A stretch of 64,000 bases of DNA. It comes from Anaerolineaceae bacterium. GTDB taxonomy: Bacteria > Chloroflexota > Anaerolineae > Anaerolineales > Anaerolineaceae. The position numbers and the translations under genes are program-made. The stretch is taken from positions 62,001 to 126,000 of the forward strand of contig JAENZD010000001.1 of NCBI GenBank assembly GCA_016841445.1. The letters run 5' to 3'. Position 1 is the stretch's first letter; the number at the start of each line of letters is the position of its first letter. A model generated the notes under the pieces. The model was not told the origin of the DNA and ran no database searches. It saw nothing but the letters and a program-made list of their open reading frames with translations. Below are positions 1 through 64,000 of the stretch, one piece after another.

Positions 1-233
1 TTGTTCCTGCACCGAAGATAAAGGTGGAGGATACCGTTGGGGCAGGGGATACGTTCTTTTCGGCCGTGCTGACTTATTTGTATGAAAAAGACGTGCTAAC
101 TGATCGAAGGAATATTCAGGCGATGGCAGAGTCAGACCTGCATGCTTGCCTGGATTTTGCAGTTAGGGCAGCCGCCATCAACTGCACGCGCAAAGGTGCA
201 GATCCACCTTACCGCCATGAGATGGGGTTGTAA
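1..233 (+). CDS. PfkB-family carbohydrate kinase, C-terminal end (partial)
   Basis: The reading frame is open from the window edge (first full codon at position 3) and ends in TAA at 231-233. It carries the PfkB signature V-G-A-G-D-T-F, whose Asp is the catalytic base in fructokinases and ribokinases, and a short C-terminal tail. Only the last 77 or so codons are present, so the sugar specificity cannot be read. The neighbouring rhamnulokinase and AEC transporter fit a role in sugar metabolism. It converges on the AEC transporter gene, with 24 bp between the two stops. Confidence 0.85.
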   Translation, partial: VPAPKIKVEDTVGAGDTFFSAVLTYLYEKDVLTDRRNIQAMAESDLHACLDFAVRAAAINCTRKGADPPYRHEMGL

Positions 234-257
234 GGTTAAACCTGACCGCTTTTGCGA

Positions 258-1199
258 TCATATCGTTGGATTCAGGGCGTAGTAGATAATGAAAATGATG
301 ATTGTCACGATCGTGTAGAGCGTCAGGGTATTATTGATGCTGTGAATTTCGTCTTCAAGGTCCTGGTTCATGAACAGTGTCAGGATGAAGGGGGGCGGCA
401 GGATCAGCAGTGTGAAGACCCCAGCTTTAAACCCGGCGCCCAAACCCATTAATCCGCCAACAACGAAGCGGTTCAGGAGCAGCGCAACCGGGATTGTGAT
501 GAGCAGGCGGATCAGGATCACCCTCGCAGAGTAAATAAATTCTTTCCTGTCCAATTTAATACCGTAACCGATCACTATCAGGATCAAGGGGATAGTCAGG
601 CCGCCGAGGAGATCAACTGCGTTGAGCAAGCCGCTACCGAAGGGGATCTGATCAATCTTCCCCGGTATACCCAGGAAATTCAGTGCCAAACCCAGGGCGA
701 TCGCAATGATCACTGGAGATGTTGCGAACATTTTAACCAGCTTAAGGGGATGGGTTTCTCCATCGCGCTTGCGCATCAGCAGCGCCATATATACAAACCA
801 GATGAACGTCTCCTGGCCAAGATCGACCAGGGCAAATTTCCCGAGATGTTCAAGCCCATAAGCCGCGGCAAATAAGCTGACGCCAGTCATGCCATATTCG
901 AAACCGGTGATCAAAAAGGGAAAGTATTCACCTTTGACCTTAAGCCAGCGGTGCAATACTGTTCCGATGATGTATAAAAATACGCAGAAGAAGAATATCA
1001 CCGGTACCAACCAGAAGTAACTTGCCTGGAGCTCCATGTTAAGGAAAGAGAGAAATAGCAGAGCAGGCAGCGCAAGATTAACCACCAGCTTTTTGATTTC
1101 GACCACTGTGTTCTGCGATATCAGGTTGATTTTTTGAAGCAGTTTTCCAACTAAAAGAAGGATGATAATAGGCAATATTCTGCTGATGATTTCAATCAT
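258..1199 (-). CDS. AEC family membrane transporter
   Basis: A 313-aa, strongly hydrophobic protein with about ten predicted membrane segments in two five-helix halves. This is the layout of the auxin efflux carrier (AEC) / MdcF-like transporters, which export or import small organic acids. The start is the ATG at 1199, with GGGAG upstream. The substrate cannot be inferred from sequence; nearby sugar genes suggest a carboxylate product of sugar breakdown. The family call rests on the overall hydropathy and on the V-x-N-L-A-L-P-A-L-L segment near residue 45. Confidence 0.8.
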   Translation of the reverse strand: MIEIISRILPIIILLLVGKLLQKINLISQNTVVEIKKLVVNLALPALLFLSFLNMELQASYFWLVPVIFFFCVFLYIIGTVLHRWLKVKGEYFPFLITGFEYGMTGVSLFAAAYGLEHLGKFALVDLGQETFIWFVYMALLMRKRDGETHPLKLVKMFATSPVIIAIALGLALNFLGIPGKIDQIPFGSGLLNAVDLLGGLTIPLILIVIGYGIKLDRKEFIYSARVILIRLLITIPVALLLNRFVVGGLMGLGAGFKAGVFTLLILPPPFILTLFMNQDLEDEIHSINNTLTLYTIVTIIIFIIYYALNPTI

Positions 1200-1349
1200 A
1201 ATGCGCTCCCAAAACTATTTACGGACAAGTAAGACTAATGAAATTGTGTTCTAGATTATGAATGTATTGTAATCGAAAATGAATCAAGACCATCCTCATA
1301 AAGTTCTCGTTGAAGTTACTATTATTATGCAATCGCATGTTTGAATAGA

Positions 1350-1376
1350 CCCTCTCCCTTTTTGAAAGGGAGAGGG
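1350..1376. repeat. REP-like intergenic hairpin
   Basis: A 12-bp perfect stem (CCCTCTCCCTTT with AAAGGGAGAGGG) and a 3-nt loop, followed by TAGGGTGAGGG. It resembles the dispersed CCCTCTCCC-type REP elements found between genes in many bacteria. It lies in the 480-bp gap upstream of both the AEC gene and rhaB. A transcriptional role is possible but there is no T-run. Confidence 0.6.
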
Positions 1377-1426
1377 TAGGGTGAGGGATAAAGTTGTTAC
1401 TGAATAAGATATAGATCACCCAAGTT

Positions 1427-1620
1427 TTCTCCCCGTTCGCGCCGGTCTCCCGACTGAGCGCCTAAAGGAACTTAAGTTTGGATCCTTCGCTGGTGAGGAC
1501 ACCAGCGATAACCGAGTTACATTCAGCTTTATCTCCCCTGTCGCGCCGGTCTCCCGACCGAGCGCCTAAAGGAACTTAAGTTTGGATCCTTCGCTGGTTA
1601 GGGCACCAGCGAAAACGGAG
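1427..1620. repeat. two direct copies of a roughly 90-bp structured repeat
   Basis: Copy 1 spans about 1427-1515 and copy 2 about 1530-1620; their period is 104 bp and they differ at only a few positions. Each copy can form three short hairpins: one around GGTC-TCCC-GACC, one around AAGGA...TCCTT enclosing the palindrome AACTTAAGTT, and one CGCTGGTG...CACCAGCG. Copy 2 ends about 60 bp before the rhaB start, so the pair forms part of the rhaB upstream region or leader. I do not recognise it as a known riboswitch. Confidence 0.75.
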
Positions 1621-1681
1621 TAAGGTTATAATTTTAGTATAATCATCTGGAACCAAAGATTGAAAATTTTAGGAGGTTGCA

Positions 1682-3199
1682 GTGGCGTCAGAAAAACAAT
1701 ACTTAGCGCTGGATCTTGGTGCGGAGAGCGGCCGGTGTATGTCCGGGGTCTTGTTGAATGGCAAGCTCGAACTTACAGAAGTTCATCGTTTTCCAACCGG
1801 CCCGATTTCTTTACCAACTGCCTATCCAGCGATAAACAATGATGAAGTCAGCCAGGTTTGGGATTTCCTGCGCTTCTGGCAGGAAGCCAAAACCAGCATT
1901 CAAGCCGCAGCGAAATTGGGAAAGATCACATCCATGGGTGTGGATACCTGGGGGGTGGATTTTGCCTTGCTGGATAAAAACGGTGGGCTGATCAGCCATC
2001 CCTATCATTACCGCGACAGCCGCACAAATGGCATGATGGAAAAGGCGTTTGAGAGGCTTTCACGCAAGCGGATCTATGAAATCACGGGCATTCAGTTCAT
2101 GCAGTTGAATACCCTTTACCAACTGCTCTCAATGCAGCTTCAGGGATCCCCGGCATTAGAGATCGCTGATAAATTACTGATGGTCCCGGATTTGATCAAT
2201 TACTGGCTGACCGGGCAAGCCGTGGCAGAGTTTTCAGATGTGACCACCACCCAAATGTACGATGCCAACCTTGGAGATTGGTCCCCGGAGATCATTGCTG
2301 CAATGGGTTTCCCGCAGCATATTTTCCCTGAAATCGTGCCCCCTGGAACACGTATCGGCAAGCTCCGGCCTTCACTGGTGAAGGAACTGGGATCTGATTT
2401 TGAGGTTGTTACATCGGTCAGCCATGATACCGGGTCAGCGGTGGCTGCGGTGCCCGCCGAGGCTGAGGATTTTATCTGGATCAGTTCAGGCACCTGGTCG
2501 ATCATCGGGATGAATACCCAGGCTCCGGTGATCAATACGCTGAGCTACAAGCACAACTTGACCAATGAAGGCGGACGGGCAAAGAGTAATCGCTTTTCGA
2601 AGAATGTGATGGGGTTATGGCTGGTGCAGCAGTGCCGCCAGGCGTGGAAAAAAGAAGGGAAAGATTATTCCTACACCGAACTCACGGATTTTGCACGAAG
2701 TGCACCCCACTTGAAAACCATCATTGATCCGGATTACCATGAGTTTCTGCAGATGGGCGGGATGATTGACAAGATTCACCGTTACTGCAAGATCACCGGG
2801 CAGCCCGTTCCTGAAACGGAAGGTGAGACTATCCGTGCTGTTTTACAGGGATTAGCGTTGCGTTACCGGACCGTGATCGAGCAGCTTGAGGCCATCTCGG
2901 GAAAGAAAACCACCGCCATCCATATTGTTGGCGGTGGGACAAAGAACGAATTATTATCTCAATTTACTGCAGATGCATTGAGACGAAAGGTGATCACCGG
3001 CCCGGTTGAGGCAACCGCGATCGGGAACATCATCGTCCAGGCGCAGAGTATGGGCGGGATAGCGAACTACCAGGAAGGCCTGGTGGTCATCCGGAATTCC
3101 TTCGATATCAAGACATTCCTCCCGGGCGACTCGTCAGGCTGGGATCAGGCTTATGCGCTGCTCAAAGAGAACGAAAAAAAGGTCAAACTTGCGTTCTAA
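1682..3199 (+). CDS. rhaB: rhamnulokinase (FGGY family)
   Basis: 505 aa, the usual length for the family. It phosphorylates L-rhamnulose to L-rhamnulose 1-phosphate in the cytoplasm. Visible FGGY-kinase features are the N-terminal phosphate loop A-L-D-L-G-A-E-S-G-R, the D-T-W-G-V-D-F segment bearing the catalytic Asp near residue 85, S-H-D-T-G-S-A near 250 and the ADP-binding G-G-G-T-K-N near 410. The start is a GTG at 1682 preceded by an ideal AGGAGG six bases upstream. No rhamnose isomerase or aldolase lies in this window. The structured repeats at 1.43-1.62 kb lie directly upstream. Confidence 0.9.
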   Translation: MASEKQYLALDLGAESGRCMSGVLLNGKLELTEVHRFPTGPISLPTAYPAINNDEVSQVWDFLRFWQEAKTSIQAAAKLGKITSMGVDTWGVDFALLDKNGGLISHPYHYRDSRTNGMMEKAFERLSRKRIYEITGIQFMQLNTLYQLLSMQLQGSPALEIADKLLMVPDLINYWLTGQAVAEFSDVTTTQMYDANLGDWSPEIIAAMGFPQHIFPEIVPPGTRIGKLRPSLVKELGSDFEVVTSVSHDTGSAVAAVPAEAEDFIWISSGTWSIIGMNTQAPVINTLSYKHNLTNEGGRAKSNRFSKNVMGLWLVQQCRQAWKKEGKDYSYTELTDFARSAPHLKTIIDPDYHEFLQMGGMIDKIHRYCKITGQPVPETEGETIRAVLQGLALRYRTVIEQLEAISGKKTTAIHIVGGGTKNELLSQFTADALRRKVITGPVEATAIGNIIVQAQSMGGIANYQEGLVVIRNSFDIKTFLPGDSSGWDQAYALLKENEKKVKLAF

Positions 3200-3219
3200 A
3201 GCAAACTATTGATCCCATC

Positions 3220-4269
3220 TTACCCGTGATCGCTGGATGTTGACCAGATATTGATATCGCCTTCATGCGCATATTGATTGATCTGCTCGATCTCTTCCTC
3301 AGAGAAATCCAGGTTTTTAACCGCACCCACATTGTCTTCTAGTTGTGATACACGGCTCACGCCGACCAGCGCGCTGACCACCCTTGTGTCGCGCAGCGTC
3401 CAGGCCAGCGCCATCTGTGCCAGTGTTTGGCTGCGGCTTTTTGCGATCTCGTTGAGGGCGGTGATGTTCGCTAGGTTCTCTTCCGTCAGGAATTCCTGTT
3501 TGAGGAAGCGATCCTCATCCGCACGCGACCCTTCCGGGATGCCGTGCAGGTATTTATTGGTCAGCATACCCTGGGCCAGGGGCGAAAAAGCGATCAGTCC
3601 CACGCCGTGCTCACCTAAAATATCCAGCAGTTCATCCTCAACCCAGCGGTTGAGCATGGAATAGGATGACTGGTGGATCAGGCAGGGCGTCCCAAGGTCA
3701 GATAGGATCTTGAAAGCCTTCAGCGTGTTTTGGGGTCCGTAGGATGAGATCCCGACGTAGAGTGCTTTCCCCTGCCGGACAACGTGGTCCAGCGCGCCCA
3801 TGGTTTCTTCCAGGGGGGTTTTGGTGTCAAAGCGGTGGGAGTAGAAGATATCCACGTATTCCAGCCCCATGCGCTTCAGGCTCTGGTCGAGGCTGGCGAC
3901 CAGGTATTTCCTGGAGCCCCATTCGCCGTAGGGACCGGGCCACATATCGTAGCCAGCCTTGGTGGAGATGAGCAGTTCATCGCGGTAAGGCTTGAAATCC
4001 TTGGAGAAGATCTTGCCAAAGCTCTCCTCGGCGGAACCGTACGGTGGGCCGTAGTTGTTGGCGAGATCAAAATGGGTCACGCCCAGGTCAAAGGAGCGCC
4101 GCAGGATCTCGCGGCCGTGTTCGATGGGGGTGTACCCGCCGAAGTTATGCCATAAGCCCAGGGAAATCAAGGGCAGCTTAAGGCCGCTCCGTCCGCAGCG
4201 GCGGAACTGCATGGTGTTGTAGCGGTCGTCCTGGGCGATGTAAAACGGGATATGTGATACTTCAGACAT
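3220..4269 (-). CDS. aldo/keto reductase, YghZ-like
   Basis: 349 aa from the ATG at 4269, chosen because AAAGGAG precedes it; a longer frame to 4317 has no such site. It is an NADPH-dependent (alpha/beta)8-barrel reductase. The catalytic tetrad is visible as Asp68, Tyr73, Lys104 and His145. Overall it resembles YghZ/Gpr, which reduces L-glyceraldehyde 3-phosphate and related short aldehydes. It converges on rhaB with 20 bp between the stops, so a role with sugar-derived aldehydes is reasonable but inferred. Confidence 0.85.
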   Translation of the reverse strand: MSEVSHIPFYIAQDDRYNTMQFRRCGRSGLKLPLISLGLWHNFGGYTPIEHGREILRRSFDLGVTHFDLANNYGPPYGSAEESFGKIFSKDFKPYRDELLISTKAGYDMWPGPYGEWGSRKYLVASLDQSLKRMGLEYVDIFYSHRFDTKTPLEETMGALDHVVRQGKALYVGISSYGPQNTLKAFKILSDLGTPCLIHQSSYSMLNRWVEDELLDILGEHGVGLIAFSPLAQGMLTNKYLHGIPEGSRADEDRFLKQEFLTEENLANITALNEIAKSRSQTLAQMALAWTLRDTRVVSALVGVSRVSQLEDNVGAVKNLDFSEEEIEQINQYAHEGDINIWSTSSDHG

Positions 4270-4729
4270 TATTATCTCCTTTATCGGTGAAGCTAATCTG
4301 GACTTTTGAAAATGCAAATCCTTTTTTTATAATATTCATCCTATGATATCCCGCTATTTGACAGAGCAAATAATTGAGGCGTAGTGTTTTAATGATTTTA
4401 GCGCATTTTCCAACGGATAGAGGATGAATATTGGTTTTATCATTGGTTTACCGAACTTTTGCTTTTAACCATCTATGTATTGGTGGGTGATTGGAGCAGC
4501 TATTTAATGTGATGGGGCACCAGGAGATATCCAAGACGTAGAGTTGTTTGTCTCTGCTGGCTGAAGATTTGGAGGGGCTATTTAAAAATCTTTGTGAAGG
4601 GGAAAGGAAGAGACTGGATTATAAAAATCTGATATGTCTTATCTGATAGCTAATGTAAATAGACAATGATAGAGTTATTAACATAGACATTACACAAATC
4701 ACTCTCTTGATATCAAGCATGTGTTGTTA
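4270..4729. other. intergenic gap, no gene seen
   Basis: 460 bp upstream of the leftward reductase gene and downstream of the leftward peptidase gene. The sequence is AT-rich with stops in all frames. No convincing promoter, terminator or RNA structure was identified by eye. Confidence 0.5.
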
Positions 4730-7468
4730 TTATCGAATAATTAATGGTAAATATATATCATAAAAAGGATATTCTCCAATTCCTGGTTCGATTGGATTGG
4801 GAGGAAAAGGTTGATCTGTGCCATCTGGATTATATAACATTACTAAATCAGAGACCATTGGACCCCATTCCATTGGACTTGTCCTTGCAGACTCTTGGTC
4901 TTTTGCAGGGAAGATAAATGTCCAGTCTGTACCTTCGGCAAATTCTAGCCAATCTCCACCATAAAATGAAATTGGGTTCATCGGTAAGGTTATAGTTACA
5001 CCATTAGAATTTTCATGGTCCCAATAACTGTCACCATCAAAACCACTCCAAAACTCATTAAATATAATAAATGAATCTTTAGTTTCTAGTAAAGCGTCAG
5101 CTGCTGTTTGAATTTCCGGATAGACCCTAATCAGTTCTGCGAGGTCATATAGGTCCACCAGTTTATCTGCAAGAGTTATACCTGGTACACCATTTTCTTC
5201 GTATCTTTGAAGTACAGAAGGGGGTGTGGAAATTGTTAACCATATTTCGAACTTGGTTTCCAATGGAGCGTTTCTGATTGCAAGGGCAAAACCATTCGTT
5301 TTTTCGACAACCAGGTTTAGCTGAGACATATCAGCGACTGATACGGTAGATGGCATCGTATATTCGCCATTTTTAAGGTAATCATAGTCATAATGAAAAA
5401 GAAAATAATAATAAGCCATAGCAAGTGATAATACTCGTGGCGTTGTCATCTCATTAATATTTTGTAGATAAAAAGAATGGACTATAGGAAACCACATTGT
5501 AGACTCGTGTGCGACATAAAAATCTGCAACACCTCGGATTTGATACATAAATTCAATATTTCCCATCAAACACGCGCTCATATAAAGAATATCAAAAGGT
5601 CCAGCACTTGATAATGCTTGAGGAAGTTCATCTTTTACAACGATTTTATCATCTGAGGTTTCATCTTTAGCCACACCCCCTAAAGCGTGTCCATGGTCAG
5701 AAATAATTAAAGCATTATAGGTAGCAGAAGTTTTAGCTTTTGACCAATTTACAAAATCAATTAACGTCTGGGGATCACCCGAATTTATATTATTACCCAA
5801 GCCATAATAATTGATTTCTCCAGATGATGATAAAAAACGATAATGCGATGGTAATCCTGGTAAATCCTGAAAAACTGCTATTTCAATATTGGGGTTATTT
5901 GCAGAAAATAGATCTTCATTTATCATAGGTTGGAAAATATCTGCTAAATTATTATCACCCGCCATATAATACATAAGTAGCCAGGTCGGGTGAGGTTGAT
6001 AATTGAATAAGTCAATAATGAAGGTATCGCAATCATCATTTGTGTCATTTTCTGTTAAATTTGTTGAATAACTATTGAATACGACAAAACTTCCATTACC
6101 GCTAATAGATTGGTTTTCAAGCCCTCCATCAGGATAACTACCATTGTAAGCATTTGATATCATTTGGGTAGTTCCAGAAATTTGATCTCTCCAAAATAAA
6201 AGATAATCAGAATATTCATTATCTGCGATAAATGTTACATATCGGCCATCATTGCTAATCGATGGATTATATGCGTTATAGAATTGTTCCCCATTGCTAT
6301 CAACTGAAACTATTTCGGTTGATCCTGCAAACTGATTATGAATATAAATATCACTTGATGCATTGAGGTCATTTGTCATTAAATTGTTTGATTTAAACAC
6401 TATATATTGACCATCTGAACTTATCGCTTGAGAATTGAAATCTGCATATGATGATTGGCTTGATTGATTCCCATAAGAATCGATAGATACAATCTTTGTC
6501 GTACTGGTTTCTCTGTCAAAGACAAAGACATCCATTTCAGCACTATTAAGATCATTTTCAATAAAATCGGTTGCAGTACTATTAAATACAATATATTGTC
6601 CATCAGAACTCAAACTTGAAAGATTAACTTGCCCATTGTGCGACAATCCATATAGATTTGTTGTTATAATTTCTAGAGTTGCTGTTTCTCTTTCATAGAG
6701 AAATATATCTTTTTCATTAACAGTATAAACAATTCTATCCGGATCATTTTCGACCAAATTATTAGCATAACTCTCAAATGCAATGAATTTCCCGTCTTGA
6801 CTGATAATGGGGTATTGTGAATCGTGCGTGCCTTGAGAACCTGTAGAGGAAACAGAAATTATGGAAGTTGTCCTCGAGATACGATCATAAAGAAAAATAT
6901 CTGAAAATCCATTATTATCATTTTCGATAAGGTTATTAGCTGTTGAGCAAAAAACAATATATCTTCCGTCGCCACTTATTGATGGGCCCCATGAATCTTG
7001 GTTACCTTGATAGCCTAAACTGGAAATTGATATAACTTCAGTAGTACCAGTGGATCTGTCATGGACAAAAACATCCCATGCATTTCCGTTTATATCGTTC
7101 TCAATAAGATTAGTTGCACTGCTTGAAAAAGCGATATAACGGCCATCAGTGGAAATAGAAGGCGGAAATATGGATCCAAGGCTATTTGTGCTAATATCAT
7201 TAGCTTCAGTGCCATCACTTGATACTGACACACGTTCAGCATGAAAGAGTTCACCCCGATTCTGACTTTCATTAATTTTTTCAGTCTCAGTTATGGATGA
7301 AAACACCCCATCCGAATTGGGTATTTCTGAAAATTCAGTCTCCGTAATTGATAAAGAATTGTAAGGCCCATATTCTTGAGGACCAAGATTTGCTTCTACA
7401 TCCATAAACTGAAACGGTGTGATAATGGTTGTTAGGAAATAAATTATCAATAATGTTTTCTTGATCAT
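4730..7468 (-). CDS. secreted protein: TolB/WD40-like beta-propeller plus C11 (clostripain-like) peptidase domain
   Basis: 912 aa with an N-terminal signal peptide (M-I-K-K-T-L-L-I-I-Y-F, residues 1-25). Residues about 75-490 hold seven or so repeats of the form S-x-D-G-R-Y-I-x-F-x-S, as in TolB/PD40 propellers. From about 500 a clostripain-like domain follows: Y-Y-M-A-G-D-N-N-L, then I-S-D-H-G-H (catalytic His near 592) and M-S-A-C-L-M-G-N (catalytic Cys near 631). The protein ends in I-Y-L-P-L-I-I-R, a C-terminal motif frequent in secreted Anaerolineae proteins that may be a sorting tag (inference). It is probably a cell-surface cysteine endopeptidase. The ATG at 7468 is preceded by AAGGTG. 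Confidence 0.82.
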   Translation of the reverse strand: MIKKTLLIIYFLTTIITPFQFMDVEANLGPQEYGPYNSLSITETEFSEIPNSDGVFSSITETEKINESQNRGELFHAERVSVSSDGTEANDISTNSLGSIFPPSISTDGRYIAFSSSATNLIENDINGNAWDVFVHDRSTGTTEVISISSLGYQGNQDSWGPSISGDGRYIVFCSTANNLIENDNNGFSDIFLYDRISRTTSIISVSSTGSQGTHDSQYPIISQDGKFIAFESYANNLVENDPDRIVYTVNEKDIFLYERETATLEIITTNLYGLSHNGQVNLSSLSSDGQYIVFNSTATDFIENDLNSAEMDVFVFDRETSTTKIVSIDSYGNQSSQSSYADFNSQAISSDGQYIVFKSNNLMTNDLNASSDIYIHNQFAGSTEIVSVDSNGEQFYNAYNPSISNDGRYVTFIADNEYSDYLLFWRDQISGTTQMISNAYNGSYPDGGLENQSISGNGSFVVFNSYSTNLTENDTNDDCDTFIIDLFNYQPHPTWLLMYYMAGDNNLADIFQPMINEDLFSANNPNIEIAVFQDLPGLPSHYRFLSSSGEINYYGLGNNINSGDPQTLIDFVNWSKAKTSATYNALIISDHGHALGGVAKDETSDDKIVVKDELPQALSSAGPFDILYMSACLMGNIEFMYQIRGVADFYVAHESTMWFPIVHSFYLQNINEMTTPRVLSLAMAYYYFLFHYDYDYLKNGEYTMPSTVSVADMSQLNLVVEKTNGFALAIRNAPLETKFEIWLTISTPPSVLQRYEENGVPGITLADKLVDLYDLAELIRVYPEIQTAADALLETKDSFIIFNEFWSGFDGDSYWDHENSNGVTITLPMNPISFYGGDWLEFAEGTDWTFIFPAKDQESARTSPMEWGPMVSDLVMLYNPDGTDQPFPPNPIEPGIGEYPFYDIYLPLIIR

Positions 7469-7734
7469 AGAATCACCTTATAGAAAGTACAATTAACCCG
7501 ATCACCCAAGAAATTATACCCCTGCTGATAAATATAAAATGAAGTTATTTCTCATTAGATTAAATTAATATTGATTGAATATACAACACCTTTTCTGTAA
7601 ATTCGTGAAAGGAATCCGTTGGTTGAACATTGTTTTTGTAAAATCATGAACAATGTTATCCCAACACGGTACGGCTGAAAATAATGAAAACTAATAAATG
7701 TGATTTATATTAATTAGTTTAGAGGCATATAATG

Positions 7735-9117
7735 TCAAGGCTTTGAAACAGGTCCCCCAGAGGCCCAGGCAGAGGGAGCTATTCCAATACCCTTGGTAGG
7801 AGCATCAAACTCTGCTGTCATGCCAGAATAGTAATCATGGGTGAACCCTATGTTATTGTTATAAATTGAATTTGAAATAAGGTTTAATTCATTTTCATCT
7901 TCTAAAATATAGGATTGGCCCGTAATGCAATTTACATATCGGTTGGTTGTATTGTTGATATGGTTATCAACGGCTGGGTCAGGTGCTGTTCCTGCCGCAT
8001 CGTAATAGAAGAGTATTGAGTGACCCCATTCATGCTTAAAAACATTCTGTTCTAAATAATTAACTCTATCGACAGCTATAGCAACGTAGGTTTGACCTGT
8101 CCCCATTGGCCATGAATACGAACATCCCTGGATTTCCATATTTTCACTCGTCATGGTATCAATACCACTACCATCCCAGATTGTTATTATTGAATCGAAA
8201 TTTGTATCTTTATCAATGCTAATATCCCAGGGGTCAGGTGCATAATCATTACATGGTTCTTCGGATAATTCTGTCAAAGGATGATCTGGATATCTAATCG
8301 TCAGTGTTGGTATCATATTGCAGCTTGTTAATATAGGAATATCAACATTTACAAATCTTGATGCAGCATATTCAGCTTTTTGTTTATCCATGGGGGTCAT
8401 ATTGGCTACAAAGTGATGGCTTTGGTTGAAGTCGTCAATAAAATTGAAATCTGTTGTTTCGTATACAAGAACAAGGATATTCCAGCTTGGGTTGGTACTC
8501 GTACATGCGGGAGTTTCAATCAATGGAATAAAAATTTTATAATCAGGAGATGGAAGGGAATTAACTGGTTTAAGTTTTATCTCATCGAACCATGCAGTCC
8601 CAGTTGTTGTACCAGACCAAAATCCTAATCTTGCACCGATAACAATCCTTGTGTTATCGCCGCTGTTGAATGTCATGCTTACATAAGTCCAATCGTTAGT
8701 ACCGAAAAGACCTGTTGTTTTCTCCCAAGTTCCATAAATACAGATATTTGCCCCAGCATCAATAGGGCTTGAGTGAGCCACATCTAAGGTTTTAATCCAA
8801 CCCGACAGTTGATAATCTGTAAAGGGTTGGACGGAGACACCTTGAATCCAACGCACATCATTGGAAATAGGGGAAGATAACTTGAGGCTTCTGCTGTTAA
8901 GGTGAGCCTGGGTATCATCCCAGATATACTCAGATCCGGAGATCCAGGCGTCCGGATACCAATATTCAGGTAGGATTGTTCCAGATTCAAAGTCTGAATT
9001 TTTTAACAAATTATTCTCTGGGACACGATTGATTTGAGCTTCTGTTTTTGAAGATGGAATAGCGATTAATATTATAAGAATAACAACCAGAAAAAGGCCA
9101 ACAATTTTATCCTTCAT
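7735..9117 (-). CDS. secreted protein with CBM-like domain and HEWGH zinc-peptidase motif
   Basis: 460 aa from the ATG at 9117. The longer frame to 9177 begins inside a -35 box and is rejected. A signal peptide covers residues 1-27. Residues about 35-190 resemble a carbohydrate-binding jelly roll (N-L-L-K-N-S-D-F-E-S-G start, W-F-D-E-I-K-L end). A short Y-K-I-F-I-P-L-I segment follows, and then a domain with H-E-W-G-H near residue 362, an HExxH zinc site. I do not recognise the peptidase family, and no third zinc ligand can be assigned with confidence. Confidence 0.7.
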   Translation of the reverse strand: MKDKIVGLFLVVILIILIAIPSSKTEAQINRVPENNLLKNSDFESGTILPEYWYPDAWISGSEYIWDDTQAHLNSRSLKLSSPISNDVRWIQGVSVQPFTDYQLSGWIKTLDVAHSSPIDAGANICIYGTWEKTTGLFGTNDWTYVSMTFNSGDNTRIVIGARLGFWSGTTTGTAWFDEIKLKPVNSLPSPDYKIFIPLIETPACTSTNPSWNILVLVYETTDFNFIDDFNQSHHFVANMTPMDKQKAEYAASRFVNVDIPILTSCNMIPTLTIRYPDHPLTELSEEPCNDYAPDPWDISIDKDTNFDSIITIWDGSGIDTMTSENMEIQGCSYSWPMGTGQTYVAIAVDRVNYLEQNVFKHEWGHSILFYYDAAGTAPDPAVDNHINNTTNRYVNCITGQSYILEDENELNLISNSIYNNNIGFTHDYYSGMTAEFDAPTKGIGIAPSAWASGGPVSKP

Positions 9118-9148
9118 ATTGCCCACATTATTAAATTGAGATGAACCA

Positions 9149-9177
9149 TTTATAATCATCATTTCAATGATTGTCAA
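9149..9177 (-). promoter_or_regulatory. sigma70-type promoter for the HEWGH peptidase gene
   Basis: On the minus strand TTGACA (9177-9172) and TATAAA (9154-9149) are separated by 17 bp, about 32 bp ahead of the ATG at 9117. This fixes the gene start downstream of the longest open frame. Confidence 0.7.
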
Positions 9178-9255
9178 CCAACAAAGTTTTGAAAAATCGT
9201 TTTCCTGTTTCCTTGCTTTTAATTATTTGGGGATAAAGGAATATGTAGTAAGGTA

Positions 9256-9283
9256 AAGGTGTCAAGGTGAAGGTGTCAAGATG
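9256..9283. repeat. two tandem 14-bp repeats ahead of the tRNA promoter
   Basis: AAGGTGTCAAGGTG followed directly by AAGGTGTCAAGATG, with a third partial unit running into the -35 box of the tRNA promoter. The function is unknown; they sit where an upstream promoter element would be. Confidence 0.6.
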
Positions 9284-9287
9284 AAGG

Positions 9288-9316
9288 TTGACTTGTCACC
9301 TTTCCTGTGCTAAAAT
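9288..9316 (+). promoter_or_regulatory. sigma70-type promoter of the truncated tRNA-Gly
   Basis: TTGACT (9288-9293) and TAAAAT (9311-9316) with exactly 17 bp between, 11 bp before the first tRNA base. It is intact although the tRNA is not, so transcription would now run into the element. Confidence 0.75.
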
Positions 9317-9327
9317 CCTGTTCACCT

Positions 9328-9364
9328 GCGGGTGTAGTTCAATGGTAGAACGTCTCCTTGCCAA
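9328..9364 (+). pseudogene. 5' half of tRNA-Gly(GCC), cut at the anticodon loop; element attachment site
   Basis: Acceptor strand GCGGGTG, a D-arm (GTTC...GAAC), the 5' anticodon strand TCTCC and the loop TTGCCAA with anticodon GCC at 9360-9362 are all present. The sequence then departs from tRNA: the expected GGAGA, T-arm and 3' acceptor are missing. A tyrosine recombinase gene starts 277 bp downstream. This is the expected left junction for integration with crossover in the anticodon loop. No matching 3' half or second 5' half was seen in the window. Confidence 0.85.
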
Positions 9365-9401
9365 TAATGCAGAAACGTTGAACCCTTCTCCCCGAAAAAT
9401 T

Positions 9402-9463
9402 AACCCCTAAATACAGGGGTTTTGTGCTTAAAAAGGGCTATATACCCCTATATATGGGGGTAT
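9402..9463. repeat. two inverted repeats just inside the left element end
   Basis: AACCCCT-aaatac-AGGGGTT (9402-9421), followed by a T-run, looks like a terminator that would stop read-through from the tRNA promoter. ATACCCC...GGGGTAT (9442-9463) follows. Their place between the attachment site and int also fits recombinase arm sites. Confidence 0.5.
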
Positions 9464-9559
9464 GCCAAAAACACAACAGTTTAGGTTAGTACGCCTCCGC
9501 TTTTCTACTTCACCTTATTATGAAAATCTAGGATTTAGTACATCAAATAGAACTTGCGC

Positions 9560-9600
9560 TTGACAGGATGTAATACTAATGCTACAATATAATGTAGCAT
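9560..9600 (+). promoter_or_regulatory. int promoter with overlapping operator-like inverted repeat
   Basis: TTGACA (9560-9565) and TACAAT (9583-9588) with 17 bp spacing. The perfect inverted repeat ATGCTACA-ataata-type spacer-TGTAGCAT (9579-9600, 8-bp arms) overlaps the -10 box, so a bound protein would block int transcription. Confidence 0.7.
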
Positions 9601-9640
9601 ACAATAAACAATACGTAGCACAACTACAAGGGAGATTTTG

Positions 9641-10558
9641 ATGAATTTACAAGAAGCGGTGGAAGCATACCTGTTAGCGTGTAGGGTAAATAATGTATCT
9701 GAAAAAACGATGATTGGCTACAAATTTAACCTTGACCAATTCATCAATGTTATAGGAAACATCCGAGTTTTTGACCTTTCCCCAAATCATGTTCGCTTGT
9801 ACATGGCAAGTGAAATGGAAAGAAAGAACGCCAGGACAGGAGAGGTGATATCCAGTGAAACTCGAATGAAATCCTATGCTGTTGTTCGGGCATTCTGCAG
9901 GTGGCTGTATAACCAAGACCTTACGCCAACCTGTGTTACTGATAAAACAAAGGCACCAAGAACGGACCAGTTGATGCCCGAGGTGATTAGCCAAGAGGAG
10001 ATCAAAAGAATCTTCGAATACCTCGAAATTGCAGGGACATTCCGGGATAAAGTTATCTGGGAATTCTTCTTGGATACTGGCTGCCGCTTAGCAGAAGTCG
10101 CAGGACTTAAACTTGATGACATTAATATCAATGAGGGGTGGGCCAGGGTATTTGGCAAAGGACGCAAAGAGGGGATTGTTCCGATGGGTAATCGGCTATG
10201 TGAAGATTTGTATATGTATATTAACCGTTATCGGCGAGCTCCTTCGGATGAAGCGCATGTGTTCTGCTCTAATCGGGTTCCTTATCGAGCCTTGTCTCGA
10301 GATGGATTACAAATGTTGATCAAACGAGTTCACAAAAAAGTTGGCATAAAGGGGAAATATGGACCTCATATTTTACGACATACAATGGCTACCCAATTTA
10401 TTACTAACGGTGGAGATGTATCGATTTTACGAAAGATTCTTCGGCATTCTGATATCAAAACCACACAAAGGTATGTCAATTTAGCAGCAACGGATATTAT
10501 TTCTTCACACCGCGATAACAGTCCAATTGATCGAATGTGGCGAAAAGGCAATCAATAA
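9641..10558 (+). CDS. tyrosine recombinase / integrase
   Basis: 305 aa from the ATG at 9641, preceded by GGGAG; a TTG three bases earlier is in frame but less likely. It has an N-terminal SAM-like core-binding domain (residues 1-100) and a catalytic domain with the complete set Arg149 (D-T-G-C-R-L), His243 and Arg246 (H-I-L-R-H), His269 and nucleophile Tyr278 (T-T-Q-R-Y-V). The size is that of XerC/D-type enzymes. Its place next to a cut tRNA gene indicates that it integrated this element. It converges on the leftward cassette. Confidence 0.95.
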   Translation: MNLQEAVEAYLLACRVNNVSEKTMIGYKFNLDQFINVIGNIRVFDLSPNHVRLYMASEMERKNARTGEVISSETRMKSYAVVRAFCRWLYNQDLTPTCVTDKTKAPRTDQLMPEVISQEEIKRIFEYLEIAGTFRDKVIWEFFLDTGCRLAEVAGLKLDDININEGWARVFGKGRKEGIVPMGNRLCEDLYMYINRYRRAPSDEAHVFCSNRVPYRALSRDGLQMLIKRVHKKVGIKGKYGPHILRHTMATQFITNGGDVSILRKILRHSDIKTTQRYVNLAATDIISSHRDNSPIDRMWRKGNQ

Positions 10559-10683
10559 GTAATACTATTGAATAGACTCATCTATTTATCATCAGGAGTG
10601 ATTCGGAGTTTACCCTGGCGAATGTTTTACTTGCTCATACAATTGCATCCGCCAGGAGATGTAAACCAGTCGGCACTTGGCTT

Positions 10684-11346
10684 TCAGTTACTGAGTGACA
10701 TCAACAAGAATTCTAAATGTCCTGAAAATATATTGTGAGTTAGGATGCCAGTGCTTTGTTGACCTGTAATAACCCTACGAACTGTCGCTCCAATGTGACC
10801 AGCTGCCATCGCACCAGTGTAGATCGTCGCTTTGGATGTGCAGGGATCGTCCGGGATTTGACTGTCGTCCTGGTTTGCGAGGGTATCCTCATACCATTGG
10901 ATATTCTCCATATCAACGATATACATCTGGAAATATTCAGCAGCCATCCGGGAGTCAAGATACCAGAGCGGTTTAGTTCGCTTCACAGCCGCCCAAATCT
11001 TCTTTCTGGCGTTGATGCTGTCCACCGCTGAGATGATGATATGGGTTGGTGTCAAAAGGGTCTCCTCAGCAACCCTTTCATTGTGATGATAAACATGCAC
11101 ATCGTCGGCGAATTCGTGGATTGTGAGATCTATGGCGAGACTCTTTGGCATTCCGACGTCGGAATGCTTATGAAGTTGAACCGGGATGTTAACCTCCTCA
11201 ACCGTATCCCCGTCATAAACGACCAATTCCCCACAACCCATCTTGGCCAGGGTGAGCGCGGTGAAAGCACCAATCCCACCAAGGCCGATCAGGGTTACTG
11301 AAAACTTCTGGGCATTAAAAATGCCTATATGTCTTGTGTGATCCAT
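10684..11346 (-). CDS. E1-like (ThiF/MoeB/UBA-type) activating enzyme of a ubiquitin-like cassette
   Basis: 220 aa. The Rossmann-type ATP-binding motif G-L-G-G-I-G is at 21-26, the acidic pair D-G-D at 45-47, Asn53 in E-V-N, the family D-V-G-x-P-K motif at 63-68 and the conserved Asp109. Cys169 (D-D-P-C-T-S) is the likely thioester-forming cysteine. It lacks the CxxC zinc pairs of MoeB and ThiF, and no ThiS/MoaD pathway gene is nearby. It would adenylate the C-terminal Gly of the modifier encoded at 13894-14217. Last gene of the leftward set; length and context match PRTRC-type ThiF proteins. Confidence 0.85.
   Translation of the reverse strand: MDHTRHIGIFNAQKFSVTLIGLGGIGAFTALTLAKMGCGELVVYDGDTVEEVNIPVQLHKHSDVGMPKSLAIDLTIHEFADDVHVYHHNERVAEETLLTPTHIIISAVDSINARKKIWAAVKRTKPLWYLDSRMAAEYFQMYIVDMENIQWYEDTLANQDDSQIPDDPCTSKATIYTGAMAAGHIGATVRRVITGQQSTGILTHNIFSGHLEFLLMSLSN
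11151..11164. repeat. TTCCGACGTCGGAA palindrome, inside the E1 gene
   Basis: Read in frame it gives S-D-V-G, overlapping the conserved D-V-G-x-P-K motif of the enzyme family, so here the palindrome is compatible with the required protein sequence. Confidence 0.95.
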
Positions 11347-11354
11347 AATGCCTC

Positions 11355-11561
11355 CTAGTCTCCAAAATATCGTTCGACTTTCCGGCGAAGGGCTTTCAGC
11401 CTTTGGCGGGGGATGGTCAGATCAAGATGACTGCCAAGATTGTCAAAGATATAGCCTATTTGATCCATCGTTTCAGCCGCGTAAGCAACATCATTCGAGT
11501 CATCAGATTCGACATATAGCTCGCATTCTTGCAATAGCTGAAGGGCATCCCAATAATCCAT
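11355..11561 (-). CDS. 68-aa protein between JAB peptidase and E1
   Basis: ATG at 11561 with AAGGGG upstream; it ends 8 bp before the E1 start. The protein is mostly helical and acidic in its N-terminal half and basic at its C-terminus (R-R-K-V-E-R-Y-F). I do not recognise it. Its tight placement in the operon suggests a small adaptor, substrate or regulator of the conjugation system. Confidence 0.75.
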   Translation of the reverse strand: MDYWDALQLLQECELYVESDDSNDVAYAAETMDQIGYIFDNLGSHLDLTIPRQRLKALRRKVERYFGD

Positions 11562-11587
11562 ATCCCCTTCGATTTGATCGTAAGCCG

Positions 11588-12379
11588 CTAACCATTCTTT
11601 CTGCCAGGATTGAAAATCCGTTTCTCCAGGCTCGTTTTCAGGCCGACCAAAAAGCTCAGTACGCGAGAACCAGGTTTTTTGGCGGCCGGGAGTTGTAAAG
11701 GGAAGTTTAAAGCCTCTATCCTCAATCTCTCCAGGTATTCTTTGTAGAGCTTTTTGACGGTAGCAATAAAGGACTTCTCAACACCGTACTCCACCGGGAT
11801 ATGAGAGGTCAGGACCTTCCCGTCTTTGTATTTATCAAAACGGCCGACCCAGGTATGCGGTGTGCGGACAATGGAGATAGACCATTTGACAAGTTCCGGT
11901 ATGCCGCCCAACGGTTCCTTCTCTGCTGTGTGGTTATCGGTTCCAGACCAGTTGTGCGGTCCAGGTGTGGCTGATCCTAAAGGATGGCGGTGAAGCCAGC
12001 ACTTCATCTTTCCGACGTCGGAACGCTCAAGCAAGGGCAGGATCTTCTCTGCAGAGATTTCTGTGAACGAGGCTGATCCCACATCGAGGAGGACTACATC
12101 ATAAACCTCAAAAATGATCTCCTGTTCAGAATTATGAACATTTACAAAGCCAAAGCCGGAGAACTCCTGGCTATCTACAACCACTCGAGCGGCTTCCAAA
12201 CGAGCAAAAACATCCTGGCTTAGGAGAATCCGCATGGGCTTTTTCGGGGTTCGATGTTTGGTCTGCTTTGATACCCTTGGTTTTGTGGATCCAACAATAC
12301 CTATGGGTGTTTTGGAAACAAAGGTTGTAGTGGTTTTTTCTGCTTGACCATGTTTCTTGGGTAGATTTTTACGACTCAT
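11588..12379 (-). CDS. JAB/MPN (JAMM) metalloprotease of the ubiquitin-like cassette
   Basis: 263 aa from the ATG at 12379, chosen because AGGAGG precedes it; it overlaps the upstream gene by 11 bp. Residues 1-48 form a basic, probably disordered tail. The JAMM zinc site is complete: Glu72, H-x-H at 120-122, Ser135 and Asp138 (S-G-T-D). The loop between H-x-H and S-x-x-D is longer than in canonical members. Such enzymes cleave ubiquitin-like proteins from targets or process precursors. The modifier here already ends in GG, so deconjugation is the likelier job (inference). It corresponds in position to PRTRC protein A. Confidence 0.85.
   Translation of the reverse strand: MSRKNLPKKHGQAEKTTTTFVSKTPIGIVGSTKPRVSKQTKHRTPKKPMRILLSQDVFARLEAARVVVDSQEFSGFGFVNVHNSEQEIIFEVYDVVLLDVGSASFTEISAEKILPLLERSDVGKMKCWLHRHPLGSATPGPHNWSGTDNHTAEKEPLGGIPELVKWSISIVRTPHTWVGRFDKYKDGKVLTSHIPVEYGVEKSFIATVKKLYKEYLERLRIEALNFPLQLPAAKKPGSRVLSFLVGLKTSLEKRIFNPGRKNG
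12010..12023. repeat. TTCCGACGTCGGAA palindrome, inside the JAB gene
   Basis: Encodes S-D-V-G at residues 110-113, just ahead of the H-x-H zinc ligands. No family motif demands this sequence here. Confidence 0.95.
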
Positions 12380-13097
12380 TTTCTGGTATCCTCCTGTAGA
12401 AGAAAAGTTCGGTTGGGTACACCAACGGTGAATCCACGTTTTGAATGGTGACATACAAATACAACGACCGGAACAGTTCGGGAATATCCCCAGCTTGCAG
12501 GTTCATGCTGATGATCGGTCCAAAATTTCCCCAACAGGTGCTTGGACGGTAGGTCAAGGGATTGCTGATCATCTCTTGTTGATCTGCCATGGCATAGTGG
12601 TGCATGTGCCTGCGGTGATACCGCCCATCATCAGCCGTCATATTCTTTTCCGGGATGAAGTGAATGCTGTCAATGTTATTAGAAATCAGTGCACTGTTGT
12701 AGGGGACATAAATGCTGTATGCCCCAATGTTGTACTTACCTGGCGTTAACCTGGAATGCCTTACCCTGCCTGAAGGAGCAGGAACATTGACGATCAGCTC
12801 CTGGGTTTGAGCCTTGAGGTAGAGGCTGCCTTCAGACTGGGTTGCGCTAAATCGCTTATACGGCAGCTGTTTCATGCGGGTCAGGAAAACCTGCCAGCCT
12901 GGATTTGAAAGATAGAAGTTGATCTTGTCAATTTCAGTAAAAAGACTGCTGTTGACCCGTTGACCAGCTTCTTGGTGGTAGGTGCTGAAACGCGAATCTT
13001 GTTCCAGAGATTGAACTTTTGATTTGAAATACTTCGTGATCACAGCTTGAAATGTTGGATCAATTTCAACCTGATCGATCCGTGTTAATTTGATCAT
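12369..13097 (-). CDS. E2-like protein, second copy (PRTRC protein B-like)
   Basis: 242 aa, ATG at 13097 with AAAGGAGG upstream. It shares with the preceding gene the block I-H-F-I-P, then a His-rich stretch (R-R-H-M-H-H near 162-167), then T-C-W with G-P (Cys188) and D-I-P-E-L-F. A conserved His cluster 20-30 residues before a lone conserved Cys is the layout of divergent bacterial E2/UBC-fold proteins, with the Cys as the thioester carrier. The E2 call rests on this motif and on gene order, not on a database match. Confidence 0.65.
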   Translation of the reverse strand: MIKLTRIDQVEIDPTFQAVITKYFKSKVQSLEQDSRFSTYHQEAGQRVNSSLFTEIDKINFYLSNPGWQVFLTRMKQLPYKRFSATQSEGSLYLKAQTQELIVNVPAPSGRVRHSRLTPGKYNIGAYSIYVPYNSALISNNIDSIHFIPEKNMTADDGRYHRRHMHHYAMADQQEMISNPLTYRPSTCWGNFGPIISMNLQAGDIPELFRSLYLYVTIQNVDSPLVYPTELFFYRRIPENES

Positions 13098-13109
13098 AAG
13101 TCCTCCTTT

Positions 13110-13868
13110 CTAAAAAATATTGGGGTTGTATCCGCTGGCATAAGCAAGTGCCTCAGCAATCGAAATCTCCTTTTCTAATGCAAAGGTTTCAGCGGGGATA
13201 TCTACTGCATGATCTGGCCAACATAAAATGCTGTTCAAATCAATTCTTTCAAGGAAAACAAGGGCAGATTCAAAGATGGTTGGAATATCTGCTAAGGACA
13301 TGGCATTGCTCATCAGCGGTCCAACGGATGCCCAGCAGGTTAGTGGCATTTCATCAAGGAGATTTCCAATCGGTGAGGCACTCAAGTTGTGATGAAAATG
13401 GCGGTCTTTCGTCCTTAGCCTTTTTACGGGAATGAAATGGATTTGTTCGAGGGATTCACGGATGATGGTGTCAATATTAATGCAAACAGCATAACGACCC
13501 AGATTGAAAAATTTGTTTTCAATATCCACAAGATCGCTGTTTTCGTTAAAAATTCTCACGCAGCCAGCTGAAAAAATGGGCTTGGTGACCCCAACCAGGT
13601 ACTCTCCGCCATGTGAATTTTCCCGTACCCCAAAAGTGGAAAAAGGTAGCAGTGTGAGCTTCTCAATAGTTCGGGTCATCTCCATAGCAGGGTTGCTGAT
13701 CCTGTTCAAGAGCATGTCCCGCTTTATCTTAATGTAGTGATCGATCGGATCAATACCAAAAGTTTTCCGCTTGAGGGTCAAATTGGTAAAAAGAGAAATG
13801 AGTTTACTTTCAAAGGTATCTTCGATTTTTATATTGTCGCCTGTTAATAAAAAGGGGAGCCGAATAAT
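13110..13868 (-). CDS. E2-like protein, first copy, apparent AUU start
   Basis: 252 aa if translation begins at ATT 13868. The open frame reaches an ATG at 13955, but that part overlaps the modifier gene in another frame and looks like a shadow. ATT 13868 lies five bases after AGGGGAG, and the N-terminus I-I-R-L then matches M-I-K-L of the neighbouring paralogue. The shared core is I-H-F-I-P, R-H-F-H-H, L-T-C-W (Cys178), G-P-L-M-S and D-I-P-T-I-F. The gene lies 25 bp downstream of the modifier stop and 12 bp before its paralogue. The start remains uncertain. Confidence 0.65.
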   Translation of the reverse strand: MIRLPFLLTGDNIKIEDTFESKLISLFTNLTLKRKTFGIDPIDHYIKIKRDMLLNRISNPAMEMTRTIEKLTLLPFSTFGVRENSHGGEYLVGVTKPIFSAGCVRIFNENSDLVDIENKFFNLGRYAVCINIDTIIRESLEQIHFIPVKRLRTKDRHFHHNLSASPIGNLLDEMPLTCWASVGPLMSNAMSLADIPTIFESALVFLERIDLNSILCWPDHAVDIPAETFALEKEISIAEALAYASGYNPNIF

Positions 13869-13880
13869 ATCGACTCCCCT
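13849..13880 (-). terminator. terminator hairpin containing the ribosome site of the next gene
   Basis: On the minus strand AGGGGAG (13880-13874) pairs with CTCCCCT (13859-13853), extended by inner pairs, and runs into TTTTT. It follows the modifier stop by about 14 bp. Its 5' arm is also the Shine-Dalgarno sequence of the first E2-like gene, so folding would both end transcription and hide that site. Confidence 0.75.
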
Positions 13881-13893
13881 GATTTGGCGGAGA

Positions 13894-14217
13894 CTAACCG
13901 CCCTTGACGTTGCCGATGGCGGAGACAACGCTGCCGACGGGAACGACGGTAGCATCGTCGATCACTGCGGCGTTCATGTAGAACGTCACTGCGCCGAAGG
14001 TCAGGCCGGAGAGGGCCTTGAGTTGGGCGAGGGTAATCGCCTCAGCTGCAGGAACGTAGCGGGTTTCACCCCCGCTGGTGCGGAGGGTGATCACCTGGGT
14101 TGGATCCACGATGGGAGCGAGTCCTTGCTCGTCCTCAAAGGTGTCATCCAGTTCCTCGTCGAGTTCATCTTCGACATCATCAAATTCCTCGGGGATCGCA
14201 TTTAATTCGTCTGACAT
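13894..14217 (-). CDS. ubiquitin-like modifier with C-terminal Gly-Gly
   Basis: 107 aa, ATG at 14217 with AAAGGAG upstream. Residues 1-33 are extremely acidic (E-E-F-D-D-V-E-D-E-L-D). Residues about 40-103 have the size and strand pattern of a beta-grasp domain (Q-V-I-T-L-R-T, R-Y-V-P, L-K-A-L-S-G-L, V-T-F-Y-M-N). The chain ends in N-V-K-G-G-stop, with the diglycine exposed and no extension to be removed. With the downstream E2-like, JAB and E1-like genes it is the likely conjugated modifier, similar in place and length to PRTRC protein C. The terminator after it suggests it is made in excess over the enzymes. Confidence 0.8.
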   Translation of the reverse strand: MSDELNAIPEEFDDVEDELDEELDDTFEDEQGLAPIVDPTQVITLRTSGGETRYVPAAEAITLAQLKALSGLTFGAVTFYMNAAVIDDATVVPVGSVVSAIGNVKGG

Positions 14218-14306
14218 ATTTGTTTACTCCTTTCTGTGAGTAGATCATTGGGTGATTTGTGTAAAAACATGATGATTTCCAGAAGTACGCCAATTTTGAC
14301 ATTTCA

Positions 14307-14320
14307 TTCCGACGTCGGAA
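14307..14320. repeat. TTCCGACGTCGGAA palindrome, upstream of the modifier gene
   Basis: Intergenic, 90 bp before the modifier ATG and 67 bp after the stop of the zinc-finger gene; well placed to act on the cassette's promoter or leader. Confidence 0.95.
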
Positions 14321-14386
14321 TCAAATCCGCAAACAAACACTGATAATTACAGTTGTGAATACACCTGGCGTTTTTCACCCCTTTTC

Positions 14387-14602
14387 TTATCGTTGAAAAT
14401 CTGCCCGGAGGCTGGCGATCGTATCTTTAATGTCCTGGTCATCTTGCCATTGATATTGAATTTTATCCAGGCAGGAACAGCAAAGCTTATGATGCTTAGA
14501 GGGTGTTGTTTGAGAACAGCGCAAACAGATAGCGCTAGGGTTGTAGAATTTCAGTTTTCGTCTCTTCCAATGAGCCACGTGAGGCCATTTTGATATCTCC
14601 AA
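14387..14602 (-). CDS. 71-aa putative zinc-finger protein
   Basis: TTG start at 14602 with AAAGGAG six bases upstream. It carries C-L-R-C and, 13 residues later, C-C-S-C, a plausible Cys4 zinc site, followed by a charged helix. It has a leader hairpin of the type also found ahead of ssb and rnhA. The function is unknown; it may be a small DNA- or RNA-binding regulator of the downstream cassette. Confidence 0.7.
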   Translation of the reverse strand: MEISKWPHVAHWKRRKLKFYNPSAICLRCSQTTPSKHHKLCCSCLDKIQYQWQDDQDIKDTIASLRADFQR

Positions 14603-14998
14603 GATCAGCTCCTTTCAATAATTGGGGATTTGTGGTCCTTATCTCATTTTCATTCTTGTATGGATAACTGACCTGATGACAGATGCCGAAAGGCAAACTA
14701 GCCTTGCCGGATTAAAAACCATATTGAGAGATCATCTATTCAATGCAAAGTTGAGAAACCTGTCTGATAGAGTTTGATCTGCCTTGCTGAAATGATCGCA
14801 GAAAAGCCAAAGTGCCTTGCGGCAAAAGGGTAGTACGGGGGGTGGGAAACTAAAATTGTCTTTGATCTCAGGGTCATGGAAAAACGATTGGTAGAGGTTC
14901 GAGCATCAGGAGAAGTAAAAAAATCATAACCTCTGGATCTCAAAAACCCAAGATCGCATGAAGCGAAAACCCCGAGATTTCTCCCGGGATTTCCTTGT
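14603..14998 (-). other. intergenic gap with terminator-like hairpin and leader element
   Basis: 396 bp. About 14968-14990 a hairpin with GAGA/TCTC and CCC/GGG pairs followed by TTTT on the minus strand probably ends the 541-aa gene's transcript. The remainder holds the leader hairpin at 14683. A 67-codon TTG-initiated frame (14740-14943) has no ribosome site and is not called. Confidence 0.5.
14683..14703 (-). promoter_or_regulatory. shared leader hairpin, copy 1 (zinc-finger gene)
   Basis: Minus strand GGCTAGTTTGCC-TTTC-GGCAT: a TGCC/GGCA stem with a 4-nt loop, about 80 nt before the TTG at 14602. Related elements precede ssb (17766) and rnhA (19382). Confidence 0.6.
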
Positions 14999-16624
14999 TT
15001 ATTGTCTGAGTTTTTGGATGGTTTGCGGACTCCATTTCATCGAGATTACTGCATTGAATAATCGCTGTTTTAGGCTCTGTTTGGCGTCGATGGGTATATA
15101 TAGCTCATTATTATCTGCCTTTATTTTTGCAATCTTCCAGTTGATCTCTCGAGCACCTTGATATTCCGATGAAGCCGTGAGGACGATCATTTTTTCTGGG
15201 AAGACGGTGATAACTCGGTCGCGTGGACGCTGGAGGTCACCAACCGCATACGCAGCTTCATAGAATCGGTGCATAGCCTGGCCATAATCTGTCCCTGATG
15301 CAATGGCTTTCCGATAGACCTGCTCACCCTTCGGCGATTGGGCCATCTTACAGGCGTGATAAGCTTGTTTATAGGCTTCATTGACATTCTTCCCGGCAAA
15401 GATATGTTCTAATACGACCTCATTGAAGAGCCTTGACCATTCTGTTTTACTTTCATCATAGGGGATGGACTGTAGAAAGGGGTCTTTTTCTAATATGTCA
15501 GCATAATACACTTCGTTAGACGGATACCAACCAGGCGGGTCTTGAATCGGCCAGGCATAATCAAATATCTCATCTGCGAAATTTACTGCATAAGCTTCCA
15601 GATTTTGGGTTGACATCCCGAGATGGGCGGGGATTTTGATCTCTCTGGCAAGAAAATCAAGATAAATGCCGCCATACAGGAGGAGCAAGATGTCTTGCAC
15701 TGGAACATTATCATCCATCAAATCCGTCAATTTTCTTTTGATATTAGCCAAACCAAGCGGGACTCGGCTTTTGAGTAAAGCCTCAAGCTGGTCATCTGTC
15801 AGGTACTTTGCTTTCTTATGCCGAGTTATCCGAAGGACCCGTTGATCCGAATCTCTTTGATCGGGGGCAAAATCATATCTGAGGGATGGATGTCGCTGCT
15901 TGAAATTTTGTCTTCGAAATGAAATGGCTAACTCTCGGAGTTTGAGAATATCAATTCCGACGTCGGAATGACGAAGAAATGGATACTCCCTCGGGGTCAA
16001 TTCCAATTGTGTGGACTGATTAATCGGTACGGAGGACACCCCCCGATCATCAAATAACAGATCATCATCAGAAAAGTGATAGCGATCATAATTTGGGTCC
16101 CCATCCAGTGATTCTCCAGAAAGAAAAACTGTATCTTTTTCCTCATAGGCTCCCGTATATGGGTCATAATCGAGGTTTGCAGGTTCTCCTGGCATGGTTT
16201 GAGCCAGGTAGAGTTCGTTCTTGGCTTCTATCGCAGAGTTCCGCAGGTCAAAGCCATAATCATCATGACTTATGTAATACGCAGCAAGCACCTCGAGTTG
16301 TTGTTTGTTTTCGAGGTAGATTTGAACCCATTGTTTATAATCATCCTTATCCATGATCCATGACCACACTTGGTAGAGATATGCGCCATCGTGCAAGATT
16401 CGTAGAATTGCTTGGGCTTCATCATCAATCCATCCCACCAGAGTCTCCTCAAAACGTTCCAAGAGCTGGTTAAAGGTCAGCGCCCCCTCTGACATGATCC
16501 GCTTGATATCCGCTAAAGAATAATGATATTTCTCCTGGAGGAGATCCAATCGAAGCTGCTGTTCATCCTCAAATCCTTCATAGACTTCACCAATGCAATC
16601 CACATGCTCACAAAATTCTGGCAT
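14999..16624 (-). CDS. 541-aa element protein of unknown function
   Basis: Start taken at the ATG 16624, since the longer frame to 16675 runs through a terminator. No enzyme motif is recognised. The protein is acidic and helical, with a very acidic middle (residues about 170-215). Two segments resemble each other: S-L-A-D-I-K-R-I-M-S-E-G near residue 37 and G-L-A-N-I-K-R-K-L-T-D near 290, each followed by a hydrophobic helical stretch. This suggests an internal duplication. It is the largest gene of the element and could be a structural, replication or partition protein, but nothing in the sequence decides this. Confidence 0.75.
   Translation of the reverse strand: MPEFCEHVDCIGEVYEGFEDEQQLRLDLLQEKYHYSLADIKRIMSEGALTFNQLLERFEETLVGWIDDEAQAILRILHDGAYLYQVWSWIMDKDDYKQWVQIYLENKQQLEVLAAYYISHDDYGFDLRNSAIEAKNELYLAQTMPGEPANLDYDPYTGAYEEKDTVFLSGESLDGDPNYDRYHFSDDDLLFDDRGVSSVPINQSTQLELTPREYPFLRHSDVGIDILKLRELAISFRRQNFKQRHPSLRYDFAPDQRDSDQRVLRITRHKKAKYLTDDQLEALLKSRVPLGLANIKRKLTDLMDDNVPVQDILLLLYGGIYLDFLAREIKIPAHLGMSTQNLEAYAVNFADEIFDYAWPIQDPPGWYPSNEVYYADILEKDPFLQSIPYDESKTEWSRLFNEVVLEHIFAGKNVNEAYKQAYHACKMAQSPKGEQVYRKAIASGTDYGQAMHRFYEAAYAVGDLQRPRDRVITVFPEKMIVLTASSEYQGAREINWKIAKIKADNNELYIPIDAKQSLKQRLFNAVISMKWSPQTIQKLRQ
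15955..15968. repeat. TTCCGACGTCGGAA palindrome, inside the 541-aa gene
   Basis: Encodes S-D-V-G, in the context F-L-R-H-S-D-V-G-I-D, in the middle of the protein. Confidence 0.95.
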
Positions 16625-16643
16625 AACGGCACCTTGGTAAAAC

Positions 16644-16670
16644 AAAAAGCCCCCCGATGCAGGAGGGCTT
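16644..16670 (-). terminator. rho-independent terminator after the 143-aa gene
   Basis: Minus strand AAGCCC...GGGCTT stem with one mismatch and further GG/CC pairs, followed by TTTTT. It lies only about 20 bp before the start of the 541-aa gene. Confidence 0.75.
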
Positions 16671-16790
16671 GACAAGAGAAAAGGGATCTATGTTCATTTT
16701 CGATCTCTCATGATGTGGTCCCGGATGGCCATGAAAAAGATAAAAATGGCTGAGATAAACGAAGCATAAAATTCAAAGTCAGACCAAAAA

Positions 16791-17222
16791 TCATAATTCA
16801 TTTTGTTCACTCCTATTCCTTTCCGACGTCGGAATTAAATCTGGATGGGAAAATATCCTATTGATGTTGCCATATTCAAGAATATCGATTTCAACAAGGG
16901 AAATCCATTCATTACACGCTTGGGTGATATCAATAACTTTTGAAATGCCATCCTGGAAATCATAAATCGCTCGGGAGATCAGTTTTGATATCGGGAGGTT
17001 ATTTGGAAAATCTCTATGGAATGCGTCTAGGGCTTGCATGGCTTCAATATTTGAACTATCGACAACTTGAAATTTCTCAAAGACGACTTCCTTTGTAATT
17101 GGGTTGGCCAATTGACAGAGGCAGCCAGCGGGTGTTTCTGTTGAAATATCAATCATAAAGTGTTCGATTTCCCTGGCACATGATATTGAGAGGTGTGTAA
17201 GCAATAAGAGGATACATCGCAA
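16791..17222 (-). CDS. 143-aa element protein of unknown function
   Basis: TTG start at 17222 close to AAAGGAG; an in-frame ATG 23 codons later is a possible alternative. It has mixed alpha/beta character with no recognised motif. The C-terminal tail contains P-T-S-E, encoded by the palindrome at 16821. It lies between ssb and the 541-aa gene and is bounded by a terminator on each side, so it is its own transcription unit or the end of one. Confidence 0.6.
   Translation of the reverse strand: MRCILLLLTHLSISCAREIEHFMIDISTETPAGCLCQLANPITKEVVFEKFQVVDSSNIEAMQALDAFHRDFPNNLPISKLISRAIYDFQDGISKVIDITQACNEWISLVEIDILEYGNINRIFSHPDLIPTSERNRSEQNEL
16821..16834. repeat. TTCCGACGTCGGAA palindrome, near the 3' end of the 143-aa gene
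   Basis: Encodes P-T-S-E, a different reading frame of the palindrome from the S-D-V-G copies, so protein selection does not explain its conservation. Confidence 0.95.
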
Positions 17223-17275
17223 TATGCTCCTTTCGTTATCTGGATTTTGGATGATTTATCAAATTGGGATAAGGA

Positions 17276-17307
17276 AAAGGGGGAGGACTCGCCAGCCTTC
17301 CCCCTTT
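17276..17307 (-). terminator. rho-independent terminator after ssb
   Basis: Minus strand GGGGGAAGG...CCTCCCCC with one bulge, followed by TTTTCC, directly downstream of the ssb stop. Confidence 0.7.
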
Positions 17308-17316
17308 GATCAGGGT

Positions 17317-17709
17317 TTAGAAGGGGATGGAATCTTCGGCGGTTTCTGATGTGATATCTGCGATTTCCTCAGAGCCACCATTGAGATTTCCAAGAAAAAG
17401 GACCTGATTTGCTACGATCTTGTTGAAGTATTTTCGGTTTTCTCCTTCTCCGACCACATCCGTTTTGGATCGACCTTCAACATATACCTGTCGTCCCTTG
17501 GCCATATATTGGGCAAGGGCTTCTGCTTGTTTTCCCCAAACTTCGACACGGTGCCAATCTACACCTTTTTGGATACCGCCATTATTATCCTTGTATGTGA
17601 AATTAGTGGCGACTGAGATTGTGGTGACTGGAGAACCGTTCGGCGTGAAGCGGAGCACCGGATCTGCGCCAAGATTACCTACGAGAATGACCTTATTTAC
17701 ACTAGCCAT
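17317..17709 (-). CDS. ssb: single-stranded DNA-binding protein
   Basis: 130 aa from the ATG at 17709 (AAAGGAG upstream; the longer frame to 17757 is rejected). OB-fold residues 1-105 carry the usual V-I-L-V-G-N-L-G-A-D-P start and G-V-D-W-H-R-V-E-V-W-G core. The acidic tail ends in D-S-I-P-F, the tip that recruits replication and repair proteins. An element-borne copy implies a single-stranded DNA stage in its life cycle. It has its own promoter (17804-17831), leader hairpin and terminator. Confidence 0.95.
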   Translation of the reverse strand: MASVNKVILVGNLGADPVLRFTPNGSPVTTISVATNFTYKDNNGGIQKGVDWHRVEVWGKQAEALAQYMAKGRQVYVEGRSKTDVVGEGENRKYFNKIVANQVLFLGNLNGGSEEIADITSETAEDSIPF

Positions 17710-17765
17710 ATTGATTTTTGCTCCTTTCTGAGCTTTAATTGGAAGAAATGGTAACAAAACAAACG

Positions 17766-17786
17766 CTGCCGTGAGGCAGATTAGCC
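17766..17786 (-). promoter_or_regulatory. shared leader hairpin, copy 2 (ssb)
   Basis: Minus strand GGCTAATCTGCC-TCAC-GGCAG, about 57 nt before the ssb ATG and roughly 11 nt after the expected transcription start. Confidence 0.65.
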
Positions 17787-17803
17787 TGTAGAGATATCAT
17801 TTG

Positions 17804-17831
17804 ATCATATTCTTTCCTTAAAATATGTCAA
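17804..17831 (-). promoter_or_regulatory. ssb promoter
   Basis: Minus strand TTGACA (17831-17826) and TATGAT (17809-17804), 16 bp apart; the start would be near 17797. Confidence 0.7.
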
Positions 17832-18312
17832 TTAACTATAACATAACGTAATCCACCCTTGACACCCAGAAAAAACCGAGTACAATTAACATCGTACTCG
17901 CCCGCTTAATGATTCTAACTAAAATTTCTCCTACCGAGAGGTCATAACCTCTCGATCCCCTATATACTTCTCGATAACACATAAAGCCCAATAAACATTA
18001 CCCTGCCGATCTTGATAAATTCGGGCTTAAAAATAAGGCTGTGGTGTTTTCTTTGGCCGTGATGACGTTATGTTTGTTGTAGGCTAAAGTATGAACGTGA
18101 TTTCGGCCGGGAGGTTGACTTGTTTGGCTGTTAAGTACGCCAGTGTAAGGCGTAAAATGGCCGGGATAGTTGATATGTGGGTGGGGTGGGGGATATATCC
18201 TCTCTCACTCCCTCAACCCCAAACTTTTCATCCAACTTTCCCCCCAGCGGCCACTGGAAGGCCCCAGAGAGGTTATCCTCTCGTGTAGAACAAATGGGCT
18301 ATAATAACAAAT
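17832..18312. other. intergenic gap between ssb and the 66-aa gene, with rightward promoter
   Basis: No gene with a ribosome site is seen on either strand. A sigma70-like promoter faces right: TTGACA 17859-17864 and TACAAT 17881-17886, 16 bp apart. The inverted repeat CGAGTAC...GTACTCG (17877-17900) overlaps its -10 box. About 110 bp further on AAGCCC and GGGCTT could close a large stem. A small or antisense RNA is possible. Confidence 0.5.
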
Positions 18313-18332
18313 AACCCCTTTTTCAGGGGGTT
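18313..18332 (-). terminator. terminator overlapping the stop of the 66-aa gene
   Basis: Minus strand AACCCC...GGGGTT with a U-rich tail; the TGA stop of the 66-aa gene lies in the hairpin. Confidence 0.55.
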
Positions 18333-18523
18333 TTGTTGATTATCTTGATGTATATGTGGTGTTTGTGGTCTTTTATAAGTATCCACTCCTTTTCCCAGCC
18401 CGGCAGAGTGTGGTATTCAATTCTTATTCTGCCAAAGCGGCGGTTAAATTTGTGTCTCAAGACTAGGCTGTCGATAATTCTGAATAACAGTTTTGATTTG
18501 ATGGAAGCGATTCTTAATTTCAT
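18323..18523 (-). CDS. 66-aa basic protein
   Basis: ATG at 18523 with GGAG six bases upstream; it starts 3 bp after the stop of the preceding gene. Strongly basic, with F-N-R-R-F-G-R-I-R and repeated I-K/H-H patterns. Not recognised; a nucleic-acid-binding role is a guess from charge alone. Confidence 0.6.
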   Translation of the reverse strand: MKLRIASIKSKLLFRIIDSLVLRHKFNRRFGRIRIEYHTLPGWEKEWILIKDHKHHIYIKIINKTP

Positions 18524-18526
18524 AGG

Positions 18527-18811
18527 TTACTCCAGTGTCCTAATTAACTGTTTCATTTGAACCTCACGCTTTCGCTGTATAGTGGCCTCTTTCTCTTTCC
18601 GGCGTCGGAATGCCTCGTTGACCCTTTGGCCGAATTCCTGTGTCCGGTAGGCAGACTTGATGTGGATATTCAATCCCCGTAGTTTACCAATGGCGAAGTG
18701 CTTCTCAGCTCTATCCTGGCAAATCCCATTGAGCTGCGCTTCTGAAATACTGCCGCCTTGGAACTCTAAAAGCTTGTTGATGATTTGACGTTCTCTGTTT
18801 GTGTACCTCAT
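18527..18811 (-). CDS. 94-aa basic helical protein
   Basis: ATG at 18811 with AAAGGAG upstream. The N-terminus (R-E-R-Q-I-I-N-K-L-L-E-F-Q, then S-E-A-Q-L-N) looks like a helix-turn-helix or winged-helix half. The C-terminal third is a highly charged helix (F-R-R-R-K-E-K-E-A-T-I-Q-R-K-R). Probably DNA-binding; transcribed between rnhA and the 66-aa gene. Confidence 0.65.
   Translation of the reverse strand: MRYTNRERQIINKLLEFQGGSISEAQLNGICQDRAEKHFAIGKLRGLNIHIKSAYRTQEFGQRVNEAFRRRKEKEATIQRKREVQMKQLIRTLE
18597..18610. repeat. variant palindrome TTCCGGCGTCGGAA, inside the 94-aa gene
   Basis: One base differs from the perfect palindrome. It encodes F-R-R-R, so all three frames of the motif are used across the element. 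Confidence 0.85.
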
Positions 18812-18870
18812 GCTGTTCTCCTTTAATTCACTGGTTGATATACAGAGAAAAGCTGGGGCAAATTATCAGG

Positions 18871-18894
18871 AAAATCCCCTCTGGGAAGAGGGGA
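18871..18894 (-). terminator. rho-independent terminator after rnhA
   Basis: Perfect 7-bp stem TCCCCTC/GAGGGGA with a 6-nt loop, followed on the minus strand by TTTT. Confidence 0.75.
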
Positions 18895-18901
18895 CTTTCA
18901 G

Positions 18902-19339
18902 TTAGGCAGGAATCGCCGCTTTAGCCAGGAGATCGACCCGGATGTTATCGGGATCATCCGCATGAGCCTTGATCCACATAGGATAAAGATGATGCTTCTT
19001 GGCCAGTTCATAGATCCTTTGCCAGAGATCGGTATGTATCACCGGATCGCCATTGGATTTCGTCCATTCCCGCTTTACCCAGTAGTGCATATGGATCATG
19101 ATCCCGGAGACGACATACTGGCTGTCGGTTTTTATCACCACATTACAGGGATGTTTCAGTGCTTCAAGGGCATTCACTACCGCCTTGAGCTCCATCCTGT
19201 TATTTGTAGTGTTTTCAGAACCTCCTGAGATTTCTTTTTCTTGCTCGCCGCAGCGGAGCAATGCTGCCCAACCTCCTGGCCCCGGGTTACGGGAACAAGC
19301 GCCGTCTGTATAAACAATGACATTCCTGATTTCAGACAC
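18902..19339 (-). CDS. rnhA: ribonuclease HI
   Basis: 145 aa from the GTG at 19339, which has AAAGGAG upstream; the longer frame to 19390 has no site. It cleaves RNA in RNA-DNA hybrids. The catalytic acids are present: Asp12 (Y-T-D-G-A-C), Glu50 (N-N-R-M-E-L-K), Asp72 (K-T-D-S-Q-Y-V) and Asp136 (R-V-D-L-L-A), plus His126 in the flexible loop. With ssb it points to an element that replicates, probably through RNA-primed or R-loop intermediates. Confidence 0.93.
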   Translation of the reverse strand: MSEIRNVIVYTDGACSRNPGPGGWAALLRCGEQEKEISGGSENTTNNRMELKAVVNALEALKHPCNVVIKTDSQYVVSGIMIHMHYWVKREWTKSNGDPVIHTDLWQRIYELAKKHHLYPMWIKAHADDPDNIRVDLLAKAAIPA

Positions 19340-19381
19340 GATAATCTCCTTTGGTAGTTGATGGATTGGTATGAAGATAGT

Positions 19382-19402
19382 TTGCCGCAAGGCAAATTAG
19401 CG
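19382..19402 (-). promoter_or_regulatory. shared leader hairpin, copy 3 (rnhA)
   Basis: Minus strand CGCTAATTTGCC-TTGC-GGCAA, about 43 nt before the rnhA GTG. Confidence 0.65.
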
Positions 19403-19500
19403 GCATTACCTGGTTGTCCTGTATATGGGTATTTCAAGCACTCCTGATACCTAAGGCCAAGAACCCAAGGGTCAACGGCCCGAGCTCTATAAACCAGAAA

Positions 19501-19520
19501 ACCCCAACTTGCTACGGGGT
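19501..19520 (-). terminator. terminator of small-gene cassette 1
   Basis: Minus strand ACCCC...GGGGT stem followed by TTTTC; it begins two bases past the palindrome that follows the stop of the 71-aa gene. Confidence 0.65.
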
Positions 19521-19522
19521 AG

Positions 19523-19536
19523 TTCCGACGTCGGAA
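19523..19536. repeat. TTCCGACGTCGGAA palindrome between stop and terminator, cassette 1
   Basis: Directly abuts the stop codon of the 71-aa gene (19537). Confidence 0.97.
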
Positions 19537-19752
19537 CTAAGCTAAGTAAATGTCTGCGGTATTCTCTGCCCCTCTATCTATCTGAATAGCGGTACACCTG
19601 TTGGTGATAGTGTCTGTGAATACTGTGAATTCCCACTTTCCGAGGAAAGCTGAGGTTAGGTTATTCCAATCACCGCCGAGAAAGGTGCTGGGGGCGATGT
19701 ACACATACGCCCTTACGAACAATACGAGAAAGAACTGCCATAATTTTTTCAA
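19537..19752 (-). CDS. 71-aa small exported or membrane protein, cassette 1
   Basis: TTG start at 19752 with AGGAG upstream. Residues 1-22 form a hydrophobic, signal-like segment (K-K-L-W-Q-F-F-L-V-L-F-V). The remainder is unrecognised. It shares its leader sequence with the next cassette upstream. Confidence 0.6.
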   Translation of the reverse strand: MKKLWQFFLVLFVRAYVYIAPSTFLGGDWNNLTSAFLGKWEFTVFTDTITNRCTAIQIDRGAENTADIYLA

Positions 19753-19757
19753 GATAG

Positions 19758-19782
19758 TCTCCTAGATAGGGTTTGGATTGAC
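19758..19782 (-). repeat. repeated cassette leader, copy 1 (copy 2 at 20143-20167)
   Basis: 25 bp ending in the ribosome site (minus strand GTCAATCCAAAC...CTATCTAGGAGA), with one mismatch to the copy at 20143-20167. The two following genes are unrelated in protein sequence, so the leader was duplicated or kept apart from the coding region. Confidence 0.85.
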
Positions 19783-19788
19783 ACAAAA

Positions 19789-19814
19789 ACACCCCCTAAA
19801 TTACTAGGAGGTGT
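19789..19814 (-). terminator. terminator of small-gene cassette 2
   Basis: Minus strand ACACCTCCTA...TAGGGGGTGT with a single mismatch, followed by TTTTTGTG. Confidence 0.75.
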
Positions 19815-19816
19815 AG

Positions 19817-19830
19817 TTCCGACGTCGGAA
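19817..19830. repeat. TTCCGACGTCGGAA palindrome between stop and terminator, cassette 2
   Basis: Four bases downstream of the stop of the 100-aa gene and two bases before the terminator stem. Confidence 0.97.
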
Positions 19831-19834
19831 GTGG

Positions 19835-20137
19835 CTAGAGGGGCTCGACTGCGAATATTTTCTTGGCTTTTCTTGCGCCAACAAAGGTCATTTTTTCATA
19901 GCAATCATTGAAGGCGGCGATGACTTTCTTTCCTGCTCGAACAATCGCCCAATGATCATGCACCATATAGTGCAAACCAAAGATGGCTTCAATGATGCCG
20001 AATTTTCTTGCTATTCCCTGATACCATCCCTCGGGATAATTGCGATCAGGGTTGAATTGATAGACCACGCCGCTCTTGCGCTTTTGCACAAAACGGATCA
20101 GGCGGATATAGATGATATACAGCAATTTTTGGATCAT
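19835..20137 (-). CDS. 100-aa protein, cassette 2
   Basis: ATG at 20137 with AGGAG upstream in the repeated leader. It has a hydrophobic N-terminus (M-I-Q-K-L-L-Y-I-I-Y-I). A later stretch rich in aromatic residues and His (H-Y-M-V-H-D-H-W-A-I-V) recalls NlpC/P60- or LRAT-like small folds, but no complete catalytic set is visible. Not assigned to a family. Confidence 0.65.
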   Translation of the reverse strand: MIQKLLYIIYIRLIRFVQKRKSGVVYQFNPDRNYPEGWYQGIARKFGIIEAIFGLHYMVHDHWAIVRAGKKVIAAFNDCYEKMTFVGARKAKKIFAVEPL

Positions 20138-20142
20138 GATTT

Positions 20143-20167
20143 TCTCCTAGATAGTGTTTGGATTGAC
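20143..20167 (-). repeat. repeated cassette leader, copy 2
   Basis: Partner of 19758-19782; contains the AGGAG that serves the 100-aa gene. Confidence 0.85.
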
Positions 20168-20173
20168 GATAAC

Positions 20174-20201
20174 AACTCCCCCACATTTCTATGGGGGAGT
20201 T
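20174..20201 (-). terminator. terminator of small-gene cassette 3
   Basis: Perfect 10-bp stem AACTCCCCCA/TGGGGGAGTT with an 8-nt loop; its first two bases are shared with the palindrome. Confidence 0.75.
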
Positions 20202-20213
20202 CCGACGTCGGAA
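20200..20213. repeat. TTCCGACGTCGGAA palindrome between stop and terminator, cassette 3
   Basis: Abuts the TAG stop (20214-20216) of the 57-aa gene. Confidence 0.97.
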
Positions 20214-20387
20214 CTAGAATGGGGTCCTATCAGCGTAGGCGTGCCATTGTTTGTAATAGGGAGAGTAGGTTGCGGAAAATATCCACTTCCCAATATCAAT
20301 TTGCCACACGATAAAGCGGATTTTCCCTGTGCCAGTATCGTTCTTTTGGCCGAATAATAAGATAAAGGGGAATAATAGGTATTTCAT
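20214..20387 (-). CDS. 57-aa small exported or membrane protein, cassette 3
   Basis: ATG at 20387 with AAAGGA upstream. It starts M-K-Y-L-L-F-P-F-I-L-L-F, a signal-like segment, and continues with an aromatic-rich tail (W-I-F-S-A-T-Y-S-P-Y-Y). It is the first gene of the leftward array and resembles the 71-aa gene in layout, not in sequence. Confidence 0.55.
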   Translation of the reverse strand: MKYLLFPFILLFGQKNDTGTGKIRFIVWQIDIGKWIFSATYSPYYKQWHAYADRTPF

Positions 20388-20831
20388 GGTTTAGTCCTTT
20401 CTGACTAAGATAGTTAGAATTACACCCTTACACTGCCGAAGGTCTAAATTTAAGGCCAGTTCGCATGCCGGGGTGTCCGCAGCATTCATCAGTCTGCTTG
20501 TGTGTTACGCGGTATGGGGGGTGTCGCGAGAGGTTGCTTCTTGAATGTTCACAGGCGAGACAGCGTGAGAGGGGGTGGGGGTGGATAGCTGCACCAAGAG
20601 GCAGATGGGCTGTATACGGTATGGGGGGGGTAGGGGGTGGGGGGTTCACTTTTACCCTTTATATATACTGTAATATATCCCCTCGCCCCTCCGAGGCAAA
20701 AACTCGCTTACCAAACCTGGCAAATAAGCGACAACGCAACACGCCAAAAACGAAAATAGCCAATGCCCTTATTTTCACTATCCCGGCAATATAGCATATA
20801 AGCAATATGTTCTCCATAGCGAACATAACAG

Positions 20832-20845
20832 TTCCGACGTCGGAA
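20832..20845. repeat. TTCCGACGTCGGAA palindrome, divergent region, copy a
   Basis: Intergenic, 220 bp before the rightward 91-aa gene. Confidence 0.97.
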
Positions 20846-20967
20846 TGACCAAATGTTTGACAAATACTATATTATGGTGTATAATTCTTACAATAATAGA
20901 ACTAATGTTCTGGTGTGAAATGGATTAGTTGATCAAGCTTTTAAAGAAGAATATTGAAAGGATCTGA

Positions 20968-20981
20968 TTCCGACGTCGGAA
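20968..20981. repeat. TTCCGACGTCGGAA palindrome, divergent region, copy b
   Basis: Intergenic, 83 bp before the ATG of the 91-aa gene and 136 bp from copy a (13 helical turns, same face of DNA). Confidence 0.97.
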
Positions 20982-21064
20982 GTAATAATCTATATAATCA
21001 GCATTTTTATTTTTCAATTAGTTCTCACAAAATACATCAAACGATCAGCTTATAGGAGAATACT

Positions 21065-21340
21065 ATGAATAGAGATGAGCAATTTACCACAACCGAAAAA
21101 TATGAACCCTTAATCTTGAATTACAAGATTCAACTTTGTAGTGATAATTTAGGTGGTTATTTACGCAACGACATCAATCAAAATGAAGAGATCTATCTCG
21201 AGATCGTTGATGCGTTTAGTCATTGGTTACATATCGCTTTCTCAGCACTTCCATCTTTTCAAGAAAAAGAACATCTTGATTATCTTAGGGAGTTGAATAA
21301 GCAAATCTTACATAACGGAAAAGTAAATTTCGTGGTCTAG
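21065..21340 (+). CDS. 91-aa element protein of unknown function
   Basis: ATG at 21065 with TAGGAG upstream. Acidic and probably all-helical, with no recognised motif. First of two rightward genes and transcribed away from the leftward array, so it might be an early or regulatory gene. Confidence 0.65.
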   Translation: MNRDEQFTTTEKYEPLILNYKIQLCSDNLGGYLRNDINQNEEIYLEIVDAFSHWLHIAFSALPSFQEKEHLDYLRELNKQILHNGKVNFVV

Positions 21341-21457
21341 ATTGGGCAATAGACCCAAATTTGGGGATAAGAAAAAATTAAATGATTGTCATTTTTTACC
21401 AATAAGTAGAGTTGTCATTACTCATTTACAGAAAAATGCTATATCACCAAACTAAAA

Positions 21458-22291
21458 ATGTACACAATGATTAAACTTTTTCCTGAAATCATCTGGCAAG
21501 CAAAGAAGAGAAACCTCCCTCTTGGTGCATTTAGAGTTTGGTTCATTATGAAATCTTATGATAGGGGAAATAGTAATATTCCTGCTAAGGAATTTAGGCA
21601 ACATTTGCGGCAAATCGGATTAAAAGAGTCAACCTATTTTAGATGGCTTGACCAAGCTTTGCAAGTTGGTTTAATAAAATATGATAAAAAATATTACAGC
21701 TTGATCTGTTGGGAAGGAGCAGCGAAGATTGTTGGATGCGATTCCTTAAAAAGGCCGATCCTCCTTTCGTCAAATCAATTCATCAACAAGGGTTGGCTGG
21801 CGTGGGTTTGGAGTGGATACCTATTGCATTTCAGAGGAAAGCCAGTAACGAGATACTCTTTAGAGAAGTTATCCGGCATCCCTTCTCGTACCCAGATATC
21901 CTATGAAAACAAAGCAGGTGTAGACCATATAGAGAACTATGCGGATCTTTTTGATATCGCAAGTGATCCAGATTTGGCAATTGAATTACTTAACACACCA
22001 GGTTATTACCAGGTGAATGGGAGAGTTAGGCAGCGTCTGGGTAATACTTATCTTCCTCAAGAAGTCAAACTGGCAAATATTGGGCGAACAAAACAGATTA
22101 ATAAGGCGTTGCGCAGTGAGGGCAGCAGCCAGTCATCTGTTTATCTCCTTTATTGTTTGACTCAAGATGAATATCGCCGTAAGCTGCGAAAGATACGGAG
22201 AGTTAATGACGCTAAGAATTGTCCAATATTCCTATATCAGCATAGGGCAGATATAGGAAAAGTGAGTGTATGGCATGGCGTGGCTATTTAA
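21458..22291 (+). CDS. 277-aa DNA-binding-like element protein
   Basis: ATG at 21458; a second in-frame ATG at 21467. Neither has a strong ribosome site. Residues about 15-75 look like a winged helix (A-F-R-V-W-F-I-M-K-S-Y then S-T-Y-F-R-W-L-D-Q-A-L then a G-L-I-K-Y-D-K-K-Y-Y wing). Y-S-L-E-K-L-S-G-I-P-S-R-T-Q follows near 133, a second helix-turn-helix candidate. The basic C-terminus may bind DNA. It could be a replication initiator or master regulator of the element; neither is proven. Confidence 0.6.
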   Translation: MYTMIKLFPEIIWQAKKRNLPLGAFRVWFIMKSYDRGNSNIPAKEFRQHLRQIGLKESTYFRWLDQALQVGLIKYDKKYYSLICWEGAAKIVGCDSLKRPILLSSNQFINKGWLAWVWSGYLLHFRGKPVTRYSLEKLSGIPSRTQISYENKAGVDHIENYADLFDIASDPDLAIELLNTPGYYQVNGRVRQRLGNTYLPQEVKLANIGRTKQINKALRSEGSSQSSVYLLYCLTQDEYRRKLRKIRRVNDAKNCPIFLYQHRADIGKVSVWHGVAI

Positions 22292-22329
22292 TTTCTCTCA
22301 TTTAATGCAGGGATAATTGAGGTTTTAAC

Positions 22330-22386
22330 TTCCAGCTTATGAATTAAACGTTTAATCCCCGCCAACTTACCGCTGAAAAGCTGGAA
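22330..22386. repeat. nested inverted repeat after the last element gene
   Basis: Outer arms TTCCAGCTT (22330-22338) and AAGCTGGAA (22378-22386) enclose the perfect 14-bp palindrome ATTAAACGTTTAAT (22343-22356). There is no T-run, so it is not a simple terminator. It lies where host-type genes resume, so it may mark an element boundary. Confidence 0.55.
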
Positions 22387-22577
22387 ATAATCAGATCAAC
22401 AGCAAAGGAAATAGGACTATAATTAAGAAAAATATTGGGTAATCAGAATATCAAGATTTCCAATTATCATGATGTCAATACGATACCTTGCTTTGAATTG
22501 AATAGATCTGAATCTTAATGATTTTGCCACAGAAATTTCGTAAAATCTGCGGATGTAAATTATTAATCAAATTTGGT

Positions 22578-23810
22578 TTAGCTGATCCCTGCTACTGCCT
22601 TCAAAAAACATTCCATCGGGATTTCAGCCGCTCCTGCACCAGCTTGTCCCCCGGTTTTCAGTCCTGAACCACCATGGCTGATAGGCAAGATATTGAGCTC
22701 TACGACCTTCCGCACATCAATCCCTACAGGATATCCCCGGAAACCATCCCAAGGAATTTTACCAAAGGTATGTTCACCAAGTGAAACAGCTCTCGCCCTT
22801 TCAGTACGATCCCTGGCATCTTCAATGGTAGAGCCAGTTGTGTGAACATAGGCAGGTCCTGCGATCGCGGACATTCCACCCAAGCCATACACCTCTGTTA
22901 CGCAGCTGTCGCCAAGATACCCCAAAAGATCATCTTTGGTATAATTGGGATCCAGGAAAATACCCAGGACCAATGGCGCATTGGTTTTATACCAAGTATT
23001 CCCCGTTCCCGCTACCTGAATACCGAATTCCATACCATTTCCACCCATACCCACCATGACTGATGATAAAGGCACTTTCTTGGCTGTGGTAGTGATGCTT
23101 TCAACACCTGCCATCATCACCTGCAAGAAAAATCTGTGGTTTTTAGCGTACTCCTTGATAACTGCTTCCTTTTCCGGGTGCATTGTGCCCAGAAGGTAGG
23201 GTAACATCTGGAGAGCAAGATACATAGATGCGGCCGGTTGGCGGTTATGGTTTTCGTCACCCATTCCTGCCGTTTTCGATAAAACAGTGACAAGATCAAT
23301 ACCACCCGATTTCCGTACAGCTTCACCCAGAACGATGCTAAAAGGATCCTCCAAATCCTGGAGATCCTTTTCCACCTCTTCATCATAGAATCCCCAACGC
23401 AAAACCTTCGACTTGAGTCCTGGATGAAGGGTGCAATACCCCCGACCTTTGAAAATGCGATCTTCCACCACAAACACAGGCATACTGGCAGAAGTAACCA
23501 TTGAAGCAGCACAGGAGCAATCATGGTCCTGTGCGGGTTCAACCCGGATTTTCCCCTTAAGCACCATTTCCCAGGCTGATTCCATATCTTTGGCAAGTCC
23601 CTCATGGATCACAGCGCCACACACAGAGGTCTTAAGAGGAATGGGGAGCCTGTCGGCTGCAATGGGGGGGCCAGGAATGAGAACCGTTTGTTTTGTCATC
23701 CCCGGAATGACATCAATCGCTTGCTGGATATCTTTCCAGATAGGTCTGGCATTCATCAGGATATTCATTACCTTCTTATTAGCTTCATCAATACGTCGTT
23801 CTGCAGACAT
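22578..23810 (-). CDS. DUF1116 family protein (YlbE/YahG-like)
   Basis: 410 aa, ATG at 23810 with AGGGAG upstream. The sequence matches the DUF1116 pattern: an A-x-D-R-L-P-I-P-L-K-T-S-V-C-G-A block near residue 52, D-H-D-C-S-C-A-A-S-M-V near 95 and G-M-G-D-E-N-H-N-R near 185. E. coli members sit with FdrA in the oxamate carbamoyltransferase of allantoin breakdown. Here no FdrA, carbamate kinase or second subunit is adjacent, so the reaction is open. It may belong to the acyl-CoA/carbamoyl chemistry seen at 46.9-50 kb. Confidence 0.8.
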   Translation of the reverse strand: MSAERRIDEANKKVMNILMNARPIWKDIQQAIDVIPGMTKQTVLIPGPPIAADRLPIPLKTSVCGAVIHEGLAKDMESAWEMVLKGKIRVEPAQDHDCSCAASMVTSASMPVFVVEDRIFKGRGYCTLHPGLKSKVLRWGFYDEEVEKDLQDLEDPFSIVLGEAVRKSGGIDLVTVLSKTAGMGDENHNRQPAASMYLALQMLPYLLGTMHPEKEAVIKEYAKNHRFFLQVMMAGVESITTTAKKVPLSSVMVGMGGNGMEFGIQVAGTGNTWYKTNAPLVLGIFLDPNYTKDDLLGYLGDSCVTEVYGLGGMSAIAGPAYVHTTGSTIEDARDRTERARAVSLGEHTFGKIPWDGFRGYPVGIDVRKVVELNILPISHGGSGLKTGGQAGAGAAEIPMECFLKAVAGIS

Positions 23811-23987
23811 CTTTACTCCCTTTCTCTCGGATCCAAGACCCCGGATCCTTTGTGTTTTTATTCATATTACTTGATTTCCCAAACCTAACTTAATTGATTA
23901 ATTTGCTTACGAAATGTTGACCAGAAAGTTGTGATTTCTCATCATTCTCTGCGGTGATGATTTGCCGCACTTCATTGTGAAATTAAA

Positions 23988-24017
23988 AGAGCGTCTTTCC
24001 ATAGGAAGAGACGCTCT
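23988..24017 (-). terminator. rho-independent terminator after the lipoprotein gene
   Basis: AGAGCGTCT...AGACGCTCT stem extended by TTCC/GGAA, one bulged base, followed by TTTTAATT on the minus strand. Confidence 0.8.
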
Positions 24018-24035
24018 AGTATAGGTAACTAAGGG

Positions 24036-25550
24036 CTAATCGGCTTTCCGAGTCAAAATGGTGTCGATATCGCCAAGTTCAGTGCCGGCGATCACAAAAG
24101 GCACGGTCATTGTACCGGTGCCATCAACATCAGATTCCGCATCTTCTGCAGAATTGAAATCAAACGTAAATGTGTATCCATCCAGCACATAAGTACCTTC
24201 ATCTAAGACAGCTGTGCTACCTGCAACTTCAGCAATGACTTCTAATGTGTTGTCATCATACAGGTTCATAACAAGATTAGCATCTACGCCATAAGACTCA
24301 ACCGTGTAGACAGCTTCAAACACATGAGCAATTTGACGTTCTGCTGCAGTTGCTTCCTTATTCAGTGTCAAAACTGTATCGATATCACCAAGTGAGGTCT
24401 CTGCAATGGTAATGGGAACTGTCATGGTACCTTCTGCGTCTACATCTGAAGAAACATCCTCAGCTGTAGTGAAGTCAAAATTAAATGTATAGCCATCCAA
24501 CTCGTAGGTACATGAATCCAACTCGACTGAATTTCCTGCAGCATCGGCTGTCAGCACGCAGGTGCCATCGTCAAAGAGATTCAAGGCCAAGGCAGCATCG
24601 ATGCCATATTGTTCCACTGTAAAAATACCTTCAAAGACGTAGGCAAGCTTGGGTCCAAGGAGAGAAGCGTTCGTCATGGCCACAGGATCACCACCATCAG
24701 GGGTATATAAACAAGTCTGTCTATCAGCAGCCACACTAACGACTGCGCCTGTATCGGTGCTGTCATTGGGCAGGAAGGTGAAATCAATGCCGCCGTCGCT
24801 GTTTTCTTCAGCCGTCCAGGTACCTTCAACCATTGCCCCTACCAGATCGGCGTAAGTTTGGTTGTGAAAAATATCCAAAGTGGAGGTTTTATCCTCGTCG
24901 GCGACACAACTGACATACGGAACACCGATCTCACCATCATACACTTCCTGGAATTCACCCTCCAGATCATGATTATAGTTTACGGTTCCGCTGCCTCCGC
25001 CATAAATGACATCCTCTTCCTCCATGACGTTATAGAGAACGTCTCCATCAAATCCAACTTTCCCAATCTCATTGCCATCCCAATCAAAGAAAGTGATGGT
25101 ATAAGGAACAGTCACTGGATCAGGTGGATTCGTCTCCTCATCTCCTGCCATCTTTTCTTCGCGGTTTGCATATGTGGCAGCTTCAAAATCGGTTTCTTCC
25201 ACTGTGTAAGTACCGGCGAATGTGATTTTATTATTGGTAAATCCTGCATAAAACACAGAACCCAGTACGGGGATTTCATCATAAAAATGGAAGTAGAAGG
25301 TGTAATCGCCGTAACCCTCTGCAGTAAAGCTGTGCGTATAACGGCCTTCGGTGATCATTTCTAATGGATCGGTGGAAGGCGCTTCTGTTGCGACTGCCTC
25401 CTCAGTTTCCATTGGTTCTTCAGTTTCAATAACTGCTTCCTCAGTGGGTTCAACTTCTGTTATGGTTTCAGTAGCCTTTTGGCAGGCTGCTATACTGAGA
25501 ACCATTACAACAACAAAAAACAACTTAAGAAACTTTTTATAGTCCTTCAT
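24036..25550 (-). CDS. secreted lipoprotein with two C-terminal tandem repeats
   Basis: 504 aa from the ATG at 25550 (GGAGAG upstream; the longer frame to 25691 is rejected). The signal peptide ends in a lipobox, S-I-A-A-C, followed by a Thr/Glu-rich linker. The last two roughly 98-aa segments are tandem repeats: each has V-F-E-x-x-[FY]-T-V-E, G-x-D-A near its start, D-G-Y-T-F in the middle and L-G-D-I-D-T at the end. Earlier parts look like further diverged copies. Probably a surface-anchored beta-rich protein; no function is assigned. Confidence 0.8.
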   Translation of the reverse strand: MKDYKKFLKLFFVVVMVLSIAACQKATETITEVEPTEEAVIETEEPMETEEAVATEAPSTDPLEMITEGRYTHSFTAEGYGDYTFYFHFYDEIPVLGSVFYAGFTNNKITFAGTYTVEETDFEAATYANREEKMAGDEETNPPDPVTVPYTITFFDWDGNEIGKVGFDGDVLYNVMEEEDVIYGGGSGTVNYNHDLEGEFQEVYDGEIGVPYVSCVADEDKTSTLDIFHNQTYADLVGAMVEGTWTAEENSDGGIDFTFLPNDSTDTGAVVSVAADRQTCLYTPDGGDPVAMTNASLLGPKLAYVFEGIFTVEQYGIDAALALNLFDDGTCVLTADAAGNSVELDSCTYELDGYTFNFDFTTAEDVSSDVDAEGTMTVPITIAETSLGDIDTVLTLNKEATAAERQIAHVFEAVYTVESYGVDANLVMNLYDDNTLEVIAEVAGSTAVLDEGTYVLDGYTFTFDFNSAEDAESDVDGTGTMTVPFVIAGTELGDIDTILTRKAD

Positions 25551-25937
25551 ATCTTTACTCTCCTGGTTAGTGGTCTTTTCTCGTGTGCCAAATTTTTCGC
25601 ATGGCGATTGCTTTTGATACAATACCATTGTAAAAGATTCCCGTGGAAAACACGTATACCGATTTGTGTGCATGTAAACTAATTTGCTCAATTTCTTCTA
25701 GGAGAGAATTGAAAAAATCTGTTGCCAGGTCACTACCTTGGAAAATTAATTATCCCGGATGATTGCTCCAAATACTGCTTTACCAAGGTCTGAAGGGTTT
25801 TACCGGGAGATTTAGCGTATCTTGATCAGGAATTCAATTTTGTGAGGTGGTCATGGCAATCAGAAATAAAATAAAATATTAATATCACGCCAATGAAAGG
25901 CGTGATTTACGCGGGTTAGGCTATTTTTTAGGGTTTT
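25551..25937. other. intergenic gap with GH2-gene terminator
   Basis: Between the GH2 and lipoprotein genes. ATCACGCC...GGCGTGAT (25884-25906) followed on the minus strand by ATTAATATTTTA is a likely terminator of the GH2 transcript. No gene is seen. Confidence 0.55.
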
Positions 25938-28118
25938 TTATTGCCTGGGAATATTATTCAGTTGCCTGTTGATTCTTTTTAGATCTTCAAAAAGACCTGT
26001 ATTGTTATTACGGGTCAACAAGGAAAAGAATGTCTCGTCTTTGATCATCGCAAGCAATGCATCATCGATAACGATATTGATAATAGAATTATTTTGGTTC
26101 TCATGGAGCAGTTCTTCGATAAAAGAACGTCCTCCTGGTGCTCTGATCACATCTTGCACCGTATCATACAAAGAAAAATACCCTTCTGGTCTGGGCAGTT
26201 TTTCTTTTTCAAACCAGTTTACGATTTGTCGGAGACGCGGCTCAGTGGTCTCATCTGGTACCAAAACCTTTTGGATCCATAATGTGTCACATTGATCCGC
26301 TGCATGCGCTTTGATCTCCAGATCTCCTGTCAACGGAACCATAAAGGTAAATACTTTGTCTCCATTGATCTTCTCGAATTCTTTGCCATTAACTTCTAAG
26401 GAAATGGAAGGCAAGTTGGAATATACTACGATCTTTGTTGTGTTTCCGCATCTGCGAATAAAACGCTTCCCACAGATGTGAATGAAAGGTTCATTTGACC
26501 AAAAAGCTTTGAAAAGAAAAAATGCATCCTTTTTCGTAGAACGATCGAATGTAACCAGCCCTTTTGAATTCCGACCTTTGACACCACCTTCATCTCTGGC
26601 ATCTGAGCCGAAGTCAAACATGTTCCAGCAATAGGAACCCCAAATATAAGGACGATCCGCTATCTGACGGAGGATACTCTCATGGTATTGCGCCTGATAT
26701 TGTTCAGTGTAATCCCCTTTCACAGGATCCTCTGTCTGGAACCTCAGTACTGCATCTGCACCATATTCTGTCAGACCTAATGGAGTGGTTGGATTTCGCA
26801 TGTGGAAATCGTCTAACCAGATACCATTTTCTTCTTTTTTCCCCATATACCATCCAAAGTAAAGATTAAAACCGATGATATCCGGGATATGGAGCAAAGG
26901 ATGGTCTTTGTCCAGCATAAAGGCGCAAGCCATCGCTGTGGGACGGTGATTATCCGTTTGATGGACAAGGTCGTTCAATTGCTTATGGTTTTCCATCAAA
27001 TCTTCAGTGTATCCACAAACGGTAATCTCATTGGAAAGACCCCAGCACACGATCGAAGGATGATGACGGTTCTGGCCTATCAACTCCGTCATTTGTGAGA
27101 TGGTGTTTTCGTTACCTTCGGGGCGGTGTTCAGAGATATAGGGAATCTCAGCCCATACAATCATCCCATACTTATCACAAAGATCGTAGAAATATGCATC
27201 GTGTTGGTAATGCGCCAGGCGAATGGCGTTCGCCCCAACTTCACGAATCAACGCCATGTCCTCTTCATGCATTGCGGGTGTCAAAGCATTGCCAATACCT
27301 TCCCTGTCTTGGTGTCTGGAAACACCATGAAGCGGATAATGACGACCATTCAAAAAGAATCCTTTATCCGCATTAAAATAGAAACTTCGGCACCCAAAAC
27401 AAAGATTAACCCTATCAACCTCTACATTTTCAGATTTAAGAATGGCTGTTGCGCGATATAGAAATGGATCATCTGTTCCGTTCCATAGATGGGGACGCTC
27501 CAGGATGATTTGTCCATGGGCTCCGGTTGTTTCAGCGATCTTTAACCCACTTTCTGCTTCGCTGATTTGAAATCTGACCTCGCCTCCATCTCCTACAACC
27601 TCTGTGCGGTAGGAGATATGAGCCGTCTCTCCTTCCATACTCACATCCAGAAATAGACCTGATGAACCATCCTCAGGGAAGGCAAAGTGGACAGACGGGA
27701 CAATGATAAGATTCACATCCCGATAAATACCGCCGTAAAAGGTGAAATCAGCTTTCTGAGGATATACAGAAGAGTCAGGGCTGTTGTCTGTCTCTACCTC
27801 AATTAGGTTTTCTGTTCTCAAATAAGGCGTGATGTCGATAAAAAAAGTGGAATATCCACCTCTATGTGTAGCTGCAATTTTTCCGTTTACATACATTTTT
27901 GCTGTGGCGTTGACCCCTTTAAACTCCAGGAATGCTTGTTCTCTATCTGTCCTGATAGGGTTGGAGAGATGGTAAGAGTATAATGCGGTTCCCCGGTAAT
28001 AGTCATTTCCACCATCCTGGCCATCTTTAGCATTATAAGTGTGCGGTAGGGTAACAGAAAATCTTTGACCTTTAACCTCACATGTCCACTGATCGTTAAG
28101 CCTCTGAACTTTACGCAT
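25938..28118 (-). CDS. glycoside hydrolase family 2 (beta-galactosidase / beta-glucuronidase type)
   Basis: 726 aa from the ATG at 28118 (AGGA nine bases upstream); a TTG at 28142 is in frame. It has an N-terminal sugar-binding domain with F-x-G-V-N-A-T-A-K-M-Y-V-N-G-K, an Ig-like domain and a catalytic barrel. W-G-L-S-N-E-I gives the acid/base Glu and G-L-T-E-Y-G-A-D-A the nucleophile Glu. There is no signal peptide, so it acts in the cytoplasm on imported oligosaccharides. The hexuronate genes in the rightward arm make a glucuronidase plausible, but specificity cannot be read directly. Confidence 0.9.
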   Translation of the reverse strand: MRKVQRLNDQWTCEVKGQRFSVTLPHTYNAKDGQDGGNDYYRGTALYSYHLSNPIRTDREQAFLEFKGVNATAKMYVNGKIAATHRGGYSTFFIDITPYLRTENLIEVETDNSPDSSVYPQKADFTFYGGIYRDVNLIIVPSVHFAFPEDGSSGLFLDVSMEGETAHISYRTEVVGDGGEVRFQISEAESGLKIAETTGAHGQIILERPHLWNGTDDPFLYRATAILKSENVEVDRVNLCFGCRSFYFNADKGFFLNGRHYPLHGVSRHQDREGIGNALTPAMHEEDMALIREVGANAIRLAHYQHDAYFYDLCDKYGMIVWAEIPYISEHRPEGNENTISQMTELIGQNRHHPSIVCWGLSNEITVCGYTEDLMENHKQLNDLVHQTDNHRPTAMACAFMLDKDHPLLHIPDIIGFNLYFGWYMGKKEENGIWLDDFHMRNPTTPLGLTEYGADAVLRFQTEDPVKGDYTEQYQAQYHESILRQIADRPYIWGSYCWNMFDFGSDARDEGGVKGRNSKGLVTFDRSTKKDAFFLFKAFWSNEPFIHICGKRFIRRCGNTTKIVVYSNLPSISLEVNGKEFEKINGDKVFTFMVPLTGDLEIKAHAADQCDTLWIQKVLVPDETTEPRLRQIVNWFEKEKLPRPEGYFSLYDTVQDVIRAPGGRSFIEELLHENQNNSIINIVIDDALLAMIKDETFFSLLTRNNNTGLFEDLKRINRQLNNIPRQ

Positions 28119-28174
28119 AAGATTTATCCTAAGGAAGTCCAATCATGGTTAAATTTAAAATAAAAAGTCGAAAT

Positions 28175-29575
28175 TTATGCTGAAAGAATAACATCGTGCT
28201 TAATGAGTTCCTCCCTCAATTCGTTGTAGGGAAGGGAACGTGAGTCACAGCCTTTTTGAGCACACATAGCTGCTGCTAATCCTGCGCCTTGTCCCATAAG
28301 CATGCAGCTAACAGTATTACGGGTGGACATATGAGCCTCAATATCCGCCGTTACATTACGCCCTGCCATAAAGAGATTACTGCAAGCTAGGGGCAGCAGC
28401 ATCCGATAGGGTAATCCATAAAAACCTGGCGCTTGGATCTTGCAATGTTCTCGCTTCGGAGCCAGGTCGTGGAAGCCATACAAGCCTATTTCATCCTCAA
28501 AACGAGTCGCCTTGCTGATCTCCTCCTGGGTAAGCATTTTTTCACAGAGCGTTATCTTGCTGGAACGAATCCCCAGTTGGGTTGCCGCCCAGGTCATATA
28601 TGAATTTTCATAGCCCGTGACATCTTTTCTGAAAGCGTTTGCCATACGCATGATTTTTATTCTCATTATTAGTTCAGCATTGCTAAGATTTTCAGCCTGA
28701 CTGGCATCTGTTTTAACACCTTTGGAATTGTTGATGAAATTAGCATGCCCGGGATACATGGAGTAGAAATTGGTGAAAAAGTTTATATCTAAGTTACAGA
28801 TATTTTTGAACTTCTCTGGATCGGCGGTATGTGCCAGAACATAACTAGATAATCCAGAATGATTTTTAAGAGGATCAGGTGGGTAATCAAATCTCTTTAT
28901 GAATCCTGTAGGATTCTCTTTTAGTGCTTTTTCGAAGTCAATTCCACCAATCGCAAACACTAATCCAGTAGGTCCACCACAAACCTGATCGTATTCCCGC
29001 CAATGTTCCGTTTGATCCAACCCAGCAAAAAACGCAATCAGTCCGTCACCCGTGGCATCAATGTACTGGCTTGCAACCACTGCAAAACGTCCGCTCTTAT
29101 TTTCAATAAAAGCAGCTTTAATAGCATCCTCATTCTTAGCAACGCCGCAAAACATAGTTTGCAAGTAAACCTTAACGCCTGCTTCCATTAGCATCTCGGA
29201 GAAAACGCCTTTGGCAACCTCTGGATTGGACAAAATGTAATAAGGGCAGGGATAAGGGCTGTTTTCCGTGGGGATGAACCCGGTGGAGCCGCCTTCCTCT
29301 ATGAGCCTGTTTATCAGTTCATAAGGGAGTCCCCCAACGATTCGTTTCGCTTTTTGCGGATCGACTTCAGCGTTATGAAAACTGAACGCTGAGATTCCTC
29401 CATTGGTAAATGTACCCGTTGGTACTGGCAGCTTTTCTACCAGCACGACTTTCGCACCTTTTCGGGCGGCAGCAATTGCGGCGATGCAGCCTGCGGTACC
29501 TGCGCCGGCTACAAATACGTCAGTTTCGATAATAGGTATTTCTCTTTCAGGTATCCGTATCGTTTTTTTATCCAT
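28175..29575 (-). CDS. FAD-dependent oxidoreductase, copy 1
   Basis: 466 aa. The dinucleotide-binding motif G-A-G-T-A-G-C (residue 22 onward) is followed by V-V-L-V-E-K, and a second FAD motif D-A-T-G-D-G lies near 180. It is of the FAD_oxidored family often placed with sugar-polymer genes, related to succinate dehydrogenase-like flavoproteins. It is about half identical to the adjacent copy, so the pair arose by tandem duplication. The substrate is unknown; oxidation of a sugar or sugar-acid hydroxyl would fit the neighbours. Confidence 0.82.
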   Translation of the reverse strand: MDKKTIRIPEREIPIIETDVFVAGAGTAGCIAAIAAARKGAKVVLVEKLPVPTGTFTNGGISAFSFHNAEVDPQKAKRIVGGLPYELINRLIEEGGSTGFIPTENSPYPCPYYILSNPEVAKGVFSEMLMEAGVKVYLQTMFCGVAKNEDAIKAAFIENKSGRFAVVASQYIDATGDGLIAFFAGLDQTEHWREYDQVCGGPTGLVFAIGGIDFEKALKENPTGFIKRFDYPPDPLKNHSGLSSYVLAHTADPEKFKNICNLDINFFTNFYSMYPGHANFINNSKGVKTDASQAENLSNAELIMRIKIMRMANAFRKDVTGYENSYMTWAATQLGIRSSKITLCEKMLTQEEISKATRFEDEIGLYGFHDLAPKREHCKIQAPGFYGLPYRMLLPLACSNLFMAGRNVTADIEAHMSTRNTVSCMLMGQGAGLAAAMCAQKGCDSRSLPYNELREELIKHDVILSA

Positions 29576-29594
29576 TATCGTTCGTACCTTCCAC

Positions 29595-30965
29595 TCAAAG
29601 GTCTAGTATCACGTTCTGTTTCAACAAGGCTTCTCTCAGTGTCTCATACGGAAGCGAACGAGTATCCATACCTTTTTTTGAACAAAGGGCGGCAGCAACA
29701 CCTGCGCCCTGTCCCATGATCTGACAGGCGACCACATTACGGGTTGACATATGCGCTTCATTTTGTTCGGTGACACAGCGACCAGCCATAAATAGATTAC
29801 TGCAGCCCTTTGGCAGCAGCATCCGGTATGGTAAACCATAATAGCCAGGTTCCTTAACCAAACATTCCGGCCGTTTGGGGCTTAGGTCATGGAAGCCATA
29901 CAAACCGATCTCATCTTCAAAGCGAGTCGCATTTGTGATCTCATCTTGTGTGATGGTCTTCTCGCATATCGTAATCCTGCTTGCTCTAACACCCAGTTGC
30001 GTTGCAGCCCAGGACATATATGAATCTTCAAAACCAGGGACACATTGCTTTAACGCCTTGGCAAACCTCATAATCTTTACACGAGTTTTCATCTCCGCCA
30101 AGCTCAATGCTTCAGCATCGACACCATCAATATTTTCCCCCTTAGTATTGTTGATATACGTTGCCTCGGTTGGATGCAAGAACATAAAAGCAGTAAAGTA
30201 ATTGATATCCAGCCCCATCAATGGTGCATATTTCTCTTGATCTAATGCATGTACGAACACAACGGTACGGTCTGTATAATCAGGTCGCACGGCTTCCAGA
30301 TTCTCAGCGATCATTCGATCAAAATCTACACCGCCCATTCCGAACACCAATCCCGTTGGCGCACTGCACATTTCGGTGTAAGTCTTCCAGTTTTCAATTT
30401 GTTTGAGTCCTGCTAACCTGGCGACATCGCCATCCCCCGAGGCATCGATAAACTGTTTTGCCCTGATCGCACTGCGGCCATCTTTGTTCTCGATAAATAC
30501 TGTTTTGATCTGATCGTTCTCCATCTTTACCCCGCACAGCATGGTTTGCACGTAAACATTTACGCCTGCTTCCATCAGCATTTCAGCAAGGACTCCCTTG
30601 TAAACCTCATGATTCGCGAGGTAACTGTAAGGACTGTGATGAGATGTATCTGGCGTAGGGATAAAACCTTGGGAACCACCCTCATCAATTATTTTAAGGG
30701 CAAGCTCATATGAAATACCGCCAACAATCCGTTTTGCTTTTTCAGGATCTGTTTCAGTATTAAAATAGCTATTCCAATGATTGCCCCCATTAGTAGCTGT
30801 GCCGCCTGGTACAGGAAGCTTTTCAATCAAGATGACATCTGCTCCAGCACGAGCGGCAGCTATTGCGGCAATACAACCGGCAGTACCGCCGCCAGCGACA
30901 CATACATCTGTTTCCTTTAAGGGTATCTCCCTGGCAGGTTCACGAAAATACTTCTCAGTTTCCAT
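29595..30965 (-). CDS. FAD-dependent oxidoreductase, copy 2
   Basis: 456 aa from the ATG at 30965 with GGGAG upstream; it ends 20 bp before copy 1. The same motifs are present: G-G-G-T-A-G-C, V-I-L-I-E-K and D-A-S-G-D-G. The C-terminal block L-F-M-A-G-R with the following S-T-R-N is shared by both copies. Two diverged copies suggest different substrates or a heterodimer. Confidence 0.82.
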   Translation of the reverse strand: METEKYFREPAREIPLKETDVCVAGGGTAGCIAAIAAARAGADVILIEKLPVPGGTATNGGNHWNSYFNTETDPEKAKRIVGGISYELALKIIDEGGSQGFIPTPDTSHHSPYSYLANHEVYKGVLAEMLMEAGVNVYVQTMLCGVKMENDQIKTVFIENKDGRSAIRAKQFIDASGDGDVARLAGLKQIENWKTYTEMCSAPTGLVFGMGGVDFDRMIAENLEAVRPDYTDRTVVFVHALDQEKYAPLMGLDINYFTAFMFLHPTEATYINNTKGENIDGVDAEALSLAEMKTRVKIMRFAKALKQCVPGFEDSYMSWAATQLGVRASRITICEKTITQDEITNATRFEDEIGLYGFHDLSPKRPECLVKEPGYYGLPYRMLLPKGCSNLFMAGRCVTEQNEAHMSTRNVVACQIMGQGAGVAAALCSKKGMDTRSLPYETLREALLKQNVILDL

Positions 30966-31015
30966 CAAACACAGACTCCCTTCAGGTTTTTGGCAATTAA
31001 TCCATTAAAAAACTA

Positions 31016-32806
31016 TTACACCCTTGTATCCATCAACCCACAGAATGCGTCTACTGTGCTGACACCCTTGAATTCGCTTTCTCCTTCTATTTTTTCAACA
31101 AAAGATTTCACTGAGGAGTCCTGAGCATCGTAACAATTGATAAAATTTTTCACCTGGGGAACGTCAGCCAAATGAAAGGGGCAATTGAATGAAACAAATA
31201 TCGTGGGGATTTCATTAACATACCAGGGATTGTCCCAACCGCCTTTGCTGATAGCCCACTCCAAACGCTGGGTGGTCCTCATGGTTGAAGAAACATTGGC
31301 AACACAGATAACCAGATCATAAGAGCCAGTCAAGGCCTCGATGCTGGATTTCATACCATAAGCGCCTTTCTTGCCCATAAGTTTTGTTTCCTTTGCCCTT
31401 TGTTCGGGAGAAAGGGCTGCCATCTTTTGAATGAAGTTTTCCATGGGGTCAACGTAAATTTCAACCGTATGCCCTCGTTTTTCTAAATTTTCTTGCAGAA
31501 CCTTCAATAGCTTGCTGCCGTCCGCACCCATACCCGCGATAGCAAGAATGGGGCTTGGTTTTGGCCCAACTGGCACCAGCAGAATACGTTTCTTGTCAGT
31601 GATAGGGAAGATATTCTCTCCAACCTGTTTCACGAGAGTAATTGCACGGTCCGAGACTTCTTCTGCTACTTGCTTATGAGCAGGGCAGCCTACAACTTCC
31701 AAACCATCTTTGGGTGGAAATTGATCCATAGTGAAATTGGCCAGACCGGCGAGAGCCTTAAGGCCTAAAATCCGGGTCAATGCATCATCGAGACGATCCT
31801 GGGTCAGGCGGCCATCATGAAGTGCATCGGTCATAAATTGAATGTCTTCCTCAAAATTATTATAGAAAAGGAACATATCACATCCCGCCATAATAGCGTT
31901 TGGTACCATCTCTGACCGTTTTGATCGTCCTGTTAGGCCGACCATATGGCTAGCATCTGTAACAATCAGACCATTGAACCCCAACTTACCTCGGAGTAGA
32001 CCAGTGAGCAGCTCTTTTGAAATGGTCGCCGGCAGGCATTCATCCTCTGCTATGTCGGGATTGATTTTCTTTTGATATGCGGGCAACATGATGTGCCCGG
32101 TCATCACGGATTGCACTCCGGCTTCGATCAGACCTTTGTAAACTCTACCGTACGAAGCGTCCCACTCTTCGCAGCTCAGGCTGTTTACGCTGGTTGCGAT
32201 ATGGGGGTCTCGTTCGTCCACACCATCACCGGGGAAATGCTTCATAGCACAAATAATCCCGCTTTCTGAGATCCCTCTGAAATATTCTTTGGCAAGCTCT
32301 AGCACTAAATCAGGATCCTTCCCATAAGCACGGGTGGAGATAGCAGGGTTGTGCCAATTAATTATCAGGTCGACAATAGGTGCAAATGCCCAATTGGAAC
32401 CGCATGCTTTGGTTTCTTTTCCGCAGATTTGACCCATTTTGTAAGCATAGTTGCTGTCACCCGTTGCAGCGACTTTGATTTGCTGACCAACATTGGTGCC
32501 ATCGCTGGTTGCGCCATTGCCACCTGCTTCGACATTGACCGCAGAAAGAACTGGAATCTTGCTATATTTTTGGAAGAGACGGTTCATATTCCACATTTCT
32601 TCCTTTTTCCTGGGATTAAACCGAATTCCACCCATCTTCATGGTGGTTGCTTCCTCCTTGACCCATTCTTCATCAGCCCCTGCACTTGTCAGATGGACGA
32701 ATAGCTGCTTGATCTTTTCTTCCTCGGTCATGTTGGCGATGGTGGATTCCACCCACTGGATTTGTTCTGGGCTCAGATTATACGGTTTTATTGTAAGATC
32801 TACCAT
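31016..32806 (-). CDS. glycoside hydrolase family 3, NagZ-like
   Basis: 596 aa, ATG at 32806, coupled to the HAD gene (one base after its TAA). The barrel carries K-H-F-P-G-D-G-V-D-E-R-D-P-H, the His-Asp dyad loop typical of NagZ-type beta-N-acetylglucosaminidases. The nucleophile Asp is in G-L-I-V-T-D-A-S-H-M. A second alpha/beta domain follows from about residue 390. No signal peptide is present, so it acts inside the cell on amino-sugar or glucoside oligomers. Confidence 0.88.
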   Translation of the reverse strand: MVDLTIKPYNLSPEQIQWVESTIANMTEEEKIKQLFVHLTSAGADEEWVKEEATTMKMGGIRFNPRKKEEMWNMNRLFQKYSKIPVLSAVNVEAGGNGATSDGTNVGQQIKVAATGDSNYAYKMGQICGKETKACGSNWAFAPIVDLIINWHNPAISTRAYGKDPDLVLELAKEYFRGISESGIICAMKHFPGDGVDERDPHIATSVNSLSCEEWDASYGRVYKGLIEAGVQSVMTGHIMLPAYQKKINPDIAEDECLPATISKELLTGLLRGKLGFNGLIVTDASHMVGLTGRSKRSEMVPNAIMAGCDMFLFYNNFEEDIQFMTDALHDGRLTQDRLDDALTRILGLKALAGLANFTMDQFPPKDGLEVVGCPAHKQVAEEVSDRAITLVKQVGENIFPITDKKRILLVPVGPKPSPILAIAGMGADGSKLLKVLQENLEKRGHTVEIYVDPMENFIQKMAALSPEQRAKETKLMGKKGAYGMKSSIEALTGSYDLVICVANVSSTMRTTQRLEWAISKGGWDNPWYVNEIPTIFVSFNCPFHLADVPQVKNFINCYDAQDSSVKSFVEKIEGESEFKGVSTVDAFCGLMDTRV

Positions 32807-32807
32807 T

Positions 32808-33662
32808 TTAAGTCCTTTGTTTTATGAAATTGTGTTGAAAATTTTCCATTAATTTTGTACTGAATGTGTGATAGTTTCCTGAAAGGAAAGCATCCAGGTA
32901 TTTTTCTCTAAATTCTTTCCAGCCTTCTCCCTCTTTGCGGGTACAGATGGGATAATACCAAACGCCGTTTGCAAGGGCTGCTTCCACATCGGGATATGCG
33001 TCACCGATCATCATCACATGATCAGGTGCATATCCTTTTTGCAGCATAGCCGCAATACAATCTTCTTTGGTACCAATCTCCTGGCTGGTTATTACACTAG
33101 CATAAGAAAGGAGATCATGTTCTTTCCATTCTTCTAAGATAGCAGACATATTGGAACTGCTGACCACAGCAATATCCACTTTGCCCAGTGCATAGTCTAG
33201 CGCATCCCGCACGCCAGGAAAAGGCGGTTTATCCTCAGGCGTCAGGGCAGCGATCTTCTTATTAATGGAAAGTGACCAATCCAAAGCTTTTTTTAGCAGG
33301 GGACAGGGATTAATTTCGATCACCGCTTGCAGACTATTATTGGATATGTCTCCCTTTCTAATCCAACTCTGAAGTTCTGCATACTCATTGTCATCCGTAT
33401 GTAAATACTTCCCCTCTATACGTTTGAGCATTTCCTCCAAGGCGAGAAAGCGGTTTACGCCACGACTCTTTTCATAAAGATTGATTTCATTCCATATTTT
33501 CTGAACCGCTTCGACATGATCATTTAGAGCCCACTCTTCTATAAAAGCCTTGCCATGACAATGGTTATGTTTTGCATTCATGGCGTCGATAACGGTTCCA
33601 TCAGAATCAATACATATGAGCTTATCATTTACTTTCTGGAAATTTTCAAGGGTTAAATTCAT
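32808..33662 (-). CDS. HAD-superfamily hydrolase
   Basis: 284 aa from the ATG at 33662; a TTG at 33695 is in frame. The N-terminal motif is C-I-D-S-D-G-T-V, with D-x-D-G-T as the phosphorylated Asp site. It has a long cap domain, V-S-S-S-N motif II, a Lys and the acidic G-D-A-Y-P-D motif IV near 210. Probably a sugar-phosphate phosphatase. First gene of the leftward arm and divergent from the GHL6-like gene. Confidence 0.82.
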   Translation of the reverse strand: MNLTLENFQKVNDKLICIDSDGTVIDAMNAKHNHCHGKAFIEEWALNDHVEAVQKIWNEINLYEKSRGVNRFLALEEMLKRIEGKYLHTDDNEYAELQSWIRKGDISNNSLQAVIEINPCPLLKKALDWSLSINKKIAALTPEDKPPFPGVRDALDYALGKVDIAVVSSSNMSAILEEWKEHDLLSYASVITSQEIGTKEDCIAAMLQKGYAPDHVMMIGDAYPDVEAALANGVWYYPICTRKEGEGWKEFREKYLDAFLSGNYHTFSTKLMENFQHNFIKQRT

Positions 33663-33859
33663 TTCTAACCTGTAGACTATTCTTTTAGAGTTCAATTAGA
33701 TTATATATGGATGAAGAATTTTTTTATATATGCGATTTTGCTTTTATGCCAGTTGTTTTGTGCATTTTGTAAAAAGACTATTCCCATTGGAAAATATTCT
33801 TCATGTTTTCCCGTGTGACGAAACAATGGGCATATTAACGAATAATTGACTTTACATGC

Positions 33860-33916
33860 AAAGAGAATTTCTATAAAATAGTTAACATAATAATCATTAG
33901 GCTAAAAATTCTCTTT
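33860..33916. promoter_or_regulatory. operator-like inverted repeat in the divergent promoter region
   Basis: Perfect 11-bp arms AAAGAGAATTT (33860-33870) and AAATTCTCTTT (33906-33916) flank a TATAAA box (33872-33877) just before the GHL6-like gene. It is a candidate site for the AraC regulator at 39.25 kb; its right arm also covers the leader ahead of the ATG. Confidence 0.5.
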
Positions 33917-33918
33917 AG

Positions 33919-35928
33919 ATGTTTATTGATCACAGATCAAGTGAGACACTTATGCAGCATTGGTGGCACAAATACCCCTGGCGCGTGGTTCAGCCAAACT
34001 TTAGAGAGATTGACACATTAAACTTTGATCCAGACCAGTTTGTTAGCGACCTGAAGTCGTTTCATTGCAATGTCGTCATGCTAAATGCTGCTGGTATCCT
34101 GGCAAATTACCCAACCAAACTATCAGACCATCCATTAAACCCCAATATCGATCAATTTGATCTAAAGCACCTGGTGAATCTGTGCCATAAAAACGGTATC
34201 CGGGCGATTGCCCGTACTGATTTTTCCAAGATCTTGCGTCCGGTATACGAACGACATCCAGATTGGGCATATAAAACACCTGAAGGCGAGATCGTAGATT
34301 ATAACGGTTGTGTCCATACTTGTCTCAATGGTGGGTACCAGGGCAGGTATATGGATGATATTTTGAAGGAGCTTCTTACAGAGATACCTTTTGATGGGGT
34401 TTACTGCAATATGGGGAACCTTGGTTGGATGGCAATGGATTACAGCTATAATTTTTACGGACCCTGTCATTGTGAAAACTGCAAGAAAAAATTCTCTGAT
34501 CAATACCAGATGGATATCCCTCAAAAATATCAACCTGGTGATCCTGCATCAGATGCCTATTCCCGTTTTCAAAAGGAAGTTTCCAATTCCCAGAAGGCCC
34601 GTATCACCCAATTAATTCACTCAATCAACCCCGAGATCGCCTATTGCTCAGTCGACTATCTGCGTGTGGAATCCAACACGGAATATGGACGAAGTCTGCC
34701 CCATTGGCAATACAGCGCTTCTTCCAATGCAAGAGCTATGCGTGGTATGGGTGCGGAGGCGACAAGCGCTAGCACAGATATGTTGGGGTTCTTTTACCGA
34801 AATATATCAGTTACCCCTGCCTTACAGGAATTGCGTTTCTGGCAGACATTGGCTAACTTTGGGGGCCTGGATTATTACATGATGGGCCGTCCTGACACCA
34901 AAGAGGACCGGTCAGCGTTTGAACGAGTGCGTAAGGTGTTTGGTTTTGCTGCGGCTCATGAAAATGTCCTTTATGGCGTCAAATCCTGTGCGAAGGCTTT
35001 ACTGGTCAAAGATTCCTTCTCAATCCCCAATCCAGAGGAGCGGGGGTGGATACGGGCTTTGACAGAAAGCCATATCCCATTTGATGAGACCCTGCTAAAA
35101 GGTTTATCCAAGCTGGATGTGAGCCAGTATTCTGTCGTTCTTCTTCCTGATAAATCCAGAATTTCTCCAACCTTAGTGGAAATGTTGAATACTTTTGTCT
35201 CCCAGGGAGGATTTCTGATTGTTAGTGGCAGATTGGCTGATAAACCCCTTGCTTGCCTCGGTATCAGGACAGCCAATCCAAATCAGGATACAGTACTTGG
35301 TTCTATGCTGAAGGTACAACCCGAGGATCGGACAGTGTTTACTGGTTTTTCCGATCGATCTTTGATTGCAGTTGGAAAAAGTTATCAGCCGATTATTAGC
35401 GAAGAGGGTGTTGATAATTATCTTGTTTTTTTGCCCCCGCAACGATTCGGCCCCCCTGAATTCTGTTATCCCACTCAAGAACCCACAGGATATCCCGGTT
35501 TATCAGCCTTCTCCTATGGTGAAGGAAAAGGAATATGCATTCCCTGGTACCCCGGCACCTCATATTATCAGGATGGCTATGACAATTGGTACCTTTTTAT
35601 GCAAAATGTACTCATTAATCTGTGCGGACTTTCTTCACTGGGAGGCATTTCCCTCTCTCCGATGGTTGAAGTCACGCATGGAATAAAAGATGATTTTGAA
35701 GTCATTCATCTTGTCAATGGCAGCGGTCACTTTGGCAACTCTTACTTTGATCCTCCCGTGCTTTCAAACCAGCTGGTGGAGCTGCCCTGGGATGGCTCCC
35801 CAGTGTCATGCACAGGATTGGTGGCACCTGAATCTTTGGAATTTGTGATGGAAGAAGACCGACTAAGCCTTTATCTTAAGGAACTTGGTTTCTATGAATG
35901 TATCGTGATTAAGAAGGTAAACCTCTGA
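33919..35928 (+). CDS. GHL6-like putative glycoside hydrolase with trimerisation-type domain
   Basis: 669 aa; the start may instead be the ATG at 33952, as neither has a clear ribosome site. The N-terminal TIM-barrel half resembles 'hypothetical glycosyl hydrolase 6': V-V-M-L-N-A-A-G, then I-R-A-I-A-R-T-D-F, and E-I-P-F-D-G-V-Y-C-N. It also has a C-H-C-E-N-C-K cluster near 183, which may bind a metal. The second half (about 350-560) is like a beta-galactosidase trimerisation domain. No signal peptide. First gene of the rightward arm, 29 bp before the solute-binding protein. Confidence 0.72.
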   Translation: MFIDHRSSETLMQHWWHKYPWRVVQPNFREIDTLNFDPDQFVSDLKSFHCNVVMLNAAGILANYPTKLSDHPLNPNIDQFDLKHLVNLCHKNGIRAIARTDFSKILRPVYERHPDWAYKTPEGEIVDYNGCVHTCLNGGYQGRYMDDILKELLTEIPFDGVYCNMGNLGWMAMDYSYNFYGPCHCENCKKKFSDQYQMDIPQKYQPGDPASDAYSRFQKEVSNSQKARITQLIHSINPEIAYCSVDYLRVESNTEYGRSLPHWQYSASSNARAMRGMGAEATSASTDMLGFFYRNISVTPALQELRFWQTLANFGGLDYYMMGRPDTKEDRSAFERVRKVFGFAAAHENVLYGVKSCAKALLVKDSFSIPNPEERGWIRALTESHIPFDETLLKGLSKLDVSQYSVVLLPDKSRISPTLVEMLNTFVSQGGFLIVSGRLADKPLACLGIRTANPNQDTVLGSMLKVQPEDRTVFTGFSDRSLIAVGKSYQPIISEEGVDNYLVFLPPQRFGPPEFCYPTQEPTGYPGLSAFSYGEGKGICIPWYPGTSYYQDGYDNWYLFMQNVLINLCGLSSLGGISLSPMVEVTHGIKDDFEVIHLVNGSGHFGNSYFDPPVLSNQLVELPWDGSPVSCTGLVAPESLEFVMEEDRLSLYLKELGFYECIVIKKVNL

Positions 35929-35957
35929 AAATATTGTTTATCAAAAGGAGTTTGAAA

Positions 35958-37730
35958 ATGAAACGCATATTGTATCTAATCATTTGTATGTCGATTCTGT
36001 TTGCCACTGTTGCCTGTGGAAGTTCGGATAGCGAGGATACGACGAGTGCCGATACCGTGTCCATCAGCTATTGGATCCCGGTTGGTGAGGATTCAACATA
36101 TTACATGTCCTATGAAGAAAACCCTGGCGTCAAATATTTAGAGTCGTTGGAATATAACGGCAACAAAATTGATCTAAGCTTCATGGTTCCGCTTAGTGGT
36201 TCTGAAAGGGACAACTTTAATACACTTTTGGCCACTGAAGAATATGCCGATTTAATTGACATGGCTTTCTCCACTACAAGCGCTACCGAATTACTGGAAG
36301 ACGAAGTCATCTATGATCTGACCCCTTATATGGAAGATTACATGCCAAACTATATGGCGCTGCTAGAAAAGCATCCTGAATTGAAAGCCTACACATATGC
36401 CAACGTGGATGGTGAGCGCAGAATTCTACAACTCTATTCCATTACAGAGGAAATACTGGGAAATTTCATGGGTTTCCTATATCGTCGTGATTGGGTTGCA
36501 AAATACGGCACCCATCCAACCACCGGTGAATCCTTCACCTACGGCTTTACTGACCCGAATGATAAGTCAACCTGGGAGGACAATGTTGTATTCCCCAGCG
36601 GTGAAAGTGAGCCGGTTTACATTAGCGATTGGGAGTGGATGTTTGAGATCTTCAACAAAGCTATGGCGGATCTGGGCATCAATGATGGTTATAGCTTTTC
36701 CCCTTACTTCAAGGGATACAATGAAGATGGCGCTTTATTCTCCGGTTTCGGTGGAGGTACGCCATTATGGTATAAAGATGAAAATGGTAACGCAGCTTTT
36801 GGAGGTGACAGCGACAGTATGCGTGCCTATCTTCAAGCTCTCAACAATTGGTACGAAAAAGGTTGGCTGGACAAAAGTTTTGCAGAACATACGAATGATC
36901 AAGTCTATGCCATCAATACTGATTTGGTACATACCGGTAAGGTAGGTATGTGGATCGGTCGTAGAGCGGAAACCGGCACCCAAATGGATACAGGTAGTGA
37001 GTTCACATCTGGCATCGTTGCATATGGCGCTCGCCAACCCATCAACGATATTTATGGATCTGCAGAACAGCAAAACAAAGAACCGAACAGTCTCTATCAG
37101 TATTCCCGTCTTAGAGGCTCATTAGTGGTTTCACGCAAAGTGGCAGAAGAAGATTTGCCAACGGTCCTTTCCTTCCTGGATTCTTTATTTACGGCTGAAG
37201 GTGGGGCTATCTTGTGCTTTGGCCTCAACAAAGAGCAGTTTGAGATGACGCAGGATCCAACCTATATTAAATACGGTCTCACTGAAGGAGCTTATCAGAC
37301 AGAAGTTCTATCTGATGGCAGTATCAAGTACAATCGCGATGACAGCCTCCTTGCTGACAATAATTTAGCTTCCGCCATGGCCGCCAAGCGTATGACGATT
37401 GGATATTATGCGCAAGGATTTGTTCCTGCCCTCAATGCCAGCTACATCGGATACGCCCAGGAAGCCATGGCTCGCTGGGATTACTATGAAAACCAGGGGT
37501 ATATCGAAAGAGCTGTACAAACTCAGTTCACAACGGATGAATCCAATACATACAACAAAGTCTATGCCAATATAGACACTTTCATGGCCAGCAATATTCC
37601 ACAGTTCATTACAGGCAAGCTGGATATAGACAATGATCAGGACTGGGAAGATTATGTAACAGTTCTAAATAAATATTCTCCCGAAAAGGTTACCCAGATT
37701 TTCCAGCGGATCTTTGACTCGATGAAATGA
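35958..37730 (+). CDS. ABC sugar-binding lipoprotein (LplA/YtcQ-like)
   Basis: 590 aa from the ATG at 35958 (AAGGAG upstream). The lipobox is A-T-V-A-C-G. The size and the D-M-A-F-S and W-I-G-R-R-A type segments fit large CUT1 binding proteins that pair with LplB/YtcP permeases. It delivers oligosaccharides to the permeases at 42.3-44.3 kb. It is separated from them by four other genes and followed by a strong terminator, so it can be expressed at a higher level. Confidence 0.88.
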   Translation: MKRILYLIICMSILFATVACGSSDSEDTTSADTVSISYWIPVGEDSTYYMSYEENPGVKYLESLEYNGNKIDLSFMVPLSGSERDNFNTLLATEEYADLIDMAFSTTSATELLEDEVIYDLTPYMEDYMPNYMALLEKHPELKAYTYANVDGERRILQLYSITEEILGNFMGFLYRRDWVAKYGTHPTTGESFTYGFTDPNDKSTWEDNVVFPSGESEPVYISDWEWMFEIFNKAMADLGINDGYSFSPYFKGYNEDGALFSGFGGGTPLWYKDENGNAAFGGDSDSMRAYLQALNNWYEKGWLDKSFAEHTNDQVYAINTDLVHTGKVGMWIGRRAETGTQMDTGSEFTSGIVAYGARQPINDIYGSAEQQNKEPNSLYQYSRLRGSLVVSRKVAEEDLPTVLSFLDSLFTAEGGAILCFGLNKEQFEMTQDPTYIKYGLTEGAYQTEVLSDGSIKYNRDDSLLADNNLASAMAAKRMTIGYYAQGFVPALNASYIGYAQEAMARWDYYENQGYIERAVQTQFTTDESNTYNKVYANIDTFMASNIPQFITGKLDIDNDQDWEDYVTVLNKYSPEKVTQIFQRIFDSMK

Positions 37731-37750
37731 ACAAAATAGTATTCAAGTTA

Positions 37751-37783
37751 CAGCGCTTCGCTCATGGTGAAGCGCTGTTTTTT
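37751..37783 (+). terminator. rho-independent terminator after the binding protein
   Basis: CAGCGCTTC/GAAGCGCTG perfect 9-bp stem, 9-nt loop, followed by TTTTTT. Confidence 0.92.
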
Positions 37784-38206
37784 GTTAATAAAGGAGAAAG
37801 TCCGTTGATTTTCAAAACCATATAGGAAATGATCTGTGTGTGAAGGGATTAATTACGAGATCATTAATAAAGTGTTTCTTATCTTCATTTTTTTCTCTAC
37901 AACCCTGCAATCCAATCGAAAACTTGGAGGCAATCTTTGAAATTTGAATGCTTATGAATGAGAGCTTAATTGATGTATTCCGATCGGTTTACGGTTAAAA
38001 TCGCATTTCAATTGTTTTACAGTAATTTTTCACTTTCTTCAGCTTTTATTGTATTTATTCTTAAATTTCATGAAAAGGTTCAGTAATACTCAGAATGTTC
38101 CTGAATTGGTTTGTTCACGAATCAACTGACATCATGTATAATTGAAATACCCAATATATAAAGATATTGTTGATGAATTGGCTTTTCCGCGAAGGAGTAA
38201 GAATTA
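37784..38206 (+). other. intergenic gap with likely promoter
   Basis: AT-rich, no gene. A TATAAT (38137-38142) with only weak -35 candidates lies about 65 bp before the dehydrogenase start. Confidence 0.45.
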
Positions 38207-39217
38207 ATGCCAGAGATTAAAAAAGTGCTGGTGGTCACGTACCTTATGAAAGAAGAAAACCGTAAAAAGCTCGCACAGGTTTTATCACCAGCGCAGGTAG
38301 ACTTTTGTATGCCCAATGAAAAAGAGAAAATTGCCGCTTATATACAGCACGCTGATGTAGCCATCATGGAAGGGGATGCAAATGATGAGATCCTTTCTGG
38401 CCCAAATCTGAAATGGGTTCATTGTTTACATGCTGGATTGGATAAAACTGTTCGGCCAGAAATATTTGAACGGGGAATTGTGCTTACCAGTTCCTCCGGT
38501 CGCTCAGCACCTGCACTCGCTGAGCATGTGCTTATGTTCATGTTATCACTGACATATGACCTTCCTGAAATGTTCCGTGCACAACAGGATCATCACTGGG
38601 CAGGGGGCCGTGAGTATTATATGAAATATGGGTTGAACAAAACGGGTATTTATAGAAAAACTGTTGGAATCGTCGGACTTGGGAAAACCGGGCAGGAAGT
38701 AGCTCGTCTTGCAAAGTGTTTTGAAATGCAAGTTCTGGGTTGGCGCAGATCTGCAAATAAACCTGTAAACGTGGACGAAGTATTTTCAACAGACCGGGGT
38801 GAAACGCTTGATGAACTGCTCACTCGTAGTGATTACGTGGTACTTTGTGCCGAGTTGAATGATGCCACCTATCACGTGATAAACAAAAGCTCCTTTACAA
38901 AAATGAAATCCACTGCTTTCCTGATCAACATGGGCAGAGGTTCGCTTGTGGACGAGCCAGCTTTAATTGAAGCACTTAAAAACGGAGCCATAGCCGGCGC
39001 TGGCTTAGATACTTTCGAGAAAGAACCGCTTCCTGAAGCTTCTCCACTTTGGGACTTACCCAATGTTCTGATCACGCCCCACACAACCCCTGCTTTACCT
39101 GATAAACAAGAACGGGCAATGTCCTATTTATATCAAAATATCGATGCCTATCGAACGGATGGCCATTTTGTTAATCGTCTTACCGAGCGAGATCTGTACA
39201 CAAAGCGGGGCTGCTGA
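38207..39217 (+). CDS. D-2-hydroxyacid dehydrogenase
   Basis: 336 aa. NAD(P)-dependent reduction of 2-keto acids to D-hydroxy acids. The Rossmann motif is V-G-L-G-K-T-G near residue 152. The catalytic Arg lies in the N-M-G-R-G-S region, the Glu in F-E-K-E-P and the His in I-T-P-H-T. The ATG at 38207 is preceded by AAGGAG. In this setting a glyoxylate/hydroxypyruvate or keto-sugar-acid substrate fits (inference). Confidence 0.88.
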   Translation: MPEIKKVLVVTYLMKEENRKKLAQVLSPAQVDFCMPNEKEKIAAYIQHADVAIMEGDANDEILSGPNLKWVHCLHAGLDKTVRPEIFERGIVLTSSSGRSAPALAEHVLMFMLSLTYDLPEMFRAQQDHHWAGGREYYMKYGLNKTGIYRKTVGIVGLGKTGQEVARLAKCFEMQVLGWRRSANKPVNVDEVFSTDRGETLDELLTRSDYVVLCAELNDATYHVINKSSFTKMKSTAFLINMGRGSLVDEPALIEALKNGAIAGAGLDTFEKEPLPEASPLWDLPNVLITPHTTPALPDKQERAMSYLYQNIDAYRTDGHFVNRLTERDLYTKRGC

Positions 39218-39249
39218 ACAAGTGTTTATTAGTCTGAGGGAGGTTCATC

Positions 39250-40467
39250 ATGGATAGGGAAGAAAAAATCAATTTTTTCCTGGAACTACTGTCCTGTTCT
39301 CATAAGCTACTCTATTGGCGTTTCGATCAGAATTTTTCTTTGGTCGATACCACCTGTGTCACTGAAGATACTTTTGCGCGGGCGATTTTCGGTCAACCCA
39401 AGCATTATGCTGGAATTCTTGCACATGCCCAGGATCATGATACGCCATTAGTCTCGTCTATTACTTTGGGTGTTGAATGGGTTTCTGTATTCGAAAAAGA
39501 AGACGGTCGATTGAAATATATCCATGTTTTGGGACCTTTGTTCCTAAGTGAGATTTCCAATCAGTCGATTGAATCTGTTTTGAATAAACACTATATACCC
39601 AACAGGTTTCGCAGGAAACTGATTAATCAGTTATTATCGCTCCCCGTACTTCCCCCAAGGCGATTTTTTGCTTATTCTCAAATGTTCCATTATTGCATTA
39701 CTGGAGAAAAAATCACTTTTGTGGATATCCAACACGAAACCTTTGAAGAAGATCGTACACCATTGGAAGAGCCAAGTGCAGAAGACAAAATCCATTTAGG
39801 TGTTTATGCAGCAGAATTGGAATTGTTCAAGATGATTGAAGAAGGTAACCTCAATTATGAAAAGGCACTCAATAACGCTGCTGCAGTTGCCTCCGGTGGT
39901 GATTTTGATGCAGAAAAGGACCCCATACGGAAATCTGAGGTCATGGCTATCACGTTCATCACACTCAGTGTGCGTGCCGCAATACGTGGGGGGTTATCGC
40001 CCACAACGGCTTACAACCTTGGAGATTATTATCTATCTAAAGCCTTGCGTTGTAAAAGTATCACAGATCGAACAGTGGTTATGAATACCATGTTTCACGA
40101 CTTTGTGACACGCGTCCATAATTGCAGACTCCAATCAGAGATTTCCAAGCCGATTCAGACCTGCTGTGATTATATAAACATGCATTCACATGAAAAGATC
40201 ACTCTGGAAGAGCTATCAGAGGTTGTGGGATATACTAAATACTACCTTACACGCAAGTTCAAAAAGGAACTGGGCATTAGCATCTGGGATTATATCAATC
40301 AAGTCAAGGTCGAGAGAGCTAAATCTATGTTAGCCGACCCTTCCCTTACTATTCAGTACATCAGTAATATGTTGAATTACTGTTCCAGAAGCTATTTCAG
40401 CGAGGTCTTTCAGAAGCATACCAGTATCTCTCCATCAGAATACCGTACAACAAAACTAAAGATGTAA
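39250..40467 (+). CDS. AraC-family transcriptional regulator
   Basis: 405 aa with GGGAGG before the ATG. The sensor region (1-290) has no known sugar-binding cupin motif. The C-terminal 100 residues form the double helix-turn-helix: I-T-L-E-E-L-S-E-V-V-G-Y-T-K-Y-Y-L, then I-Q-Y-I-S-N-M-L-N-Y and F-Q-K-H-T-S-I-S-P-S-E-Y-R. It probably controls the two divergent arms of this sugar locus. Confidence 0.92.
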   Translation: MDREEKINFFLELLSCSHKLLYWRFDQNFSLVDTTCVTEDTFARAIFGQPKHYAGILAHAQDHDTPLVSSITLGVEWVSVFEKEDGRLKYIHVLGPLFLSEISNQSIESVLNKHYIPNRFRRKLINQLLSLPVLPPRRFFAYSQMFHYCITGEKITFVDIQHETFEEDRTPLEEPSAEDKIHLGVYAAELELFKMIEEGNLNYEKALNNAAAVASGGDFDAEKDPIRKSEVMAITFITLSVRAAIRGGLSPTTAYNLGDYYLSKALRCKSITDRTVVMNTMFHDFVTRVHNCRLQSEISKPIQTCCDYINMHSHEKITLEELSEVVGYTKYYLTRKFKKELGISIWDYINQVKVERAKSMLADPSLTIQYISNMLNYCSRSYFSEVFQKHTSISPSEYRTTKLKM

Positions 40468-40469
40468 GG

Positions 40470-41045
40470 ATGATAGATATGTTAGAACAAACAGTCACGA
40501 GTCACGACTGGATGTTGAAAAAGAAGTGGCGTATACGGTTTCGGATACTTCAAATCATCTTAATCTTCCTTTACATTACAGGTGAAGTACTTGGGGTTAT
40601 CTTAGCCTCAGTTTATTTTGAGACTAATCAGGCTTTGTTCTGGCAAAGGGTACTTATTTTCTTCATATTGGGCTTACCGATGTTGACAATTGGATTACTT
40701 CTTCAGATACCCATCCGTAGAAGAAGCATAGAGTTTGATTATGAGCTGAGCGGTAACACCTTTACGGTTTACCGCATTATAGGGCACAGGCGAAAAAAAT
40801 ACTTATCCTTTGAACTAAGAACCGTTAGTGACGTTTTCAGGCTGGAGGATAACAACGAAAAGAAACAAGTGAGTGATGCTTTAAAATACAGCATTTTTGC
40901 CTGCTGCAATCCAGAAGATCCCCGTCTGACACTCGTCTGGACGAATGAATGTTTGATAAAAAATACCTATCGCAGCACGACTGTCCTGTTGGAGCCCAAT
41001 GAAGCCCTTTATGAAAGATTGATTAAGGCAGCACGTAAAAAATGA
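40470..41045 (+). CDS. 191-aa membrane protein of unknown function
   Basis: ATG at 40470, two bases after the araC-type gene. Two membrane helices (residues about 27-50 and 58-82) are followed by a soluble C-terminal domain with E-L-S-G-N-T-F-T-V-Y-R-I and basic R-R-K-K-Y. Its C-terminal ATGA overlaps the next gene, so the two are translationally coupled. Not recognised. Confidence 0.75.
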   Translation: MIDMLEQTVTSHDWMLKKKWRIRFRILQIILIFLYITGEVLGVILASVYFETNQALFWQRVLIFFILGLPMLTIGLLLQIPIRRRSIEFDYELSGNTFTVYRIIGHRRKKYLSFELRTVSDVFRLEDNNEKKQVSDALKYSIFACCNPEDPRLTLVWTNECLIKNTYRSTTVLLEPNEALYERLIKAARKK

Positions 41046-42157
41046 GCTTTGACCCCCTTTATTCTGATCAATTCTTTATTTCACTTCGACGAAAAATCCG
41101 CGTTGGTATAGGCTTGTTTATTCTGTCTCTGCTCCTGTGTGGCGTAGCAACCACTATCCTGATAATTAACAAAGAACTTACTATTCTCACTACGGTATCT
41201 GCTGGGCTGCTGACTGCTTTACCTTTCTTTTTTGGGTACGCGCTCAGGCAAAAGTACATATTGCCTGCTTTTCGGACTACGAGAGTCCTTCAGGAGCTGA
41301 ATGATAATCCCCCCAAAATCAAAGAAGGTCGATTTATTCAATATCGGGATGGTCACTTCACTTATAAAGGTATCTTGATGCATGCCATCAGGTTGGATAC
41401 AGGACTGATGGTTCGCAGAGAGCCTGTACCCGAAGAGGTATATCTTCCAGCTTGTATTGAGAAGTTGCCCTTTAAGGAGGGTACATTAATCTCTTTTGAA
41501 ACCCGTGAACGGATAATGACATCTTGCTCACCCTTGCCTGAGCCGGTATCCATAGCTTCGCCTAATGCTGGATATCAGATTTTGGGATCTATTTACCTTT
41601 TTATTCTTATAGTTGCCGCACTAATTTGGGGAGCTTTCTACTCTTTTCATACTCGCCTGGCAGCTGAGCCTGTTTTACAAGTAGCGGTCTCCTCACTTTA
41701 TCATTCGGAAAACGTTATGCCTGACCTGACCTATGAATTTTCCGCTTCTGATTCCGTTGGTTTGGCATTCAGTTATTCAAATTCCTCCAATCCTGAACAG
41801 ACGGCTGCTTACCTTTCCACCTTTGGTATTTGGGAAGCAGACATCGTGTTGTTGGAAGCAGATCTTTTTGAAGGAATTTTCGATGGGGATGCCGAGGTCT
41901 TATCACCAGCGATCTGTGACGAACTCTCAAACGAAGTAGGGTTTCCACTGATTTTTGTCCGTAATCAGAAAGGACAGGCTATAGGCATTGTTCTCTTTGA
42001 TCCGGAGGAATCCGAATACTCGAATCGATTTTCACTGATAAAGGAATGGATTAAAATTCAAAGTGGAGAACAATATCTGGCAGTATTGAATCCCCGTTCT
42101 AAGGATATCTCTATCCAGGGATTAAAGGCTTTGCTTCTTGCACTTACCGAATCATGA
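41042..42157 (+). CDS. 371-aa membrane protein of unknown function
   Basis: It overlaps the preceding gene by four bases (ATGA). Two N-terminal membrane helices (about 18-40 and 46-68), a cytoplasmic segment, a third helix near 182-202, then a roughly 165-aa C-terminal domain. With its partner it may form a sensor or accessory unit for the regulator; no known domain is seen. Confidence 0.72.
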   Translation: MSFDPLYSDQFFISLRRKIRVGIGLFILSLLLCGVATTILIINKELTILTTVSAGLLTALPFFFGYALRQKYILPAFRTTRVLQELNDNPPKIKEGRFIQYRDGHFTYKGILMHAIRLDTGLMVRREPVPEEVYLPACIEKLPFKEGTLISFETRERIMTSCSPLPEPVSIASPNAGYQILGSIYLFILIVAALIWGAFYSFHTRLAAEPVLQVAVSSLYHSENVMPDLTYEFSASDSVGLAFSYSNSSNPEQTAAYLSTFGIWEADIVLLEADLFEGIFDGDAEVLSPAICDELSNEVGFPLIFVRNQKGQAIGIVLFDPEESEYSNRFSLIKEWIKIQSGEQYLAVLNPRSKDISIQGLKALLLALTES

Positions 42158-42335
42158 AATGACGAATCAACAGACCAAAACACAATGGGGTGGATTGACC
42201 CCACATCAACGATGCGATATTCTAGTAATTAATAGACATATCGGTCAATGTGGACCCTAGCCTATGTTGGTTAATTCTTCTCATCATTTCCTTTCCGATA
42301 GTGAACTCACCAAACAACTCAGGAGAGATTGAACC

Positions 42336-43316
42336 TTGACTACAAGTATTCCTAATAAGGCCATATTAAGTCATAGAAAAAAAACAGAAATTTCTAATCC
42401 TAAAAAAGGGTCCTGGAAGAAAGATTTCAAGCGCAATGGGAAGCTTTATCTGCTCTTTATTCCTGTTGCCTTGTATTTCCTGATTTTTCATTATGCGCCA
42501 ATGTTCGGCCTACTGATGTCCTTCCAGGAATTTCGTCCATCACGAGGCATTTTTGGCAGCGACTGGATTGGGTTTCAAAACTTTGTTGATTTGTTCACTG
42601 GGGAAACATTCTTGAGAGTTTTAAGGAACACCTCCGCCATGGCGCTTCTTAATCTCACGGTTGGTTTTGCTGCGCCGGTGATCCTGGCAATGTTTATTTC
42701 TGAGCTTCATTACAAAAAGTACACCCGCTCTGTGCAAATTGTCAGCTATATGCCATACTTTGTATCTGCAGTCGTTGTAACCACTCTGGCCAGTGAATTC
42801 CTATCCAGTAGCGGTGCCCTTACAATGTTTTTGAGTTGGTTTGGTTTCGAGAAACAAAACTGGATTGCAAATCCTAACATTCCCGTATTCTGGTTGATCA
42901 ACACTTTCATTGAAATCTGGCAAGGCGTTGGCTGGGGGTCCATCATCTATATTGCTGCCATTGCTAACGTCAACAGCGAACTTCATGAAGCGGCCGCTAT
43001 GGATGGTGCCAACCGCTGGCATCGTCTTTGGAAAATCACCTTCCCAACTATTCTCCCCTTGATCATTGTCATGTTGACCTTGCGTATTGGGCTTGTTTTC
43101 CGGATGGGATTTGATAAGATCCTGTTATTGTATATGCCCACTACATATAATGTAGCAGATGTTTTACACACCTATACTTACCGCATGGCATTTGGTCAAA
43201 CAGTAAATTATGGTCTATCCACTGCGTCAGGGCTGTTTCAGTCTGTTATTGGTACCACATTACTCCTGGTTTCCAATAAGCTATCACGAAAATTCTCTAA
43301 CAGGACTTTGATCTAA
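42336..43316 (+). CDS. ABC sugar permease, LplB type
   Basis: 326 aa with a TTG start at 42336 (GGAGAG upstream). Six membrane helices and the E-A-A-A-M-D-G-A-N coupling motif (EAA loop) near residue 220. The N-terminal L-Y-L-L-F-I-P-V-A-L-Y helix is typical of LplB. It pairs with the next gene and the binding protein at 35.96 kb. No ATPase gene is here, so it probably shares an MsmX-like ATPase encoded elsewhere. Confidence 0.9.
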   Translation: MTTSIPNKAILSHRKKTEISNPKKGSWKKDFKRNGKLYLLFIPVALYFLIFHYAPMFGLLMSFQEFRPSRGIFGSDWIGFQNFVDLFTGETFLRVLRNTSAMALLNLTVGFAAPVILAMFISELHYKKYTRSVQIVSYMPYFVSAVVVTTLASEFLSSSGALTMFLSWFGFEKQNWIANPNIPVFWLINTFIEIWQGVGWGSIIYIAAIANVNSELHEAAAMDGANRWHRLWKITFPTILPLIIVMLTLRIGLVFRMGFDKILLLYMPTTYNVADVLHTYTYRMAFGQTVNYGLSTASGLFQSVIGTTLLLVSNKLSRKFSNRTLI

Positions 43317-43330
43317 GAAGGGATTCCATC

Positions 43331-44257
43331 ATGACAGGAAAAGAAATGGCGGCACTTCGCATGGGAAGAAGAAAAATCAAATCGGGCATGATTGAAGAGA
43401 AAACGCCCTTGAGTATTGCGGTAGATGTTGTATTAATCATAATCCTGCTTCTGGTCGCATTGGCCAGTATCATACCTCTGTGGCATGTTCTGATGGCGTC
43501 ACTTTCGGATGGACAACTTCTATTTGCTCATAGCGGTCTTGTGTCCTTACCCATCGGGAAGATCAATATAGATGGGTATAAACTAATCCTTCAAAACGGC
43601 AATATTCTTCTGGGTTACATGAACACCATTGTGTATGTTGTCGGTAATGTTGCATTAGGGTTCGTACTTAATGTCATAGGTGGTTATGTTCTCAGTCGAA
43701 AAACAAAACTTGGTGGACCATTAAGATTGTTTGTGGTGTTTACCATCCTTTTTACCGGGGGTGTGGTCCCACTCTATATGGTCGTGCGTTCTCTCGAAAT
43801 GGTAGGGACCCGTTGGTCTCTGATCATTCCCCACTGCACTAATGCAGCCTTTCTCATCATGATGATCAAAGCATTTGAAAACGTCCCGGAAGAAACCGTG
43901 GAAGCCGCAAAAATGGATGGCGCAGGGCATCTTCGTATAATGTTCCAAGTGATGCTGCCACAATGCTTCAGTTTCGCACTTGTGACCATGGTGAACCAAG
44001 GGATTATCGCTTGGAATGCCTGGTTTTCAGCATCCATCTATGTGCCCACAAATAAGAGCCTATGGCCGGTTCAATTGTGGATTCGAGAACTGGTGGCCAG
44101 TAATCGCGATTTCCTTAACTGGACAAATCCTGATTATTCCCGTTTTCTTATTCAGTACTGTGTTATTGTCCTTGCTACCTTCCCACTGCTGATGATGTTC
44201 CCGCTTTTTATCCGTCGACTGGAAAAGGGTATGGCTCTGGGTGCAGTTAAAGGGTAA
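43331..44257 (+). CDS. ABC sugar permease, YtcP/LplC type
   Basis: 308 aa, six helices, with the coupling motif E-A-A-K-M-D-G-A-G near residue 195. It starts 14 bp after the first permease. Confidence 0.9.
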   Translation: MTGKEMAALRMGRRKIKSGMIEEKTPLSIAVDVVLIIILLLVALASIIPLWHVLMASLSDGQLLFAHSGLVSLPIGKINIDGYKLILQNGNILLGYMNTIVYVVGNVALGFVLNVIGGYVLSRKTKLGGPLRLFVVFTILFTGGVVPLYMVVRSLEMVGTRWSLIIPHCTNAAFLIMMIKAFENVPEETVEAAKMDGAGHLRIMFQVMLPQCFSFALVTMVNQGIIAWNAWFSASIYVPTNKSLWPVQLWIRELVASNRDFLNWTNPDYSRFLIQYCVIVLATFPLLMMFPLFIRRLEKGMALGAVKG

Positions 44258-44281
44258 ATAACTTAAATTGGAGGTATCACT

Positions 44282-45166
44282 ATGAAAATTGGTTTTATTG
44301 GTCTAGGCATCATGGGTAAGCCCATGGCAAAAAATCTTCTCAAACATGGATACACAGACTTGTTTGTGAACGATCTGGTGGAAGCTTCTGTTAATGAACT
44401 TGTCTCTAGTGGGGCAAAGGCCGCCAGTAATTCAGAGATCGGCGAAAACTGTGATTTGATATTGACCATGCTTCCAAACTCTCCCCATGTTAAAGCAGTT
44501 ATGCTGGGTGAAAATGGTGTTGCGCCTTCTATGACGACGGGCCAGGTTTTCATCGATATGAGTTCCATTAATCCTATTGCCAGCCAGGAGATCGCTGCAG
44601 AACTGGAAAAGAAAGGTGTGGAAATGCTGGATGCTCCAGTATCCGGGGGTGAGCCCAAAGCTATTGAAGGGACATTATCCTTTATGGTTGGTGGGAAGCA
44701 GGAAGTGTTTGACACCTATAAACCTATCCTTGAAACAATGGGCGCTTCCGTGGTCCGCTGTGGTGAAATTGGTGCAGGTAACACAACAAAGTTAGCCAAT
44801 CAGATCATTGTCGCCTGCAATATTCAAGCCCTTGCAGAAGCGCTGACCCTCGCCCAGAAAGCTGGAGTGGATCCTCAACTGGTATTTGAAGCCATTAAAG
44901 GCGGTCTTGCAGGTTCAACCGTTATGAACGCTAAAGCACCCATGATGATAGCTGGTAATGATAAACCGGGTTTTAAGATAGATCTGCACATCAAAGATCT
45001 GAACAATGCTTTGGATTGTGCTCATTCCATTGGGGCTCCTGTTCCGATGACGGCACAGGTACAAGAAGTCATGCAGTATCTCCATAATAATGGAAGTGGG
45101 CAGTGTGACCATTCCGCCATCTCCAAGTTCTATGAAAAACTGACAGGGATCGAGATTGGCCGCTAG
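44282..45166 (+). CDS. 2-hydroxy-3-oxopropionate (tartronate semialdehyde) reductase family
   Basis: 294 aa with GGAGG upstream. A beta-hydroxyacid dehydrogenase: NAD(P) motif I-G-F-I-G-L-G-I-M-G-K-P-M at the N-terminus, substrate motif D-A-P-V-S-G-G-E near 118 and catalytic Lys in N-T-T-K-L-A-N-Q near 171. It reduces tartronate semialdehyde to glycerate in the glyoxylate/glucarate routes, which fits the nearby uxaC and aminotransferase. 3-hydroxyisobutyrate dehydrogenase is the alternative reading. Confidence 0.85.
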   Translation: MKIGFIGLGIMGKPMAKNLLKHGYTDLFVNDLVEASVNELVSSGAKAASNSEIGENCDLILTMLPNSPHVKAVMLGENGVAPSMTTGQVFIDMSSINPIASQEIAAELEKKGVEMLDAPVSGGEPKAIEGTLSFMVGGKQEVFDTYKPILETMGASVVRCGEIGAGNTTKLANQIIVACNIQALAEALTLAQKAGVDPQLVFEAIKGGLAGSTVMNAKAPMMIAGNDKPGFKIDLHIKDLNNALDCAHSIGAPVPMTAQVQEVMQYLHNNGSGQCDHSAISKFYEKLTGIEIGR

Positions 45167-45223
45167 TTGACATAATATCAGAACATGCCTATATTTTCTT
45201 ATATTTGTTCAACACCAATAATT

Positions 45224-45246
45224 TCGCCCTGTAAGGGGCGATTTTT
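45224..45246 (+). terminator. rho-independent terminator
   Basis: TCGCCC/GGGCGA stem, 6-nt loop, then TTTTT; it separates the reductase from uxaC. Confidence 0.8.
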
Positions 45247-45447
45247 ATAGAACGGTTGCTTAGGTTCAATGAAAGATTAGGAGAGAATATTAAGAAGGCA
45301 GATATCGGACGTATGATGAGGTTGCTAATTGCTTTAGTTTGTGGAAGCTTTTCCTTGGCTAGAAAACTGTAGAATGGCAAGAAATTTACACTATTCCCAA
45401 TCCAATTCTTGGTCTTTGGATTGACCGAGAAAAATTTGAGGATTGAT

Positions 45448-46833
45448 ATGAACCAATTTATGGATAAAGATTTTTTACTGGATACACCGACGGGTGTAAA
45501 GCTCTATCACGAGTTTGCACAAGACTGTCCCATAGTTGATTATCATAATCATCTTAATCCCCGGGATATTGCTGAACATCGAACTTTCGGCAATCTCACA
45601 GAACTTTGGTTGGAGGGGGATCATTATAAATGGCGTGCCATGCGTGCCTGCGGTGTGGAGGAAGAATATATCACGGGTAACGCCTCTGCTTATGAAAAAT
45701 TTCTTTCCTGGGCAGAAACAATACCAAAGCTTATAGGAAACCCCTTATATCACTGGACTCATCTTGAACTCCAGCGTTACTTCAATATTGCAACGCCTCT
45801 CTCTTCAGTCACCGCACCGGAGATTTGGGATAAATCAAAAAAAATAACGACTGACGCTGACTTTGATACGGTCAGCCTATTGAAAAAACAAAAGGTGATA
45901 GCTCTATGCACAACGGATGACCCTACCAGTGCCCTGCACCTCCATGAGATTATCGCCAAAGATAAATCGATCCCGTTTCGTGTATTGCCATCATTCCGCC
46001 CAGATAGGTTTTTATCTCCATCAAGCAAGGGATGGAAGGTCGCTCTGGCTGAATTGGGAGAACATTATGATGTTCAGATATCGGATCTTAGCTCCCTGAA
46101 GGAAGCATTGTCCAAAGCGCTTGATCACTTCGAACAATATGGATGCCGGATCTCTGATCACGGTTTCACTCAATTCGGGTATTGTCGAGGAGAAGCTGAC
46201 GAGGCATTTACAAAGGCATTCACTGGTAGGGTCCTCACCAAAGCTGAAAATGATGATCTTGTAAGCGAATTACTTCGATTCCTGGGTGAGGAATACAACC
46301 GACGTCATATGATCATGCAACTTCATTTAGGGGCAATTCGCAATAATTCACCTCGGCTCTGGGATCGGATTGGTGCTGATGCAGGGGCAGATAGCATTGG
46401 CGAACTAACAGACCCCTTTGCCCTTTCAGCTTTTCTTTCAGATTTGGAGCGTGATGGTGTTTTACCGAAAACTATCCTTTTTAACCTGAATCCTGCTGAA
46501 AACGCGATGTTTTCGACCATGGCAGCTAATTTCGCGCCACAAGTACAATATGGCCCAGCCTGGTGGTTTAACGATCACATTCGTGGGATTGACAAACAAA
46601 TTGACGAACTGATGGAAACTGGCCAATTATTTGGAAGCCTCGGTATGTTAACGGATTCTCGTTCCTTTACCTCCTTCGTTCGGCATGAGTATTTTAGGCG
46701 AATTCTGTGTGCCAAGCTGGGCCATCTGGTTGAAAACGGCCAATATCCAGATGATATACCCTTCCTGGGAAAAATGGTGCGCAAGATCTGTTATGAGAAC
46801 GCGGCTAAAGCGTTAATGGAAGAACAAAAATAA
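45448..46833 (+). CDS. uxaC: glucuronate (uronate) isomerase
   Basis: 461 aa from the ATG at 45448 with TGAGGA upstream; the frame extends to 45409 without a better site. It converts D-glucuronate to D-fructuronate (and galacturonate to tagaturonate). N-terminal F-M-D-K-D-F-L-L and the metal-binding D-Y-H-N-H-L motif near 28, then H-L-G-A-I-R-N near 298 and P-A-W-W-F-N-D near 373, are hallmarks of the family. It ties the cluster to hexuronate use. Confidence 0.94.
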   Translation: MNQFMDKDFLLDTPTGVKLYHEFAQDCPIVDYHNHLNPRDIAEHRTFGNLTELWLEGDHYKWRAMRACGVEEEYITGNASAYEKFLSWAETIPKLIGNPLYHWTHLELQRYFNIATPLSSVTAPEIWDKSKKITTDADFDTVSLLKKQKVIALCTTDDPTSALHLHEIIAKDKSIPFRVLPSFRPDRFLSPSSKGWKVALAELGEHYDVQISDLSSLKEALSKALDHFEQYGCRISDHGFTQFGYCRGEADEAFTKAFTGRVLTKAENDDLVSELLRFLGEEYNRRHMIMQLHLGAIRNNSPRLWDRIGADAGADSIGELTDPFALSAFLSDLERDGVLPKTILFNLNPAENAMFSTMAANFAPQVQYGPAWWFNDHIRGIDKQIDELMETGQLFGSLGMLTDSRSFTSFVRHEYFRRILCAKLGHLVENGQYPDDIPFLGKMVRKICYENAAKALMEEQK

Positions 46834-46896
46834 AAGTGTAATATCGAAATTTGGTTATTTTTTGTTTGAAAGTTCAATGAATAAAATGGAGATGAA

Positions 46897-48912
46897 ATGA
46901 CAATAAAAGAATTTGGATTAAAAGCACCAAAGAGTATTACTGTTACAACTGTGGAAGAGGCTGTGATTGCAGCTGACAGGTTTGGTTATCCGGTCGCATT
47001 AAAAATTGTGTCCCCAGACATTTTACATAAAAGCGATGTAGGTGGTGTACGAACATTAATCAGTAGTGCATCCGAGGTTGAAAATTCATACGCTGAAATA
47101 ATGGAGAATGTTTCGTCTCATCTTCCAGCGGCAGAAATTCTTGGCATAGAAGTCCAGGAAATGATTTTGGATGGCATCGAAGTTATTATTGGATTAATTC
47201 AGGATCCTCAATTTGGCATGACGATTATGTTTGGTTTGGGCGGCATTTTTACAGAAATATTGAAAGACGTTTCGTTTCGGATTTTGCCGATTTCAAAGGA
47301 TGATGCAGTTTCGATGATCCATGAAATCAAAGGGTATCCGATCCTAAAAGGTTTCCGAAACCAAAAACCTGTTTCGGAGGATATGCTCATTGATTTGCTA
47401 CTCACCATTGGCAAAAAGGGTTATGAATTTCGGGATACATTAGAAGCCGTTGATTTTAATCCTGTTTTGGTATGGGAAGACCAATATCGGGTTGTGGACG
47501 CGAAATTTATTTATCAAAATGACTCTACCGAAGACAATGATCGAAAAACGCCAAATATCGCACATCTGGATCATTTTTTTACACCAAGATCAATTGCAGT
47601 GATTGGGGCATCAAATACAAAAGGCAAAGTTGGAAATGTCGTATTTGACAGTTTGGTATCTCATGATTTTGAGGGCAGCGTCTATCCAGTCAATCCCCGA
47701 CATAATAAAATCCAGGGGAAAGACGCCTATGCTTCCTTATCTGATATTCCCTATGACATCGACTTAGCGGTGATGACCACGGATATAAAATACGTGCCCG
47801 ATGTATTGAAGGACTGTTCCACGAAAAACGTCCATAATCTGGTCATCATTTCTGGAGGAGGTAAGGAGTTAGGTGGGGGATATGCTCGATTAGAGAAGGA
47901 GATAAAAGAGCAAGGGGATAAATTGGGTGTAAGAATGATTGGGCCTAACTGTACAGGTGTTTTTGATGGCAGGTCCCGCGTTGCGACTTTCTTCCAGGGA
48001 TTTAATAGAATGAGCCGGCCTAAAGATGGATCCGTAGCCTTCATGACTCAATCAGGGACGGTGGGGTTAGCTTTATTGGAAGATGCTCAGTCGTTTGGGG
48101 TTAGGAGTTATGTCAGCTACGGTAATAGAATTGACGTTGATGAAGCTGACTTACTCACCTACTGGGGAAATGACCCCGACATCAAAGTCATTGGGATGTA
48201 TGTTGAGGGCTTTGAAAGTGGAAGAAAATTCCTGAATGCCGCTAAAACAGTGTCCCAGAAGAAACCCGTCATCATTTATAAAGCCGCCAGGACAAAAGAA
48301 GGCGCAAAAGCGTCAGCTTCGCATACTGGGAATTTAGGAGGAAATTACAAGATTGTACAAGGCGCATTACAGCAAGCGGGTTTAATTACGGTGGACTCTT
48401 ATGATGAACTTAAGGCAGGAATCAAAGTTATTGCGATGCAACCACAGGCTAAAGGTAAAAGGGTGGGAATGATCAGCAATGGTGCCGGTTCGATGATCCA
48501 AGCCATTGATTATTTTTCAGATATTGGATTGAGCCTTCCAACACTAGCTGAAGAAACATTAAAGAATTTTGAAGCTAAGTATCCGCCATTCTTCATTATA
48601 AATAATCCAGTCGATGTAACCGGATCTGGGACGAGTGATGATTATATTGTTGGCATTCGGGGATTGTTGAATGATCCGAATATTGATATTGTCATGCCAT
48701 GGTTTGTCTTTGTAAATAATCCTCTAGAGGAGGATATTGTGGAAAAATTAAATGAAGTAAATTTAGAGTCGAATAAACCCATCATTGTGGGTGCATTTGG
48801 CGGAGGTTTTTCAAAAAGGATGGCTCAAGCCTTAGAGGAAAAAGGAATTCCAGCATACCAATCCGTTCAGGATTGGGTGACAGCAGCTAAGGTAATTGGC
48901 TGGAATTCATAA
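46897..48912 (+). CDS. acyl-CoA synthetase, ADP-forming (acetate-CoA ligase type)
   Basis: 671 aa, GGAG before the ATG. Fused-subunit enzyme with the ATP-grasp (beta) domain first (residues 1-220, H-K-S-D-V-G-G-V-R near 47), then a CoA-binding Rossmann domain (A-V-I-G-A-S near 233) and the succinyl-CoA-ligase-like part with the phospho-His in S-A-S-H-T-G-N near 472. It makes an acid and ATP from an acyl-CoA, or the reverse. Beta-first order is less common than alpha-first. The neighbouring aminotransferase hints at a C2-C3 acid substrate. Confidence 0.85.
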   Translation: MTIKEFGLKAPKSITVTTVEEAVIAADRFGYPVALKIVSPDILHKSDVGGVRTLISSASEVENSYAEIMENVSSHLPAAEILGIEVQEMILDGIEVIIGLIQDPQFGMTIMFGLGGIFTEILKDVSFRILPISKDDAVSMIHEIKGYPILKGFRNQKPVSEDMLIDLLLTIGKKGYEFRDTLEAVDFNPVLVWEDQYRVVDAKFIYQNDSTEDNDRKTPNIAHLDHFFTPRSIAVIGASNTKGKVGNVVFDSLVSHDFEGSVYPVNPRHNKIQGKDAYASLSDIPYDIDLAVMTTDIKYVPDVLKDCSTKNVHNLVIISGGGKELGGGYARLEKEIKEQGDKLGVRMIGPNCTGVFDGRSRVATFFQGFNRMSRPKDGSVAFMTQSGTVGLALLEDAQSFGVRSYVSYGNRIDVDEADLLTYWGNDPDIKVIGMYVEGFESGRKFLNAAKTVSQKKPVIIYKAARTKEGAKASASHTGNLGGNYKIVQGALQQAGLITVDSYDELKAGIKVIAMQPQAKGKRVGMISNGAGSMIQAIDYFSDIGLSLPTLAEETLKNFEAKYPPFFIINNPVDVTGSGTSDDYIVGIRGLLNDPNIDIVMPWFVFVNNPLEEDIVEKLNEVNLESNKPIIVGAFGGGFSKRMAQALEEKGIPAYQSVQDWVTAAKVIGWNS

Positions 48913-48960
48913 TCAATGAACACCAGTATTGTTATTGCTGATTGAAAATGAAAGGAAAAT

Positions 48961-50076
48961 ATGAAAACTTATAAAGATTTGAACACCTCACCAAGAATTT
49001 TGTTAGGTCCTGGACCGAGTATGGTTCACCCCAGAGTTCTCAGGGCTATGGCTCATCCATTGGTTGGGCATCTGGATCCGCAATTCGTAAACTTGATGAA
49101 TGAAGTTCAAGAATTACTGCGGTTTGTTTTTGAAACTGAAAACAAAATGACTTTCCCAATTTCCGGAACGGGCAGCGCTGGGATGGAAACAGCAGTCGTA
49201 AATTTTGTTGAACCAGGTGATCCAGTTCTTGTATGTGTTAATGGTTATTTTAGCGAGCGCCTTTGTGAAATGTCATTACGCTACGGTGCGGATTTGACCC
49301 GTCTCGAGCGTCCTTGGGGAACGGTTTTCACGCCCGAAGATATAGACAATGCTTTAAAGGCAAAACCCGCAAAAGTAGTGATGATTGTGATGGCAGAAAC
49401 ATCAACCGGCACATTGCAGCCGCTTGAAGAGATCTCAAAAATTGTTCATTCTCATGGGGCATTATTACTGGTTGACTGTGTTACATCCTTGGGCGGGATC
49501 CCTGTTGAGATTGACAAAACCGAAATTGATATTGCCTACAGCGGCACCCAAAAATGTCTTGGATGCCCGCCAGGATTATCGCCAATCACTGTGGGCGCTC
49601 GTGCCTTGGAAGTTCTTAATCATCGAAAAACAAAAGTCCCCAGCTGGTATTTTGACCTTACAGCCATTCAGAATTACTGGGGGGATGAGAGAACTTACCA
49701 TCATACCGCGCCCATTTCAATGTGCTATGGCCTTCGCGAAGGTTTGAGACTAATCTATGAAGAAGGTTTATCAGAACGATTTTCGCGCCATCAGGAAAAT
49801 GCAGAATTCTTCTGGGATGGTTTGGCTAAATTAGGTTTGGAACCGGTAGTTCCTTTAGAATTCAGATTGCCGACCCTAACAACGATCACGGTCCCAGAGG
49901 GCGTTGATGCCGGAAAAGTATCAAGACAATTGCTCGATGAATATAATATCGAAATCGCTGGTGGCTTAGGCGCTTTTAAGGGTAAAGTCTGGAGAGTTGG
50001 ATTGATGGGTTATTCTTCTTCAAAAGAAAATATTGTTCTGCTATTGGCAGCATTATCACGAGTATTGGGAAAATGA
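48961..50076 (+). CDS. class V aminotransferase (alanine-glyoxylate / serine-pyruvate type)
   Basis: 371 aa. PLP fold type I with G-P-G-P at the N-terminus, S-G-T-G-S-A-G-M-E near 73, D-C-V-T-S-L-G near 171 and the PLP Lys in S-G-T-Q-K-C near 196. It transfers amino groups between glycine/glyoxylate, serine/hydroxypyruvate and alanine/pyruvate. It follows the acyl-CoA synthetase by 48 bp and precedes a terminator. Confidence 0.88.
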   Translation: MKTYKDLNTSPRILLGPGPSMVHPRVLRAMAHPLVGHLDPQFVNLMNEVQELLRFVFETENKMTFPISGTGSAGMETAVVNFVEPGDPVLVCVNGYFSERLCEMSLRYGADLTRLERPWGTVFTPEDIDNALKAKPAKVVMIVMAETSTGTLQPLEEISKIVHSHGALLLVDCVTSLGGIPVEIDKTEIDIAYSGTQKCLGCPPGLSPITVGARALEVLNHRKTKVPSWYFDLTAIQNYWGDERTYHHTAPISMCYGLREGLRLIYEEGLSERFSRHQENAEFFWDGLAKLGLEPVVPLEFRLPTLTTITVPEGVDAGKVSRQLLDEYNIEIAGGLGAFKGKVWRVGLMGYSSSKENIVLLLAALSRVLGK

Positions 50077-50111
50077 TCGTCTTGAAGAGATGATCAATGG
50101 ATTACCAAGAA

Positions 50112-50147
50112 AAGGAAATGAAAATCCGTTTTTATTTTCATTTCCTT
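50112..50147 (+). terminator. hairpin terminator after the aminotransferase
   Basis: Perfect 14-bp stem AAGGAAATGAAAAT/ATTTTCATTTCCTT with an 8-nt loop; AT-rich tail follows. Confidence 0.7.
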
Positions 50148-50273
50148 AGTTCTTTCACAATCCTTAGAATGATATGGGTCTTAATAATCAAAGCAAATCA
50201 ATTATTATTGGAAAGCGAACAAAACGATGCGAACCCAATATAATGAAGGTTGTATTTTATAGAGAATAAAATC

Positions 50274-51176
50274 ATGAAATCAAAACTTATCGGATCTTTG
50301 TTTTTATTGTTCGCAGCGATTGGCCTGGCTTCCGCGACTATTTTTATGGAGGTCACCCTTGAAAAGACCTCACTTGCTCCCCCGCACGTTTCGATTTGGC
50401 GGTTCATGATCGCAGCAGGTTCAGTTTGGATAACGATCCTTTTTAAAAAAGAAACTGGCGTTAAGCAGGAATCCAGGCCAATAAAATTCCTGATCCTGGG
50501 TATGGTTTTTGGCATCGCGGGTTTTTCAGCAATATTTGCTTTGAATTTATTGCCTTCATCCATTTATGTCATCATTCTTTATATTTATCCTTCTCTAATT
50601 GTGATTTACTCTCTAATCGTCGGTAAACCAGTGCCCAAGTTAATTTGGTTGGGCCTCCCCTTAACTGTTTTGGGACTATTTCTGACAGTATTCGATTTTG
50701 GTTCGCTTTTAGCTATCAATCCCTTGGGTTTTATAATCACAATCGTAAATGCACTCGCATTAGCCGGTTATTTTATTTTAAGTGAGCGCGTTTTTATGAG
50801 AGTATCATCAAAACTACCGGGTACCCGATGGATGCTCTTGGGCTCGATGATTTTCAGCCTGTTATGGTTCCCTTTTCTGGGGCTTCGTTTCCCAAGTTCG
50901 GTTGAAGGATGGCTGCTGCTTACCGGTTTAGGCATCTTTGGTACGATGGTGCCATTGTTATTGGCAAATATTGGCTTGCAAAAAATTGGCGCAGCACGCG
51001 GCTCCGTGATCGTTTCACTTCAGCCGGTGTTCATTGTGCTGTTTTCAACCCTCTTTTTAGGGGAGACTCTCAGCAACCAACAATGGTTAGGGGGTATGCT
51101 GGTGGTTGCTGCCGTGATCTTGCTGCAGTTAAGCGCGGACCGTAAAGTTCATGATGAGGGGTCGGAGGGTGCATAG
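50274..51176 (+). CDS. EamA/DMT family transporter
   Basis: 300 aa from the ATG at 50274 (a TTG at 50250 is in frame). Ten membrane helices in two EamA halves, the second ending in V-S-L-Q-P-V-F and F-L-G-E-T-L. Typically exports amino acids or other metabolites. Last host-type gene before the decayed stretch. Confidence 0.87.
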   Translation: MKSKLIGSLFLLFAAIGLASATIFMEVTLEKTSLAPPHVSIWRFMIAAGSVWITILFKKETGVKQESRPIKFLILGMVFGIAGFSAIFALNLLPSSIYVIILYIYPSLIVIYSLIVGKPVPKLIWLGLPLTVLGLFLTVFDFGSLLAINPLGFIITIVNALALAGYFILSERVFMRVSSKLPGTRWMLLGSMIFSLLWFPFLGLRFPSSVEGWLLLTGLGIFGTMVPLLLANIGLQKIGAARGSVIVSLQPVFIVLFSTLFLGETLSNQQWLGGMLVVAAVILLQLSADRKVHDEGSEGA

Positions 51177-51675
51177 CGCAATCCGGTTAAATACCTGGGT
51201 CCTGGTGGTTTTGAACTTGTCACCTCTTGATTCTTTACGGTGATCCTCCACTGTAAAAAACTATCTTCATCCCCGAATTGGGTGGGTATTCTCCTGATAT
51301 TGAGTGCGGCGGCCGTTTGCCTCAGGAATTCAATCTGAAAATCACTGCGATGAATATTCCTTAGCATTCAAACATAATTATCTTTCTGGAAACCTGACAT
51401 ACACCGAATATGGGTATAACTGGCGATTATGTTATTACGAACTTCCATTGGTGATGATGTTATCTCGTTTATGTTGCATGTTTAGTTAATTAAGAGATTG
51501 CTTCGTGACTTCGCAATGATGAAAAATATAATTTATTAATTTAATCCGTGACTAGAAAATCTTGATCAATAATATAGATTTGTTATCTATTGAGTAGCTA
51601 TGGTAATGTATGAAAATTTGACTTCTCCAAAACTATTTATTCTTACTTGAGAAGTCGTTCAAAGAAATTGTTTGA
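51177..51675. other. intergenic gap, start of decayed stretch
   Basis: No gene with a ribosome site. Contains TCTCCAAAACTATTT at 51624-51638, which recurs at 52290-52304; in both places a palindrome or variant follows 37-39 bp later. Confidence 0.55.
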
Positions 51676-51689
51676 TTCCGACGTCGGAA
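51676..51689. repeat. TTCCGACGTCGGAA palindrome, 30 kb from the main group
   Basis: Perfect copy in non-coding DNA, 34 bp before the decayed gene. The flank continues GAACTAG, as after the copy at 20200. Confidence 0.97.
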
Positions 51690-51722
51690 CTAGAACTATC
51701 TATCTCACCAAAAATGCATTAA

Positions 51723-52170
51723 CTCGCACATTTAGAAGCTGGTTCCCTTGAAACACAGGTCTCCCATGAACGGGGAGAGCTTGAAGCAAAGGCAATGGCT
51801 AACTCTATTTTTTTCAATCTTCTTCGACGAATAGACTCAGGGTTTAAAGCTTTTCTAATGTACCAAAATATTAACTCTATCAATTATTCAGAATACCCAA
51901 TACTAATGCAGCAACGATCTTCACTTCACTGGCTCCGACCTCCTCGACTACTTCATGATATTTGAAATCCATGGCGGCCTCAATTATGGTGTACACCTAA
52001 GAATCGAATCTTCTAATTACCCCTGCTGCGGCATCCCGTAAGTCAGCGCCAGCTTAATCAAAATCTATAAAAGTGTCGAAATAAACTGGATTTCTACAAA
52101 CAGCATCGCCGCGAAGGTGAGGGAGATCTTCTTTCGCGAAACTTTGTTCAGAATCTTTATAGGCTCGTAA
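51723..52170 (+). pseudogene. decayed gene remnant of unknown family
   Basis: An open stretch without start codon (51723-51965, containing L-E-A-G-S-L-E-T-Q-V and E-L-E-A-K-A-M-A-N-S) ends in TGA. An overlapping frame from about 51904 continues with D-L-H-F-T-G-S-D-L-L-D-Y-F, meets one in-frame TAA at 52039 and then stays open to TAA at 52168. The simplest reading is one gene with a frameshift and a nonsense mutation. The family is not recognised. Confidence 0.5.
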
Positions 52171-52343
52171 ATTTATGAATTTTTCACAAATCGTAGTAGT
52201 TTTAAGCAACCGGATATTGTAAAAGGGGAACATCCCCAGCTAGATATATATAAATAACTTCTAAAATAATGACCATTGTACATTCGACATCTCCAAAACT
52301 ATTTTGTTGGGTAATGAGAAATTTAGAATATTAGATCATTCAA

Positions 52344-52357
52344 TTACGACGCCGGAA
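52344..52357. repeat. degenerate palindrome TTACGACGCCGGAA
   Basis: Two substitutions from the perfect form; 668 bp from the copy at 51676, with the same TCTCCAAAACTATTT upstream (52290-52304). Confidence 0.75.
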
Positions 52358-52901
52358 TCAATCCGACCATTTAGAACATCAAATTTCTTATTACATATGA
52401 ACCAGTAAATTTCCTGAAATCCATAATATCCAAAGAATAGAACCAGTTTGAAAAAGAATAACCAATATGTTCTTATTGTTGTCATTTGTATTATTCATGA
52501 GTAGAAAGCTCTGCTTCTTAAACTTTGCTAAAGTGCGAATATTTTTTATCCACCTGATTTACATTTCCCAAATCCATGAGGATTGCAGCCTATTGCCCAC
52601 AGGACACGAACTTGTGAATTATGCCTAGATTATTGATATTCAAGGATGCAAATTTAATACAAATCGATTTAGATTTCAATGTTTTTCCCTTTGAGTTATG
52701 GCACTATCAAAAATAACGTTGGATTATTTTATATTTTCAAACAACTGCGGAACAAGTGAACCTGTTGATATCAAAACTTTGCAAGAAAGAGAGAAGAAAT
52801 ATTCTTAAGAAAATCGTCTGTAATTTATCTGGATATTTCCTCAAAGACCGAAATTTATTATTAAGTCATTTTTAGTCGTCAGAAATTTTATAGATATAAA
52901 G
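52358..52901. other. intergenic gap, nothing recognised
   Basis: 544 bp of AT-rich sequence with no open frame of note, between the degenerate palindrome and the end of the leftward ATPase gene. Confidence 0.5.
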
Positions 52902-55900
52902 CTAGAGACTATTTTCAGATATTTTGAATACATCGGAAGCTTTAGCTTCTAATCGTGTTTGAATGGTAAAATTTCCCATGCTAATCAAAGATTTAAGGGG
53001 ATTTCGTAAGATGTAAGTTTTCCATTCGTTTTCTGATTTATCCTCATCATCCAAAACACCAATTATATAGTAATTATCCTGTTTTTCAGCCGCAGCTCGG
53101 ATCTCGTTTTCACTCATTATTACGCGTCCATTAGCTGTAAAAGTTTTAATTTCTAGATAAACCTCGCTTTGATTAAGAGAACATAATAAATCGTATCCAC
53201 AAATATCTTCCCGTTTATCTTCAATTAATTCTAATCCTTCCCATCCGCCTGGCAATTGCAATCTACGGATAATTTCTAGTTCTCCTTTTTTCCCCCTAGT
53301 TTCTTGAGATATAGAAATAGCTGCTTGCTTTGTGTTTGTGGAATCAGAACTCAAATTTGAACTTCCATCTCGATTTGGTGGAAGAAGAGTTTCAAGCAAT
53401 TTTCCTTGAAAAGTATTAGAAGAATCTGCCAAATTTTGTCCTTGGGCTGTTAAAATGTCTGCAAACCATTTTCTTGTTTCATCATTGTTTAAATCTCCAA
53501 TTGGATCTTGGATTATATTTGCAGGAGGTGGGGTAATTAATATTGTTGATGTGCTTAAGATATCTTCGCCTGATAAAGCTGCCCAGGCAGCATCTTGAGC
53601 TTCTTTACTGATTTCTAGTTGGTTAAGTAAATATTCTTCCATCTCCTTGCGATCACCTTTAAGCTGTTTATATCTCGAAGCTATTCTCGGAAAAAGTCCA
53701 GCTATTTCAGGATCTTGTCGATCAAGAAATATATTGGTTAATACATCACCTAAAGCATCAGCGTCAATATCATACAATTTTAGATTTTCATTACCCTTTG
53801 CATATAATATAAAATTGGCTTCTTGAATTGCCCCAGAACCTGGTATTAATTCTCTCTTTAAGTAGAAATTACGATAATATTCGATTTGTTCAATATCCGG
53901 ATCATTTATTAATTGAAATTTTATTGTTAAGTTATCAACTGTCCTTACTGTAAATCGTTCTTTTAGGCGCTTTACGATCAATTCGGATCGGTTTGATTTT
54001 GCGGTTTCTGCTTTAGCGATAATTGGAGCTAATAAATAAGGGGCTAATTTATTAATTATTTCTGATTGTAGGTCATCTGCAGGTAGCGATTGGGCAGCTG
54101 CTTGGAATTCTTCATTAACTGTCTCACCAATTTCAAGAATAATTATATTTAAGGTGCGAAATAGCTCTGAGTAAACCCTATCTGTATCAATCAACGGTAA
54201 TGCTTTTTTAAAAGCTCTTTCTATTGGCGATCCTGGATCAGCATAATAAATTGGAGGTTTTCTAAATTCAATTTTCTCATCAAATCTAACTACTAAATAG
54301 AGATCGTCTGATGACGAAAACTCATTTTGATTCAATTTCCGGTAAATTTCTTGTATTGCTCCCCGAACTAGTCGCCATTTACTCCGATTTTCGAGAATCT
54401 CAACTTTTGCTCTCTCTGTTTGTAAACTACTGCCAAGGAAGGACAATGCTTTAATTAATGAGTGTTGACTGGCAGATTCAACATTTTCAAGTCTTTCAAT
54501 ACCAAGTTTTTCTAATTTACTTATGTCATTAAAACTATTTGCGACAATATAAGGTAATAATTGATCGCCAAGTTCTACATTTGATCGTCCTGTGGAAATC
54601 AGCCGGGATGTAATTAATCTTGAAAAACAGTTATTCCTATTTGATGGACCAAGTGTTGTGGGTAACCAAAGTTCATTATCGAGTTGTTTGTTAATATAAG
54701 GGGTAATCTCGATTGTTTGGCTTTTTTGTCTTCCACCAAGATAAATGAATCTGTCGTCTGGTTCTTCTAATATATCCTCCGGAAGTTCGATGATTAATGC
54801 CCAAAGTCTATCTTTCCATGAATTTATTCCTTGATCCAACTCCCCTTTAGCTTTCTTTACGCATTTTTCAAACCCATCAATAATGGATAATTGCTGCAGT
54901 TGGATGGGCGAATAATCAGATCGAGAATTTACATCGTTAACAACTGATATCCAATTACCACTACGTTTTATTGATCGAATAACAGCGATGTTCTCATCCG
55001 CTTGTTTTTCACCAATGAAATGTATTATGTCAATTTTATCCAAACTATTGCGTGTGTTTTGGATCTCAAATCCACCAACAGCATATCGTCGATAAGTCAA
55101 AACTTTTAATGATTTTGATACATTTGCTCTTTCAAAAAAGCTTACCCACTCATCAATATTTTCTCCACTTTGTTCACAAAGCAATTCTAAGAATTCTGAT
55201 TTTATTCGTCTTAAATCTGTTACTTCTACTATGCTTGCATCTGGTAGCAGAAACTCATCAGGAAAATAACTTAAGAATGCAGGTATAAGATCTTCTCTAC
55301 TAACGAAATATTCAGTATGTTCGTCATCAATTTGTTGAGGTAAAGGTACTCTACCTATATCTTGCCAAAAATCTGATGAGACAATTGTCCTTGGTGATAA
55401 ATTGATAATCGATTTAATAAACTCCCAAACGACTAGTAAATCGTTTATTGATACAGTTTTTTCTCCGCTGAATATTTGCGGGATAACGTTTCTTATAGCT
55501 TTAGGCAACAATTCGGTAGCTTCAAATCGGCTTATCTTAAAAGTAATAAGAATCTTGTTTCTGAGAAGTTCATCACTGTTTTCGATTAATATTGTCAGGT
55601 CAGGATTAAGGAAATTAAAAATCGCTTCAAAAATCTCTGGAACATTAATTGATGAACTTTCGCCGCTTGGAGGTAAACAAACGATGGGATCCTGACCGTC
55701 TGAAGCGACTTTTACATAACCGTTCCTGATAGGTATTATTTTCCGCTCATTAATTAATTCTGGATCCTCAACTATATTTGGCATCTGATTTACTAGATAT
55801 TCATAACATTCATACCACCAAGACATTTCTTTCTTATCTTCTTTCGAAGTTTCTACTTCAATGAAATCAAGAATTCTTTCTTCTACTACTTGGGTAACAT

Positions 55901-57452
55901 CGCACAATTTAAGAAATGATCTTGTTTTCCTATTGTCCACACGATGGTCAATAAATGATATCTTGTCATTTATGACTATTTTTACGTCATCACCAAAATG
56001 ACTTTCCCAAAATCCCTGTTCATCTATAGTTGGAGGGAGAATGACTTTATCTTGGGACAATAACCCAGTTTTTGTGTGGAGAAAAGGTTCTGTTCTTTTA
56101 CCTAAATGAAAACCAAATTTTTCAATAAATATCCTTGCCATTGTGCTTTGATATTGACTTAAAGGCGCTAGCGCTTCAAAAACGCTGATGGGAGAATAAT
56201 GATTCAATAATTGAGTAAGGAATTCATTTGCAGCTTTTTCAGCTATGCAATCAAGCAACCAGTGGTTATACTTGCTATTTTCCATTAAGCGTGTGCGATC
56301 TGGCTTAACATAAAAATCACCATGGATAATAAAACCAACCCCAGTTGATTCCTCAGTTGGAAAATAAACATGGAATAAGGAGTCTTCAATTGAGTAAGGA
56401 TGTCCTTCCGTTATACCTACTGCTAAAACCACCTTTGCATCTCTCATAACTCGAATAGCTTTTGGCGTTTCTGCATCCCTTTTTATTTCACTAGGAATGG
56501 TAAAGCGATAATTTGATTGAAAATAGCTTCTTACAATTCTTTTTCCATTGATTTCAATTTTTACTTCAATTTCAAGAGGATTATCCAAACTTCCTTCGCT
56601 CGAAATTTCAACGGTACCCAACTTATTGTCTTGGTCAAACAATGAAACGTTTGTTAATGATGAGAGAAATGGTATTAGTACTGAAACCTCATCAGTTAAA
56701 TAACCCAGGAGTATTGATTTACCTTGATCATTATTAGTTAGTGGTGAAGGGCTAAGCGATTCCAAAGCGCCTTTACTGATATCTGGATCAATTGCAGGAA
56801 ACCAAAACATTGTTGTAAAACCATTTCCATATTTTCCCGAATTGATATCCTCAAATATTTTTGCACCTTGTCCCAAAGCTTCTTTTTGAACGATTTTCGG
56901 AATTGTCATTATTGGACAAACATTCTGACCATGTTTGATCCATTTTTGATACTCAATATCTACTTCTGGCTTTCTCCTTAAAACCTCTTGTATATGACCA
57001 TTGTTTACACTCCAAGAGTATTTGATTGCTATAAAGTTCTTGCCTCCAATTTGAACGAGATATGGGGATGGAGAGATATCTAAAACGGATCGAAATCCTA
57101 GGCCCTTGTGTCCGATACATTCTCCCGGATCTTTATCACTCCAACCATCATTTAGATTTTTAAAGTTATCAATAGTAAACCAATCCCCATCGTGAGCAAA
57201 AGCCAGCCCTTCTTCGCACAGAATATAAATTGCTTTACTCGCATCACAATCGTCTGCATTCTGAAGTAATTCATAAGGTGCACGACCACGGTAAAGTTCC
57301 CTCAAGTCTCGTTCATTTTTTGCTTTATCTCGCAAATACTTCAATCCAAATAAAGAATAATCTGGCCTAAATTGGTCTTTTTCGATTGATTCGAAAGTTT
57401 CTCGATTAAGCGGAAGAATTAGAGCTAATTTTAACTTTGACCTTTTATCCAT
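52902..57452 (-). CDS. sacsin/NOV-like GHKL ATPase with C-terminal DUF3883
   Basis: 1516 aa, GGAGG before the ATG. The N-terminal GHKL (HSP90-type) ATPase motifs are visible: E-L-L-Q-N-A-D-D-C at 61-69, F-A-H-D-G-D at 85-90 and G-H-K-G-L-G-F at 114-120. A long helical middle follows. The C-terminus (about 1380-1490) is DUF3883: K-K-G-E-L-E-I-I-R-R-L, then D-I-C-G-Y-D-L-L and Y-L-E-I-K-T-F, with D...E-x-K spacing like a PD-(D/E)xK nuclease. Such ATPase-nuclease proteins recur in restriction and DISARM-type islands. Divergent from the helicase gene; probably a defence effector or sensor. Confidence 0.82.
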   Translation of the reverse strand: MDKRSKLKLALILPLNRETFESIEKDQFRPDYSLFGLKYLRDKAKNERDLRELYRGRAPYELLQNADDCDASKAIYILCEEGLAFAHDGDWFTIDNFKNLNDGWSDKDPGECIGHKGLGFRSVLDISPSPYLVQIGGKNFIAIKYSWSVNNGHIQEVLRRKPEVDIEYQKWIKHGQNVCPIMTIPKIVQKEALGQGAKIFEDINSGKYGNGFTTMFWFPAIDPDISKGALESLSPSPLTNNDQGKSILLGYLTDEVSVLIPFLSSLTNVSLFDQDNKLGTVEISSEGSLDNPLEIEVKIEINGKRIVRSYFQSNYRFTIPSEIKRDAETPKAIRVMRDAKVVLAVGITEGHPYSIEDSLFHVYFPTEESTGVGFIIHGDFYVKPDRTRLMENSKYNHWLLDCIAEKAANEFLTQLLNHYSPISVFEALAPLSQYQSTMARIFIEKFGFHLGKRTEPFLHTKTGLLSQDKVILPPTIDEQGFWESHFGDDVKIVINDKISFIDHRVDNRKTRSFLKLCDVTQVVEERILDFIEVETSKEDKKEMSWWYECYEYLVNQMPNIVEDPELINERKIIPIRNGYVKVASDGQDPIVCLPPSGESSSINVPEIFEAIFNFLNPDLTILIENSDELLRNKILITFKISRFEATELLPKAIRNVIPQIFSGEKTVSINDLLVVWEFIKSIINLSPRTIVSSDFWQDIGRVPLPQQIDDEHTEYFVSREDLIPAFLSYFPDEFLLPDASIVEVTDLRRIKSEFLELLCEQSGENIDEWVSFFERANVSKSLKVLTYRRYAVGGFEIQNTRNSLDKIDIIHFIGEKQADENIAVIRSIKRSGNWISVVNDVNSRSDYSPIQLQQLSIIDGFEKCVKKAKGELDQGINSWKDRLWALIIELPEDILEEPDDRFIYLGGRQKSQTIEITPYINKQLDNELWLPTTLGPSNRNNCFSRLITSRLISTGRSNVELGDQLLPYIVANSFNDISKLEKLGIERLENVESASQHSLIKALSFLGSSLQTERAKVEILENRSKWRLVRGAIQEIYRKLNQNEFSSSDDLYLVVRFDEKIEFRKPPIYYADPGSPIERAFKKALPLIDTDRVYSELFRTLNIIILEIGETVNEEFQAAAQSLPADDLQSEIINKLAPYLLAPIIAKAETAKSNRSELIVKRLKERFTVRTVDNLTIKFQLINDPDIEQIEYYRNFYLKRELIPGSGAIQEANFILYAKGNENLKLYDIDADALGDVLTNIFLDRQDPEIAGLFPRIASRYKQLKGDRKEMEEYLLNQLEISKEAQDAAWAALSGEDILSTSTILITPPPANIIQDPIGDLNNDETRKWFADILTAQGQNLADSSNTFQGKLLETLLPPNRDGSSNLSSDSTNTKQAAISISQETRGKKGELEIIRRLQLPGGWEGLELIEDKREDICGYDLLCSLNQSEVYLEIKTFTANGRVIMSENEIRAAAEKQDNYYIIGVLDDEDKSENEWKTYILRNPLKSLISMGNFTIQTRLEAKASDVFKISENSL

Positions 57453-57663
57453 CTAGACTTTCCTCCGGATTAATATTCAAGGTTAGGCGAAATTTATGTT
57501 TGAGAATTCTGGTTGGTTCTTTTCTATTCACATGATAGCCGTTGATTTATTATAATGGAAGGTAAGTTTAATAAATCTATTCTTAGTCAGTGGTTAAGCT
57601 TTATAAATAGAATCTAGTAATAAATCCCTAGAATGGTAATAATTATTTGATATAATCATCATT
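57453..57663. promoter_or_regulatory. divergent promoter region of the defence genes
   Basis: 211 bp. TATAAT at 57651-57656 lies only seven bases before the helicase ATG, so the transcript would begin at or next to the start codon. Confidence 0.5.
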
Positions 57664-60600
57664 ATGCGGGCATCTTCGAATCAAACACCACCTGAAATTG
57701 GCCAAGTCGTCTCCGTTCGACAGAAAAAATTCGTTGTTACGGACATCCAGGAAAGTTTACTGGATAGCAAATTTATAAACGACGTCACAATTCAAGACAC
57801 CCATCTTGTTCGCCTCTCATCGATCGAAGATGATGATATGGGCAGCGAGCTGATGGTGATCTGGGAAGTTGAACCGGGCGTTTCTGTTGAAGAAAAAGTA
57901 AACTTGCCCCAACCAAAGGGGTTTGACGAGCCAGACACTTTAGACGCATTTATGCATGCGGTACAATGGGGGGCAATCACAACCGATGTAAATCAGCTTC
58001 AAGCGCCTTTTCGCAGTGGCATTCAACCTGAAGATTATCAATTAGAACCCTTGGTTCGTGCCCTTCAAATGCCGCGTGTCAATTTACTTCTTGCCGACGA
58101 TGTCGGCCTGGGTAAAACGGTCGAAGCCGGTTTGGTGGTGCAGGAATTATTATTCAGAAATCGTGCGCATTCCATTTTGATTGTTTGCCCGGCAGGGCTG
58201 CAATTGCATTGGGAAGAGCAGATGCATGAAAAATTTGGTCTTGAATTCCGCATTATGGATAGCGATGCCTTTGCCAAACTTCGTCGTACCCGTGGAATCC
58301 ATGTAAATCCCTGGAGTCATTTCCCCCGTCTGATTACATCCATTGATTTTCTAAAACGGGATTACCCACTACGTTTGTTTAGGGAATTACTGCCGCCTAA
58401 AATATCATATCCAAGAGAGTTTGATATCCTTATCGTTGATGAAGCTCATAATGTATCGCCTGCGGGTTCTGGTAATTATGCGGTGGACTCTTTACGGACG
58501 CAAGCCATCAGCCTGATTTCCCCTCACTTCGAACATCGCTTATTTCTCTCGGCAACTCCGCATAATGGCTATCAGGAAAGTTTCACCTCGCTCCTTGCCA
58601 TGCTCGATAATCAGCGTTTTGCCCGGGGTGTGCCGCCGCACCAGGATCAGCTTGAAAAAACCATGGTTAGGCGGTTGAAATCTGAAATCGTTAACTGGGA
58701 TGGAACCCCACGTTTTCCCCAAAGGCGGATTGAGCCCCTGATTGTGAATTACACCGAGGAAGAAAAAGCTGCTCATGATCTTCTGGATCAGTATCGCACT
58801 TTGAGACTGTCTAGCAGTGCCGGTAAATCGATCGCTGATGAGTTTGTCCTGAAACTGCTCAAAAAGAGGCTTTTCTCATCACCCGCAGCTTTCCTCTCAA
58901 CCTTAGAAGTCCACCTACAGACCTTGAGTAAAAAAGCTTCAAAAGATACCAGACCACCTAAGATTGGTGAGTTGCGCCGCGCCATTGGCGAAACAGAAGA
59001 CTCTTTTGCCACAGATCAAGAGCAGGATGATGCGCTTGACCGGGCAACGACAACGGCAACCCGAAAACAACGGCCGCTTTCTTCTGAAGAAAAGGTGGTC
59101 ATACAGCAGCTTCAATCTTGGGCATCAACCGAAAGTGCCCGGGCAGATTCAAAGGCGAAAGCCCTAATAGATTGGCTTCAAAAAACGCTCAAGCCTGATG
59201 GTGATTGGAATGATGAGCGTGTTATCATCTTTACGGAATATCGCACCACACAAAGTTATCTCCAAACCATATTGGCAGCCCATGGCTTTACCCAGAGAAA
59301 TCGTCTTAAAGTTTTTTATGGTGGGATGGACCCTGAGGATCGTGAGCGCATACAGAACGAGTTTCAGGCGGATCCATCCTTAAGTCCCTTGCGTATCTTG
59401 CTTGCAACAGACACGGCTTCTGAAGGTATCGATCTTCAAAAGTTTTGTCACCGTCTCATTCACTATGAAATTCCATGGAATCCTAACCGGATGGAACAGC
59501 GTAACGGACGCATTGATCGTTATGGTCAAAAATATGAACCGGAGCTCTATCATTTTGTTGGGAAAAAGCCGGAAGAGATCAAACCCGGATCAGCCTCCCT
59601 TGAAGATGATTTGGAATTCCTCTGGGTAGCCGTCAACAAGGTTAATAATATCCGTCAGGACCTGGGCAGTGTCGGACCTGTGATTGCAGCATCCATAGAA
59701 GAAGCGATGTTGGGTCGAACGAGAATTCTGGATACCAGCATGGCTGAAATGAAAGCGCAGCAGTTGCGACGCTATACGCGTTTCCAAATTGATCAGAAAG
59801 AAAGAATTCTCAAAGCACGAGATCTCCAGCAGGAAACAAAAAATAATCTCAATTTGACTTCTGATAATGTTCATAAGCTGGTAGAAGCAGCCCTGGTTCT
59901 TGCTGAAAAACCGCCGCTAAGGCCGGCATTGGATATGCCTGGTTTGGAAGATAAGGCTTTTTACTTACCTGAGCTGACAGGCAGCTGGCAAAAATGCACA
60001 AATGGCCTGTCGCATCCTTTTACCGGGCATGTTCGGCCTGTTGTATTTGATGCAGCACTGGCAAAAGATCGAGATGACGTTGTTCTTGCCCATCTCAATC
60101 ATCCCCTGGTGCAAATATCTCTTCGCCTGCTGAGGGCAGAAATCTGGAGCCCGAACACTGAGAAAGGCTTGAACCGTGTCACCATCCGTGTCGTTCCGGA
60201 TCATCTATTAGAAACACCTTCTGCAATGGCTTATGGGCGTCTCGTTCTGATAGGGGGCGATAATCAACGGCTGAATGAGGAGATCATCTCTGCTGGTGGG
60301 GAAATCAGGGATGGCGTATTTCGCCGCATTCCCCAGGTCGGTCGTGTCGGAGACCTGCTCAACGAAAGCAGGGCTGAAGTGGTCAGCCAGGATATCAAAG
60401 ATGCCCTCAAGCGGGTTTGGCCAAATATAGAAACAAACTTGATGTTAGCCCTTGAAGCTCGTGTTAAACAGCGAATCGATGGTCTCCAGGGTGAATTAGC
60501 TAAAAGACAGGAAAAGGAATCTGAAGATATCACCGCTATTCTTTCAGATCTTGCTGCTTCAATTGAGCATGAACTCTCGGAAAAACAATTAATACAGCTA

Positions 60601-60798
60601 GAATTGTGGAATTGGAACAATGATGAACGTGAACAGTTACGCCGTGATGAGGATGCGCTTCGCTTCCGATTGAAACAGATTCCAGGGGAACTGGAAAATG
60701 AACTGGAGCGGATTCGTACCCACTACGCCAACCCTCAACACAGGCTGTATCCGGCATCTGTAATATTTTTAATCCCCGAACATTTACGGGAGTCATAA
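57664..60798 (+). CDS. drmD: SNF2-like helicase, DISARM DrmD-type
   Basis: 1044 aa. Superfamily 2 motor: Walker A D-D-V-G-L-G-K-T near 147, D-E-A-H near 258, S-A-T-P-H-N-G near 295 and motif VI Q-R-N-G-R-I-D-R-Y-G-Q near 610. The N-terminus (G-Q-V-V-S-V-R-Q-K-K-F-V-V) and the long C-terminal helical domain match the DrmD type of class 1 DISARM phage defence. The following methylase, starting directly after its stop, supports this. The ATG at 57664 lacks a ribosome site. drmA, drmB and drmC would lie beyond the window. Confidence 0.78.
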   Translation: MRASSNQTPPEIGQVVSVRQKKFVVTDIQESLLDSKFINDVTIQDTHLVRLSSIEDDDMGSELMVIWEVEPGVSVEEKVNLPQPKGFDEPDTLDAFMHAVQWGAITTDVNQLQAPFRSGIQPEDYQLEPLVRALQMPRVNLLLADDVGLGKTVEAGLVVQELLFRNRAHSILIVCPAGLQLHWEEQMHEKFGLEFRIMDSDAFAKLRRTRGIHVNPWSHFPRLITSIDFLKRDYPLRLFRELLPPKISYPREFDILIVDEAHNVSPAGSGNYAVDSLRTQAISLISPHFEHRLFLSATPHNGYQESFTSLLAMLDNQRFARGVPPHQDQLEKTMVRRLKSEIVNWDGTPRFPQRRIEPLIVNYTEEEKAAHDLLDQYRTLRLSSSAGKSIADEFVLKLLKKRLFSSPAAFLSTLEVHLQTLSKKASKDTRPPKIGELRRAIGETEDSFATDQEQDDALDRATTTATRKQRPLSSEEKVVIQQLQSWASTESARADSKAKALIDWLQKTLKPDGDWNDERVIIFTEYRTTQSYLQTILAAHGFTQRNRLKVFYGGMDPEDRERIQNEFQADPSLSPLRILLATDTASEGIDLQKFCHRLIHYEIPWNPNRMEQRNGRIDRYGQKYEPELYHFVGKKPEEIKPGSASLEDDLEFLWVAVNKVNNIRQDLGSVGPVIAASIEEAMLGRTRILDTSMAEMKAQQLRRYTRFQIDQKERILKARDLQQETKNNLNLTSDNVHKLVEAALVLAEKPPLRPALDMPGLEDKAFYLPELTGSWQKCTNGLSHPFTGHVRPVVFDAALAKDRDDVVLAHLNHPLVQISLRLLRAEIWSPNTEKGLNRVTIRVVPDHLLETPSAMAYGRLVLIGGDNQRLNEEIISAGGEIRDGVFRRIPQVGRVGDLLNESRAEVVSQDIKDALKRVWPNIETNLMLALEARVKQRIDGLQGELAKRQEKESEDITAILSDLAASIEHELSEKQLIQLELWNWNNDEREQLRRDEDALRFRLKQIPGELENELERIRTHYANPQHRLYPASVIFLIPEHLRES

Positions 60799-63700
60799 AT
60801 GAGTTTGATCGCCAGCCATCATATTGAGTGGAAAAGCCTTCTGGATATTTCAGGACCTTTCCTGTCAATCCCAGTCCTTTTGGAGGTCTTTCCAGATGGG
60901 TTGGATGTTGTTGATAAAGAGGTCGTTTCAAATTGTCGCAGTGCTTATGAAGAATGGCGAGAAGCAAAAAATGAGGTTGCCATTCATTCTGCCTGGATCG
61001 ATTATGTATTAGGCAATTTATTGGGCTATCCCTCAGATTTACTGCTTAGAGGCCAATCTATCCCTCCTAACCTGTCTGCTTATATTCCGCAACAATCCAT
61101 TTCCTTACATCCAAGTATGGTTCTGATCGACCCAGCGTCAAAAGAACCTCAATTATTGATTCGAAAATACGATCATACACAGGATCTTAATAAACCGCCC
61201 TTCGGGGAAGCGTCGATGTCCTGCCTTTCACGAATGATGGAGCTCCTGCATGCCACCCAGGTACCCTTAGGCCTGATCACCAATGGAGAAGATTGGGTTC
61301 TTGTTCATGCGCCGGTGGGAGAGACCTCAAGCTATATCGCATTTTCTTCCCATTTTTGGTTTGCAGAACGTCTAACATTACGCGCATTTTATACAATTTT
61401 TCAATTAAAACGCTTCTTTGGGGTCCCGGATGAGGATACACTCACCTCCCTTTTTAAGCGCAGTGCAGAAAACCAGCATGAGATTACGGATCAATTGGGT
61501 GCGCAGGTCCGCTCCGCGGTCCAAATATTGATCCAGGCCTTCAATAAAGCCGATCAGGATGCAAATCGCAAGCTATTGAAAGATGTCGAGCCCGATTTTC
61601 TATATGAAGCGGCAATTACAATCATGATGCGTTTGGTGTTTCTACTTTATGCCGAAGAGCGTAAGTTGTTGCCAGTGAATGAAAAACTTTACTACCAGCA
61701 TTATGCTATTTCAAATATTGCTGATCAACTTAGTGCTGAGAGAGATCAATTTACTGAAGATATATTGGAACGCCATTACGATGCCTGGTCACGCATCCTG
61801 GCAATCAGCCGGCTGGTCTTTGGCGGGATTCGTCATGATCGTCTCAATATGCCGGCCTATGGTGGTTCGCTTTTTGACCCGGATCGGTTTGCTTTTTTGG
61901 AAGGTCGGGATCAGGGATCAAACTGGCAGGAGGAAGTGGCTGCACCGTTGCTGATCGATAACCGGACTGTTCTTCACATTCTCGAAAATATTCAATTTTT
62001 ATATATTCGTGATTATCAACAGCGGCAGCGTTTATCTTTCAGAGCCCTCGATATCGAGCAGATCGGGCACATCTATGAAGGCCTTCTGGAATACAAAGCC
62101 GCCAGGGCCGATCAGATCATGATCGGTCTGGAGGGGAATAAAGGCTATCCGTTGCCTTATATGGCGCTCGATGAACTGGAAGCGTATTACAGCAAAGGCA
62201 TTAAACAATTATCTAAAGAAGTAAATGAAATTACCAATAAATCACATTCAGCCATCAAGAATGCCTTGGATAAACCGATTGATCTTGAATTTGCTGCCCG
62301 GTTGCGGGTTGCCTGCCGCAATCAGGAACAGCTTTATCAGCGGGTAGCACCCTTTGCCTACCTGCTGAGGGAAGATGACTATCAAAATCTGGTCATTATT
62401 GAACCCGGCAGTGTGTATGTTACCCTGGGCAGCACTCGCCGTGCCACCGGAACCCACTATACCCCCCGCAGCCTGACAGAACCCATTGTCCAGCATACGC
62501 TTGACCCCCTTGTTTACAAAGGTCCTGCAGAGGGTTTGCCCCAGGATGAATGGGATCTGCACCATCCGGCCAAGCTGCTTGATCTCAAAATATGTGATAT
62601 GGCCATGGGTTCAGGCTCATTCTTGGTGCAGGTCATTCGTAATTTATCCGAACGTCTGGTGGAAAGCTGGGAAAAACTTCTCCCCGTCACGGATCCTGAA
62701 AAACAGCTGGGGCTGTATTTGTCTGCTGAGGGGAAAATCTTGGATACGCCTTCGGATGTCGCCTTACCCAACGATCTGGATGCCCGGTACCTGGTCGCTC
62801 GCCGCCTTGTTGCAGATCGTTGTATCTATGGCGTTGATAAGAACCCCCTGGCAGTCGAGATGGCAAAGCTCTCCATCTGGCTGATCACCCTGGATAAGAA
62901 CCGCCCCTTTACCTTTCTGGATCATTCCCTCAAATGTGGCGACTCTTTGGTGGGCGCAAGTGAGCAGGATTTCCTAAATTGGGCACACAGCACAGTTAAT
63001 AACACCACCTGGTCCTTGTTTGATGAGGGCATTCGTAATGAATTAGAGGACGCTCGTGCTAAACGGCGAGAGTTGGAAGCATTTGATGTTCGCGATATAA
63101 CCGATTTGGAGATGAAGAAGGACCTTCTCCATCAGGCGGAGCAGGCGGTTCAGCGTGTAAAATTGGGGTGTGATCTCCTAACCGGAGCCCGTTTGAAGGG
63201 GTTGGGTAAGACCGATCAGGAAGCTGAGGAGAGCATACTTCTGATGCAGTGGATGGCGGGAGAGATAGAAGATAATCCCCGTTGCCAAACCGCTTTGAAT
63301 ATATCCCAGAGAGAAAGAGTTTTTCATTGGTTCTTGGAATTTCCGGAAGTTTTCGAAAAAAGCGGATTTGACGCTTTTATTGGAAACCCTCCTTTCTTGG
63401 GGGGGCTAAGAATTAGTACAACTTATGGTGATAATTATCTATCATATATCCACAATAAATTTCTTGGTAAGGGAACTGCAGATCTTTGTTCTTATTTCTT
63501 CATGAATGCTTATGTTTTAATTTCAAGAAAAGGAAATATAGGGTTTATTGCTACCAATACAATCTCACAGGGAGATTCTCGTGAGATTGGATTTGACAGA
63601 ATAATTTCTGAAGGAGGAATCATTTACAGAGCCGATGTTTCTGTGAAATGGCCAGGTACTGCCGCTGTTTATGTGTCAATAATTCATTTGACTAATTCTA

Positions 63701-64000
63701 ATAATAATAATTATAAAAAATATCTTAATGGAGAGAAAGTTGAGACAATTTCCCCTTACTTAGATTCTTCAACTCTTTCTGGGAATCCAAAAATTCTCAA
63801 TCAAAATAAAGATATCGCTTTTAATGGTGTTTATGTTTTAGGATTGGGCTTTACACTTGAACCTGATTATGCACAAAGATTGATAGAAAAGGACCCAAAA
63901 AATTCGGATGTGTTGTTTCCATATTTAAATGGTTTCGATTTGAATAACCATCCGTTACAACAACCTAGCAGATGGATTATCAATTTTCATGATTGGCCAA
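60799..64000 (+). CDS. drmMI: adenine-N6 DNA methylase, DISARM DrmMI-type (partial, runs off window)
   Basis: At least 1067 codons, open at the window end. The ATG at 60799 follows the helicase TAA with no gap. The SAM-binding motif D-M-A-M-G-S-G-S-F is near 598 and the catalytic N-P-P-F near 863, as in Eco57I-like gamma-class N6-adenine methylases. About 590 N-terminal residues precede the methylase core, as in large BREX/DISARM methylases. It marks host DNA as self so that the helicase-nuclease complex attacks only unmodified DNA. Confidence 0.78.
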   Translation, partial: MSLIASHHIEWKSLLDISGPFLSIPVLLEVFPDGLDVVDKEVVSNCRSAYEEWREAKNEVAIHSAWIDYVLGNLLGYPSDLLLRGQSIPPNLSAYIPQQSISLHPSMVLIDPASKEPQLLIRKYDHTQDLNKPPFGEASMSCLSRMMELLHATQVPLGLITNGEDWVLVHAPVGETSSYIAFSSHFWFAERLTLRAFYTIFQLKRFFGVPDEDTLTSLFKRSAENQHEITDQLGAQVRSAVQILIQAFNKADQDANRKLLKDVEPDFLYEAAITIMMRLVFLLYAEERKLLPVNEKLYYQHYAISNIADQLSAERDQFTEDILERHYDAWSRILAISRLVFGGIRHDRLNMPAYGGSLFDPDRFAFLEGRDQGSNWQEEVAAPLLIDNRTVLHILENIQFLYIRDYQQRQRLSFRALDIEQIGHIYEGLLEYKAARADQIMIGLEGNKGYPLPYMALDELEAYYSKGIKQLSKEVNEITNKSHSAIKNALDKPIDLEFAARLRVACRNQEQLYQRVAPFAYLLREDDYQNLVIIEPGSVYVTLGSTRRATGTHYTPRSLTEPIVQHTLDPLVYKGPAEGLPQDEWDLHHPAKLLDLKICDMAMGSGSFLVQVIRNLSERLVESWEKLLPVTDPEKQLGLYLSAEGKILDTPSDVALPNDLDARYLVARRLVADRCIYGVDKNPLAVEMAKLSIWLITLDKNRPFTFLDHSLKCGDSLVGASEQDFLNWAHSTVNNTTWSLFDEGIRNELEDARAKRRELEAFDVRDITDLEMKKDLLHQAEQAVQRVKLGCDLLTGARLKGLGKTDQEAEESILLMQWMAGEIEDNPRCQTALNISQRERVFHWFLEFPEVFEKSGFDAFIGNPPFLGGLRISTTYGDNYLSYIHNKFLGKGTADLCSYFFMNAYVLISRKGNIGFIATNTISQGDSREIGFDRIISEGGIIYRADVSVKWPGTAAVYVSIIHLTNSNNNNYKKYLNGEKVETISPYLDSSTLSGNPKILNQNKDIAFNGVYVLGLGFTLEPDYAQRLIEKDPKNSDVLFPYLNGFDLNNHPLQQPSRWIINFHDWP

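Follow-up and report, generated by a model that had tools for sequence, protein, structure and literature searches.

A putative reversible ubiquitin-like conjugation cassette of phage type on a tRNA-Gly island in an Anaerolineaceae bacterium

Six neighbouring genes in the 64,000-nucleotide stretch of Anaerolineaceae DNA analysed here (the window) form a cassette that looks able to attach a ubiquitin-like label to proteins and then to take this label off. By sequence comparison, the nearest kin found for its E1, its JAMM protease, its ubiquitin-like modifier (Ubl) and, marginally, its E2-like proteins lie in collinear cassettes carried by crAss-like phages and by phages of Flavobacterium. Our best reading, held at roughly even confidence, is that of a reversible Ubl-conjugation module of the type seen in crAss-like and related phages, placed on a tRNA-Gly island, where it would regulate the DNA metabolism of the element itself. 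The gene order, the kinship of E1 with phage E1s, the beta-grasp model, the homology of the E2-like proteins and the integration of the island were observed directly.

Layout of the cassette and of its island

The cassette consists of six open reading frames, all on the minus strand, in the order Ubl, E2a, E2b, JAMM, 68-aa protein and E1, and a check of the ORFs bore out the positions, order and common strand given in an earlier note on this DNA. The Ubl modifier (13894..14217) has 107 aa and comprises an acidic N-terminal tail (about residues 1-38), a beta-grasp and a bare C-terminal VKGG. It is followed by two E2-like proteins, E2a (13110..13955; up to 281 aa, with H186-x-H-H and with Cys207 in PLTCW) and E2b (12369..13097; 242 aa, with H164-x-H-H and a sole cysteine, Cys188, in STCWGNFGPI), by a JAMM metalloprotease (11588..12454; 288 aa as listed), by an acidic 68-aa protein (11355..11561) and by an E1-like enzyme (10684..11346; 220 aa). 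With the exception of E1, no Pfam, NCBIfam or PADLOC family was assigned to these proteins, the 68-aa one included, in agreement with the earlier suggestion that the cassette may be an undescribed variant.

The Ubl gene has a ribosome-binding site (aaaggag), and a copy of the palindrome TTCCGACGTCGGAA lies 90 nt upstream of its start (14307..14320). The promoter scan detected no promoter site 5' of this gene, and promoter-like and terminator-like sites were both fewer in the cassette region than in shuffles. A terminator-like 11-bp hairpin on the minus strand (13853..13880) starts 14 nt past the Ubl stop, in the 5' part of E2a; its stability was -23.1 kcal/mol (z -4.3), reached by 0 of 200 shuffles, and it may hold the modifier in excess over its enzymes. 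The E2a start (13955) falls within the Ubl gene and has no evident ribosome-binding site, which, together with the hairpin in the 5' part of the gene, leaves the N-terminus of E2a uncertain. The JAMM start is probably M26 (12379) and not the listed ATG at 12454, because an AGGAGG-like site is found at the former and none at the latter.

The host of the cassette is a 68-kb island integrated at tRNA-Gly and bounded by 38-bp tRNA-Gly direct repeats (contig positions C3:71327-71364 and C3:139181-139218). The left repeat (9327..9364, plus strand) is the 5' half of the tRNA-Gly, broken after the anticodon loop, and beside it lies a XerC/D-like tyrosine recombinase (9638..10558, plus strand; PF00589, E 1.1e-33), an integrase also matched by PHROG integrase families. 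Upstream of the cassette and on its strand were found a 558-aa protein of no known family (14999..16675), a single-stranded DNA-binding protein (SSB; 17317..17757; PF00436, E 1.3e-30) and an RNase H (18902..19390; PF00075, E 4.6e-43), so that the cassette and its neighbours SSB and RNase H are all encoded on one strand. The middle of the island holds mostly metabolic genes, and its right end a RecA/Sak4-type ATPase (phrog_1366, 2.6e-75). The palindrome occurs in 13 copies in the island and at most once in 395 other genomes. In one genome (G200) the tRNA-Gly/tRNA-Cys locus and the right flank have counterparts; the left flank of the island has none there, and inspection by eye of the ORFs upstream of that locus made no integrase or cassette evident.

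Searches of whole genomes recovered E2b in 1 of 400, JAMM in 1 of 298 and the E2 pair in 1 of 400, in each case the source genome itself. E1 matched at 1e-9 in 16 of 298 genomes, the 15 others, judged by E1 alone, reaching at best 4.3e-12. No match was obtained in plasmids for E2b, JAMM or E2a; tblastn in phages yielded none for JAMM and one weak match for E2b (E 0.4), and viral scans with E2b, E1, the E2 pair and the TCW DNA pattern returned no relative. The DNA pattern for D-[GS]-R-x-A-A-E-x-F-Q picked out stretches that scored as E1 in 20 of 23 viral cases and in 0 of 43 genome cases. The direct repeats and the lack of the cassette in sampled relatives support the proposed location on a mobile element, as the genes described below support a cassette of the Ubl-conjugation type with modifier, E1, JAMM and two E2-like proteins.

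Kinship with phage cassettes

Fold and HMM counts refer to non-nested phage rows only (20 E2, 15 Ubl, 22 JAMM and 24 E1); L083 and L078 each enter one list of phage rows twice. PF00899 (E 1.1e-25) identifies E1 as a ThiF-fold enzyme. Its ATP motif (GLGGIG, D45, K68, D109) and candidate catalytic Cys169, both proposed before, were found as described, Cys169 being conserved in 7/7 aligned E1s (the window E1 and six phage E1s). When the phage E1 HMM was run on 667 window ORFs, E1 was matched at E 5.7e-36, and the model of 24 phage rows, from which E1 itself was excluded, gave it 120.3 bits, in contrast to 41.6-63.3 bits for five PRTRC ThiFs, 35.1-50.4 for 15 other ThiFs and the 62.2 bits that E1 obtained with a PRTRC model. 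Of all the sets tested, the phage E1s thus come nearest to E1 by sequence. The tree grouped it with nine phage E1s, with a support of 94/89 that falls short of the starred class and on a long branch (1.29); one phage E1 (L027) fell outside the phage group. The arginine of the N-x-x-R-Q motif, which we take to be Arg73 of MoeB, is replaced in E1 (V56) and is also lacking in the six aligned phage E1s. Searched against PDB, the E1 profile had UBA5 as its best match. UBA5, whose Cys lies within the adenylation domain, is a minimal E1. PMC12355090 is consistent with this position of the Cys, and counts Arg73 of MoeB among key residues.

The phage JAMM HMM placed JAMM at the top of the 667 window ORFs (E 0.0019), and in hhalign the phage JAMM was the best of 10 profiles (E 4.4e-5; next 0.032); the phage JAMM profile itself matched JAMM1 in PDB at 0.008. 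Of the intact E-H-x-H-S-x-x-D site claimed earlier, the residues stood (E97, H155-x-H157, S170 and D173), but 12 residues separate the second His from the Ser. The motif expression was matched by 19 of 22 phage JAMM rows, with a second His-to-Ser spacing of 7 in 17; the remaining two were listed with 9, a value that also becomes 7 once counting starts at the second His of HSH. The loop is five residues longer in the island JAMM than in the phage ones.

For the Ubl, the predicted order of elements was beta-beta-alpha-beta-beta-beta (pLDDT 61) and ubiquitin-fold chains headed the PDB search with the model, which favours the beta-grasp assignment made earlier for the 107-aa protein. The phage Ubl was the best of 10 profiles in hhalign (E 7.5e-4; next 0.12), whereas with the phage Ubl model in HMMER the island Ubl reached E 0.7 among window ORFs, below an unrelated ORF at 0.099. 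The first Ubl alignment was made without phage cr106_1, whose Ubl gene is unclear. At rank 23 of the BFVD search with the Ubl model stood an Fpv3 phage protein (28% identity), a match that is not independent, since the alignment used for modelling included further phage rows.

The two TCW proteins, E2a and E2b, are homologous (30% identity, E 1.2e-13) and both keep the His/Cys core; neither matched Pfam. The UBC fold was a test set by the earlier note, and the AlphaFold2 model of E2b was uninformative as to fold (pLDDT 41). A profile of E2a and E2b had the phage E2-like proteins as its best match among 10 profiles (hhalign E 0.0035, probability 9%; next 0.14), and this marginal match aligned His166 and Cys188 of E2b with the His and Cys positions of the phage proteins. 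A shallower comparison gave E 0.19, shallow E2 comparisons not being significant, and among window ORFs the phage E2 model found E2a at E 9.3, with E2b absent at E<=10. The pair may be marginally akin to the phage E2-like proteins by sequence. Profiles of phage Ubl and phage E2 had no credible match in PDB.

The order Ubl, E2-like, JAMM, E1 was observed in 5/7 phage neighbourhoods and recurs here on one strand, with an extra E2-like gene and the 68-aa gene added. Gene order in crAss-like phages (Steigviridae) and in Flavobacterium phage FpV4 and its relatives is that of the island; their E1s form a common subfamily with the island E1 (D-[GS]-R-[LM], a conserved Cys and N-x-x-x-Q without Arg), their JAMM and Ubl are similar, and the His and Cys positions of their E2-like proteins line up in the marginal alignment. 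DNA-metabolism genes are adjacent in both, the phage cassettes adjoining primase, uracil-DNA glycosylase, exonuclease or topoisomerase genes. In contrast, the phage cassettes have one E2-like gene, where the island has two paralogues and the extra 68-aa gene; in 14 of the 15 phage Ubl rows the domain closes with SG and a tail follows, while the island Ubl ends in a mature VKGG; and the carrier is an island of a bacterial genome, not a phage. Xanthomonas phage PhiXhv-12 (the ThiF L027) has an E1 that is alike (28.6% identity), a 140-aa protein ending in ASGG and topoisomerase genes nearby, but a single 892-aa protein (HPH...CLG, with Cys-rich ends) lies between the ASGG protein and E1, and a separate JAMM gene was not recognised. 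Our literature search found no description of Ubl/E2-like/JAMM/E1 phage cassettes.

Known systems and alternative readings

PRTRC cassettes, presumably operon type 6d of Iyer and co-workers, resemble the island in having separate Ubl, E2, JAB and E1 genes on mobile DNA, and the earlier note had considered the gene order to fit PRTRC C/B/A/ThiF. The order is indeed similar (E, C, F, B, A, ThiF in PRTRC loci), and TIGR03736 (PRTRC_ThiF) matches E1 at 9.6e-13, which could suggest a divergent C-F-B-A-ThiF cassette that has lost ParB and other partners; we consider this distinctly improbable. E1 scores 48 bits where TIGR03736 requires 144.75, and this model is not the best-scoring one; the PRTRC ThiFs formed their own clade in the tree (100/99), and the E2 and Ubl families differ. 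The E2 had no Pfam match to PRTRC B (Prok-E2_D; hhalign 0.19), PF14460 being matched in 3/3 PRTRC B proteins scanned; the Ubl had none to PRTRC C (Prok_Ub; hhalign 0.45), of which the one scanned matches PF14454; and JAMM had none to PRTRC A (DUF2016 and Prok-JAB), with a BLASTP E of 3.7 to one A protein. The second E2-like gene, noted earlier as a departure from the PRTRC scheme, is not PRTRC F but paralogous to the other E2-like gene (hhalign to F 0.5; Pfam alpha-hel2 was matched in 1/2 F proteins). The remark that no ParB lies near held, PF02195 being matched just once in the genome, at C3:1373250 and so outside the island; the model for the PRTRC actin-like D, TIGR03739, matched nothing in this genome, nor in any control genome. 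The grounds for rejecting PRTRC identity were the clade of E1, the comparisons of E2, Ubl, F and one A protein, and ParB, with a small reference set of five loci, one of which has a recognised A gene.

A role in defence, with Ubl put on phage proteins or on a host immune enzyme as reported for Bil or CBASS and the cassette as extra cargo beside DISARM, seems unlikely, even though the island has matches to DrmD, DrmMI, DrmA, DrmB and DrmC plus a TmtA-like protein, and PADLOC E1-E2 models match E1, in its ThiF core only (best 4.4e-12). DISARM is at the opposite end of the island from the cassette, which sits beside SSB and RNase H; the like gene set of the phages adjoins replication genes inside phage genomes, a setting that suits defence less well; neither a nucleotidyltransferase nor an effector gene was recognised next to the cassette, and the remaining cassette proteins match no defence model. 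The four activities of Bil (BilABCD) are those of the island. According to the review PMC11354881, BilA has two Ubl domains, BilD an inactive and an active adenylation domain and a Cys domain, and BilB the order Cys-Glu-His-His, whereas the island has one beta-grasp in 107 aa, a 220-aa E1 with one ThiF domain and, in E2a as in E2b, a Cys that comes after the His residues; no Bil-specific feature fits, and Bil identity was rejected on architecture. CBASS Cap2/Cap3 also provide E1, E2 and JAMM activities, Cap2 being an E1-E2 fusion that acts on a CD-NTase (PMC12355090), but CBASS identity was likewise rejected, as the island E1 is a separate 220-aa gene and a Ubl is present. That the cassette is a phage remnant or counter-defence module, captured from a phage and kept because it blocks functions of the host or of rival phages, is an improbable reading: all four activities have phage affinity, and the integrase and the RecA/Sak4-type ATPase would suit it, but no capsid, tail or packaging gene appeared among the searched ORFs (part of those of the island), the metabolic middle of the island does not suit it, and the viral scans turned up no close relative of the cassette. 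That the genes serve no protein conjugation but a ThiF/MccB-like chemistry, in sulfur transfer by a carrier or in peptide modification, is very hard to credit; although the E1 profile has MccB and PaaA high among its PDB matches and ThiF and MoeB models match E1, rhodanese, thiamine or molybdopterin genes were not recognised beside the cassette, and such chemistry would leave JAMM and two Cys-bearing E2-like proteins idle.

Proposed function and meaning

In the preferred reading, reversible conjugation that regulates the DNA metabolism of the element, we infer the whole catalytic cascade and the E2 activity from the anatomy of the proteins. E1 would adenylate the C-terminal Gly-Gly of Ubl and then accept it on Cys169; Ubl would move on to one or both E2-like proteins, each with a single conserved Cys to receive it; an E2, with no known E3, would transfer it to lysines of target proteins, and JAMM would take it off again. 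The target is a guess from the neighbourhood, the likeliest candidates being DNA-metabolism proteins of the element such as SSB or the recombinase-like ATPase, whose modification might regulate its replication, repair or recombination. More tentatively, the cassettes may represent an undescribed class of Ubl conjugation, found in crAss-like and other phages and in at least one integrative island, that tags the replication and repair machinery of the element, in the manner of SUMO or PCNA modification but borne by the element itself. In the island, such a system would have doubled its E2 and would express its modifier with the GG end already in place.

In the literature surveyed, bacterial Ubl systems serve defence or cofactor chemistry, or are without a known role. 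A cassette that crAss-like phages share with an integrative island, and that lay next to DNA-metabolism genes wherever it was observed, would suggest a further role, in which a mobile element controls its own replication, and would offer a small reconstitutable system in which such a role could be tested. Phage genes that PHROGs file under unknown function, among them the phage E1 (PHROG 15670), likewise receive an interpretation from it.

Gene organization and predicted products of the cassette

The six ORFs described in the earlier note were all present, on the minus strand, at window 10684-14217, encoding a ubiquitin-like modifier (Ubl), two E2-like proteins (E2a and E2b), a JAMM protease, a 68-aa protein and an E1-like enzyme. 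Ribosome-binding sites were found 5' of Ubl, E2b and E1; for JAMM the site preceded an internal start, M26, with none at the listed start, and the listed E2a start also had none. A terminator-like hairpin followed by a T run (window 13853-13880, z -4.3) lies 14 nt past the Ubl stop and ahead of the enzyme genes, where some transcripts could stop after Ubl. Since this hairpin lies within the E2a frame as listed, in its 5' part, the N-terminus of E2a is doubtful; no good alternative E2a start was found near the hairpin.

The beta-grasp fold proposed for the modifier was supported by an AlphaFold2 model (10 rows, pLDDT 61), with a predicted strand-strand-helix-strand-strand-strand order. Ubiquitin-fold chains were on top when the model was compared with the PDB, Mth1743 first (E 1.6e-4) and then ISG15, SUMO and ubiquitin; 27 matches had E <= 0.001, and the target-normalised TM reached 0.69 among the matches listed. 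Among viral models, Flavobacterium phage Fpv3 came in at rank 23 with its collinear protein (28% identity), the ranks above it including several pestivirus polyprotein fragments with poor superposition.

E2a and E2b are paralogues that have H-x-H-H and T-C-W-x3-G-P in common, and E2b contains one cysteine in the whole protein. His166, Cys188, Pro106 and Ser223 were invariant in an alignment with nine phage E2-like proteins. The DNA pattern of the E2-like core occurred twice in the window and in 0/100 shuffles, a test that is partly circular because the pattern was derived from E2a and E2b themselves. Compared with 20 phage rows, the pair gave an hhalign value of 0.0035 (probability 9%), nine other targets giving 0.14 or worse. 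As the structure model was not usable (pLDDT 41), the E2 identity of the two TCW proteins is regarded as no more than likely, from their position and residues.

Relationship to phage cassettes

The E1 belongs to the ThiF family (E 1.1e-25), and a phage E1 model of 24 rows, excluding the window E1, recovered it among 667 window ORFs at E 5.7e-36. With this same model the window E1 scored 120.3 bits, as against 41.6-63.3 for five ThiFs of PRTRC, the plasmid-type cassette proposed earlier, and 35.1-50.4 for 15 other ThiFs; under the reverse models it scored 62.2 bits (PRTRC ThiFs) and 83.0 bits (other ThiFs). In a 31-row tree it grouped with 9/10 phage E1s (support 94/89), PRTRC ThiFs (100/99) and other ThiFs (100/99) forming separate groups, with the caveats that its branch is long (1.29), that the program issued a long-branch warning and that the E1 of Xanthomonas phage PhiXhv-12 (L027) fell outside the group. 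The candidate catalytic Cys169, together with D45, K68, D109 and R133, was invariant in the E1 alignment (7/7). The arginine of N-x-x-R-Q is absent from the window E1 and the six phage E1s of this alignment, whereas five PRTRC ThiFs retain it, as N-x-x-R. Operon type 6d of PMC1779556 is here equated, on the basis of Pfam names, with the PRTRC cassette.

JAMM matched phage JAMM by hhalign at 4.4e-5, the next best among ten profiles being 0.032; searched against the PDB, the phage JAMM profile matched a JAMM1 (E 0.008), and one phage JAMM matched Prok-JAB at 3.7e-4, under the family cut-off. Ubl matched phage Ubl by hhalign at 7.5e-4, and by HMMER with the phage Ubl model at only 0.7, an unrelated ORF scoring better. 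Phage Ubl domains carry SG and then a tail in 14/15 rows, the fifteenth (L078) being a fragment in which the C-terminal expression matched nothing; the window Ubl, unlike these tailed forms, terminates in GG. The phage forms may thus need processing, a task that JAMM could perform.

Among phage records, 83/50,697 matched in the E1 search. Ubl, E2-like, JAMM and E1 genes stood in order in five of seven phage neighbourhoods (bajarodcaudo virus 1, FpV4, cr85_1, Kolpuevirus and cr111_1); cr106_1 has E2-like, JAMM and E1 genes, with an HNH gene at the expected Ubl place, and in PhiXhv-12 a 140-aa protein that ends in GG is followed by one of 892 aa and then by E1. This 892-aa jumbo-phage protein beside E1 (L027:3310-5988) has an HPH...CLG motif, E2-like by eye, and Cys-rich ends. 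In IMG/VR, E1 was present in 20/23 stretches found by the DNA pattern, and all four genes were detected by HMM at 9/20 loci; at a tenth (L094) the E2-like gene was recognised by eye only. The collinear Ubl, E2-like, JAMM and E1 arrangement was seen in crAss-like and Flavobacterium phages (L025, L026, L028, L029, L031, L089 and others). Phage annotation names E1 'thiamine biosynthesis protein', one JAMM 'metalloprotease' and other genes 'hypothetical', and the PHROGs entry for these families gives unknown function. No description of Ubl cassettes in crAss-like phages was found in searches of the CC-licensed PMC literature, several of them covering the best-ranked papers, a scope outside which preprints and most subscription papers fall.

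The island and its cargo

Window 9327-9364 and positions 139181-139218 of contig JAENZD010000001.1 (C3) carry direct copies of a 38-bp repeat that corresponds to the 5' half of tRNA-Gly(gcc). The right copy is part of an intact tRNA-Gly, the left copy was not detected as a tRNA, and an integrase lies directly inside the left end. These repeats are the ends of a 68-kb integrated island, which supports the earlier placement of the cassette on a mobile element. The sibling genome G200 also has the tRNA-Gly/tRNA-Cys pair, and after it the same right-flank genes.

The left part of the island carries the cassette, SSB and RNase H; the middle (window 22578-51176), metabolic cargo including AllG, GH2, GH3, an FAD oxidoreductase, a hydroxyacid dehydrogenase, a transporter and a CoA ligase; and the right part, an ATPase of the AAA_24/RecA type and, at C3:138529, an HTH gene with a 144-aa product. 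A 1516-aa TmtA-like protein with a NOV_C domain (window 52902-57452; TmtA models, E 7.6e-54) and DISARM genes matched by PADLOC (DrmD, DrmMI, DrmA, DrmB and DrmC; window 57664-60798 and C3:124119-134720, stretch L100) were also present, the DrmMI match covering profile positions 447-1342 of 1347.

The perfect 14-bp palindrome TTCCGACGTCGGAA has 13 copies in 3.35 Mb, every one within the island: ten at window 11-21 kb (11151-20981) and the others at window 51676, C3:137217 and C3:138440. Among 395 other genomes of the class, five had one copy each and the remainder none. One copy lies 89 bp upstream of the HTH gene, and in four listed window genes the palindrome encodes SDVG in frame. It looks like an operator or partition-type site.

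Proposed role of the cassette

The anatomy of the cassette fits a pathway in which Ubl would be activated, then transferred and later removed. A role in defence is less favoured, since the phage cassettes and the island cassette are both located among DNA-metabolism genes. From this shared setting we favour, with modest confidence, the reading that Ubl may modify proteins with which the element itself replicates or repairs its DNA.
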